A stretch of DNA of 38,979 bases, taken from Alphaproteobacteria bacterium. Its GTDB lineage: Bacteria > Pseudomonadota > Alphaproteobacteria > UBA8366. Shown here piece after piece: positions 1 through 38,979 of this stretch. The stretch is from positions 1 to 38,979 of the forward strand of contig JAOTYV010000004.1 in assembly GCA_029861675.1 (NCBI GenBank), given 5' to 3'. The notes under the pieces were generated by a model. That model did not search any database. It was not told the DNA's origin and saw only the letters and a program-made list of their open reading frames with translations. Made by a program: the position numbers and the translations under genes. Within the stretch, counting starts at the first letter, position 1. The number at the start of each line of letters is the position of its first letter.

Positions 1-409
1 CCTGGCCCTCGCCCATCTTGACGCCGCGGTCGAACACATGGCCGAGCAGATCGCCATAGGAGTTTTGCGACACCGGCGCGCCGCAATGCATACCGATGCC
101 CCAGAAGATGGCGAATACCTCCTCCTCGGAATATTTCTCCGAGGGCAGGCCGCGCAGCAGAAAAAAACCGCGGCCGTCTCGCACCTGCGAAACCACCTCA
201 CCGAGACGGGCGGCCAGACCCGGCAGCGGAAAATCGTCGCGGGTGATCGTTTCGTGGCTCAGTTCCTTTTCCTGCGCGTGGCGAAGCGCGGCGTCGATCT
301 CCTCGAGTTCCGCCGGCGTCAGCCGGTGCAGCCATGTCGTATCGTCCTGCAACGCTGCGCCCTTCCAGGCGCTCGGGCCGGTGATGGTGTCTCGCAGAAT
401 TGTCGGCAT
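1..409 (-). CDS. TauD/TfdA-family Fe(II)/2-oxoglutarate dioxygenase, N-terminal part
   Basis: Only the first 136 codons are in the window; the gene runs off the left edge. The visible part has the usual N-terminal layout of the clavaminate synthase-like/TauD group: a Trp-containing start (TITGPSAWKG), a helix-rich stretch, then GRGFFLLRGLP at about residues 80-90 and a GMHCGAPVSQNSYGDLLGHV region that normally precedes the iron-binding HxD motif. That motif would lie outside the window, so catalytic competence cannot be judged. The ATG at 409 is preceded by GGGAGCG, a reasonable ribosome binding site. Family members hydroxylate small organic acids with O2 and 2-oxoglutarate; the substrate cannot be read from sequence. 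It is divergent from the RidA gene. Confidence 0.75.
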   Translation of the reverse strand, partial: MPTILRDTITGPSAWKGAALQDDTTWLHRLTPAELEEIDAALRHAQEKELSHETITRDDFPLPGLAARLGEVVSQVRDGRGFFLLRGLPSEKYSEEEVFAIFWGIGMHCGAPVSQNSYGDLLGHVFDRGVKMGEGQ

Positions 410-500
410 CGGTGCGCTCCCGATCGTGTCGTGGTCAGGATGGACAGTCTAAACGATTGCGGCGGCATCGGAAGTGCGGGACCGTGAGAATGTCCAAACC

Positions 501-518
501 GGCGGCGGTACCGCCGCC
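501..518. promoter_or_regulatory. 18-bp perfect palindrome between divergent genes
   Basis: GGCGGCGGTACCGCCGCC reads the same on both strands with no spacer. It lies in the 144-bp gap between the divergently transcribed dioxygenase (start 409) and RidA gene (start 554), about 35 bp upstream of the latter. It could be an operator for a dimeric regulator or simply a GC-rich symmetrical sequence. No promoter boxes could be placed around it with confidence. Confidence 0.3.
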
Positions 519-553
519 GAATATTTGAAGCAACGACTATGGGGATACGAACC

Positions 554-898
554 ATGACAATCGACCGTTGGCAGGGATCCGCGAAAGGCCGTAACCGCGC
601 CGTGCGTCACAATGGCATCGTCTACACGGTGGCGACCGCGCCGGGCGCCGATATCCAGGCGCAGACCCGGGCAACCCTGGACGCCATCGACAAGAATTTG
701 GCGGATGCGGGGTCCGACAAGACCCGGCTGATCTCGGTACAGATCTTTCTCGCGGATATGACGCAGAAGGACGGCATGGACTCCGTGTGGAACGACTGGA
801 TCGGAGCGGAGTGGCAAAACTGGCCGCAGCGCGCCTGTGTCGGCGCGCCGCTCGCGGGCGACACGCTGGTCGAAATCGTGGTGACCGCAGCGGCGTAA
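554..898 (+). CDS. RidA family protein (YjgF/YER057c/UK114), probable enamine/imine deaminase
   Basis: A 114-residue protein with the size and pattern of the RidA family: an early NGIVYTVATAPG strand, a central ATLDAIDKNLADAG helix and the C-terminal WPQRACVGAPL motif. In active RidA proteins the Arg of this last motif binds the carboxylate of 2-aminoacrylate-type enamines; it is present here (R93), with the usual Cys two residues later. The N-terminal region is less typical than in E. coli RidA, so another Rid subgroup with a different imine substrate is possible. The start at 554 follows GGGGATACGAACC; an in-frame ATG at 539 would add five residues. The gene stands alone, divergent from the dioxygenase and convergent with the next gene. 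Confidence 0.85.
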   Translation: MTIDRWQGSAKGRNRAVRHNGIVYTVATAPGADIQAQTRATLDAIDKNLADAGSDKTRLISVQIFLADMTQKDGMDSVWNDWIGAEWQNWPQRACVGAPLAGDTLVEIVVTAAA

Positions 899-901
899 AA
901 T

Positions 902-1345
902 TCAGGGCGGTGCCGGGAATCGCTTGAGGAAGGCGTGCGCTCGCGGCAGTGCGTCATGCAGGAACTGTCCGGACTCGCGCAACCACAAGCCGTCGTAGAG
1001 CCGCGACCGCACTTCGGACACGAGCACCGGTTTGGGCAAGGGAATGAGATCGGCGGTCCACCCCGGCCGCCATCGTCTTGCCTTGGCTTCCGTATGCGTG
1101 AAAAGCGCGGGCCAGTATGAATACCCGTGATAGTCGAACGCCAGATCGTCGCGAACGACCACGATGTGGTTTCCGGTGTAGCCTGTCGCCGGTCGCATCC
1201 AGACCACCTCGAAGCCGCGGCCCGGATAGGTTTCGAGAAAAGCAAACGCCAGGATATGACAGGCGCCGCACGCGAAGAAGACACGTTCCGATAGCGCCCA
1301 TCGCTTGACGAGGTTGCCTTTCGTGCCCGGGGGAAGCCTGAACAT
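902..1345 (-). CDS. Hypothetical protein with Cys-His and His-Asp motifs
   Basis: This 147-residue protein was not recognised. Notable residues are a CGACH cluster (C26, C29, H30) followed by a hydrophobic helix (ILAFAFLETY), then a strand NHIVVVRDDLAFDYHGY carrying H60, D66, D67 and D71. A cysteine at the start of a helix with a later His and Asp on adjacent strands is the order found in papain-like and transglutaminase-like folds, but this is only a resemblance. There is no signal peptide or membrane segment. It lies 34 bp downstream of pdeM on the same strand, so it may be the last gene of the helicase-pdeM transcript. The start at 1345 lacks a strong ribosome binding site. Confidence 0.6.
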   Translation of the reverse strand: MFRLPPGTKGNLVKRWALSERVFFACGACHILAFAFLETYPGRGFEVVWMRPATGYTGNHIVVVRDDLAFDYHGYSYWPALFTHTEAKARRWRPGWTADLIPLPKPVLVSEVRSRLYDGLWLRESGQFLHDALPRAHAFLKRFPAPP

Positions 1346-1379
1346 TGTATCGCTGTACCGTATCGAAAATGCGGCAGCC

Positions 1380-2090
1380 CTAGAGCAGCAGCGGCTGCCG
1401 GGGGTCGTCGTCCGCTTGGGCCCGCAACACGCGGCGCGGGATGCGGTGCACCCGCGTCCGGCCGAGGATCAGGACCGTGTAGTCGCGCGCCAACAGCGAT
1501 TCGATCGCCGGGTCGCGCACGTCGAGCCCGCCGGTATACGCGCCGAAGGCGGGCAGGATCAGCCGCTGCCCATCGGTCACGAAACAGCGGCCGGTCAGGC
1601 GCCGGCCGCGCGCGGCGACGGCGGCCTTGGGGTGGAAATGCCCCGAAATTTCGCCGCGGCCGCGTTTGGCCGCCTGATGGCGGAACACCAGCCCGGCGGC
1701 CCGGTACTCGGCCGTCGTCACGCCGCCGATTGTGTCGGGCAATGCCGGATCGTGATTGCCGGTGATCCAGATCCAGTCGTGCCGCGCGGTCAGCCGCGCC
1801 AGCGCCGCACGCTCGTCGGCGCCGAGACGCGCGGGCGCGTCGCCATCGTGGAAACTGTCGCCGAGACAGATCACCCGCCGCACCGGATGGCGCGCCAGCA
1901 CCGCATCCACGCGGCGCAGCGTCTCGCGGCTGTCATAGGGCGGCAGCAAGGTGCCCTTGGCGGCGAAGGCGGACCCCTTTTCGAAATGCAGATCGGCGAC
2001 GATCGCGCTGTCCCCGCCGGGCCAAATCAAGGCGCCGGATGGGTCGGCCAGCAGGCGTTCGCCGGCGAATCGAAATTCCGCCGGCGTCAC
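1380..2090 (-). CDS. pdeM: Ligase-associated DNA damage response endonuclease PdeM
   Basis: A 236-residue calcineurin-like metallophosphoesterase. All metal-binding motifs are visible in order: DLHFEKG (Asp-x-His, about residues 33-39), GDSFHDG, GNHDPALPD and GHFHP. This short architecture with its N-terminal lead is typical of PdeM, a nuclease/phosphoesterase encoded with the 'ligase-associated' helicase. The start is the GTG at 2090, which overlaps the helicase stop codon by four bases (GTGA) and so implies translational coupling; the reading frame is open far upstream, but that part is only the shadow of the helicase gene. The family is thought to act in DNA end processing together with helicase, exonuclease and ATP-dependent ligase partners; the last two are not in this window. 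Confidence 0.9.
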   Translation of the reverse strand: MTPAEFRFAGERLLADPSGALIWPGGDSAIVADLHFEKGSAFAAKGTLLPPYDSRETLRRVDAVLARHPVRRVICLGDSFHDGDAPARLGADERAALARLTARHDWIWITGNHDPALPDTIGGVTTAEYRAAGLVFRHQAAKRGRGEISGHFHPKAAVAARGRRLTGRCFVTDGQRLILPAFGAYTGGLDVRDPAIESLLARDYTVLILGRTRVHRIPRRVLRAQADDDPRQPLLL

Positions 2091-4564
2091 GGCGACGTGC
2101 CCGTGGCTTCGGCGATCAAGGCTTGTGCCGCTTCGTCCAGCATCAGGTCGAGCGCCGCGCCATCCACCCGTTCCTTGCCGATCTCCAGCAGAATCGGCAC
2201 CGCCAAAGGCGACACCCGATCGAGCCGGCGATGGGTGATGTGTCCCTCGATCCGTTTCAGGAACGTGGCGAGGCGGCCGATATCGGTGAGCCCGCGCGCG
2301 GCGTCGTGCCGTGTCGCGCGCAACAGAACATGCTGCGGGTCGTGCCGGCGCAGCGTGTCGTAAATCAGGTCGGAGTTGAAGGTGACCTGCCGGCCGGTCT
2401 TTTTCTGGCCGGGATACTGGCGCTCGATCAACCCGCCGATCACGGCCACGTTGCGGAAGGTCCGTTTCAGCATCGACGATTCGTCCATCCACGCTTCCAA
2501 ATCATCGCCCAGCATGTCTTCATCGAACAGCGTCGTCACATTGCCGACCGGTTTGACGCTCCACACCGCGATCACGTAGTCGGTGGCGACGAAACCCATC
2601 GGCGCCAGACCCGCGCGTTCCATGCGCTTGGTCAACAGCATGCCCAGCGTCTGATGCGCGTTGCGGCCTTCGAAACAGTAGGCGACCATGAATTCACGCT
2701 GGCCGCGCGGGAAGCTCTCGATCAGCAGCCCGTCCGGTTCCGGCAGGCAGGAGCGCCATTGCTGGATGCCGAGCCAGTCGCGCACCTGATCCGTCAGCGC
2801 GTGCCACCCCGCCGGCCGGGCGAGGATGGCCCGTACCCGTTCGGCCAGATGGGTCGTCAACGGCAGCCGGCCACCCACATAGGCGGGCACCTTCGGGGTA
2901 TCGCCCGGCGCGCGCACCGCCTGCACCGTCATCTCGCGGATGCCGTCGAACCGCAACAGCTGGCCGGAAAACAGAAAAGTATCGCCGATCTCCAGGCCGA
3001 GCGCGAAATATTCCTCGACCTCGCCGAGATACGGGCCGCGCTTGATGCGGACCTTCAGCGTCGTCGCCTCGACGATGGTGCCGATGTTCATACGCAGCCG
3101 CTGCACGACGGCGGGCGAGGCGGCCCGGTAGCGCCCGTCCGGCAGGCGCTCCAGCCGGCGCCAGCGTTCGTATCGCCGGAGCGCGTAGCCGCCATGATCG
3201 ACGAAGGCGACGACATCGTCGAAATCCCGGCGATCGAGGCCCGCATAGGGCGCGGCGGCGGTGATCTCTCGATACAGATCATCAGGATCGAAAGGCGCGG
3301 AACACGCCATCGCGAGCACATGCTGCGCCAGTACGTCGAGCCCGCCCGGCTGCGGCCGGTCGCCGTCCAGGGTGTTTTCCGCGACCGCGTCGAGCGCGGC
3401 CCGGCATTCCAAGACCTCAAACCGGTTGGCCGGCACCAGGATCGCGCGGCTCGGCCGGTCGAACCGGTGTTCGGATCGCCCGATGCGCTGGATCAGGCGG
3501 CTCACACCCTTCGGCGCGCCCACCTGCACCACCAGATCGACGGCCGCCCAATCGATGCCGAGATCGAGCGACGAGGTGGCGACCACCGCACGCAGCTTGC
3601 CGGCGGCCATGGCGGCCTCCACCTTGCGGCGCTGTTCGACGGCCAGACTGCCGTGATGCAGCGCGATCGGCAGATTGTCGTCGTTGCGCCGCCACAGCTC
3701 CTGAAACACGATCTCGGCCTGCGCCCTTGTGTTGACGAAGACGATCGTCGTGCCGGCCTTGCGAATCTCCTCATAGACTTCCGGCAAGGCATGGGTCGCC
3801 ATATGGCCCGACCACGGCATTTCCGCGCGTGTGGCCAAAATCCGGATATCGGCGGCGGGGCCGGCGCCGCCGTCGATCAGCCGCACCGATGCCGCGGCCG
3901 CATCCGGGGCGAGCCAGGCGCGCAATTCATTCGGCCAGGCGACGGTCGCCGACAGGCCGACCCGGCGGCAGCGCGGCGCCAATTTTTGCAGCCGGGCGAC
4001 GCAGAGCGCGAGCTGGTCGCCGCGTTTGGTGCCGGCCAGCGAGTGAATTTCGTCCAGCACGACGCACCGCAGGCCGCGGAAGAAATCCGGCGCATCCGGG
4101 TAGCTGAGCAGCAGGGTAAGGCTCTCGGGCGTCGTCAACAGGATGTTCGGCGGGCGCTCCCGCTGCCGCCGGCGTTTGTGCTGTGGCGTGTCGCCGGTGC
4201 GGGTCTCCACGGTGACCGGCAGCGCCATTTCGGCGACCGGCGTCTGCAAGTTCCGATGAATGTCGACCGCGAGCGCCTTGAGCGGCGAGACATAGAGCGT
4301 GTGCAGTCCCGCCGCGCCCGTCGTCGCAATGTCGATCAGGCTCGGCAGAAACCCGGCCAATGTCTTGCCGCCGCCGGTTGGCGCGATGAGGAGCGTGTGG
4401 TGATCCCGCCGCGCCGCCTCCAGCATGGCGAGCTGGTGCGCATGGGGCGACCAGCCGCGCGCGGTGAACCAGTCGGCGAAGTCTGCCGGCGGTCCGCTGT
4501 CGTTCTCCGGCGCTGGCGTTGCCGCGTCGCCGGTCCATAGAGCCGATTGGCTCCCCATGCTCAT
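2087..4564 (-). CDS. Ligase-associated DNA damage response DEXH-box helicase (Lhr-like)
   Basis: An 825-residue superfamily 2 helicase. Motif I is APTGGGKT (about residues 61-68), motif II is the DEIH in VVLDEIHSLAG, motif III is LSATVAWP, and motif VI is QRIGRSEHR. A large C-terminal region after the two RecA-like domains matches the Lhr-core/ligase-associated family, and the total length is normal for it. The frame is open upstream, but the ATG at 4564 (preceded by AGGGAGCC 12 bases away) gives the family's usual N-terminus; a second ATG lies six bases further in. It is translationally coupled to pdeM. Predicted role: ATP-driven 3'-5' unwinding during DNA repair in the cytoplasm. Confidence 0.92.
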   Translation of the reverse strand: MSMGSQSALWTGDAATPAPENDSGPPADFADWFTARGWSPHAHQLAMLEAARRDHHTLLIAPTGGGKTLAGFLPSLIDIATTGAAGLHTLYVSPLKALAVDIHRNLQTPVAEMALPVTVETRTGDTPQHKRRRQRERPPNILLTTPESLTLLLSYPDAPDFFRGLRCVVLDEIHSLAGTKRGDQLALCVARLQKLAPRCRRVGLSATVAWPNELRAWLAPDAAAASVRLIDGGAGPAADIRILATRAEMPWSGHMATHALPEVYEEIRKAGTTIVFVNTRAQAEIVFQELWRRNDDNLPIALHHGSLAVEQRRKVEAAMAAGKLRAVVATSSLDLGIDWAAVDLVVQVGAPKGVSRLIQRIGRSEHRFDRPSRAILVPANRFEVLECRAALDAVAENTLDGDRPQPGGLDVLAQHVLAMACSAPFDPDDLYREITAAAPYAGLDRRDFDDVVAFVDHGGYALRRYERWRRLERLPDGRYRAASPAVVQRLRMNIGTIVEATTLKVRIKRGPYLGEVEEYFALGLEIGDTFLFSGQLLRFDGIREMTVQAVRAPGDTPKVPAYVGGRLPLTTHLAERVRAILARPAGWHALTDQVRDWLGIQQWRSCLPEPDGLLIESFPRGQREFMVAYCFEGRNAHQTLGMLLTKRMERAGLAPMGFVATDYVIAVWSVKPVGNVTTLFDEDMLGDDLEAWMDESSMLKRTFRNVAVIGGLIERQYPGQKKTGRQVTFNSDLIYDTLRRHDPQHVLLRATRHDAARGLTDIGRLATFLKRIEGHITHRRLDRVSPLAVPILLEIGKERVDGAALDLMLDEAAQALIAEATGTSP

Positions 4565-4632
4565 CGGATCGATCGGCTCCCTGTCTTCGCATTCCGAATT
4601 TCGCCAGCTTAACCCGGAGCGCTGGGACAAAA

Positions 4633-4646
4633 CCAGAACATTCTGG
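4633..4646. promoter_or_regulatory. Short inverted repeat CCAGAA-CA-TTCTGG
   Basis: A perfect 6-2-6 inverted repeat lies in the 176-bp divergent gap between the repair helicase (start 4564) and the DUF3012 lipoprotein gene (start 4741). Its location would suit an operator controlling the helicase-pdeM transcript. It does not fit the alphaproteobacterial LexA pattern (GTTC-N7-GTTC), so an SOS link is not supported. Confidence 0.25.
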
Positions 4647-4740
4647 AAAATCCCATCGGTGGGTGGGCCGTATTGCCGATTGCGTCCTGCCGCCGCCCTA
4701 CGTATGTTCCGCGTCATCGGAATCTGGAGGAACGACGCCC

Positions 4741-4914
4741 ATGCGCAGGACCATTTCGCGGCTCATACCGCTTGTCGCGATCATCGCCTTGGTCGCCGCG
4801 TGTTCGCCCGAGGTGGGCAGCAAGGAGTGGTGCGACGATCTGAAGAACAAACCGAAGGGCGACTGGACCGCCAACGAAGCGGCGGACTTCGCCAAACACT
4901 GTATTTTCAAGTAA
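4741..4914 (+). CDS. DUF3012 small lipoprotein
   Basis: A 57-residue protein that starts with a lipoprotein signal peptide: MRR, a hydrophobic core ([13 protein letters not shown]) and a lipobox cysteine at residue 21 (LVAAC). The mature part, with [31 protein letters not shown], fits the DUF3012 family, including two conserved cysteines (WC and HC) that could form a disulphide in the periplasm. Function is unknown. GGAGG at 4726-4730 is a good ribosome binding site ten bases before the ATG. It lies 34 bp upstream of lepA on the same strand and may share its promoter. Confidence 0.85.
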
Positions 4915-4948
4915 TCACCGGACCTGTTGTCCAAAACTGGCGCCCACA

Positions 4949-6751
4949 ATGACCGATCTCTCACACATCCGAAATTTCGCCATCATTGCGCATATCGATC
5001 ATGGCAAGTCGACCCTCGCCGATCGCTTGATCCAGTTTTGCGGCGGATTGACGGATCGCGAGATGCAGGAGCAGGTGCTCGACTCGATGGAGCTGGAGCG
5101 CGAGCGCGGCATCACCATCAAGGCGCAGACGGTTCGCCTCAACTACAAGGCGGAGGATGGGGAAACCTATCAGCTCAACCTCATGGACACGCCGGGCCAT
5201 GTGGATTTCACTTACGAGGTGAGCCGCTCATTGGCCGCCTGCGAAGGATCGATTCTGGTGGTCGACGCTGCCCAGGGCGTCGAGGCGCAGACCCTTGCCA
5301 ACGCCTATCTCGCGATCGACGCGGACCACGAAATCATTCCGGTGTTGAACAAGATCGACCTGCCCTCTGCCGAGCCCGACCGGGTGTGCCAGCAAATCGA
5401 GGAGGTGGTCGGCATCGACGCCTCCAACGCGGTCGAGGTATCGGCGAAGACCGGGCTTGGCATCGACGACGTGTTGGAGGCCCTGGTAACGCGTCTGCCG
5501 GCGCCGACGGGCGATCCGGATGCACCGCTCAAGGCGCTGCTGGTCGACAGTTGGTATGACGCCTATCTCGGTGTGGTCACGCTGGTTCGCGTCATCGACG
5601 GCGTTCTGTCCAAGGGCATGAAGGTACAGATGATGTCGACCGGCACATTGCACGATATCGACCGTGTCGGCGTCTTCACCCCGAAGCGGACCATGATGGA
5701 TAGCCTGTGGCCGGGCGAAATCGGCTTCCTGACCGCGAGCATCAAATCGGTCGCCGATTGCAAGGTGGGCGACACCCTGACCAATGCCCGCGCCGGCGCA
5801 GCCGAGCCGTTGCCCGGATTCCAGCCGACCGTTCCGGTCGTTTTCTGCGGCCTCTTTCCGGTCGATAACGCGGACTACGAGGATCTGCGCGAGAGCCTCT
5901 CGAAGCTGGCGCTCAACGATTCATCGCTGCATTACGAACCGGAAAGCTCGGCCGCGCTCGGCTTCGGGTTCCGATGCGGCTGCCTCGGCCTGTTGCATCT
6001 GGAAATCGTTCAGGAGCGGTTGAGCCGGGAATTCGACCTGGACCTGATCACCACGGCGCCGTCGGTGGTCTATCGCATTCATATGACCGACGGGAAGACG
6101 ATCGACCTGCACAATCCCGCCGACTATCCGGATGTCACCAGAATTACGTCGGTCGAGGAACCGTGGATTCGCGCGACGATCATGGTGCCGGACGAATATC
6201 TCGGCCCGATCCTGAGCCTGTGCACGGAGCGGCGGGGCGAGCAGATCGATCTGACCTATGTGGGCAATCGGGCGATGGCGGTCTATTCGCTGCCGCTGAA
6301 CGAGGTGGTCTTCGACTTTTATGACCGATTGAAGTCGATCAGCCGCGGCTATGCGAGTTTCGACTATGAATTGTCCGGCTATCGCGAGGGCGAACTGGTC
6401 AAGCTATCGATCCTCGTCAATGCGGAGCCGGTCGATGCGCTCTCGATGATAACGCATCGCGCCAGCGCGGAATCGCGCGGCCGGCAGGTCTGCGAGCGGC
6501 TCAAGGATCTGATCCCGCGGCAATTGTTCAAGGTGCCGATTCAGGCCGCGATCGGCGGCAAGGTCGTGGCCCGCGAAACGATCAGCGCGATGCGCAAGGA
6601 TGTCACCGCGAAATGCTACGGCGGCGATATCACGCGGAAACGCAAGCTCTTGGAGAAGCAGAAGGCCGGCAAGAAGAAAATGCGGCAATTCGGCAAGGTG
6701 GAGATTCCGCAGACCGCCTTTATCGAAGCCCTGAAGATGCCGGACCCCTAG
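4949..6751 (+). CDS. lepA: Elongation factor 4 (LepA), back-translocating ribosomal GTPase
   Basis: A 600-residue translational GTPase, exactly the usual LepA length. G1 is AHIDHGKST (residues 14-22), the switch region carries [13 protein letters not shown]3 is DTPGHVDF (80-87) and G4 is NKIDLP. The LepA-specific C-terminus is present, with [16 protein letters not shown] and [29 protein letters not shown], which reaches into the peptidyl-transferase region. LepA acts on stalled or mis-translocated ribosomes in the cytoplasm and associates with membranes. The ATG at 4949 has only a weak ribosome binding site. The TAG stop falls inside the first bases of the 106-bp repeat described next. Confidence 0.98.
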
Positions 6752-6854
6752 AGCAAATCCCGAGCGAACCGAAACGATTCGCAACGGCGTATTTGCATAA
6801 AAACAAAGAGATAGATCATTTCACTTGGGTCGATTTAAACAAGAAATTGTCTAG
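6749..6854. repeat. 106-bp paired-hairpin intergenic repeat, copy 1
   Basis: This element fills the whole gap between the convergent genes lepA and the cysteine hydrolase. It matches 9908-10013 without gaps at about 92 of 106 positions. It has two inverted repeats: an outer GCAAAT/ATTTGC arm enclosing GCGAACCG-AAA-CGATTCGC (one mismatch), and AGATCATTTC/GAAATTGTCT around a 20-base loop (two mismatches; this stem is perfect in copy 2). The TAG at its left end is the lepA stop, and the CTA at its right end (6851-6853) is the TAG stop of the minus-strand hydrolase. No transposase lies nearby. A REP/MITE-like palindromic element or bidirectional terminator is plausible. Confidence 0.8.
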
Positions 6855-7450
6855 TCGGGCAAATCCGACCCCGACGCCACGATCACCGCGAAACGGTCGG
6901 CAATGGCGGCGAGGCTGGATTTTTGCACCGTCGCCGCGTCGACAACGCCGCCGCCGGGGACCGCCAAGTCGCGGGTTGCCGTCGCGTTTGCAATCACCGT
7001 GCAGGCATAGCCGAGATCGAGTCCGGCCCGTACCGTCGTGCTCACGCACATGTGTGTCATGAAGCCGACGACGACCAGGTTTTTTCGGCCGATGCCCTTC
7101 AGGGTCTCCTCGAGCTTGGTGTCGGCGAAGGCGTTCGGCATGGTCTTGTCGATGATCGATTCGCCGACGGTCGGCGTTGCCTCCGGGGCGACCTGCCCGC
7201 CCTGGGCGTCCCGGTCGAACAGGCCGCCTTGGGCGCCGCGATGGAGAACATGCACGATCGGTGAGCCGGCTTCGCGGTATCGTTCGGTCAGTTGGCCAAT
7301 ATCGCGGAGGGCGTCGTTGACCCCGTGGAGCGGAAGCTGACCATCGATATATTCCCGCTGGCAGTCGATCAGCAGGAGAACGGAATCGGATATCGCACCG
7401 GGCGCCAAATTCGCGCCGGCGAGTTCGAGTAGGGTCTTCGGGTCGGCCAT
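6851..7450 (-). CDS. Isochorismatase-family cysteine hydrolase
   Basis: A 199-residue protein of the isochorismatase/nicotinamidase-like superfamily. The catalytic triad is in place: D29 in LLLIDCQREY, K102 in IDKTMPNAF, and C135 in GFMTHMCVSTT. Such enzymes hydrolyse amides or vinyl ethers on small molecules (nicotinamide, isochorismate, ureas or carbamates); the substrate cannot be assigned. The start at 7450 follows AAGGAC at good spacing. The TAG stop is supplied by repeat copy 1. Upstream on the same strand are the NUDIX and ACT-domain genes, with 56 bp between this gene and the NUDIX gene. Confidence 0.9.
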   Translation of the reverse strand: MADPKTLLELAGANLAPGAISDSVLLLIDCQREYIDGQLPLHGVNDALRDIGQLTERYREAGSPIVHVLHRGAQGGLFDRDAQGGQVAPEATPTVGESIIDKTMPNAFADTKLEETLKGIGRKNLVVVGFMTHMCVSTTVRAGLDLGYACTVIANATATRDLAVPGGGVVDAATVQKSSLAAIADRFAVIVASGSDLPD

Positions 7451-7506
7451 GTACAAGTCCTTATTCTTCGCCGCGCCGATTGTCGGCAAAAAATATGAAA
7501 CTTTTC

Positions 7507-8361
7507 TTAACCGGCGATGCGCAGCCCCTCGCATATGGCTGTGTAATCCCGTTCGCTGTCCGGGTCCAGCACGCCATGGCGGATCAGGAAATCGATGATC
7601 ACCAGATTGCAATTGAATTTGAATTCGAACCCGTGCCGGACGAGGGTCGCCACCTCGTCGATTGGCATGAGATGGAAGGACTCAACCTCGCCGTCCACGG
7701 CGATCGGGCTGAAGTCCCTGGGCAATTCCAAGTCGTAGCAGAACATCTTGTCCGGCTTGCAGCCGTCCGGCGTCTCCTGCGTATAGGAAATCATGCCGAC
7801 TGGGCGGGCCTGCCGGGCGTGGGCCTCGGGAATGCCGGCCTCTTCGTGACATTCCTTGACCACGTTATCCGCCAAGCCGATGCCGATGGGCTGGCCACCG
7901 GCCACCATATTGTCGAGCATGCCGGGAAAGGTGGCCTTGCCCCGCGCGCGTCGGGCCACCCACATGTGAAGTCGCCCGCTCTCCCGCACGTATCCGTTGA
8001 GGTGAACGCCATAGGCACGGATGCCGAACATCGGGCAGGCGGCGCGCTCGATCTGCATATGCGGCGGCACATGCCAGTCCTGCGTTACCGGATAGAATTC
8101 CTCGCGCCAGGCCGGGATGGCGCCGTCGTCGGCCAGCGCGCGCAAGACCGTTTCGACCGCCTGCGATCGCGACTCGAAATCGTCCAGGGATGGGGTGAGG
8201 CCGACGCCGGAACCGGACACGTCGAAAACCTCGGGCCAAGCGCGCAACCGGTCCGCCAGTTCGGGGCGGAGAAAGCCGACCCGCTCGCTCGAAATGCTAA
8301 ATGGCAAAAATCCCGCCGGATCGAAATTGTTGCAGGCGTGGATATGGTCGAGATAGCTCAT
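7507..8361 (-). CDS. DUF4743-containing NUDIX hydrolase (Tnr3-like)
   Basis: A 284-residue protein with an N-terminal DUF4743 region (about 1-115) and a NUDIX domain beginning near YGVHLNGYV. The Nudix box spans residues 155-177 and ends KECHEEAGI, with the metal-binding glutamates kept but Lys in place of the usual Arg. The first Glu of the classic box is Ile here, which I believe is usual for this subfamily. Related proteins are fused to thiamine pyrophosphokinase in fungi (Tnr3) and are thought to remove damaged or oxidised thiamine diphosphate. It lies 12 bp downstream of the ACT-domain gene, so the two are probably co-transcribed. Confidence 0.88.
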   Translation of the reverse strand: MSYLDHIHACNNFDPAGFLPFSISSERVGFLRPELADRLRAWPEVFDVSGSGVGLTPSLDDFESRSQAVETVLRALADDGAIPAWREEFYPVTQDWHVPPHMQIERAACPMFGIRAYGVHLNGYVRESGRLHMWVARRARGKATFPGMLDNMVAGGQPIGIGLADNVVKECHEEAGIPEAHARQARPVGMISYTQETPDGCKPDKMFCYDLELPRDFSPIAVDGEVESFHLMPIDEVATLVRHGFEFKFNCNLVIIDFLIRHGVLDPDSERDYTAICEGLRIAG

Positions 8362-8373
8362 GCCCTCGGAGTC

Positions 8374-8694
8374 CTACCGGTCGTTTCCGCCAAGAGCAAC
8401 CACCGCGTCATCGCGGTCAGCGGCGCTGGTCCGGCGGCTCGATAACAGTACCCGGTCGACCATATAGATTTGCCGCAGACAGGCGGCAATATATTCCGCC
8501 AGGGCGGGCGGCATGCCGGCCACTTGGATCTCGACCGCCAAGGCCGAACCGTCGACCCGGGAATGCCATTCGGATGGCGTCAGGCCGCGTTTCGCGAACA
8601 ATTCGAGCAGCCGCGGCATGACGCCGGGAGAGGCCGCCGCGGTCACCGAAAAGCAGGCCGCGTGGACAGGACTTCCATTTTCTGAATTCGACAT
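8374..8694 (-). CDS. ACT-domain protein, small regulatory-subunit-like
   Basis: A 106-residue protein whose central part (ACFSVTAAASPGVMPRLLELFAKRG, quoted here only for its pattern of strand, Pro-Gly turn and helix) looks like an ACT domain of the type found in the small subunit of acetolactate synthase: hydrophobic strand, S-P-G turn, long helix, then an ALAVEIQV strand. No catalytic partner is nearby. The Arg/Asp-rich C-terminal tail shows no known motif. The start at 8694 was chosen because it removes a non-conserved hydrophobic lead; an ATG at 8721 is in frame and neither has a strong ribosome binding site. It heads a probable operon with the NUDIX gene. Confidence 0.7.
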   Translation of the reverse strand: MSNSENGSPVHAACFSVTAAASPGVMPRLLELFAKRGLTPSEWHSRVDGSALAVEIQVAGMPPALAEYIAACLRQIYMVDRVLLSSRRTSAADRDDAVVALGGNDR

Positions 8695-8870
8695 TGAGAC
8701 ACACCGGATTAGTAAAAACATGATTGCGCACAGGACGGGAACCCGGCCCTCGGGAGGGGCCGGCTATCTAATTCGGCTAAGCCGATCCTGTGCTTGGCGT
8801 GTCAACATCGGCCGGACACTATCACCGGCGTCCGGACCCGGCAAGCCTGCGCGCGCCGGGTATGGCTCGG

Positions 8871-8899
8871 CGAAGAAAGAGGCGCCTTTCCGGCGCCTC
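8871..8899 (-). terminator. Rho-independent terminator after the 37-residue membrane protein gene
   Basis: Read on the minus strand, GAGGCGCC-GGAAA-GGCGCCTC forms a perfect 8-bp stem with a five-base loop (8879-8899), followed directly by TTTCTT. It lies 32 bp downstream of the small gene ending at 8931, which supports that gene being a real transcription unit. Confidence 0.8.
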
Positions 8900-8930
8900 G
8901 ACGAGTTGGTTGCGGGTAAGAACGATGCCC

Positions 8931-9044
8931 TTATCCGCCTTCTGTCGGGATCCAATCGAACGCATAGGCGATAAGGATCGCGACGAGGATCACGCCGATT
9001 ATTCCGGCGGTCCAATAGATGCTCTTTTTGCTCTCTTCGGTCAT
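8931..9044 (-). CDS. 37-residue single-pass membrane protein
   Basis: This very small gene encodes a short charged N-terminus (MTEESKKS), one clear transmembrane helix (about residues 9-31, rich in Ile, Val, Leu and Ala and ending in YAFDWI) and a short acidic tail (PTEGG). The ATG at 9044 is preceded by GGAGG at close to ideal spacing, and a strong terminator follows the stop. These flanking signals are the main reason to believe it. With three Lys or Glu pairs before the helix the N-terminus could face the cytoplasm. Function is unknown; proteins of this size often act as subunits or regulators of membrane complexes. It sits alone between the ACT-domain gene and a gene-poor region. Confidence 0.65.
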   Translation of the reverse strand: MTEESKKSIYWTAGIIGVILVAILIAYAFDWIPTEGG

Positions 9045-9068
9045 ATTCGCCTCCGTCTTCCGCAACAC

Positions 9069-9087
9069 GGTGTGGCAACCCCACACC
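9069..9087 (-). other. Hairpin in the leader of the 37-residue protein gene
   Basis: GGTGTGG and CCACACC form a perfect 7-bp stem with a five-base loop, centred about 34 bases upstream of the ATG at 9044 and outside its ribosome binding site. It could stabilise or regulate the short mRNA. It has no T-run and is not a terminator. Confidence 0.35.
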
Positions 9088-9596
9088 AGGGAGACGAGTC
9101 GCCGGCGAAACGTTTAGCCACCGCCATGCCCTGTCGACCCGGGCCATGACGATCAAGGTAAATTTGGTACCCTTTTCCCGTAAAATCAAGCGGCTCCATG
9201 ACCCGTCGCGGCGTGGCGAGATCGCCCGGCATCGGGCCGAAGACCGGAAAAATGATTTCGGTACTGGCCGACCGTGAGCGGTATCGGGGTCGCTGGCGGC
9301 GCTAGGGACTCGGGGCATAGTCAGAAGGCACTACCACGAATTCGTTGGGCTGATCCTCCCCAATACGGAATTATCCGGTTTCGCGGCGGGTGAATTAAAA
9401 CGACTTAGAAACAATAAGTTATGGCTTCCCTTGGGCACTGGGCGGGGCTCGGCCCGTCATTCCGCCGGGTGCGAGCCATGAGCGAAAAAGCGCTGGAAAC
9501 CGGCGGTTCGGGAGATTTAACCGAACTTACCCGCATTCCCGCTTGACCGTTTGCCGCTGCCTATTAGATTTGAGGGGACGGGAGTTACTCAAGCGG
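9088..9596. other. Gene-poor stretch of about 500 bp
   Basis: No convincing gene was found here. There are AT-richer patches near 9157-9190 and 9395-9420 that may hold promoters for the flanking genes, but no clean -35/-10 pair could be placed. A 41-codon plus-strand frame (9421-9546, with a second ATG at 9478) begins after an in-frame stop and ends before the AT-hook gene; it has no good ribosome binding site and no recognisable motif, so it is not annotated. No tRNA, mobile element or long repeat is visible. Confidence 0.5.
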
Positions 9597-9609
9597 CGGA
9601 GGTACAGTC

Positions 9610-9894
9610 GTGTTTAATCTCTGGATCTATCAGCGCCGTTCCTCGTGCTCGGCGCGTCTGCAGCATGGCGGTTCCTCGGTGCTCACACCGATGGAGGGCC
9701 TTGAATCCGCTGTCGAATGGTCGGTTGCCCGGGCGGTTGCCGGCGCCGACCAAGTGACGTCGGACAATGTGCTGCCATTCCAATCGCCGCGGGATTCCGT
9801 TAGCCGGGACCCGGCGGTGCCGGCCGACCGCAAACGGCGGGGCCGCCCAAAGGGCCGTGGACACGGCAAGAAACCCGGCGGCAAGCGCGACTGA
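9610..9894 (+). CDS. Small basic protein with C-terminal AT-hook-like motif
   Basis: A 94-residue protein that was not recognised as a whole. The last 20 residues are very basic and contain RRGRPKGRG (about residues 76-84), the Gly-Arg-Pro core of an AT-hook, flanked by further Lys/Arg/Gly. AT-hooks insert into the minor groove of AT-rich DNA, so a nucleoid or regulatory role is possible. The N-terminal two-thirds has no clear domain. The GTG start at 9610 is preceded by GGAGG with a seven-base gap, which is good support. The stop lies 13 bp before repeat copy 2. The main doubt is that the N-terminal part is compositionally unremarkable. Confidence 0.55.
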   Translation: MFNLWIYQRRSSCSARLQHGGSSVLTPMEGLESAVEWSVARAVAGADQVTSDNVLPFQSPRDSVSRDPAVPADRKRRGRPKGRGHGKKPGGKRD

Positions 9895-9907
9895 CGCGCC
9901 GGCGTCC

Positions 9908-10013
9908 TAAAGCAAATCCCGAGCGAACCGAAACGGTTCGCAGCGACGAATTTGCGTATAATCAAAGAGATAGACCATTTCACTTGAGTCAATTTGAATA
10001 AGAAATGGTCTAG
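9908..10013. repeat. 106-bp paired-hairpin intergenic repeat, copy 2
   Basis: The second copy, same length as 6749-6854 and differing at about 14 positions. Both hairpins are perfect here: GCGAACCG (9923-9930)-AAA-CGGTTCGC (9934-9941) inside GCAAAT (9912-9917)/ATTTGC (9950-9955), and AGACCATTTC (9972-9981)/GAAATGGTCT (10002-10011) with a 20-base loop. It separates the convergent AT-hook and intradiol dioxygenase genes. As in copy 1, its right-hand CTA (10010-10012) is the TAG stop of the minus-strand gene. Several differences between the copies restore or break pairing within the stems. Confidence 0.85.
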
Positions 10014-10684
10014 CCTTCCAAGACGATGTTGAAGTGCCCGGTTTGGCTGCCGGGCTCGATTTGCGGCGACTCCCGGAAGGGAACGATCAACCGCGCGCGC
10101 TCTTCGGCACCTTTAACGGAATGGAGGATGCCGTCCTGCGGGTTCAAGGGGTCGCCGGCGAAATACATCTGCGTCACCAGCGGCGGCCGGCCGGCGGCCG
10201 CAATCCGGAAATGGATATGCGGCGTTCGGCGGAAGAACGCCGATCCATAGGCCGCCGGCTTGATGGTCCGGAACGAATAGCGCCCGGCCCGGTCGGTGGC
10301 GACCGCACCATAGCCCTGAAAATTGGGATCATGGCCGTCGCGCGGGTGGTTATAGATACCCGCCGCATTGGCCTGCCAGATTTCGACCCGGGCGTTGGCG
10401 ATGGGCGCGCCATCCAATCGCAAGACACGTCCGGTGACGTGGATGATGCTGCCGGCGGCATCCTCGTCGCGGCCGCGAAGCCGGACGAGATCGGCGTCGC
10501 GGTCGCTCGATTTCTGAGCGTCGTTTGGATAGAACGGACCCGCGGTTTGCGCGGGCGTCGGGGCTGGCCCGGCGCCGCGGGCGACCATTGGCCAGACCGC
10601 CGCCGTTGCGGCGGCGCCGAGCAGCAGCGAGCGGCGCGTCGTACGCCGGTCCGAAACCGGGCGGTGAGGTCCAATCTCATGCAT
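10010..10684 (-). CDS. Tat-exported intradiol ring-cleavage dioxygenase (protocatechuate 3,4-dioxygenase beta-like)
   Basis: A 224-residue protein beginning with a twin-arginine signal (TTRRSLLLGAAATAAVW), so it is probably exported folded with its iron. The catalytic region shows the expected Fe(III) ligands: a Tyr in AGIYNH, a Tyr in the KPAAYG region or GRYSF, and the two His of RTPHIHFRI. The core includes GRVLRLDGAPIANARVEIWQA, typical of the family. These enzymes cleave catechol-type rings between the hydroxyls. The substrate is unknown, and exported members are poorly characterised. The ATG at 10684 has no strong ribosome binding site; a TTG at 10720 would add 12 residues. The TAG stop is inside repeat copy 2. 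Confidence 0.88.
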   Translation of the reverse strand: MHEIGPHRPVSDRRTTRRSLLLGAAATAAVWPMVARGAGPAPTPAQTAGPFYPNDAQKSSDRDADLVRLRGRDEDAAGSIIHVTGRVLRLDGAPIANARVEIWQANAAGIYNHPRDGHDPNFQGYGAVATDRAGRYSFRTIKPAAYGSAFFRRTPHIHFRIAAAGRPPLVTQMYFAGDPLNPQDGILHSVKGAEERARLIVPFRESPQIEPGSQTGHFNIVLEG

Positions 10685-10860
10685 CGGTCGAAGCTTGGCG
10701 TCCTCGGCGAAACAGGGCAAGCATTAGATGCGTCACGGTGCGGCACATTCTCGTGACCGGAACGGCAGGCCGCAAATCGCCCTTGGTTTTGCTGTGTTGA
10801 ATAATTCGGGATAGGGTGCCGCGCCGCCGGGGCGGACGGCTTGAATTTGGAGGAATTGCG

Positions 10861-12558
10861 GTGGTCGAGACAGCGAAAACGGGTGAAGCGGCGGAATCGG
10901 ACGTGGCGCCGGTGATCGAAGATCTCTTGGCCTGTTGCCGGGGCGCCCTCGGCGCAGCGGAGGCGTTGGAGCACCAGACGCGCGGTGCCGTTGCCGCGCT
11001 GGTCGCCCCGGACGGGCGGGTCGCCGGCGATCTCCTGGAGCGCGAACAGTTCGCCGCGCATGGATATGCCTGGCTCGCCACCTATGTGGAGGGGCTGCGC
11101 CAGATGCTCGGCTGGGCGGAGCGCTGCCTGGGTGCGGGAACCTTCGGCGAAATCGAGGCGCTGACGCTGCAGATGGCGTTCGGTGAATATCTGTCGCAGC
11201 TGTCCGGCGGTTTCGCGATGAGCCAGGGCGAGATCGTCCGGCTGGCCGATATGGGCGTCGCGCCGGCCGACAGCGCCGCCTTTCGCACCGATGGCGTTGC
11301 CAAACTGATCGCCGCGGGCAACACCGCCGCCGTCCGTCAACGGCTGGCCGCCCTGCTGGGCGATGGCGAGATCGCGGACGCGGCGCTGGCCGACGAGACG
11401 CTGATCCTGATGCGCGACCAGTTTCGCCGCTTCGCCGACGAAAAGATCGCGCCCGCCTGCCACGAGTGGCACGTCAAGGATGAGCTGATCCCGCTGCCGC
11501 TGGTCGAGGAATTGTCGGCGCTCGGCGTGTTCGGGCTTACGGTGCCGGAGAGCCATGGCGGGCTCGGCATGGGCAAGATGGCGATGTGCGTGGTGACCGA
11601 GGAGTTGAGCCGTGGCTATATCGGCGTCGGCTCGCTGGGCACCCGCTCGGAGATTGCGGCGGAACTGATCCGTCTCGGCGGCACCGACGCGCAGAAACAG
11701 AAATGGCTGCCCCGGATCGCGTCCGGCGAGGTGCTGCCGACCGCCGTCTTCACGGAGCCGAACACCGGCTCCGATCTCGGCCGTCTGCGAACCCGGGCCG
11801 AGCGCGACGGCGGGACCTACCGTATCTTCGGCAACAAGACCTGGATCACCCATGGGGCGCGCAGCGACCTGATGACCCTGCTGGTGCGCACCGATGCGGA
11901 CGAGCCCGGCTATCGCGGCCTGTCGATGTTCCTGGCCGAGAAGCCGCGCGGCACCGATTCCAATCCCTTCCCGGCGCCGGGCATTAGCGGCGGCGAAATC
12001 CGTGTGTTGGGTTATCGCGGCATGAAGGAGTACGAGATCGGCTTCGACGGGTTCGAGGTCGCGGCGGAGAACCTGCTGGGCGAGGCCGAGGGCGACGGCT
12101 TCAAGCAACTCATGGCGACCTTCGAATCCGCCCGGATCCAGACCGCGGCGCGCGCGGTCGGCGTGGCGCAGAACGCCTTCGAGCTGGCCCTGTCCTATGC
12201 AAGCGAACGCATCCAGTTCGGCAAGCCCCTGGCCGCCTTCCCCCGGGTCGCCGGCAAGATCGCCTGGATGTCGGTGGAAACGATGATCGCCCGGCAGCTC
12301 AGCTATTTCGCCGCGCGCGAGAAGGATTCGGATCGCCGCTGCGATATCGAAGCCGGCATGGCCAAGCTGCTGGCCGCGCGCACCGCGTGGTCGAATGCGG
12401 ACAACGCGGTGCAGATCCATGGCGGCAACGGCTATGCGGAGGAATACCCGATTTCACGGGTGCTGTGCGACGCGCGGATCCTCAATATTTTCGAAGGCAC
12501 CGCGGAAATCCAGTCCAACATCATCGCCCGCGGGCTGTTGTCGGCCGGGCGGAATTAG
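10861..12558 (+). CDS. mcd: (2S)-methylsuccinyl-CoA dehydrogenase (acyl-CoA dehydrogenase family)
   Basis: A 565-residue acyl-CoA dehydrogenase with a long extra N-terminal domain (about 1-170, including AAHGYAWLATYVEGLRQM and GEIEALTLQMAFGEYL), which distinguishes Mcd from ordinary 380-residue members. The core has the FAD/acyl-CoA motifs TAVFTEPNTGSDLG, KTWITHGARSD, QIHGGNGYAEEYP and the FEGTAEIQ motif carrying the likely catalytic Glu (E545). Mcd oxidises (2S)-methylsuccinyl-CoA to mesaconyl-CoA in the ethylmalonyl-CoA pathway, passing electrons to ETF, which is encoded about 1.8 kb downstream. The GTG start at 10861 has a GGAGG eight bases upstream. Confidence 0.85.
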   Translation: MVETAKTGEAAESDVAPVIEDLLACCRGALGAAEALEHQTRGAVAALVAPDGRVAGDLLEREQFAAHGYAWLATYVEGLRQMLGWAERCLGAGTFGEIEALTLQMAFGEYLSQLSGGFAMSQGEIVRLADMGVAPADSAAFRTDGVAKLIAAGNTAAVRQRLAALLGDGEIADAALADETLILMRDQFRRFADEKIAPACHEWHVKDELIPLPLVEELSALGVFGLTVPESHGGLGMGKMAMCVVTEELSRGYIGVGSLGTRSEIAAELIRLGGTDAQKQKWLPRIASGEVLPTAVFTEPNTGSDLGRLRTRAERDGGTYRIFGNKTWITHGARSDLMTLLVRTDADEPGYRGLSMFLAEKPRGTDSNPFPAPGISGGEIRVLGYRGMKEYEIGFDGFEVAAENLLGEAEGDGFKQLMATFESARIQTAARAVGVAQNAFELALSYASERIQFGKPLAAFPRVAGKIAWMSVETMIARQLSYFAAREKDSDRRCDIEAGMAKLLAARTAWSNADNAVQIHGGNGYAEEYPISRVLCDARILNIFEGTAEIQSNIIARGLLSAGRN

Positions 12559-12637
12559 AAGCGGCGTTTTCACCGACGGCGGATCGAAATCCGCGTTACC
12601 CCTGTCCACCCGGCGCAAAAACGGCTATATCGCTGCA

Positions 12638-12838
12638 ATGTCCGGAGCCGTCACCTTTCTGCTCGTGATCGCCATGCTGGCTACGCTCGGCGTGCTGGCA
12701 TTCGGCTTGATCACCATGGCCCGGGGCGGCGACTTCAACCGCCGCAATTCGAACAAGCTGATGCGCTGGCGCATCCTCCTGCAGTTCATCGCGCTGGTAC
12801 TGTTCGCCATCCTGATGCTGGCTCTGGGTAAGTCCTGA
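12638..12838 (+). CDS. Twin-transmembrane HIG1-domain protein
   Basis: A 66-residue protein with two hydrophobic helices (about residues 5-27 and 45-64) joined by a polar loop MARGGDFNRRNSNKLMRWR. The loop and the LMRWRILLQF entry to the second helix fit the HIG1 N-terminal family (hypoxia-induced), whose eukaryotic members bind respiratory complexes. Bacterial members are often simply called twin-transmembrane proteins. Its stop overlaps the start of the adenosyltransferase by one base (TGATG), so the two are translationally coupled. It follows mcd by 79 bp. Confidence 0.75.
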   Translation: MSGAVTFLLVIAMLATLGVLAFGLITMARGGDFNRRNSNKLMRWRILLQFIALVLFAILMLALGKS

Positions 12839-13407
12839 TGGTCAAGTTGACGCGCATCTACACCGGTGGCGGCGATGGCGGCGAAACCTCGCTCGGCGAC
12901 GGCGGGCGGGTCGCCAAGCATGATATCCGGGTCGAGGCCTATGGCACGGTGGACGAGGCGAATGCGGTAATCGGGCTGGTTCGCGCCGGCGCAGCGTTAC
13001 CCGGCGACGTCGATGCGATGCTGAGCCGGATCCAAAACGACCTGTTCGATCTGGGAGCCGATCTTTGCACGCCCGAGGGCAGCGACCGGGGCGCCGCGGC
13101 GCTGCGGGTCAGCGCGGAGCAGGCGGCGCGCCTGGAGGCGGAGATCGATGCGATCAACGCCCCGCTGGCGCCGTTGAACAGCTTCGTGCTGCCGGGCGGT
13201 TCCCCGGCGGCGGCGCAGTTGCATCACGCGCGCACGGTGGTGCGGCGCGCCGAACGGCTGGTGGCGCAGTTGGCCGACGCACAGACGGTGAACCGTCAGG
13301 TGCTGGTCTACCTGAACCGCCTCTCGGACTTGCTTTTTGTTTTGGCACGCCACTGCAATGACGGCGGCAAGGCCGACGTGCTCTGGGTGCCCGGCGCCAA
13401 CCGCTAG
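12838..13407 (+). CDS. Cob(I)alamin adenosyltransferase, PduO type
   Basis: A 189-residue protein with the PduO-type N-terminal ATP-binding signature RIYTGGGDGGETSLGDGGRVAKHD, the VEAYGTVDEANAVIG helix and the C-terminal RRAERL...VNRQVLVYLNRLSDLLFVLAR region. It transfers the adenosyl group of ATP to cob(I)alamin to make coenzyme B12. The context fits: the ethylmalonyl-CoA pathway uses two adenosylcobalamin-dependent mutases, and the window also encodes a B12-dependent ribonucleotide reductase. Its start overlaps the upstream small membrane gene by one base. Confidence 0.93.
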   Translation: MVKLTRIYTGGGDGGETSLGDGGRVAKHDIRVEAYGTVDEANAVIGLVRAGAALPGDVDAMLSRIQNDLFDLGADLCTPEGSDRGAAALRVSAEQAARLEAEIDAINAPLAPLNSFVLPGGSPAAAQLHHARTVVRRAERLVAQLADAQTVNRQVLVYLNRLSDLLFVLARHCNDGGKADVLWVPGANR

Positions 13408-13429
13408 CTGTGTCTGTGGTTCCCGGCCG

Positions 13430-14233
13430 GTGATCCTTGAACTCATCGAATATCTCACCACCGATTGTCCGCGCCCCGCCCGTCGTCTCGGTTATCTGAA
13501 GGAGGCGGTCGCCATTCACGCCCGCCGCCGGCGGCTCGGGCCGGTTTGGGACGATCATCTCGAACGCTCGCGCGCCGTCATCACCGATGCCATCGCCCGA
13601 TGTCCCCGGCGGCGCACAGCGCTGGTAATCGGCTCGGGGCTGCTACTAGATATTCCGCTGGCCGAACTGGCGGCAGGTTTCGACCGTGTACTGCTGGCCG
13701 ATCTCGTGCATTTGCGGGCGGCCCGGCGCACCGCCGCGCACTACGGCAACGTCGAATTGGTGACCGCCGATGTGACAGGGTTCGTCGGCGATCTGGAGCA
13801 CCGCGTCGCGGCGGGTTGGCGCGGCGATCCGGTGCCGGTTTCGGATGCGTTCCTCGACGTGGCCGATCTCGATCTCGTCGTATCGGCCAATGTGATGGCG
13901 CAGCTGGCGATTTTCCCGGCCGCGGCGATGCAGCGCCGCGCCGGGCTGGACGGCGACGCCTTGGATACATTTTGCCGCACCGTCGTGCAGCGCCATCTCG
14001 ATTATCTCGGCCGGTTCGACGCCATGGTTTGCCTGATCACCGAACGGCGCCGCGAGGCCTTCGACAGGAACGGCGGACGGCTTACCGATCAGGATGCGCT
14101 GTTTGGCGTTTCCCTGCCCGAAGGCGGTGCGGAATGGAGCTGGACCCTGGCGCCGCTGGGCGAAGTGAACAAGGATTACGGAATCCGCAACCGGGTTGTC
14201 GGATACTGCGAATTCCCGCCGCTTGGGTCCTGA
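13430..14233 (+). CDS. Uncharacterised protein with Rossmann-like, methyltransferase-type core
   Basis: A 267-residue soluble protein of unknown function. A TALVIGSGLLLDIPL stretch (about residues 63-77) followed by a strand VLLADLVH and later VELVTADVTGF has the order of a class I SAM-dependent methyltransferase fold: glycine loop, acidic residue after strand 2, Asp after strand 3. A DLDLVVSANVMAQLAIFP segment could be the motif IV region. No known substrate motif was seen. The GTG at 13430 is the only sensible start and has a weak ribosome binding site. It lies 22 bp after the cobalamin adenosyltransferase, so it is probably in the same transcript. Confidence 0.65.
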   Translation: MILELIEYLTTDCPRPARRLGYLKEAVAIHARRRRLGPVWDDHLERSRAVITDAIARCPRRRTALVIGSGLLLDIPLAELAAGFDRVLLADLVHLRAARRTAAHYGNVELVTADVTGFVGDLEHRVAAGWRGDPVPVSDAFLDVADLDLVVSANVMAQLAIFPAAAMQRRAGLDGDALDTFCRTVVQRHLDYLGRFDAMVCLITERRREAFDRNGGRLTDQDALFGVSLPEGGAEWSWTLAPLGEVNKDYGIRNRVVGYCEFPPLGS

Positions 14234-14244
14234 TTTTCGCGAAT

Positions 14245-14329
14245 TTGACCTCTTTCGCGGTTCTGCCTATGGTGCGCCGTCCTTGCGGCGGGCCCCGGCT
14301 TGACAGGGCACGGCAAGCCTCCGTATGTC
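14245..14329 (+). promoter_or_regulatory. Two candidate sigma-70 promoters upstream of etfB
   Basis: In the 135-bp gap before etfB, TTGACC (14245-14250) and TATGGT (14268-14273) are 17 bp apart, and a consensus TTGACA (14300-14305) is followed 18 bp later by TATGTC (14324-14329). The second would start transcription roughly 30 bp before the etfB start codon. These are by-eye matches; alphaproteobacterial -10 boxes are often poor. Confidence 0.4.
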
Positions 14330-14368
14330 TCATCCTAATTTCCCTGATGCACGCGAGAAGAGAGAGCG

Positions 14369-15118
14369 ATGAAAGTCCTCGTCCCCGTGAAGCGGGTCAT
14401 CGATTACAACGTGAAGATCCGCGTCAAGGCGGATCAAACCGGTGTCGAGACCGCCAACGTAAAAATGTCCATGAATCCCTTCGATGAGATTTCCATCGAA
14501 GAGGCCATCCGCATGAAGGAAGCCGGATCGGCGACCGAAATTATCGCCGCGTCCATCGGCCCGCAGCAATGTCAGGAAACCATCCGGACGGCGCTCGCCA
14601 TGGGCGCGGATCGCGGTATCCTGGTGCAGACCGATGAAGAGGTGGAACCGCTCGCCGTGGCGAAGATCCTGAAGGCGCTGGCCGAGAAGGAAAGCCCGCA
14701 GGTGGTGATCGCCGGCAAGCAGGCGATCGATGACGATTCCAACCAAACCGGCCAGATGCTGGCGGCGCTGCTCGGCTGGAGCCAGGCGACCTATGCCTCG
14801 AAGATCGAGCTTGGCGACGGCAAGGCCACGATCATCCGGGAAGTCGACGGCGGCCTGGAAACGGTCGAGGTGACCCTGCCGACGGTCGTCACCACCGATC
14901 TGCGTCTCAACGAGCCGCGCTATGCCTCGTTGCCCAATATCATGAAGGCGAAGAAGAAGCCGATCGACGTCATGTCGCCGGAAGATCTGGGCGTCGACAT
15001 CACGCCGCGCCTCAAGACGCTGAAGGTGATCGATCCGCCGAAGCGCGACTCCGGCGTCATCGTGGAAACGATCGCCGAACTTGTGGATAAGCTGAAGAAC
15101 GAAGCGAAGGTGATCTGA
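14369..15118 (+). CDS. etfB: Electron transfer flavoprotein, beta subunit
   Basis: A 249-residue protein, the usual EtfB length. It starts [20 protein letters not shown] and contains the family patterns [26 protein letters not shown] and [20 protein letters not shown], plus the recognition-loop region [18 protein letters not shown] that contacts partner dehydrogenases. The beta subunit binds AMP and, with EtfA, carries electrons from acyl-CoA dehydrogenases to ETF:ubiquinone oxidoreductase. A GAGAGAG stretch lies just upstream of the ATG. etfA begins two bases after its stop. The upstream gap may hold its own promoters, while mcd 1.8 kb upstream is a likely electron donor. Confidence 0.97.
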
Positions 15119-15120
15119 GC

Positions 15121-16053
15121 ATGACGAACCTGGTCATTGCCGAACACGAAGAGGGCGAGCTCAAAGGAGCGACCTTCAACACCGTTGCCGCGGCTCAGGC
15201 CATCGGCGGCGAAACCCATTTGCTCGTGGCCGGGTCCGGCTGCGCGGCGGTTGCCGACGCGGCCGCGAAGGTCGAGGGCGTCGCCAAGGTTCTGCTTGCG
15301 GACAGCGCCGAATACGACCGGTCGATCGCGGAGAATCTGGCGCCGCTGATCGTCGGCCTTGCGGGCGGGTACTCGCATGTCCTCGCGCCCGCAACGACAT
15401 TCGGCAAGAACGTGATGCCGCGCGTCGCGGCGATGCTGGATGCGCAGCAGATTTCCGAAATCACCGCCGTCGTGTCGGACGATACCTTCGACCGGCCGAT
15501 CTATGCCGGCAACGCGATTGCTACGGTGCAGTCGGCGGACCCCGTCAAGATCATTACCGTGCGCGCCACCGGTTTCGATCCGGTCGCGGCGGAAGGCGGT
15601 TCGGCGGCGGTCGAGGCTGTCGACGCCACCGGAAGCGCGGGCCTCACCAGCTTCGTCAGCGCGGAAATCTCGAAATCCGAGCGGCCCGAACTGACCGCCG
15701 CCCGGATCGTCATTTCGGGCGGCCGCGGCATGCAGAGCGGCGATAATTTCGCGATGCTCGAAAAAGTCGCGGACAAGCTCGGCGCGGCCGTCGGCGCTTC
15801 GCGCGCCGCCGTCGATGCGGGCTTCGTGCCGAACGACTATCAGGTTGGCCAAACCGGCAAGATTGTCGCGCCCGATTTGTATATCGCGGTCGGTATTTCC
15901 GGCGCCATCCAGCATCTCGCCGGCATGAAGGACAGCAAGGTGATCGTCGCGATCAACAAGGACGAGGAGGCACCGATCTTTCAAGTCGCCGATTACGGCA
16001 TCGTCGGTGATCTCTTCAACCTGGTTCCCGAACTGGAAGAAGAACTCGAGTAG
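15121..16053 (+). CDS. etfA: Electron transfer flavoprotein, alpha subunit
   Basis: A 310-residue EtfA. The C-terminal FAD-binding domain is complete: [51 protein letters not shown] and [21 protein letters not shown]. The N-terminal domain packs against EtfB. It begins two bases after etfB, so the two are co-translated in a one-to-one complex in the cytoplasm. The next gene, 3-hydroxybutyryl-CoA dehydrogenase, follows 72 bp later. Confidence 0.97.
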
Positions 16054-16125
16054 ACGCTCTAGGCACGGCCGCCCGCGGGGTGGCGAGACGTCCTAGACAA
16101 CGCGGTGTCCGAAAGGGCTGAATTC

Positions 16126-16998
16126 ATGATCAAGACAATCGGTGTCATCGGCGCCGGGCAAATGGGCAATGGTATTGCCCATGTTTGCGCGGCCGCCGGA
16201 TTCGATGTGAAGCTGGTCGATATTTCGCCGGATCAGATCAAGAAGGCGTTGGCGACGATCGATCGCAACATGGACCGGCAGGTCAAACGGTCGCTGATGT
16301 CCGGCGACGATAAGGCGGCCGCGCTCGCGCGGATCGAGACCGGCACGGAGTACGATCTCTTCCCCGGCTGCGATTTCGTCATCGAGGCAGCCACCGAAGA
16401 CGAAAAAATCAAATGTGCGATCTTCGAGAAGGTCGTGCCAATGCTCAATAAAGATGCCTTGCTGGCGAGCAACACCTCGTCGATTTCGATCACCCGGCTT
16501 GCGGCCACGACCGACCGGCCCGACCGGTTCATCGGCATGCATTTCATGCTGCCGGTGCCGGTGATGAAACTGGTCGAGGTGATCCGCGGCCTGGCGACCA
16601 ATGACGAGACCTTCCAGGCCATCAAGGAACTGGCGGAGACGCTGGGTAAGGATGTCGCGGTTTCGGAGGATTTTCCGGCGTTTATCGTCAATCGCATCCT
16701 GCTGCCGATGATCAACGAGGCGGTGTATACGCTGTATGAAGGGGTCGGCGGTGTCGAGGCGATCGACAAGGCGATGCGGCTCGGCGCTAACCATCCGATG
16801 GGGCCGCTCGAACTGGCCGATTTCATTGGATTGGATACCTGCCTGTCGATCATGCAGGTGCTGTACGAAGGACTGGCCGATTCGAAATACCGGCCCTGCC
16901 CGTTGCTGGTGAAATATGTCGAAGCCGGCTGGCTTGGCCGCAAGGCCGGGCGCGGATTTTACGATTACGCCGGCGATACGCCGGTTCCGACACGATAG
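16126..16998 (+). CDS. 3-hydroxybutyryl-CoA dehydrogenase
   Basis: A 290-residue member of the short 3-hydroxyacyl-CoA dehydrogenase family, full length for HbdA/PaaH-type enzymes. The NAD-binding loop is GVIGAGQMGNGIA (residues 5-17). The catalytic region has SNTSSISIT, the His of IGMHFMLPVPVMKLVEV and the Glu that follows, and the conserved NHPMGPLELADFIGLD. It interconverts acetoacetyl-CoA and 3-hydroxybutyryl-CoA with NAD(P). Beside etfBA and mcd it fits crotonyl-CoA supply to the ethylmalonyl-CoA pathway or polyhydroxybutyrate turnover. The ATG at 16126 has GAAAGGG ten bases upstream; a GTG at 16105 is less likely. Confidence 0.93.
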   Translation: MIKTIGVIGAGQMGNGIAHVCAAAGFDVKLVDISPDQIKKALATIDRNMDRQVKRSLMSGDDKAAALARIETGTEYDLFPGCDFVIEAATEDEKIKCAIFEKVVPMLNKDALLASNTSSISITRLAATTDRPDRFIGMHFMLPVPVMKLVEVIRGLATNDETFQAIKELAETLGKDVAVSEDFPAFIVNRILLPMINEAVYTLYEGVGGVEAIDKAMRLGANHPMGPLELADFIGLDTCLSIMQVLYEGLADSKYRPCPLLVKYVEAGWLGRKAGRGFYDYAGDTPVPTR

Positions 16999-17051
16999 GG
17001 CCAATCCGGAAATTGCGGAATCGCGCCGCCGCCCCATGAAAGGGCGTGGCT

Positions 17052-17807
17052 ATGCTTGAGAGCCTCCCCGACGCTGCCTCCCTGTCGATGGTGCTGACCG
17101 GTGCGTTCATTGCCGGCTTCGTAACGGGCTTCGCCGGATTTGGTACCGGCCTGGTGTCGTCCGGCCTGTGGTTTCACGCCCTGCCCGCGCCGATGGTGCC
17201 GCCGCTCGTGGCGCTCGCGTCGGTCGCCGCCCAGATCGTCGGTCTGGCGACGGTGCGACAGGCGTTTGAATGGCGGCGGGCGCTGCCCTATTTGATCGGC
17301 GGCTTTGCGGGCGTTCCGCTCGGCGTGGCGGCGTTGAAATTCGCGACCCCGGAGACTTTGCGGTTCTCGGTCGGTGGTTTCCTGGTGGCCTATGCCGCGT
17401 TTCAGCTCTCGGGCGTCGGCCGGCTGCGCATCGCCACCTGGGGCGGCCGGCCATCGGACGGGATAATCGGCGCCGGCGGCGGTTTCCTCGGCGGCTTCGC
17501 CGGGCTGTCCGGGCCGTTGCCGCTGGTCTGGCTGCAGATGCGCGGCGGAACCTCGGCAGAACAGCGGGCCACCTATCAGCCGTTCAACCTGATCGTTCTC
17601 GTCGCGGCAAGTGTCGGCATGTCGGCCACCGGCGCAATCGACGGCGGCGTGCTGGCCGTGGCCGCGCTCTGCCTGCCGGTTACCGTGATCGGCGCCTGGA
17701 TCGGCGCACGGGTCTACACGGGCGTGAGCGAGACGGCATTTCGCGGGATCGTGCTCGTTCTGCTGCTCGTTTCCGGATTGATTTTGGTGGTTCAAGGCAT
17801 CGCATGA
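17052..17807 (+). CDS. TauE/SafE-family membrane permease
   Basis: A 251-residue very hydrophobic protein with about eight transmembrane helices. The two halves each contain the glycine-rich family pattern: FVTGFAGFGTGLVSS near residue 25 and IIGAGGGFLGGFAGLSGPLPLVWLQMRG in the middle. TauE/SafE proteins export or import small anions such as sulfite, sulfoacetate or other organosulfonates; the substrate is not evident here. The ATG at 17052 is eight bases after AAAGGG. Its 3' end overlaps the convergent TlpA gene by 16 bases. Confidence 0.9.
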   Translation: MLESLPDAASLSMVLTGAFIAGFVTGFAGFGTGLVSSGLWFHALPAPMVPPLVALASVAAQIVGLATVRQAFEWRRALPYLIGGFAGVPLGVAALKFATPETLRFSVGGFLVAYAAFQLSGVGRLRIATWGGRPSDGIIGAGGGFLGGFAGLSGPLPLVWLQMRGGTSAEQRATYQPFNLIVLVAASVGMSATGAIDGGVLAVAALCLPVTVIGAWIGARVYTGVSETAFRGIVLVLLLVSGLILVVQGIA

Positions 17808-18379
17808 GCGCGGCCGGGGCTTTTTTTTCGGTTCAGGTAATACCCGATCAGCGCCTTCGCCTCGGGCGTATCCCATTCGGCGGGTCCGGTCAGCGCGCCG
17901 ATCACGCGGCCGGCCGGGTCGATCAGGTAGCTGGTCGGCATGCCGCGCAGGCCGAGCGCCTGGGCGAGCGCGAGCCGTGTGTCGATATAGAGTGCGAGCC
18001 GGGTCAGGCCGAGTTTCGCGAGAAACGGTTTGGCGACCGCCGCGCCGCGGCGGTCCTCGTTGATCGCGACGACACGAAATTTCTTCTCGTCGAACGCCGC
18101 CTGCAGCCGGTCCAGCGATGGCAGTTCGCGGACGCAGGGCGCGCACCATGTTGCCCAGAAATTGACCAGGGTGAGGCGACCGCGAAAATCCGCCAGTTTT
18201 GCCGCCCGGCCGTCGGCATCGGCGAAGGGCGTATCCGGCACTGGCGGGGGCGGGGTGTTGAGAGTAAATTGCTCCATCCATCCGGTCCGCGGTGGCGACT
18301 CCGCCGCCATTGCTTGCGCGCAGGCGCAAGAGATCAGGGCGGTTAGAAGGACGGTCCGGAGTGAATTCGTGAATTTCAT
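17792..18379 (-). CDS. TlpA-type periplasmic thioredoxin
   Basis: A 195-residue protein with an N-terminal signal sequence (about residues 1-26, hydrophobic core VLLTALISCACA, ending AMAA) and a TlpA/ResA thioredoxin fold. The redox motif is WCAPC (C79/C82) in LVNFWATWCAPCVRELPSLDRL, and the cis-Pro loop is GMPTSYLIDPAGRV. It probably reduces disulphides on periplasmic proteins such as apocytochromes or CuA sites. Two extra Cys (C18, C20) lie in the signal region and could make it a lipoprotein, though the local sequence is a poor lipobox. Only 24 bp separate its start from that of the divergent argH. Confidence 0.9.
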   Translation of the reverse strand: MKFTNSLRTVLLTALISCACAQAMAAESPPRTGWMEQFTLNTPPPPVPDTPFADADGRAAKLADFRGRLTLVNFWATWCAPCVRELPSLDRLQAAFDEKKFRVVAINEDRRGAAVAKPFLAKLGLTRLALYIDTRLALAQALGLRGMPTSYLIDPAGRVIGALTGPAEWDTPEAKALIGYYLNRKKSPGRAHAMP

Positions 18380-18403
18380 CGATTTTTTCGCTGGTAAGGC
18401 AAG

Positions 18404-19786
18404 ATGACCAAAAACAAGATGTGGGGCGGCAGGTACGATTCCGGCCCTTCCGCCATTATGGAACGCATAAACGCCTCCATCGATTTCGACCGGCGGCTCT
18501 ACGCCCAGGATATCGCCGGGTCGAAGGCCCATTGCCGGATGCTGGTCGACCAGGGGATCGTCAGCGCCGAAGACGGCGTGGCAATCCAGGATGGCCTCGA
18601 TCGCATCCTGAAGGAAATCGAGGCGGGCGGCTTCGAATTCAAGTCCGCGCTGGAAGATATCCACCTTAACATCGAATCACGTTTGAGCGAGCTGGTCGGC
18701 GCGCCCGCCGGCCGGCTTCACACCGCGCGCAGCCGCAACGATCAGGTCGCCACCGATCTGCGCCTCTGGGTGCGGGATGCCGCCGACGGTCTCGACGCGC
18801 TGCTGGGGGGCCTGCAGGCGGCGCTGCTCGACCAGGCGGAGGCGCATGCGGCAACCCTCATGCCTGGCTTCACGCATCTGCAGCCGGCCCAGCCGGTGAC
18901 CTTCGGCCATCACCTGCTCGCCTATGTGGAAATGGCCGGCCGTGACCGCGGGCGGTTCGCGGATTGCCGCCGGCGGGCCAATGAATCGCCGCTTGGCGCG
19001 GCGGCCCTGGCCGGCACCTCATTCGATATCGACCGCCACGCGACGGCGGCGGCGCTGGGGTTCGACGCACCCATGGCGAATTCGATCGACGCGGTTTCGG
19101 CGCGTGATTTCGCCCTGGAATTTCTTTCCGCCTGTTCGATTGCCGCGGTCCACCTCTCGCGACTGGCCGAGGAGCTGGTGCTCTGGTGCACCCCGCAGTT
19201 CGGCTTCATTGCGCTGTCCGACGCGTTCACCACCGGGTCGTCGATCATGCCGCAAAAGCGCAATCCGGACGCGGCCGAGCTGGTGCGCGCCAAGACCGGC
19301 CGCATCGTCGGCGCGCTCACCGGGCTGCTGATGGTGCTGAAAGGCCTGCCGCTGGCCTATGGCAAGGACATGCAGGAAGACAAGGAGCCGGTCTTCGACG
19401 CCGCCGACAGCCTGGAATTGGCGGTCGCGGCATTGACCGGCATGGTGGCGGACATGGAGGCGAAACCCGCGGCGCTGGCGGCGGCGCTGGCGGATGGATT
19501 TCCGACCGCAACCGACCTTGCCGATTGGCTGGTGCGGGTGCTCGACATGCCCTTCCGCGAGGCCCATCATGCCACGGGGACCTTGGTGTCTCTCGCTGAA
19601 AAGAAGGGCTGTGCCCTGGCGGAGCTGCCGCTGTCGGAGATGCAGCAGGTGGAATCTCGGATCACCAAGGATATATACTCTGTATTGAGTAACGAATCCT
19701 CGGTCGAAAGCCGCAAAAGCTTTGGCGGGACGGCGCCGGAGCGGGTTCGGGAAGCCATCGCGGCGGCGCGGGAGCGGTATTTGTGA
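18404..19786 (+). CDS. argH: Argininosuccinate lyase
   Basis: A 460-residue ASL/fumarase superfamily enzyme of standard length. Signatures include MWGGRY at the N-terminus, [44 protein letters not shown] and the catalytic loop [20 protein letters not shown]. It splits argininosuccinate into arginine and fumarate, the last step of arginine synthesis. GTAAGG lies just before the ATG at 18404. The stop overlaps the start of lptM by one base (TGATG). The divergent partner is a TlpA thioredoxin. Confidence 0.98.
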
Positions 19787-19923
19787 TGCGAAATCTACGG
19801 AAGATATTGGTCGGAGCCCTTGCCCTGGCGCTGGTCCTGTCGGTCGCCGCTTGCGGCAAGAAAGGGTCGCCGAAAGCGCCGGGCCAGAACGAATATCCCC
19901 GGCAGTACCCGGCTCCGTTATGA
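19786..19923 (+). CDS. lptM: Small lipoprotein LptM (YifL-like)
   Basis: A 45-residue lipoprotein. Two basic residues, a hydrophobic core (ILVGALALALVLSVAA) and a lipobox Cys in VAACGKKG are followed by a short Pro-rich tail (GSPKAPGQNEYPRQYPAP). CGxKGxPxxP after the lipid-modified Cys is the hallmark of LptM, which in E. coli helps the LPS translocon LptD form its native disulphides. The gene sits between argH and lysA, a common place for it. It overlaps argH by one base and lysA by four (ATGA). Confidence 0.85.
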   Translation: MRNLRKILVGALALALVLSVAACGKKGSPKAPGQNEYPRQYPAPL

Positions 19924-21209
19924 ACCATTTCGAGTATCGAGCGGGCGCCTTGCATGCCGAAGACGTGCCGCTGACCGCCATCGCCGAGGCGGTGGGCACG
20001 CCGTTCTATTGCTATTCGACGGCAACGCTGGTGCGGCACTACCGCGTCTTTACCGAGGCGCTTGAGGGTCTGGATACCCTGATCTGCTATTCGGTGAAGG
20101 CCAATTCGAACCTTGCGGTGATCCAGACGCTGGCCGAATTGGGGGCGGGTGCCGACGTGGTTTCGGGCGGCGAGTTGCTGCGGGCGCTGGCGGCCGGCAT
20201 ACCGCCCGAACGGATCGTCTTCTCCGGCATCGGCAAGACCGAGGAAGAGCTTGCCCTGGCGCTGGACCGCGGGATTCATCAGGTGAACGTTGAATCCGTT
20301 GCCGAATTGGAGGCCCTATCCGCGCTCGCCGCGGCGCGCAAGGCGACGATGGCGGTCGCGGTGCGGGTCAACCCGGATGTCGATGCCGAGACGCATGACA
20401 AGATCGCGACGGGCCGTAGCGAGGACAAGTTCGGCGTCGATATCGAGGACGCGGTGGCGGTTTTTGCCCGCGCCGCCGAACTGCCGGGCGTCACGCCGGT
20501 TTCCGTTGCCGTGCATATCGGCTCGCAGCTGACCGATCTGGGCCCGTTCCGGGCCGCCTTCGCGCGTGTGGCGGATTTGGTGCGGACGCTGCGGGACGCC
20601 GGACACGACATACGCCGGCTGGATTTGGGCGGCGGGTTGGGCATCCCCTATCACGGTGAAACGCCACCGTCGCCGGCGGACTATGCGGCGATGGCGCGCA
20701 AGACCTTGGGCGATCTGGGATGCGTACTGATGTTCGAGCCCGGGCGGATGCTGGTCGGCAATGCGGGTTTGCTGGTGAGCCGGGTGATTTATGTGAAGCA
20801 GGGCCGGACGCGGCGTTTCGCCGTAATCGACGCGGCCATGAACGACCTGATCCGGCCGACCCTGTATGACGCCTATCATGGTGTGGTGCCGGTCCGCCAG
20901 CCGGGCGAGAACGCCCAACATGAGCCGGTGGATATCGTGGGACCGGTGTGCGAGACTGGCGATACCTTTGCCCAGAACCGGCCCATGCCGCCGCTGGTCA
21001 CGGGAGATTTATTGGCATTTACCTCGGCCGGGGCGTACGGTGCCGTGATGGCTTCGAGCTACAACTCGCGTCTGCTGGTACCGGAGGTGTTGGTGAACGG
21101 AGAGGCCTTTAGTGTCGTGCGCGCGCGACCGAGCTACGACGACTTGCTAGCGTTGGACAGTTTCGCCGAGTGGCAGGGCGAGGCTGCAACCCGGCGGCGG
21201 CGGGCGTAA
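19920..21209 (+). CDS. lysA: Diaminopimelate decarboxylase
   Basis: A 429-residue PLP enzyme of the alanine-racemase-fold decarboxylase family. The PLP lysine is K60 in CYSVKANSN. Other family motifs are VSGGELLRAL, the phosphate-binding GGGLGIPY, HIGSQ, the EPGRMLVGNAG stretch and the substrate-binding GPVCETGD, whose Cys completes the active site across the dimer. It converts meso-diaminopimelate to lysine. The ATG overlaps the lptM stop (ATGA), and its own stop overlaps the next gene (TAATG), so four genes are translated as a coupled series. Confidence 0.97.
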   Translation: MNHFEYRAGALHAEDVPLTAIAEAVGTPFYCYSTATLVRHYRVFTEALEGLDTLICYSVKANSNLAVIQTLAELGAGADVVSGGELLRALAAGIPPERIVFSGIGKTEEELALALDRGIHQVNVESVAELEALSALAAARKATMAVAVRVNPDVDAETHDKIATGRSEDKFGVDIEDAVAVFARAAELPGVTPVSVAVHIGSQLTDLGPFRAAFARVADLVRTLRDAGHDIRRLDLGGGLGIPYHGETPPSPADYAAMARKTLGDLGCVLMFEPGRMLVGNAGLLVSRVIYVKQGRTRRFAVIDAAMNDLIRPTLYDAYHGVVPVRQPGENAQHEPVDIVGPVCETGDTFAQNRPMPPLVTGDLLAFTSAGAYGAVMASSYNSRLLVPEVLVNGEAFSVVRARPSYDDLLALDSFAEWQGEAATRRRRA

Positions 21210-23773
21210 TGGCGATGCGCGGCACGCAGTCCAAGACGCGCGGCCGGACGGTTGCGGCTTGGCGAATCGCCAGTTCCTGGCTGGCGCTCGCCTGGGAACG
21301 GCTGTGGCCCGCGCTTTGGCCCGCGGTTGGCGCCGCTGGCATCTATCTGCTTTTGGCCCTCACCGATGTATTGCCGCTGATCGCGGGATGGCTGCACGCG
21401 CTGATTCTGGGCGGGTTCGCCGCCGCTATTCTGGTGTTGGGATGGCGGTCGTTGCGCCGGTTGCGGCTGCCGGGCCGCGGCGCGACCTTGCGGCGGTTGG
21501 AACGGACAAATGATTTGCAGCATCGGCCGCTCGATGCGGTTTCCGATGAATTGGAGGCCGGTGCGGACAGCGCCGAAACCCGCAGGCTGTGGCAATTGCA
21601 TCAGGACCGCATGCGGGCGACCGTATCCCGCCTTCGCATCGGTTGGCCGTCGCCCGGGCTCATTCGGCGCGATCCGTTTGCCTTGCGGATCGCACTCGGC
21701 ATCGCTCTGACGGTCGGATTGATCGTCGCCGATGATCCGGTCGACCGGGTTGCGCGGGCGCTGACGCCCGATCTGACGCGCGTCGCGGCCGGCAGCCCCG
21801 CCAAACTGGATGCGTGGATCACGCCGCCGGAATATACCCGCACGGCGCCGATTTTTCTGGCTTCCGGCGGTGGCGACGGCAAGAACGCGCCGGAGCAAGC
21901 GAAAATCGTCGTGCCATTCGGCAGCATGCTGGTGGCGCGCATCAGCGGCGGTGCCGGAATACCGGAACTTACCGGGGACGGCAGCGGGATCGGGTTCGAG
22001 ACACAGTCTCCCGGCAGCTTTCAACTCGAACACAAGCTGATCGAGGATGGTGATCTGTCGATCCGGCAAGGCCGGCGTGTCCTTGGCGGATGGAAAATTT
22101 CCGTAACGCCCGACGACCCGCCGGCGGTGACCTTTGTGCGCCCGCCGTCGCGCACGCGGCGCAATGCGATGCGTCTCGACTTTCAGGCGATTGATGATTA
22201 CGGCGTTGAAAAGGTCGTCGCCCGGATCAGCCGGTCGGGCGCCGTTCCGTCGGGATCGGCTCTGGCGAAATTTGAACCGATCGAGCTGGATCTGCCGTTG
22301 CCCGGCTTGCAGCTTCGGCAGGTAAAATCAACGAGTTACAACGATTTGACCGCGCATCCCTGGGCCGGATTGCCGGTCAATCTGGTGCTGACGGCGACCG
22401 ATGCCGCCGGGCAAACCGGCAACACCAAAACGGTGCAGACGGTTTTGCCGGAACGCGCCTTCACGCATCCCGTCGCCCGGGCGATCATCAAGCACCGCCG
22501 GCAACTGGCGCTGTATCCCGAGAAGAACCGCAATCGCGTGGCGGCGCTGCTTGAACAGCTTGCATGGGAGTACGAGCAGTACAATGGGGATACGGTGGTC
22601 TTTCTCGGCTTGTCCACCGTCTCGCGCCGGCTCGACGGTGAAAAACTGGATACCCCGCAAAAACTGCTCGCGGTCCTGCAACTTCTCTGGAATGTGGCGT
22701 TGCGCATCGAAGACGGCAATTTGTCGCTAAGCGAACGCGCCTTGCGCGAAATTCAGCAGGCGCTTCAGGACGCGTTATCGAAGAAATCGACGGATGCCGA
22801 AATCGAACGCCTGCTGAAAGAATTCGAGCGCGCCCTCGGCGAATATCTCAACGCCCTCGAAGAAAAGCTGCGGTCGATGCCGCAGCAACGGGCGGAGAAT
22901 TTGCCGCCGGACGCGCGGGTGCAAACGCTCCGTCGCGAGGACATCAAGAAGCTGCTCGACCGAATTCGGGAATTGTCGCGTAGCGGACAGCGTGACGCGG
23001 CGCGGCAGATGCTGTCGCAATTGCGGAACATGTTGGAGAACCTGCGCACGCGTCAATTGGCGCGTCCCGGCGGCAAGCAACGCCGCGCGATGAAGATGCT
23101 CAACGAATTGCAGGATATAATTCGAAAGCAGCAGGGCTTGCTTGACCGCACCTTCAAGGAAGCGCAGCGCCGGGGGCAAATGCGTGGCTCGACCCCGACC
23201 AACCCGATGCTCCGCCTGCCGCCCAGTTTCTTCCCGCCGGGCACGGGCCGGCCGCCCGAGGGCGATAAACAATCACCGGCCCCGATGGCGAAGGAATCCG
23301 ATTCCCAGGAGAAATTGCGCCGCCGTCTGGGCGAATTGATGCGTCAATTGGGTGAAATCGCGAAATCGATCCCGCGCGCCCTTGGCCGCGCGGAGCGCTC
23401 GATGAACGAGTCTTCCAAACAGCTGGGCTCCGGTCAGGCCGGGCAGGCAGTGCCGCCGCAGACCCGCGCCATCGACCAGTTGCAGCAGGGGGCCCGGTCG
23501 GCGACCGAGCAACTGATGCGTCAGCTGGGCCGTGGCCAGCGGCCGGGCGAAGGGACCGAACCATTCGGCAATTCGCGCCGGGCGCAGGATCCGTTCGGGC
23601 GTGACGTGGACAAGACCGGGCGCAGCGCCAATACCAACGATGTCGAGATTCCCGATCAGGACAGTGTCCAGGGTTCGCGCCGCATTCGCGACGAATTGCG
23701 CCGCCGTGCCGGCGAACGCCAGCGGCCGAAATTCGAACGCGACTACATCGATCGTTTGCTGAAACAGTTCTAG
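21209..23773 (+). CDS. DUF4175 / TIGR02302 family membrane protein
   Basis: An 854-residue protein with two transmembrane helices near the N-terminus (about residues 30-80) and a third near 165-185, followed by a large soluble part. The last 300 residues are rich in Gln, Arg and Gly with long helical, coiled-coil-like runs, as described for TIGR02302, a family found in Alphaproteobacteria. The middle part has beta-rich, Ig-like segments (ITPPEYTRTAPIFLASGG). Function is unknown; topology suggests the bulk is periplasmic. The start at 21209 overlaps the lysA stop by one base, giving an argH-lptM-lysA-DUF4175 operon. A role in the envelope would fit lptM and lysA. Confidence 0.85.
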   Translation: MAMRGTQSKTRGRTVAAWRIASSWLALAWERLWPALWPAVGAAGIYLLLALTDVLPLIAGWLHALILGGFAAAILVLGWRSLRRLRLPGRGATLRRLERTNDLQHRPLDAVSDELEAGADSAETRRLWQLHQDRMRATVSRLRIGWPSPGLIRRDPFALRIALGIALTVGLIVADDPVDRVARALTPDLTRVAAGSPAKLDAWITPPEYTRTAPIFLASGGGDGKNAPEQAKIVVPFGSMLVARISGGAGIPELTGDGSGIGFETQSPGSFQLEHKLIEDGDLSIRQGRRVLGGWKISVTPDDPPAVTFVRPPSRTRRNAMRLDFQAIDDYGVEKVVARISRSGAVPSGSALAKFEPIELDLPLPGLQLRQVKSTSYNDLTAHPWAGLPVNLVLTATDAAGQTGNTKTVQTVLPERAFTHPVARAIIKHRRQLALYPEKNRNRVAALLEQLAWEYEQYNGDTVVFLGLSTVSRRLDGEKLDTPQKLLAVLQLLWNVALRIEDGNLSLSERALREIQQALQDALSKKSTDAEIERLLKEFERALGEYLNALEEKLRSMPQQRAENLPPDARVQTLRREDIKKLLDRIRELSRSGQRDAARQMLSQLRNMLENLRTRQLARPGGKQRRAMKMLNELQDIIRKQQGLLDRTFKEAQRRGQMRGSTPTNPMLRLPPSFFPPGTGRPPEGDKQSPAPMAKESDSQEKLRRRLGELMRQLGEIAKSIPRALGRAERSMNESSKQLGSGQAGQAVPPQTRAIDQLQQGARSATEQLMRQLGRGQRPGEGTEPFGNSRRAQDPFGRDVDKTGRSANTNDVEIPDQDSVQGSRRIRDELRRRAGERQRPKFERDYIDRLLKQF

Positions 23774-23807
23774 GGCGCGCCCGGCTCCGATTACCCGGCG
23801 GTCGCGG

Positions 23808-25088
23808 CTATTTTTGCCGGGGGGTCAGCGCTTCCTTGGGTATTTTGGCGTCCGGCGGGGCTTTTTTCGCGATCCCCGTTTCGCCGGGGCGGGTGAAGGT
23901 GATATCGAGTTTTTGGGCGGTTCCCGGCGGGTTGCGGAATTCCGTCTTGTATCCGACCAATTCGCCGGGCTCGATTTTCGCCTGGTCCGCGCGGAAGGTC
24001 CAGACATGCAATTCCGCCCCGTCCTTGCCGAGGAGCGCGCCCCGCATCAGCGGCAATGAAAGGGGATGATTCGAGGTGTTTCGGATCTCGCCTTCCACGA
24101 CCAGAATTTCGTCATTGCCTTTGATCTTTTTCTTCGGTTTGGGCTCGATAATCTGTAAACCGGTGCCGAGAATATCGGGCTTCAAACCGACCATGGCATA
24201 GACGGAGTTGGACCAGGGCATCCAAGTGACGATGGTGTTTTGGAACATATAGGCGCTGGCGCCCAAGCCCCCCACCAAGACAATCAGAATGATGAGCGAA
24301 ATCGTAGCCCCCCGGCCGCTGTGCCGCGGGGGTGGCACCGGCATCCGGTCGCCCGAAGATTCGGGCGGTGCGACGGGCGGCGGAGGGAAGCCATCCATGG
24401 CGGTTTCCGCGGACGGCGCTGCGACTTGCGCCTCGGCCTCAAGGCCCGCCGGCGCCGGCGATTCAACGTCGAGCGGCGGTGGGTCGGCCAGTACCTGTGC
24501 GATCGCGTCGGCTTCGGTTGCGGCGAAAGCCGCGGGTTGACCGGCTTCCACGGCCGCGCCCGGAGCCATTTCCTGGGCCAATTCCGGGAAGGGCTCCGAG
24601 GGCATTTCGGGTGGGTCGTTGGTTGCTCCGAATTCCGCGGCGATATTGCGGCTGCGCGCCGGTGCGTCTGCCTCGGGAGCGGCGACAGGGTCGGACGGCG
24701 GCGCCGGCATTCGATCTGCAGCGGGCGGCGCGGGGTCCGCGGCGAACATCGGTTCATCCGGCAACACCGGTTCGGGCGGCGCGACGGCCGGCGCTGCGGG
24801 TTCGGCATTGAATTCAGGCAGCGGCGCCGGCTCCGGTTCGGCGGCGAAATCCGGCAGCGGGCTCTCCGGTTCTGCGACCTCCGGCTCCGGGCTCTCCGGC
24901 AGCGGTGGAGGCTCCGATGCCACGGGCGGTGGTGCGGCGATGGGGGCGTCGAGTTCCATCGGTGCGGCGTCGGGCATGGCAAGCCATTGATGGCTGCACT
25001 TGCTGCATCTGACTGTACGGCCGTTGGCTCCAAGAGCGTCCCGGTCGACATTGAAGCTGGCACCGCAGCCCGGGCAGGTAATAATCAT
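23808..25088 (-). CDS. Zinc-ribbon (MJ0042) membrane protein with DUF3426 domain
   Basis: A 426-residue protein in three parts. The N-terminus is a zinc ribbon with CPGC (C5, C8) and CSKC (C28, C31). Residues 40-255 are a very Pro/Ala/Glu-rich, probably disordered linker. A transmembrane helix (261-282) leads to a C-terminal DUF3426 region with EPKPKKKIKGNDEILVVEG and beta-rich segments. The topology suggests a cytoplasmic zinc finger tied to a periplasmic domain. Function is unknown. It is divergent from ftsE with 201 bp between starts; a TATATT at 25117-25122 (minus) may be its -10 box but no good -35 was found. Confidence 0.85.
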   Translation of the reverse strand: MIITCPGCGASFNVDRDALGANGRTVRCSKCSHQWLAMPDAAPMELDAPIAAPPPVASEPPPLPESPEPEVAEPESPLPDFAAEPEPAPLPEFNAEPAAPAVAPPEPVLPDEPMFAADPAPPAADRMPAPPSDPVAAPEADAPARSRNIAAEFGATNDPPEMPSEPFPELAQEMAPGAAVEAGQPAAFAATEADAIAQVLADPPPLDVESPAPAGLEAEAQVAAPSAETAMDGFPPPPVAPPESSGDRMPVPPPRHSGRGATISLIILIVLVGGLGASAYMFQNTIVTWMPWSNSVYAMVGLKPDILGTGLQIIEPKPKKKIKGNDEILVVEGEIRNTSNHPLSLPLMRGALLGKDGAELHVWTFRADQAKIEPGELVGYKTEFRNPPGTAQKLDITFTRPGETGIAKKAPPDAKIPKEALTPRQK

Positions 25089-25289
25089 CTTGTGTAAACT
25101 GCGAACCTTGGATGGTAATATAAAAGCATCATCGGGATTCTACGGGGTCGGGAGTCCGGTTGCAACAACGGCGGTGCTTTACGCACGGCAGTGTCCATGC
25201 CATGTTGCCGACCCAGAGCGCTCTTACTTTCCGGCCCATTTCAAGGCTACGAGGCCAGTAATTTCCTAATTCGGGACACGGCATAGACG

Positions 25290-25964
25290 GTGGTTCGTTT
25301 CGAAAACGTGGGCATGCGCTATGGAGCTGGTCCAGAGGTATTGAGCGATATCAACTTTACCCTGGAACCCGGATCGTTTCATTTTGTTACCGGACCCAGC
25401 GGGGCGGGCAAATCCACATTGCTCAAGCTCCTGTATCTGGCCTGCCGTCCAAGCCGCGGGTTCGTCAACCTGTTCGGACGGGAGGTGACCAAAATCCCGT
25501 CCCGGGAGCTGCCGCAATTGCGCCGCCGGATCGGCGTTGTGTTTCAGGATTTCCGATTGATCTCCCATCTTTCCGCCTTCGACAACGTGGCCTTGCCGCT
25601 GCGCGTTTCCGGTGGACGCGAAGAAGTGATCCAAAAACATGTTACCGAACTGCTGTCATGGGTCGGGCTCGCCGATCATTTGAATGCCCGCCCGCCGACG
25701 CTGTCCGGCGGTCAGCAGCAGCGCGTTGCGATCGCGCGCGCGGTCATCGCGCATCCGAACCTGCTGCTGGCGGATGAACCGACCGGCAATGTCGACGACA
25801 CCATCGCGGTGCGCCTGCTTTATCTATTCGAGGAATTGAACCGCATGGGGACCACGGTCATCATAGCGACCCATAACGAAAGCCTGGTGTCGCGGTTTTC
25901 CCATCCGGTGTTGCATCTTGAGGATGGGGTGCTGGAGCTAAGAGGGGCGATGGCGGCACCGTGA
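25290..25964 (+). CDS. ftsE: Cell division ATP-binding protein FtsE
   Basis: A 224-residue ABC ATPase, the normal FtsE length. Walker A is GPSGAGKST (K41), the Q-loop lies in VVFQDFRLI, the signature is LSGGQQQRVAIARA, Walker B is LLLADEPTGNVD and the switch His is in IIATHNES. With FtsX it forms a membrane complex at the septum that activates peptidoglycan hydrolases through periplasmic partners. The start is GTG at 25290, with a weak ribosome binding site. ftsX overlaps its stop by four bases (GTGA). Confidence 0.95.
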   Translation: MVRFENVGMRYGAGPEVLSDINFTLEPGSFHFVTGPSGAGKSTLLKLLYLACRPSRGFVNLFGREVTKIPSRELPQLRRRIGVVFQDFRLISHLSAFDNVALPLRVSGGREEVIQKHVTELLSWVGLADHLNARPPTLSGGQQQRVAIARAVIAHPNLLLADEPTGNVDDTIAVRLLYLFEELNRMGTTVIIATHNESLVSRFSHPVLHLEDGVLELRGAMAAP

Positions 25965-26851
25965 TGGCCCGTAGTCAAGATGTCCTGCCCTTTGCGAAGG
26001 AATCCACGACCCGGTTGTTGCCCTGGATCGTCGGGGTGATGGTCTATCTCGCGGCGGTTATGATGGCCGGCGCAATGCTGCTGGCGGGGGTTGCGGCGGA
26101 TTGGAATCGCGATCTTACCGGCAGCTTCACGGTGCAGATCCCGCCGGCGGAGAAGAAAGCAGGCGGCAGTGAGGGCGCGCGGGTCGAACGCGTGATCAAG
26201 CTGCTTAGGGAGACGCCCGGCATTCTCAAGGTAAAGGCGATACCGGCAAAGGAGACCGCGAAATCCCTGGAACCGTGGCTCGGAGCGAATTTCGATGCCG
26301 GCGACCTGCCCCTGCCGCGGGTCGTCGATGTCACGCTCGACCGCACCAAGACGGTGGATCTGATTGCGGTCGCCGAACAATTGCAAAAAGCGGCGCCGGG
26401 CGCCGGATTGGATAGCCATGAATTCTGGCGGGATCAGATCCTATCGCTGGTTCACGCGCTCGGCGCGTTGGCCGCGGTGGTGATCGCCCTGATCGGCGGT
26501 ACCTGTGTCAGCGCTGTCGTGTTCGCGACAAAGGGCGGCGTGGCGGTTCACAAGGAAGTCATCGAGGTATTGCATCTCATCGGGGCCACCGACGACTACA
26601 TCGCGCGGCAATTTCAGCGACAGGCGTTTCGGATCGCCCTGATCGGCAGCCTTTTCGGTGCCATCGTGGCGGTGTTGACGTTGTTTGCGATCGCCCGCTT
26701 CGTAACCCGGTTGGATGCGGTCCTGCTGCCAACGCCGCAGCTAGCGTTCTGGCAGTGGTGTGTGCTGATGCTGGTTCCCCTGTTTGCCAGCTTCATTGTC
26801 ACTTCCGCTGCGCGCCGGACGGTCCTGCGCACCCTGCGGCAGATGCTTTAG
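25961..26851 (+). CDS. ftsX: Cell division protein FtsX
   Basis: A 296-residue permease with the FtsX layout: one transmembrane helix near residues 21-47, a periplasmic domain of about 110 residues (including a GDLPLPRVVDVTLDRTK strand), and three further helices near 165-190, 220-250 and 260-285. The GTG at 25961 overlaps the ftsE stop; the ATG three bases later is an equally good start. The cytoplasmic loop VIEVLHLIGATDDYIARQFQ is the coupling region to FtsE. It transmits ATP hydrolysis to periplasmic cell-wall hydrolase activators. Confidence 0.93.
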   Translation: MMARSQDVLPFAKESTTRLLPWIVGVMVYLAAVMMAGAMLLAGVAADWNRDLTGSFTVQIPPAEKKAGGSEGARVERVIKLLRETPGILKVKAIPAKETAKSLEPWLGANFDAGDLPLPRVVDVTLDRTKTVDLIAVAEQLQKAAPGAGLDSHEFWRDQILSLVHALGALAAVVIALIGGTCVSAVVFATKGGVAVHKEVIEVLHLIGATDDYIARQFQRQAFRIALIGSLFGAIVAVLTLFAIARFVTRLDAVLLPTPQLAFWQWCVLMLVPLFASFIVTSAARRTVLRTLRQML

Positions 26852-26884
26852 CCGTGGCCATCGGCAATCTTCGGACATAGTCGG

Positions 26885-27490
26885 ATGCGGCGCGGTAATT
26901 TTACGTTTCGAATTGTATCGATCGCGCTGATAGCGTTGATCGCGACCTGGTTGGCCGGTCTTCCCTATTTCGCGGCAGGTATTCCACGGCAGGCGGCGCC
27001 CGCGGTGGAGAAAGCGGACGCCATCGTCGTACTGACCGGCGGAACGCTGAGGCTGGAACGCGGCCTTGAATTGCTTGGCCAGCACGTGGCAAAAAAACTG
27101 TTCGTTTCGGGTGTGCATCGCGGTGTCGACGTCCAGCAATTGTTGCGGTTGTCGCGGCAATCGCCGCAGGCGCTGGATTGCTGTATCGCCTTGGGCTACA
27201 GCGCCGATCACACTGCCGGCAATGCGGAGGAAACCGCGGACTGGTTGCGCAAGCAGGGCTACCAATCGATCTATCTGGTAACCGCCAGCTATCACATGCC
27301 GCGCAGTCTGGTCGAATTCCGGGCGCGTATGCCGGCGATCCGAACCCTGCCCTTTCCGGTGTTTCCGGAGCAGGTCAAGCTGGAGGAATGGTGGCGGTGG
27401 CCCGGCACGGCGAGCTTGATCGTTGGGGAATACAACAAGTATCTATTGGCCATTCTGCGCCGGGAATTTGATGAATTATTGGGTGGGTAA
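26885..27490 (+). CDS. YdcF/SanA-like DUF218 protein
   Basis: A 201-residue protein with one N-terminal membrane helix (about 8-30) and a DUF218 domain. Family features are ADAIVVLTGGTLRLERGLELL near the start of the domain, ALGYSADHTAGNAEETADWLRKQG in the middle and VTASYHMPRSLVEFRARMP towards the end. DUF218 proteins (YdcF, SanA, ElyC) affect envelope polysaccharide and peptidoglycan metabolism, but the reaction is not established. It follows ftsX by 33 bp and precedes plsC by 7 bp, so it belongs to the ftsEX-plsC operon. Confidence 0.88.
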   Translation: MRRGNFTFRIVSIALIALIATWLAGLPYFAAGIPRQAAPAVEKADAIVVLTGGTLRLERGLELLGQHVAKKLFVSGVHRGVDVQQLLRLSRQSPQALDCCIALGYSADHTAGNAEETADWLRKQGYQSIYLVTASYHMPRSLVEFRARMPAIRTLPFPVFPEQVKLEEWWRWPGTASLIVGEYNKYLLAILRREFDELLGG

Positions 27491-27497
27491 TCGGTCG

Positions 27498-28229
27498 ATG
27501 GATGCAATCAGGTCGCTGGCATTCTCTGTGGTTTTCTATGGATGGTCGACGTTTCTCAGCCCGCTGTATGTGCCGCTGCTGATACTGCCGCGCCGGATGT
27601 TCTGGTTCATGGCCTGGGCCTGGGTGAAATCGTGCATCGTCATAGCCAAGGTAGTGGCCGGCATCGACTATGAGGTTCGCGGACAAGAAAACCTGCCCGA
27701 GGGCGCGTTCATCGTCGCCTCGAAGCACCAATCGGCGTGGGACACGCTGATCTACAACAAATTGTTCGAGGATTGCGCCTACGTCCTCAAGCGCGAACTG
27801 TTCTGGTTTCCCTGTTTCGGTTGGTTTCTTTGGAAGGTCGGCATGATTGGCATCGACCGCAGCGGCGGCGCCAGCGCCCTCAAGCGAATGGTGCAAGAGG
27901 CGCGCCATTGGCTCGCCGCCGGGCGGGTCATCGTCATCTTTCCGCAGGGAACCCGAACCATCCCCGGGGACGAACGGCCGTACCTGCCGGGAGTGGCCGC
28001 TCTTTACATGCAGTGCGGGGTGCCCGTGGTGCCCGTGGCGCTGAATTCCGGTCAATTTTGGCCGAGGCGCCGGGTTGCAAAACGATCCGGAACAATCGTC
28101 GTCGAGTATCTGCCGCCAATCCTGCCGGGGCTCAGCAGGCGCGAATTCATGGCGACGCTCGAGGATCGCATCGAGACGGCGAACCGCCGGTTGGAACGGG
28201 CTGGCGCGGCGCAGCTGGCCGGGCGATAG
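27498..28229 (+). CDS. plsC: 1-acyl-sn-glycerol-3-phosphate acyltransferase
   Basis: A 243-residue membrane acyltransferase. The catalytic HX4D motif is KHQSAWD (H77/D82), followed by a KRELFWFPCFGWFL segment, the IDRSGG motif and FPQGTRT, where Gln replaces the Glu of the usual EGTR, a substitution I have seen in this subgroup of alphaproteobacterial proteins. One or two helices lie near the N-terminus (about 8-55). It adds the second fatty acid to lysophosphatidic acid in phospholipid synthesis. The ATG at 27498 has GGTGGG upstream; an ATG at 27471 would overlap ydcF. It is the last gene of the ftsEX operon. Confidence 0.9.
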   Translation: MDAIRSLAFSVVFYGWSTFLSPLYVPLLILPRRMFWFMAWAWVKSCIVIAKVVAGIDYEVRGQENLPEGAFIVASKHQSAWDTLIYNKLFEDCAYVLKRELFWFPCFGWFLWKVGMIGIDRSGGASALKRMVQEARHWLAAGRVIVIFPQGTRTIPGDERPYLPGVAALYMQCGVPVVPVALNSGQFWPRRRVAKRSGTIVVEYLPPILPGLSRREFMATLEDRIETANRRLERAGAAQLAGR

Positions 28230-28243
28230 CCGCGCAATTGAGA

Positions 28244-28258
28244 GAACATTAACAGAAC
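28244..28258. promoter_or_regulatory. Candidate LexA box (GAAC-N7-GAAC) upstream of nrdJ
   Basis: GAAC (28244-28247), seven AT-rich bases and GAAC (28255-28258) form the complement of GTTC-N7-GTTC, the direct-repeat LexA operator known in Alphaproteobacteria. It lies 61 bp before the nrdJ ATG, just upstream of TTGACC (28264-28269), a possible -35 box with TAGCTT 17 bp on. An eight-base pattern is expected about once by chance in a window of this size (a second match at 35222-35236 lies inside a gene), so location is the main support. Confidence 0.4.
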
Positions 28259-28318
28259 ATTCATTGACCTGCCGGGGTTAACGGACTAGCTTCTAACCAG
28301 GGCTATAGGGCAGTGGTC

Positions 28319-30601
28319 ATGGATCGGCTGAGTTCATTTTCCCATCAAATCTGGGACATGAAATATCGTCTCAAGCGGGCCGACGGCACGCCGGTCGATG
28401 TGAGCGTCGAGGATAGCTGGAAACGTGTGGCGTCCGCCCTGGCCGCGCCGGAGAAGAGCCCGGCGAAATGGCGCAAGGTCTTCCTCGGTGCGTTGCAGGA
28501 TTTCCAGTTCCTGCCGGCCGGCCGGATCCTTGCCGGCGCCGGTAGCGGGCGCTCGGTCACGCTTTTCAATTGCTTTGTCATGGGTGTTATCCCGGACGAT
28601 ATGGGCGGCATATTCGGCCATTTGAAGGAGGCCGCCCTGACGATGCAGCAAGGCGGCGGCATCGGCTACGACTTCTCGTCGTTACGGCCGAAGGGCGCGC
28701 CTGTTCGCGGTGTCGGCGCGGATGCGTCCGGCCCGCTGAGTTTCATGGATGTTTGGGATTCTATGTGCCGAACCATTATGAGCGCAGGCTCGCGCCGCGG
28801 CGCCATGATGGGGACGATGCGGTGCGATCATCCGGACATCGAGGCATTCATCGACGTCAAGCGCCGGCCGGACCGGCTTCGGATGTTCAATCTCTCGGTG
28901 CTGGTGACCGACGCCTTCATGAAGGCGGTCGAGGGCGATGCGGATTGGGATCTCGTTTTCGACGCCAAGACCTACAAGACCGTCCGGGCGCAGGCGCTCT
29001 GGGATGCTCTCATGCGGGCGACCTATGATGTGGCCGAGCCGGGGGTGATCTTCATCGACCAGATCAACCGGCGTAACAATTTGTATTATTGCGAGGAAAT
29101 CCGTGCGACCAACCCGTGCGGCGAACAGCCATTGCCGCCCTACGGTGCTTGCGATCTGGGCTCGATCAATTTGACCCGGCTGGTGCGGGATCCCTTCACC
29201 GACCGCGCGGCGCTCGATCTGGACGCGTTATCGGCGCTGGTTCCGATCGCCGTGCGGATGCTGGACAACGTCGTCGACATCTCGGATTTCCCGCTCGAAG
29301 CGCAGCGGCACGAAGCGCAGTCCAAGCGACGCATCGGGCTCGGCGTGACCGGGCTTGCGGATGCGCTGATCCTATGCGGCGTGCGCTACGGCAGCGCCGA
29401 GGCGGTCGCCCTGACGCGCACATGGCTCGCGGCGATACGTCGCGCCGCCTATCTCGCCTCGGTGGAGATCGCCCGCGAAAAGGGCGCCTTCCCGCTGTTC
29501 GATCGCGATGCCTATCTGCAGGGCGAGAGCATCGCCGCCCTTGAAAGCGATATTCGCGATGCGATCGCCGAGCACGGCATTCGCAACGCCCTGCTGACGT
29601 CGATCGCGCCGACCGGCACGATTTCCCTGTTGGCGGGGAATGTTTCGTCCGGCATCGAGCCGGTCTTCGCCTACGAGTTTCAACGCGAGGTGCTGAATCC
29701 GGACGGCACGCGCGGAACGCATACGGTGGCGGACCACGCCTACACTTTGTTTCGGGAACACTTTGGCGAAACCGCGGCGCTGCCCGGGTATTTCGCCGAT
29801 GTGCAGACCCTGGCGCCGGAAGACCATTTGGCGATGCAGGCGGCCGCGCAGGAATTCGTCGACAGTTCGATTTCGAAAACCGTCAATCTGCCGCCGGAAA
29901 TCTCGTTCGATGCCTTCAGGGATATCTACCACCGGGCGTATGACACGGGATGCAAGGGTTGCACCACCTATCGGCCGAATCCGGTCACCGGTGCAGTCCT
30001 GTCCGTCGCGGAGGAGGCCCGCAAGACGTCGACGGTGATGCAGGGCGTCGGGGACGCGGGGGACAGCGGCATCGTCTATATGACCGAGCCGCTAGAGCGG
30101 CCGGATTCCCTCACCGGCCGCACCTACAAACTGGTATGGCCCGATAGCGACCACGCGATCTATATCACCCTCAACGATATCATGGAGGGCGAGCGGCGGC
30201 GGCCCTTCGAAGTCTTCATAAACTCGAAAAACATGGAGCACTACGCCTGGACCGTGGCGTTGACCCGGATGATCAGCGCGGTGTTCCGGCGCGGCGGCGA
30301 TGTCAGCTTCGTCGTCGATGAGTTGAAGGCGGTGTTCGATCCGCGGGGCGGTCAATGGATGGAGGGCAAATATGTCCCGTCCCTGCTTGCCGCGATCGGC
30401 GGCGTGATCGAGCGGCACATGATCGAAATCGGATTCCTGCCGGCTCAGGAGCCGATATTCAGCGACCAGGATGAGAGCGCAATCCGGCTTACGGTCGGCC
30501 AGTCACCCTTGCGGCAGTGCCCGAAATGCGGTGCGGCGTCGCTGATCCGCCAGGAAGGTTGCGACGTGTGCGTCAATTGCGGCTACAGCAAATGTGCGTG
30601 A
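28319..30601 (+). CDS. nrdJ: Adenosylcobalamin-dependent (class II) ribonucleoside-diphosphate reductase
   Basis: A 760-residue single-subunit ribonucleotide reductase. Active-site elements are an early Cys in FNCFVMG, the finger-loop ATNPCGEQPLPPYGACDLGSINL with its Cys and Glu, and the PTGTISLLAGNVSSGIEP substrate loop. The C-terminus is a Cys-rich tail (CPKC, CVNC, YSKC) that re-reduces the enzyme. There is no ATP cone. Class II enzymes use coenzyme B12 to form the thiyl radical and work with or without oxygen. The ATG at 28319 is nine bases after AGGG and preferred over the GTG at 28313. A possible LexA site lies upstream. Confidence 0.95.
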   Translation: MDRLSSFSHQIWDMKYRLKRADGTPVDVSVEDSWKRVASALAAPEKSPAKWRKVFLGALQDFQFLPAGRILAGAGSGRSVTLFNCFVMGVIPDDMGGIFGHLKEAALTMQQGGGIGYDFSSLRPKGAPVRGVGADASGPLSFMDVWDSMCRTIMSAGSRRGAMMGTMRCDHPDIEAFIDVKRRPDRLRMFNLSVLVTDAFMKAVEGDADWDLVFDAKTYKTVRAQALWDALMRATYDVAEPGVIFIDQINRRNNLYYCEEIRATNPCGEQPLPPYGACDLGSINLTRLVRDPFTDRAALDLDALSALVPIAVRMLDNVVDISDFPLEAQRHEAQSKRRIGLGVTGLADALILCGVRYGSAEAVALTRTWLAAIRRAAYLASVEIAREKGAFPLFDRDAYLQGESIAALESDIRDAIAEHGIRNALLTSIAPTGTISLLAGNVSSGIEPVFAYEFQREVLNPDGTRGTHTVADHAYTLFREHFGETAALPGYFADVQTLAPEDHLAMQAAAQEFVDSSISKTVNLPPEISFDAFRDIYHRAYDTGCKGCTTYRPNPVTGAVLSVAEEARKTSTVMQGVGDAGDSGIVYMTEPLERPDSLTGRTYKLVWPDSDHAIYITLNDIMEGERRRPFEVFINSKNMEHYAWTVALTRMISAVFRRGGDVSFVVDELKAVFDPRGGQWMEGKYVPSLLAAIGGVIERHMIEIGFLPAQEPIFSDQDESAIRLTVGQSPLRQCPKCGAASLIRQEGCDVCVNCGYSKCA

Positions 30602-30647
30602 TCGCCGAAGATCGGCCGCGATGCCACTGGTCGTGACAGGGGCCGTG

Positions 30648-31235
30648 TTAGCTGTTTTCGCGGTCGGCGGCGTCGACGGACATCAGCAGCCGGCGCAAGT
30701 GACCGTCGGCAATTCCAAGGTTCCGCAAATGAGCGACGGTTTGGGCCAGGTAGTCCCGATTGGTTCCCCGCTCGCCGCGGGCGCGGCGGATCATGCGAAC
30801 GGTGTGATCGAAATCCAAGGACTTGGCGAAGGTTGCGCCGCGCAAATCGACGACGAAAGTGCGGGCGACGACGGGCCGGGTTCGCAGCCGGACCTTCACG
30901 CTGGTCGGCCGGTAGTCGTATTGGACCATCTCGCGATCCCACAAATAGGCGAGTACCGCTTCCGCATTTTCCCGTGCGACCCGAAAGGCCATGCCGTGGC
31001 AACTGCCGCCGGGCGCGAGACCGAGCACCAAGCCGGGCAGCTCCTCGGTGCCCCGGTGACGATGGGAGTACAGGCAGAACCGCCGGTGATAGCCGTGGAT
31101 CAATCCGGGTTCCGCATCCGTATGGTCGAATCCCGGATTCCACATCAACGAGCCATAGCCGAACACCCAGAAATCGCCCGATGGCGGAAGCGCCATGAAA
31201 CGTGCTCGTGCCGGCTCGATGGAATGCTCGTTCAT
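30648..31235 (-). CDS. chaC: ChaC-family glutathione-specific gamma-glutamylcyclotransferase
   Basis: A 195-residue ChaC-like protein. The substrate-binding loop is WVFGYGSLMWNPGF near residues 23-36, followed by HRRFCLYSHRHRG and GLVLGLAPGGSCHGMAFRV. The likely catalytic Glu is in LWDREM. The family degrades glutathione to 5-oxoproline and Cys-Gly in the cytoplasm. The ATG at 31235 has a weak ribosome binding site; an ATG at 31196 would still leave the core intact. It is convergent with nrdJ, 46 bp away; that gap has a GCCGA-AGA-TCGGC hairpin but no T-run. Confidence 0.92.
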   Translation of the reverse strand: MNEHSIEPARARFMALPPSGDFWVFGYGSLMWNPGFDHTDAEPGLIHGYHRRFCLYSHRHRGTEELPGLVLGLAPGGSCHGMAFRVARENAEAVLAYLWDREMVQYDYRPTSVKVRLRTRPVVARTFVVDLRGATFAKSLDFDHTVRMIRRARGERGTNRDYLAQTVAHLRNLGIADGHLRRLLMSVDAADRENS

Positions 31236-31333
31236 TCGGGATTTTGCGGCGCAAGCCGGCCGATCGTTGAGTTGGGAACGTGATGCGAATGCTGTGCCCG
31301 CGACGGCCGGACTTATAAGGAGTGCGGTAAGTC

Positions 31334-32374
31334 ATGTCCATCATTTCGCCCCGCGCGCTCCTGGTGACTGCCATCGGGCTCGTTCTGCTGGCCGGTGCCT
31401 ATGCCGGTTATTGGTTTTATGCCGCGGCATTGTTGGAAGACGGATTTGCCGATTGGCGTGCAGCGCGGCAGGCGCAAGGGCATACGGTTACCCATGGCGC
31501 GGTGTCGGTGACCGGATTTCCCACGGCGTTGCGGCTGACGGTCGCGGACCCGGTATATGCGGATTCGCAGCAGGGCTGGTCCTGGAAAGGCCGCCGCCTC
31601 AGCCATGAGATAGCGCCCTGGAACTGGTATTGGTACCGCCTCGAATTCGAGGGGCCGCACGAGGTGGCGCTGACTGCTGAGGGCCGCCGCCGTGCCTTTC
31701 AGGGGGAGGCCGAAAGCGCGGTCTTCATCGGCCGCGCCTCGCCGGCCGGCGGCCTCGAAAAAGGTGCGCTGGACGTGAGCGCGCTGCGCATACGCGCGCC
31801 CGAGGGCAAGGCGGTGTCGACCATCCAGCAAATTCGCCTGCGCCTCGACGCGGCGCCGGGCGGAAATCCCGATTTGCAGGTTACCCTGATGGTCGAGCGC
31901 ACCCATTTCGCCGACAGCGCGGCCTTTGCGTTGGGGCCGGATCTCGCCCACCTCGGAGCGCACGGCACGCTGCGGGGCGGTCTCCCGGCACGGTTGGATC
32001 ATGCGGCGTTCGATCGGTGGCGCGCCGGTGGTGGAATTGTCGATCTGGAATGGGTGAAGCTGGCCTGGGGACCGCTCGATCTTGAGGCCAAGGGGACGGT
32101 TTCGCTCGACGAACGCATGCGGCCGCTCGGCGCTCTGACCGCGGATATTCGCGGCCATATCGAAACGATCGATGTCCTCGAACAGGCCCGGTTGCTTCGG
32201 CGCAAGGCGGCGGCAACGTCGCGGATCGCCCTCGCGCTCCTGGCGAAGCCAGACAAGAACGGCAAGGGCAGCGTTCTGACCATTCCCGTCACCGCACAGG
32301 ATGGCCGCCTGTATCTGGGCTTCGTGCGGCTGTTCGCGCTGCCGCCTATTCCTTTTCCGGCTCGGTCGGGTTGA
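31334..32374 (+). CDS. DUF2125 protein
   Basis: A 346-residue protein with an N-terminal membrane anchor (about residues 9-32) and a large beta-rich periplasmic part, matching the alphaproteobacterial DUF2125 family. Recurrent elements are GAVSVTGFPTALRLTVADPVY, WNWYWYRLEFEGPHEVAL and LEWVKLAWGPLDLEAKGTVSLDE. Such repeated strands resemble AsmA/DUF945-type envelope proteins, but the function is unknown. AAGGAG at 31317-31322 is a good ribosome binding site 11 bases before the ATG. The 3' end overlaps the convergent tyrA by 29 bases. Confidence 0.82.
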   Translation: MSIISPRALLVTAIGLVLLAGAYAGYWFYAAALLEDGFADWRAARQAQGHTVTHGAVSVTGFPTALRLTVADPVYADSQQGWSWKGRRLSHEIAPWNWYWYRLEFEGPHEVALTAEGRRRAFQGEAESAVFIGRASPAGGLEKGALDVSALRIRAPEGKAVSTIQQIRLRLDAAPGGNPDLQVTLMVERTHFADSAAFALGPDLAHLGAHGTLRGGLPARLDHAAFDRWRAGGGIVDLEWVKLAWGPLDLEAKGTVSLDERMRPLGALTADIRGHIETIDVLEQARLLRRKAAATSRIALALLAKPDKNGKGSVLTIPVTAQDGRLYLGFVRLFALPPIPFPARSG

Positions 32375-33302
32375 ACGAGCCGGCCTGACCCATGTCGATG
32401 ACGCCGCGCCGGATCGCCCGGGTTCGGGTAAACACGTCTTCCAGGGTTTCGCCCTCGCCCCAGCGGATGGCGCGCTGCATGGCGGTCAGATCCTCGACGA
32501 ACCGTCCGAGCAATTCGATCACGGCTTCGCGATTGTTCAGGAAAATGTCGCGCCACATCACCGGATCGGAGGCTGCGATTCGCGTAAAGTCGCGAAAACC
32601 GCCGGCCGAAAATTTGATGACCTCGCGGGTTTCCACGACATCTTGCTCGTCGTCCCGTTCGCGGAGGAGCTGGTTCTCCAAATCGCTCGCGGTGCCGACG
32701 ATCGTATAAGCGATCAGATGCGGCAGGTGCGAGGTGATGGCGAGAACCCTGTCGTGGTGGTGCGGATCCATCAACTCGACATTGCTGCCGGCGCGCTGCC
32801 ACAGCGCGACGACGCGGTCGATCGCGTCCTGGTCGGTGCCGGCCGGGGGTGTCAGGATGCAGTACCGGTCCACGAAGAGCTCCGGGAATCCCGATTCCGG
32901 GCCGGAATGTTCGGTGCCGGCGACCGGATGGCCGGGTACGAGATGGACACCCTCGGCGAGGTGCGGGCCCACGTCCCGGATGACCGCGACCTTGACCGAT
33001 CCGACATCGCTGACCACCGCGCCGGGTTTCAGGGCCGGACCGATGGCATTGGCGATCGCGGCGTTGGCGCCGACCGGCGCGCACAGCACCACCAAATCCG
33101 CGTCCCGCACGGCGTCCGCCGCGTCGTCATGCACGCTGTCGAGGAAGCCGAGCGCCATCGCCGTCTCGCGCGTCTCGGCGCTCCGTGCGTGTCCCGCGAC
33201 ATGGCGGGCCAATCCGTCGCGCTTGATTACGCGGCACAGCGACGAGCCGATCAGGCCGAGGCCGATGATGGCGATCCGATCGAAGATCACGTCGGTGCTC
33301 AT
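32346..33302 (-). CDS. tyrA: Prephenate/arogenate dehydrogenase
   Basis: A 318-residue TyrA. The NAD(P) loop is IIGLGLIGSS (about residues 12-21), followed by VVLCAPVGANAA, SDVGSVKVAVIRD and the catalytic PGHPVAGTEHSGPE region with the conserved His. The C-terminal helical domain contains SHLPHLIAY and FSAGGFRDFTRIAASDPVMWRDIFLNN. It oxidatively decarboxylates prephenate (or arogenate) towards tyrosine. Its ATG overlaps the hisC stop by four bases, so hisC and tyrA are co-translated. It is the last gene of the minus-strand aromatic operon. Confidence 0.94.
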   Translation of the reverse strand: MSTDVIFDRIAIIGLGLIGSSLCRVIKRDGLARHVAGHARSAETRETAMALGFLDSVHDDAADAVRDADLVVLCAPVGANAAIANAIGPALKPGAVVSDVGSVKVAVIRDVGPHLAEGVHLVPGHPVAGTEHSGPESGFPELFVDRYCILTPPAGTDQDAIDRVVALWQRAGSNVELMDPHHHDRVLAITSHLPHLIAYTIVGTASDLENQLLRERDDEQDVVETREVIKFSAGGFRDFTRIAASDPVMWRDIFLNNREAVIELLGRFVEDLTAMQRAIRWGEGETLEDVFTRTRAIRRGVIDMGQAGSFNPTEPEKE

Positions 33303-34387
33303 GATTTTTTCAGATGCATGGCAAGTTGATCGGCCACGGCGCGCATTTCGCTTTCCAGCCCGATCGTCACACGCAGACAGTCCGGCAACTCGTAGCCGCC
33401 CATTTTTCGGGTGATGATGCCGGCGCTAAGCAGGTGCTGGTAGGCCGCGTCCGCCGCCTCCGGACCCGCGAACTGGACCAGCACGAAATTTCCCACCGAG
33501 GGGTGCACCGTCAGGCCGAGCGCGCCCACCGCCGTGGTGAGCCATGGCAGCCATTGGTCGTTGTGCGCCCGGCTCGCTTCCTGATGTGCGGTGTCCTCGA
33601 TCGCGGCGATTCCGGCCGATTGCGCGGCAGCGTTAACGTTGAAGGGGCCGCGCAGCCGGTTCAGCACATCGGCCACGGCGGCCGGGCAATACACCCAGCC
33701 GAGCCGGAGCGCCGCGAGGCCGAAAATTTTCGAGAAGGTGCGAGTCATGACGACGTTGTCATGACTGTCGACCATTTCGATTCCCGCCGCGTAGTCGTTG
33801 CGGGATACGTATTCCGCATAGGCGGAATCGACGACGAGCAAAACGTCGTCGCGCAGCCCGTCCCGCAGCCGCTGCAACTCCGGCGCCGATAGGTAGCTGC
33901 CGGTCGGATTGTTGGGATTGGCGATGAACAACAGCCGCGTCCGCTCGGTGACCTTGCTCAACAACGCGTCGACATCGGCGGTGAGCACCTTTTCCGGCGC
34001 CGCCACCGGCGTCGCGCCCGCGCCCAGCGCGAAAATCCGGTAGATCGAAAAGCCATGCCGGCTGTACAGCACTTCGTCGCCCGGCCCCGCATAGGCGCGG
34101 ATCAGCATCTGTATCAACTCATCGGAGCCGGCGCCGCAGACGATCCGCTCCGGGTCGCACCCGAACCGGCGGCCGATCGCGGCGCGCAAATCGGTGGCGT
34201 GACCGTCCGGATAGCGATGCAATCTTCCGCATTCGGCATTGTAGGCGGCGACGGCTTTCGCGCTTGGGCCGATGGGCGTCTCGTTCGATGCGAGGACGAT
34301 GACCTCGTCGCAGCCGTCGACCGAATGGAGGCCACCGATATAAGGGTCAACCGAGAGTACGCCCGGGCGGGGAGTAGGCGTCGTCAC
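33299..34387 (-). CDS. hisC: Histidinol-phosphate/aromatic aminotransferase
   Basis: A 362-residue class I/II PLP aminotransferase of the HisC type. Family motifs are LASNETPIGPS, RYPDGHATDLRAAI, GAGSDELIQMLIRAY, LLFIANPNNPTGSYL, VVDSAYAEY and the PLP lysine in RTFSKIFGLAALRLGW. Between chorismate mutase and tyrA it most likely transaminates aromatic keto acids or prephenate, perhaps in addition to histidinol phosphate. The GTG at 34387 overlaps the upstream stop by four bases (GTGA), and its own stop overlaps tyrA. Confidence 0.92.
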   Translation of the reverse strand: MTTPTPRPGVLSVDPYIGGLHSVDGCDEVIVLASNETPIGPSAKAVAAYNAECGRLHRYPDGHATDLRAAIGRRFGCDPERIVCGAGSDELIQMLIRAYAGPGDEVLYSRHGFSIYRIFALGAGATPVAAPEKVLTADVDALLSKVTERTRLLFIANPNNPTGSYLSAPELQRLRDGLRDDVLLVVDSAYAEYVSRNDYAAGIEMVDSHDNVVMTRTFSKIFGLAALRLGWVYCPAAVADVLNRLRGPFNVNAAAQSAGIAAIEDTAHQEASRAHNDQWLPWLTTAVGALGLTVHPSVGNFVLVQFAGPEAADAAYQHLLSAGIITRKMGGYELPDCLRVTIGLESEMRAVADQLAMHLKKS

Positions 34388-35238
34388 GGCATCGATCCTT
34401 GGGCCTCCGCGCCGTCGATCGGCGTCGCATAGGCGCCGATCACGCTGCACCCTTCGACGCCGGACAACCGGCCGAGATCTTCGAGGCGCGGATCGTTCAG
34501 TTCGATGAATCCATCGGCCTCCAGCAAGTGGAACCAGGCGCCTTGTTGCAGCGATGCGTGCGGCTGCCCCTTGATCGCGACGCGTTCGAGCATGGCGGCC
34601 AATCCGGTGCGGCTCACGGTTTCGGCGGTCTCGAGAACGATAAGTGTTTTATCCCCGCCGCTCGCCTCCGGCACGATATAGCCGAGCGCCAATGCGGCGG
34701 CGCCATTGTTGTCGGCGATCGGGCTCATCGGCAGGCGGTATGAAACGCGAGGACCGTCGGGCGCCGTGAGTCCCGTCCACCAAGGATCGCTGTCGCCTTC
34801 GCGCGGGAACGGCAGGACGCCTAGCGTGACTTTCTTTTCAATGACCTCACCGACGACCTCGCGCACGCTGCCGAAGGCCGTCATCGGGGTGGCACTGCCG
34901 AAGGCGTTGCGTGCCAGATCCCAGTAGCTTGGATTTTCGCCGGTCGCGAACACGGCGACCGCATAGTCGGACTTCTCCATCCTGGTGATGCCCGCGATGA
35001 TCTCGCGCCAGATACGGGCGATCGCGCCAAAGGGAAAACCGCCGTTATGCTTGCTGGCCAGACGGCGCAGGATCAACGCTTCCCGGCCCGGGCGAATGGG
35101 GGCGATCGAATCGCGGCTTTTCACCGCGCGGATCCGATCGACCAGCGCTGCCCGGCGTATGATCAGCGCATGCATTTCCGCGTCGATCGAATCGATGTCG
35201 CGCCGCAGATCGTCCAGGGTCGTTCCGGAGTCGTTCAT
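34384..35238 (-). CDS. Chorismate mutase with shortened prephenate-dehydratase-like region and ACT domain
   Basis: A 284-residue protein built like a shortened P-protein (PheA). Residues 1-87 are an AroQ chorismate mutase with the active-site pattern intact: R12, R29, K40 and RPGRE (49-53). Residues 88-193 resemble only part of a dehydratase domain: VAVFATGENPSYWDLARNAFG and GVLPFPREGDS look like the dehydratase start and its GV-P-EN motif, but the region is some 75 residues short and no TRF motif is seen. Residues 194-284 look like the PheA ACT domain (DKTLIVLE, GLAAMLE, VIGAYATP). It is the first gene of the hisC-tyrA operon. It probably makes prephenate; dehydratase activity is doubtful. 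Confidence 0.85.
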   Translation of the reverse strand: MNDSGTTLDDLRRDIDSIDAEMHALIIRRAALVDRIRAVKSRDSIAPIRPGREALILRRLASKHNGGFPFGAIARIWREIIAGITRMEKSDYAVAVFATGENPSYWDLARNAFGSATPMTAFGSVREVVGEVIEKKVTLGVLPFPREGDSDPWWTGLTAPDGPRVSYRLPMSPIADNNGAAALALGYIVPEASGGDKTLIVLETAETVSRTGLAAMLERVAIKGQPHASLQQGAWFHLLEADGFIELNDPRLEDLGRLSGVEGCSVIGAYATPIDGAEAQGSMP

Positions 35239-35306
35239 CGCCCTACATACCTATCGGAAAAGCCGCTCACTTCTAGTGCCTGGCGGGGTAGAAATCAAAG
35301 AAAACA

Positions 35307-36569
35307 TTGACACCGTTGGCCACGGGACCAAAAGTACCCGGCCCTCAGCAACCGGCGGGGACAGGACTGATTTCCAAGCCAAAGAATCCCGTAAATCCGA
35401 CCCTTTCGGCGATATCACCGGCGCCGAACCAAGCGGACGTCCCGCTGCCCGGCCATCGCGTCGAGTTGGGCGCCGACACGCAGCTGCGCCTCGATTGCGG
35501 CGCCGCATTGGGGCCGTTCCCGATGGCCTATTGCACATATGGCGAACTCAACGCCGACCGGAGCAATGCGATTCTGGTCTGCCATGCGCTGACCGGCGAT
35601 CAGTATGTCGCCGAAACCCATCCGATCACCGGCAAGCCCGGCTGGTGGGAATTGATCGTCGGGCCCGGCCTGCCGCTGGACACGGATCGGTTCTTCATCA
35701 TTTGCGCCAATGTTCTGGGCGGCTGCCTCGGCACCGTGGGGCCGAAGGAAATCGATCCCGAAAGCGGCGAGCCGTACGGCCTTGGCTTTCCGGTTATCAC
35801 GATTGGCGACATGGTGCGCGCCCAGGCGATGTTGCTCGACCATCTCGGCATCGACCAGTTGTTCTGCGTGATCGGCGGTTCGATGGGGGCGATGCAGGTG
35901 TTGGAATGGGCCTCCCGGTACAAGGACCGCGTGTTCGCCGCGGTGCCGATCGCCGGCGCGGCTCGCCACACCGCACAAAACATTGCCTTTCACGAAGTCG
36001 GGCGGCAGGCGATCATGGCCGACCCGGACTGGCATGGCGGCGACTACATGACGCATGGCGTCATGCCCCGCAGAGGGCTCGGCGTGGCGCGCATGACCGC
36101 GCACATCACCTACCTGTCCGAGGCGGCGCTGCATCGCAAGTTCGGCCGTAACCTGCAGAACCGGGATATGCTGAGTTTTGGCTTCGACGCGGATTTCCAG
36201 GTGGAGAGCTATCTGCGCCACCAGGGATCGACCTTTGTCGATCGGTTCGACGCCAATGCCTATCTCTATATCACCCGGGCCATGGATTATTTCGATATGG
36301 CGGCGGAACATGGCGGCTCGTTGCCGGTTGCTTTCGAAGGCACGAAGACGCGGTTCTGCATAATATCGTTTAGCAGCGACTGGTTGTTCCCCACGTCGGA
36401 GAACCGTGCGGTCGTGCAGGCGCTGAACGCGGTCGCCGCAAATGTCAGTTTCGTCGAGGTTGAAAGCGACCAGGGCCACGACGCCTTCCTGCTCGACGAA
36501 CCCGAATTCATCCGTGTTCTGAAAGGCTTCATCAATGGCTGCGCGGAACATCGCGGGCTCGGCCGATGA
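35307..36569 (+). CDS. metX: Homoserine O-acetyltransferase (MetX)
   Basis: An alpha/beta-hydrolase acyltransferase of up to 420 residues. The nucleophile Ser is in [13 protein letters not shown], with the Asp in [12 protein letters not shown] and the His in [13 protein letters not shown]. The conserved core starts at [11 protein letters not shown] and includes [10 protein letters not shown] and [19 protein letters not shown]. It acylates homoserine for methionine synthesis. The start is uncertain: the first in-frame ATG is too far inside, so TTG at 35307 is given here, but the first 40 or so residues are Pro-rich and unlike a conserved N-terminus and overlap a possible RNA structure. Its stop overlaps metW by four bases. 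Confidence 0.9.
35316..35382 (+). promoter_or_regulatory. Structured metX leader resembling the SAM-I/IV riboswitch core (tentative)
   Basis: TTGGC (35316-35320) can pair with GCCAA (35378-35382) as a closing stem. Inside are a hairpin CGGGAC-CAAAA-GTACCCG (35323-35340) with one bulged A, then CTCAGCAACCGG (35345-35355) and GACTGATTTCCAAGC (35365-35379). GGGAC, CAGCAACCGG and a downstream (C)TRA-W-TCC-AGC-like string occur in the same order in S-box SAM riboswitches. P4 is missing and the element is short, so it may be a variant or a coincidence. If real, metX translation must begin downstream of it. Confidence 0.3.
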
Positions 36570-37186
36570 ACGATGCCCGCGCGGCGATTCGCGTCGACCT
36601 GCAGCTCATCGCCGATATGGTGCCCGCGGGAAGCCGGGTACTGGATGTCGGCTGCGGCGAGGGGGCGCTGCTCCGGTATCTGAGCGACTTCAAACAGGTC
36701 GATGCCCGCGGCATCGAACTCAGCATGGCCGGCGTCAACGAAGGCGTGAGCCAGGGCCTGTCGGTGATCCAGGGCGACGCCGATACCGATTTGGATGACT
36801 ATCCCGCCGGCGCCTTCGACTACGCGGTGCTGAGCCAAACCTTGCAGGCGACGCGCCAGCCGCACCGGGTGGTCGAGAACCTGGTTCGGATTGGCCGGCA
36901 CGCCATTCTGTCGGTGCCGAATTTCGGGTTCTGGCAGGTGCGCTGGCGGTTGATGACGCGCGGTCGGATGCCCCAGACCGAGACGCTGCCGTATTTGTGG
37001 TACGACACGCCCAACATCCATTTGTGCACGATCAAGGATTTTCTCGCGCTGTGCCGCGACCTGCGGGTCGAGGTGGAGCGAGCGGTGCCGTTGGACCGCA
37101 ACGGTAACGCCCTCGACTGGTCGGCTTCGGGCCCGTTCGCCAACTTGTTGGCGGCGCAGGCGCTGTTCGTCCTTCGGCAGGGGTGA
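36566..37186 (+). CDS. metW: Methionine biosynthesis protein MetW
   Basis: A 206-residue class I SAM-dependent methyltransferase-like protein. Motif I is [15 protein letters not shown] (about residues 25-39), followed by ARGIELS and a [10 protein letters not shown] strand. The C-terminal part has [17 protein letters not shown] and [16 protein letters not shown], which are characteristic of MetW. It is encoded with metX in many proteobacteria and is thought to enable MetX activity by forming a complex with it. The ATG overlaps the metX stop (ATGA). The gene is convergent with the MscS channel, 16 bp away. Confidence 0.93.
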
Positions 37187-37202
37187 ACCACGCCGCCGGT
37201 GG

Positions 37203-38979
37203 TTACATTCCCTCGCCCCCTTCGCCCGCGTCTTCGCCCGCGCCGCCCCGTTCTCCTTCGGCGCGCCGCTTCGGTTCCTTGGGACGGTCCGATACTGCCG
37301 GCTGGTCGTCGCCGCCGGTCGCGTCCTGCATTGCAATGCGCGCCGGCGGTGCGTTGCCGTGGCTGTCCACGCCGAAATACAGTGTGCGGTGCGGGAAGGG
37401 AATTTCGATGCCTTCCTCGTCGAATCGGTTCTTGATGAGCCGGTGATAGGCCCGCTGAACGCCGAACTGCTTGCCGGGCTGCACCCGGAACCGTCCACGG
37501 ATCACGACCGCTGAATCACCCAAGCTCTGGACACCCTGGATTTCGATATCGGCGATGATGACAGAGGCATATTCCGGGTCGGCCCGCATTTCCGCGCCGA
37601 CCTCGCGCATAACGTCCATGCAGCGGTCGATGCTTTCGCTGTACGCGACGCCGATGTCGAACCGGGCGAAGGAAAAATCCTTGCTCTTGTTGGTGGTCGT
37701 CGTGACCGAGCTGAAGGGAATTCGGTGCACCTGGCCCAAACCGTCGCGCAGCTGGATCGACCGGATCGACATCGCCTCGACCTTGCCTATGTGACCCGAC
37801 AATTCGACAAAATCCCCGACCGCGACCGAATCCTCCATCAAGATAAAAAATCCCGTGATGAAGTCCTTGACGATCGTCTGCGCGCCGAAACCGACCGCGA
37901 GGCCGAGAATTCCAGCGCCGGCGATCAGGGGCCCAATCTCGACGCCGAGTTCGGAAAGCACCATCAGGGTGACCATCAGCGCCAGAATGATCAGAACCAA
38001 ATTGCGCAGCAAGGGCAGCAGCGTTTGGGCGCGTTGGCTGCGGCTGACCGTGTTGCCCTCCCGGTCGGTGGCGGTGAGGTAGCGCTCGATTCCGGCGCTG
38101 ATCAATTCCCAGACCACCAGGGCAAAAAAGATAATGGCGCCGATGGTGATGAGGCGGCCCAATATCAGACTGCCGACCGGCCCGGAGAACCAGGCGAAGA
38201 CGTCGAGCCCCCAGACATCGAGCAGGGCCAAGGCGGTGGCGACATAGATAACGATCTTGATCGCGGTTTGCAGCACCGGCAGATAGCGGTTGGTGCGGGC
38301 CTCGAGCCCCGGAAAGCGGCGCTTCTGTTCGTCGGTCAAGGAAAAGGCGCGGCGAACAAGCGGACGCTCGAGCATGATCAAACCGCGGGCAATCCCCAGG
38401 ATCACCAGGCTCATCAAGGTGGCGCGGAGGACAAACTCGAATCCGCCCGGAATCTCCAGCGCCCAGACACCATAGATTGCCGCGATGAAAACGATGCCGA
38501 CAAAATGCCATATTTCGGCAATCCGCCGGCGCAGGATGGCCAGCGATTGTCCGTCTCGGCCGCGGATCGCGGATGCCACGTCTTGCCGGTTTTGCAGCAG
38601 CAGCATGACCAGCAGGAGCGCCACGATCAGCCCCAGTAACTTCATCAACGCTGTCTGTGCGGCGGCCGGCAAGCCGAGCGGCAGGGCGGCTTGAATGATG
38701 AAGTAGCCGTAGATCGTCCAATTGGTCAGGCGTCGAATCCAGACGAAGCTGTAATTCGCCGTCTCGTCGCCGATCGGGATGAGCCGCATGGTTCCGATGC
38801 GTGGCGCAAGCAGCATGCGGGCGACGGCGGCGATTGCCCGGCACAGCACGCTTGCGTTGATCAGGGCGATTGCGACCACCTGGCCTTCGCGGCTTGGCGT
38901 GACGACGGCCATGGCGCCGTATGCCGCGGCGGCAAAGGCGACGACCGCGACCAATTCGAGAATGGTGCGTAGGACGGCG
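37203..38979 (-). CDS. MscS-family mechanosensitive ion channel, partial at the 5' end
   Basis: The visible 591 codons stay open to the right window edge, so the true start is outside. The N-terminal half has about seven membrane helices in a large non-core domain, as in the longer MscS relatives. The channel core is clear: pore helix GPLIAGAGILGLAVGFGAQTIVKDFITGFFILMED (quoted in part: GLAVGFGAQTIVKD), then the beta-domain SVAVGDFVELSGHIGKVE, and a C-terminal domain with GRFRVQPGKQFGVQRAYH. The last 40 residues are charged and rich in Gly, Pro and Glu. It releases solutes under membrane tension during osmotic downshock. Confidence 0.92.
   Translation of the reverse strand, partial: AVLRTILELVAVVAFAAAAYGAMAVVTPSREGQVVAIALINASVLCRAIAAVARMLLAPRIGTMRLIPIGDETANYSFVWIRRLTNWTIYGYFIIQAALPLGLPAAAQTALMKLLGLIVALLLVMLLLQNRQDVASAIRGRDGQSLAILRRRIAEIWHFVGIVFIAAIYGVWALEIPGGFEFVLRATLMSLVILGIARGLIMLERPLVRRAFSLTDEQKRRFPGLEARTNRYLPVLQTAIKIVIYVATALALLDVWGLDVFAWFSGPVGSLILGRLITIGAIIFFALVVWELISAGIERYLTATDREGNTVSRSQRAQTLLPLLRNLVLIILALMVTLMVLSELGVEIGPLIAGAGILGLAVGFGAQTIVKDFITGFFILMEDSVAVGDFVELSGHIGKVEAMSIRSIQLRDGLGQVHRIPFSSVTTTTNKSKDFSFARFDIGVAYSESIDRCMDVMREVGAEMRADPEYASVIIADIEIQGVQSLGDSAVVIRGRFRVQPGKQFGVQRAYHRLIKNRFDEEGIEIPFPHRTLYFGVDSHGNAPPARIAMQDATGGDDQPAVSDRPKEPKRRAEGERGGAGEDAGEGGEGM

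Follow-up and report, generated by a model that had tools for sequence, protein, structure and literature searches.

Several families of short palindromic repeats have been described in bacterial genomes. According to a 2007 review, the Caulobacter CcrM-associated intergenic repeats (CIR) are ~110 bp long, with two arms, a linker and TA termini, and lie between genes; their target-site duplication is listed there as unknown, and more information is said to be needed on their mobility (PMC2229807). Elsewhere CIR are called strictly intergenic (PMC10969869). Bru-RS of Brucella is described as an intergenic family of 103-105 bp stem-loops with 35-40 copies (PMC2267715), and RUP of Streptococcus pneumoniae as a 107 bp repeat with a TA target, for which IS630-Spn1 has been proposed as the mover (PMC2229807). 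RIMEs are mentioned as intergenic repeats (PMC2573895, PMC2245857). In the literature consulted, of which parts were available, no report of TA duplication at stop codons was found for repeats of the RIME or CIR type, which is no proof of absence. By size, shape, host and description, the repeat studied here belongs with the alphaproteobacterial two-palindrome repeats RIME1, Bru-RS and CIR.

The repeat occurs twice in the stretch of DNA that was analysed (38,979 nucleotides, hereafter the window). The features of the two copies and of the genes next to them are as follows.

4949 to 6751, plus strand: lepA (elongation factor 4; Pfam PF06421); stop codon at the left end of copy 1
6749 to 6854, plus strand: copy 1 of the two-hairpin repeat, including both flanking TA and the next host G (92/106 identical to copy 2; model match)
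6749 to 6750: left TA, the putative target-site duplicate, forming bases 1-2 of the TAG stop of lepA (sequence; TA on both sides at two rhizobial sites)
6753 to 6796, plus strand: left compound hairpin of copy 1 (fold)
6797 to 6811, plus strand: A-rich linker of copy 1, within the stretch most like the rhizobial copies
6812 to 6853, plus strand: right hairpin of copy 1 (fold)
6852 to 6853: right TA, the putative target-site duplicate, within the hydrolase stop CTA 6851-6853 on the minus strand (sequence)
6851 to 7450, minus strand: isochorismatase-family hydrolase, 199 aa in its database entry (Pfam PF00857); stop codon at the right end of copy 1
9908 to 10013, plus strand: copy 2, the better-paired copy (rhizobial model; fold z -5.8)
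9912 to 9955, plus strand: left compound hairpin of copy 2 (fold)
9971 to 10012, plus strand: right hairpin of copy 2, 11 pairs (fold)
10010 to 10012, minus strand: stop of the dioxygenase, read as CTA on the plus strand, at the right end of copy 2 (ORF call)
10010 to 10720, minus strand: open reading frame of the dioxygenase gene (Pfam PF00775)

A reading made earlier from the sequence only (the sequence-only reading) had described two copies that match without gaps at about 92 of 106 positions, with two hairpins on both strands, and had placed them at two convergent junctions, with copy 1 supplying the stops of its neighbours. Alignment reproduced the identity, and folding of both copies bore out the hairpins. 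The open reading frames and Pfam agree that copy 1 exactly fills the gap between lepA (stop TAG 6749-6751) and the hydrolase (stop CTA 6851-6853) and provides both stops. At copy 2 a stop is found at the right end only, that of the dioxygenase; the plus-strand open reading frame to its left, a putative gene, stops at TGA 9892-9894, 13 bases before the element. This small putative reading frame (9612-9894, plus strand) encodes a C-terminus KPGGKRD before its TGA.

A repeat search returned the two copies as the longest repeat family within the window, and neither this search nor the covariance model described below found a third copy there. The repeat search stretches the pair leftward by 10 bases, 7 of which are equal, and a comparison of just the two copies therefore leaves the left edge blurred; the family model sets it at 6749 and 9908. 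Both strands of both copies form two hairpins, the left one compound and the right one with a long loop. Fold z scores are -2.5 (plus) and -2.9 (minus) for copy 1, and -5.8 (plus) and -5.6 (minus) for copy 2. Relative to copy 2, copy 1 has one mismatch in each hairpin with no compensating change. The elements are AT-rich, with GC contents of 0.40 and 0.41 in surroundings of 0.64. In both copies the left end is C-TA and the right end is C-TA-G.

To compare the repeat with rhizobial ones, a covariance model was built from 23 near full-length copies on rhizobial plasmids, with the window copies excluded; 21 of them came from 30 fetched loci in 8 plasmid records, of which nine partial ones were dropped, and two more were L042 and L045. 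Under a rough calibration, this model matched copy 2 with 53.4 bits (E 1.5e-11) and copy 1 with 41.7 bits (E 1.2e-8), in both cases over model positions 1-105. The next-best match in the window was the opposite strand of copy 2 (10.7 bits, E 0.59). The nucleotide identity of the window copies to 48 rhizobial copies is 0.62 at best, with medians of 0.54-0.55. Full-length matches to a model free of window sequences argue for homology despite identities of at most 0.62 to single copies, and on these grounds the window repeat is well supported as a homologue of the rhizobial two-palindrome repeats. For the left arm, the homology rests on the model, since blastn with the left half of copy 2 gave no rhizobial pattern. 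The inner arm of the left hairpin differs in sequence from that of the rhizobial copies.

Pairwise searches gave a similar direction in the right half of the element. With blastn at E values up to 10, the right half of copy 1 matched 112 plasmid records, 108 of which are from Rhizobium, Agrobacterium, Sinorhizobium, Ensifer, Martelella or Allorhizobium and the other four from Vibrio. The right half of copy 2 matched 4 Rhizobium plasmid records, and its left half matched 7 scattered plasmid records without the rhizobial pattern. When copy 1 was used whole, the only match was a phage sequence at 28% coverage; copy 2 had no plasmid match at E 0.01, and at E 10 there were matches to it in 49 records, 43 from Rhizobium, with coverage below 80% in every case.

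The rhizobial copies, which we take to be of the RIME1 type (Rhizobium-specific intergenic mosaic element), are numerous, with 2352 places in 544 plasmid records when one of them served as query. Ten such places were inspected, three among the matches to the right half of copy 2 and seven among those to the right half of copy 1. Seven of them (L036, L038-L042 and L045) plainly share one architecture, in which TAGAGCA.TTCC, an inner palindrome and GGAA.TGC are followed by a linker that in most cases contains CAAAGAG, and then by a second palindrome mostly ending in CTAG; one of the seven has TACAGCAATTCC instead of TAGAGCA.TTCC. The other three (L037, L043 and L044) are more divergent, yet they match the model with 54.4, 47.6 and 38.4 bits. 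On the At plasmid of Agrobacterium fabrum C58 (L044, 3943-4569), an isochorismatase-family hydrolase gene lies ~1.4 kb from the repeat at the end of treZ, probably by coincidence. In the rhizobial alignment 95.8% of the cells are paired and 10 of the 28 pairs change on both sides; the 45 covarying cells compare with 12.9 in shuffles (0/500 as high) and with 3-7 when the partners were slid. Both window copies have the features of the family, namely two arms and a linker between TAR...CTAG ends. They share with the rhizobial copies a length of ~105, the left end TAGAGCA or TAAAGCA, the right end CTAG, the two hairpins, the CAAAGAG linker and a full-length model match, whereas they differ in identity (at most 0.62), in the inner-arm sequence of the left hairpin and probably in having a host that is not a rhizobium.

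Pattern scans extended the comparison to other sequence sets. In genome contigs, a core pattern with 20 fixed bases found just two stretches, both from Flavobacteriales, neither of which continues as the element. In viral sequences, a first pattern scan picked out 30 stretches; on visual inspection, none of them extends into the element. A second scan gave no match. The rhizobial pattern found two contigs with a rhizobial-type copy in the viral set; these IMG/VR contigs (L137, 3966-4070, and L138, 3543-3647) have the same flanking bases.

The host of the window is probably an uncultured alphaproteobacterium outside the Rhizobiaceae. The named LepA relatives among the 120 matches listed are Alphaproteobacteria, Rhodospirillaceae or Proteobacteria entries with 80 to 85% identity, and the best plasmid-borne LepA match, from Sinorhizobium, has 74%. 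RIME1 was reportedly published, in a 1995 paper, as Rhizobium-specific; with a host probably outside Rhizobium and its kin, we file the window repeat as a homologue and not as RIME1 proper. A repeat class named for Rhizobium is thus extended to what is probably another alphaproteobacterial lineage.

Insertion polymorphism was found at two sites among Rhizobium strains. At site 1 (L055), among the 60 matches listed of 99 records, 12 span the full query and 22 are ~100 bp shorter. Two filled and four empty alleles were aligned, and the upstream coding sequence, a small gene after msuE, ends at the same base in all of them. Empty alleles read GATTTC-CTAG or GATTTC-CTAA and filled ones GATTTC-G-TA-element-TA-G; the left flank of the filled alleles is therefore imperfect, GTAG instead of the CTAG or CTAA of empty alleles, which amounts to one extra C to G substitution. 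At site 2 (L048), 6 of the 60 matches listed of 188 records are full and 26 short. MAFFT did not align this junction, so it was read by eye in two filled and three empty alleles, in all five of which the last 100 residues of an ABC permease end alike. The empty alleles are T-TA-G, C-TA-A and C-TA-A; one filled allele is T-TA-element-TA-A, and the other has TC instead of TA at its right end. At both sites, an insert of ~101 bp interrupts a TAG or TAA stop at its TA, TA flanks the insert left and right, and the protein keeps its end. The pattern corresponds to duplication of a TA target within a stop codon. Judging from sister strains that carry or lack the repeat, it seems to transpose into the final codon of genes without altering the encoded proteins. 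In the empty allele of Rhizobium johnstonii 3841 (L151), TTAGAGCAA stands at the target near the site 2 junction and equals the first bases of the element; chance, a feature of the target and a trace of excision cannot be told apart as the cause of this likeness.

We next consider where the rhizobial copies lie. From 85 matches, 64 were entered and 21 weaker, partial or opposite-strand ones were left out. The target set comprised 46 distinct full-length copies of at least 98 nt, with L138, a duplicate, and both window copies left out. Immediately before the left TA stands C in 18, T in 9 and G in 2 of the 29 copies that have TA there, and immediately after the right TA stands G in 19, A in 5, T in 2 and C in 2 of the 28 with TA at that end; TA is kept at both ends in only 17 of the 46. 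The target is thus YTAR, mostly CTAG. The frame of the terminal triplet was open for at least 100 codons at 35/92 ends, compared with 23/184 for the other two frames (p 1.7e-6; the copies come from few records and are mutually related, so this and the following p values are guides only). A real stop behind at least 100 open codons is present at one end or the other in 27/46 copies, and at both ends in 1.

Gene context was analysed for 44 copies of at least 98 nt (L082-L136), with genes called by a simple codon model. Seventeen copies coincide exactly with the stop of a called gene, 24 have other intergenic positions and 3 lie within genes; only 1/44 ends two genes at once. Stops are occupied by 17/41 copies outside genes and coincide with 37/303 non-genic YTAR sites (p 1.8e-5); compared with CTAG sites alone (13/75), the excess is smaller but still present (p 0.007). 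Convergent contexts are over-represented (14/41 copies vs 45/253 non-genic YTAR sites, p 0.02) and divergent ones depleted (4/41 vs 82/253, p 0.003). A looser set (at least 90 nt, other background) pointed in the same direction, with 20 convergent, 27 tandem, 5 divergent and 2 inside genes; two window rows were dropped from it, as the rhizobial codon model misread the genes there. These relatives, with their model match to the window, their 2352 places and their frequent position at stops, support the sequence-only reading in calling the repeat a dispersed palindromic element biased to gene ends, and copies without a preference for convergent gene ends, which that reading had named as contrary evidence, were not what we observed.

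Because stops are occupied beyond the supply of YTAR or CTAG sites, target choice alone does not explain the bias to gene ends. Part of the stop excess may consist of truncated genes whose stop was made by the insertion: of 14 ends that could be scored, 3 apparently gained their stop in this way, and another 14 had degenerated too far for scoring. Purging of insertions from promoters, a finer target rule and a useful role at 3' ends could each add to the excess. It is possible, though on balance doubtful, that the family settles on stops beyond YTAR supply either by insertion that is guided to where translation or transcription ends or by retention of hairpins with a 3'-end function. If true, this would be a stop-codon-preserving mobile element spread across Alphaproteobacteria.

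We consider it likely that the repeat is a small non-autonomous, MITE-like mobile element that inserts at TA, and that the stops in the window were preserved by insertion. Insertion polymorphism with TA duplication, as expected of a MITE, was found at both rhizobial sites, each of which shows a single imperfect base. A core of ~101 bp (GAGC...GCTC in most rhizobial copies) would insert at TA, preferably in YTAR and most often in CTAG, leaving TA on both sides. When the TA belongs to a TAG or TAA stop, TA and the first base of the element, G, would form TAG again, and the gene would keep its stop. CTAG reads TAG on both strands and could thus be shared by two convergent genes. Copy 1 most likely entered a CTAG in which lepA and the opposing hydrolase gene overlapped by 4 bp, with both stops preserved; for copy 2, insertion into a CTAG at the dioxygenase end would have involved only the dioxygenase stop. 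The uninserted lepA end in a relative would read CCCTAGTCG. Since the window copies fit the rhizobial insertion pattern, the best account of their shared stops is that insertion into CTAG produced them as a by-product, and the copies would have arisen in the same way as the rhizobial insertions. The bias to gene ends would then reflect target choice together with tolerance. CTAG is under-represented in the window, with 16 sites, elements included, compared with 32.8 expected from dinucleotide shuffles.

The ends of the neighbouring proteins bear on this proposal. The five closest relatives of LepA (97-99%) share its terminal residues. The hydrolase of the window (P0121) and its seven closest relatives are all 199 aa long with the same position of the end residue. 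For the dioxygenase, the seven closest relatives share the end position, and two more distant ones among the 15 ends compared run longer. As these positions match those of relatives, the insertions appear to have left the protein ends as they are in relatives. This offers a simple reason why hairpins often end genes: the target TA can sit in a stop, and insertion would rebuild it. Moreover, the filled and empty sites in Rhizobium supply empty-site evidence for the movement of such repeats.

The element is presumably moved by a transposase of the IS630/Tc1-mariner type. A 1991 paper is said, by its title, to concern preferential IS630-associated transposition to TA in CTAG. Insertion of ISY100, a member of the IS630 family, duplicates TA (PMC2170065). 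In eight plasmid records, four of which contain the 11 IS630-type (PF13358) loci found, the ends of the element (TAGAGCAWTTCC-type) occurred at none of these loci, and no transposase for the repeat was identified. In this lack of an autonomous partner among the loci searched, and in its host, the repeat differs from RUP. It resembles CIR in size, arms, linker, TA termini and intergenic position as described in the review cited above; the TA on both sides of the rhizobial relatives stands against the unknown duplication given for CIR (PMC2229807).

The sequence-only reading had suggested that the element is used as a bidirectional terminator or mRNA 3'-end stabiliser, that is, that selection keeps the hairpins to stop transcription both ways or to protect mRNA 3' ends. 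We did not find support for this use and judge it unlikely, though less so than the alternatives below. The hairpins on both strands and the helix covariation agree with it, as do the excess at stops over target supply and the greater share of convergent and smaller share of divergent placements relative to non-genic YTAR sites; in Sinorhizobium meliloti, moreover, 26 REP elements and other repeats showed transcriptional activity in an sRNA survey (PMC2873474). However, positions 1-20000 hold 15 terminator-like sites (shuffled mean 15.9), none within either copy, and an intrinsic terminator, a GC-rich hairpin followed by a T run, was dropped for lack of such a site in either copy. Many strains lack the element at these genes, the pairs lost from copy 1 have not been compensated, and the same bias is expected if insertions elsewhere are harmful. 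The coincidence with stops is better explained by insertion. The natural filled and empty alleles of Rhizobium make the terminator question directly testable.

Movement as a REP element by a RAYT tyrosine transposase appears very improbable. A palindromic, mostly intergenic and gene-end-biased repeat would suit it, and genomes rich in REPs have them chiefly between unidirectional and convergent genes (PMC3733652), but the repeat measures ~105 bp with two arms and a linker, against the 20-40 bp given for REPs in the descriptions consulted, and has TA on both sides at two insertion sites. Still less probable is a family of structured RNAs or sRNA genes that is not a mobile repeat: its helices covary and its folds are stable, yet Rfam at gathering thresholds gave 0 matches in the window, for which an Rfam RNA reading was dropped, presence and absence vary among sister strains at fixed sites, and both strands of the palindromes fold. 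A segmental duplication confined to this contig and unrelated to other repeats has next to no probability left. Only two copies occur in the window, 7 of 10 bases are equal just left of the element, and blastn is weak (no plasmid match for copy 2 at E 0.01 and none covering 80% of it at E 10, and a phage match of 28% coverage for copy 1); this explanation is refuted by the full-length matches of the rhizobial model to both copies, and 43 of the 49 weak records are Rhizobium.

Two further observations concern the rhizobial copies. GANTC occurs in 23/46 of them, compared with a shuffled mean of 14.4 and a highest value of 24 in 200 shuffles, and is thus weakly enriched; a function as a CcrM methylation site was set aside. 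In the window, the right loop of copy 2 contains GAGTC (9986-9990); in copy 1 the motif lies in the left hairpin instead, as GATTC (6776-6780). Three partial copies adjoin one another in both orientations on a Sinorhizobium meliloti megaplasmid (L085, 2810-3069; W01, about 3010610-3010870), a hint of nested or tandem insertion.
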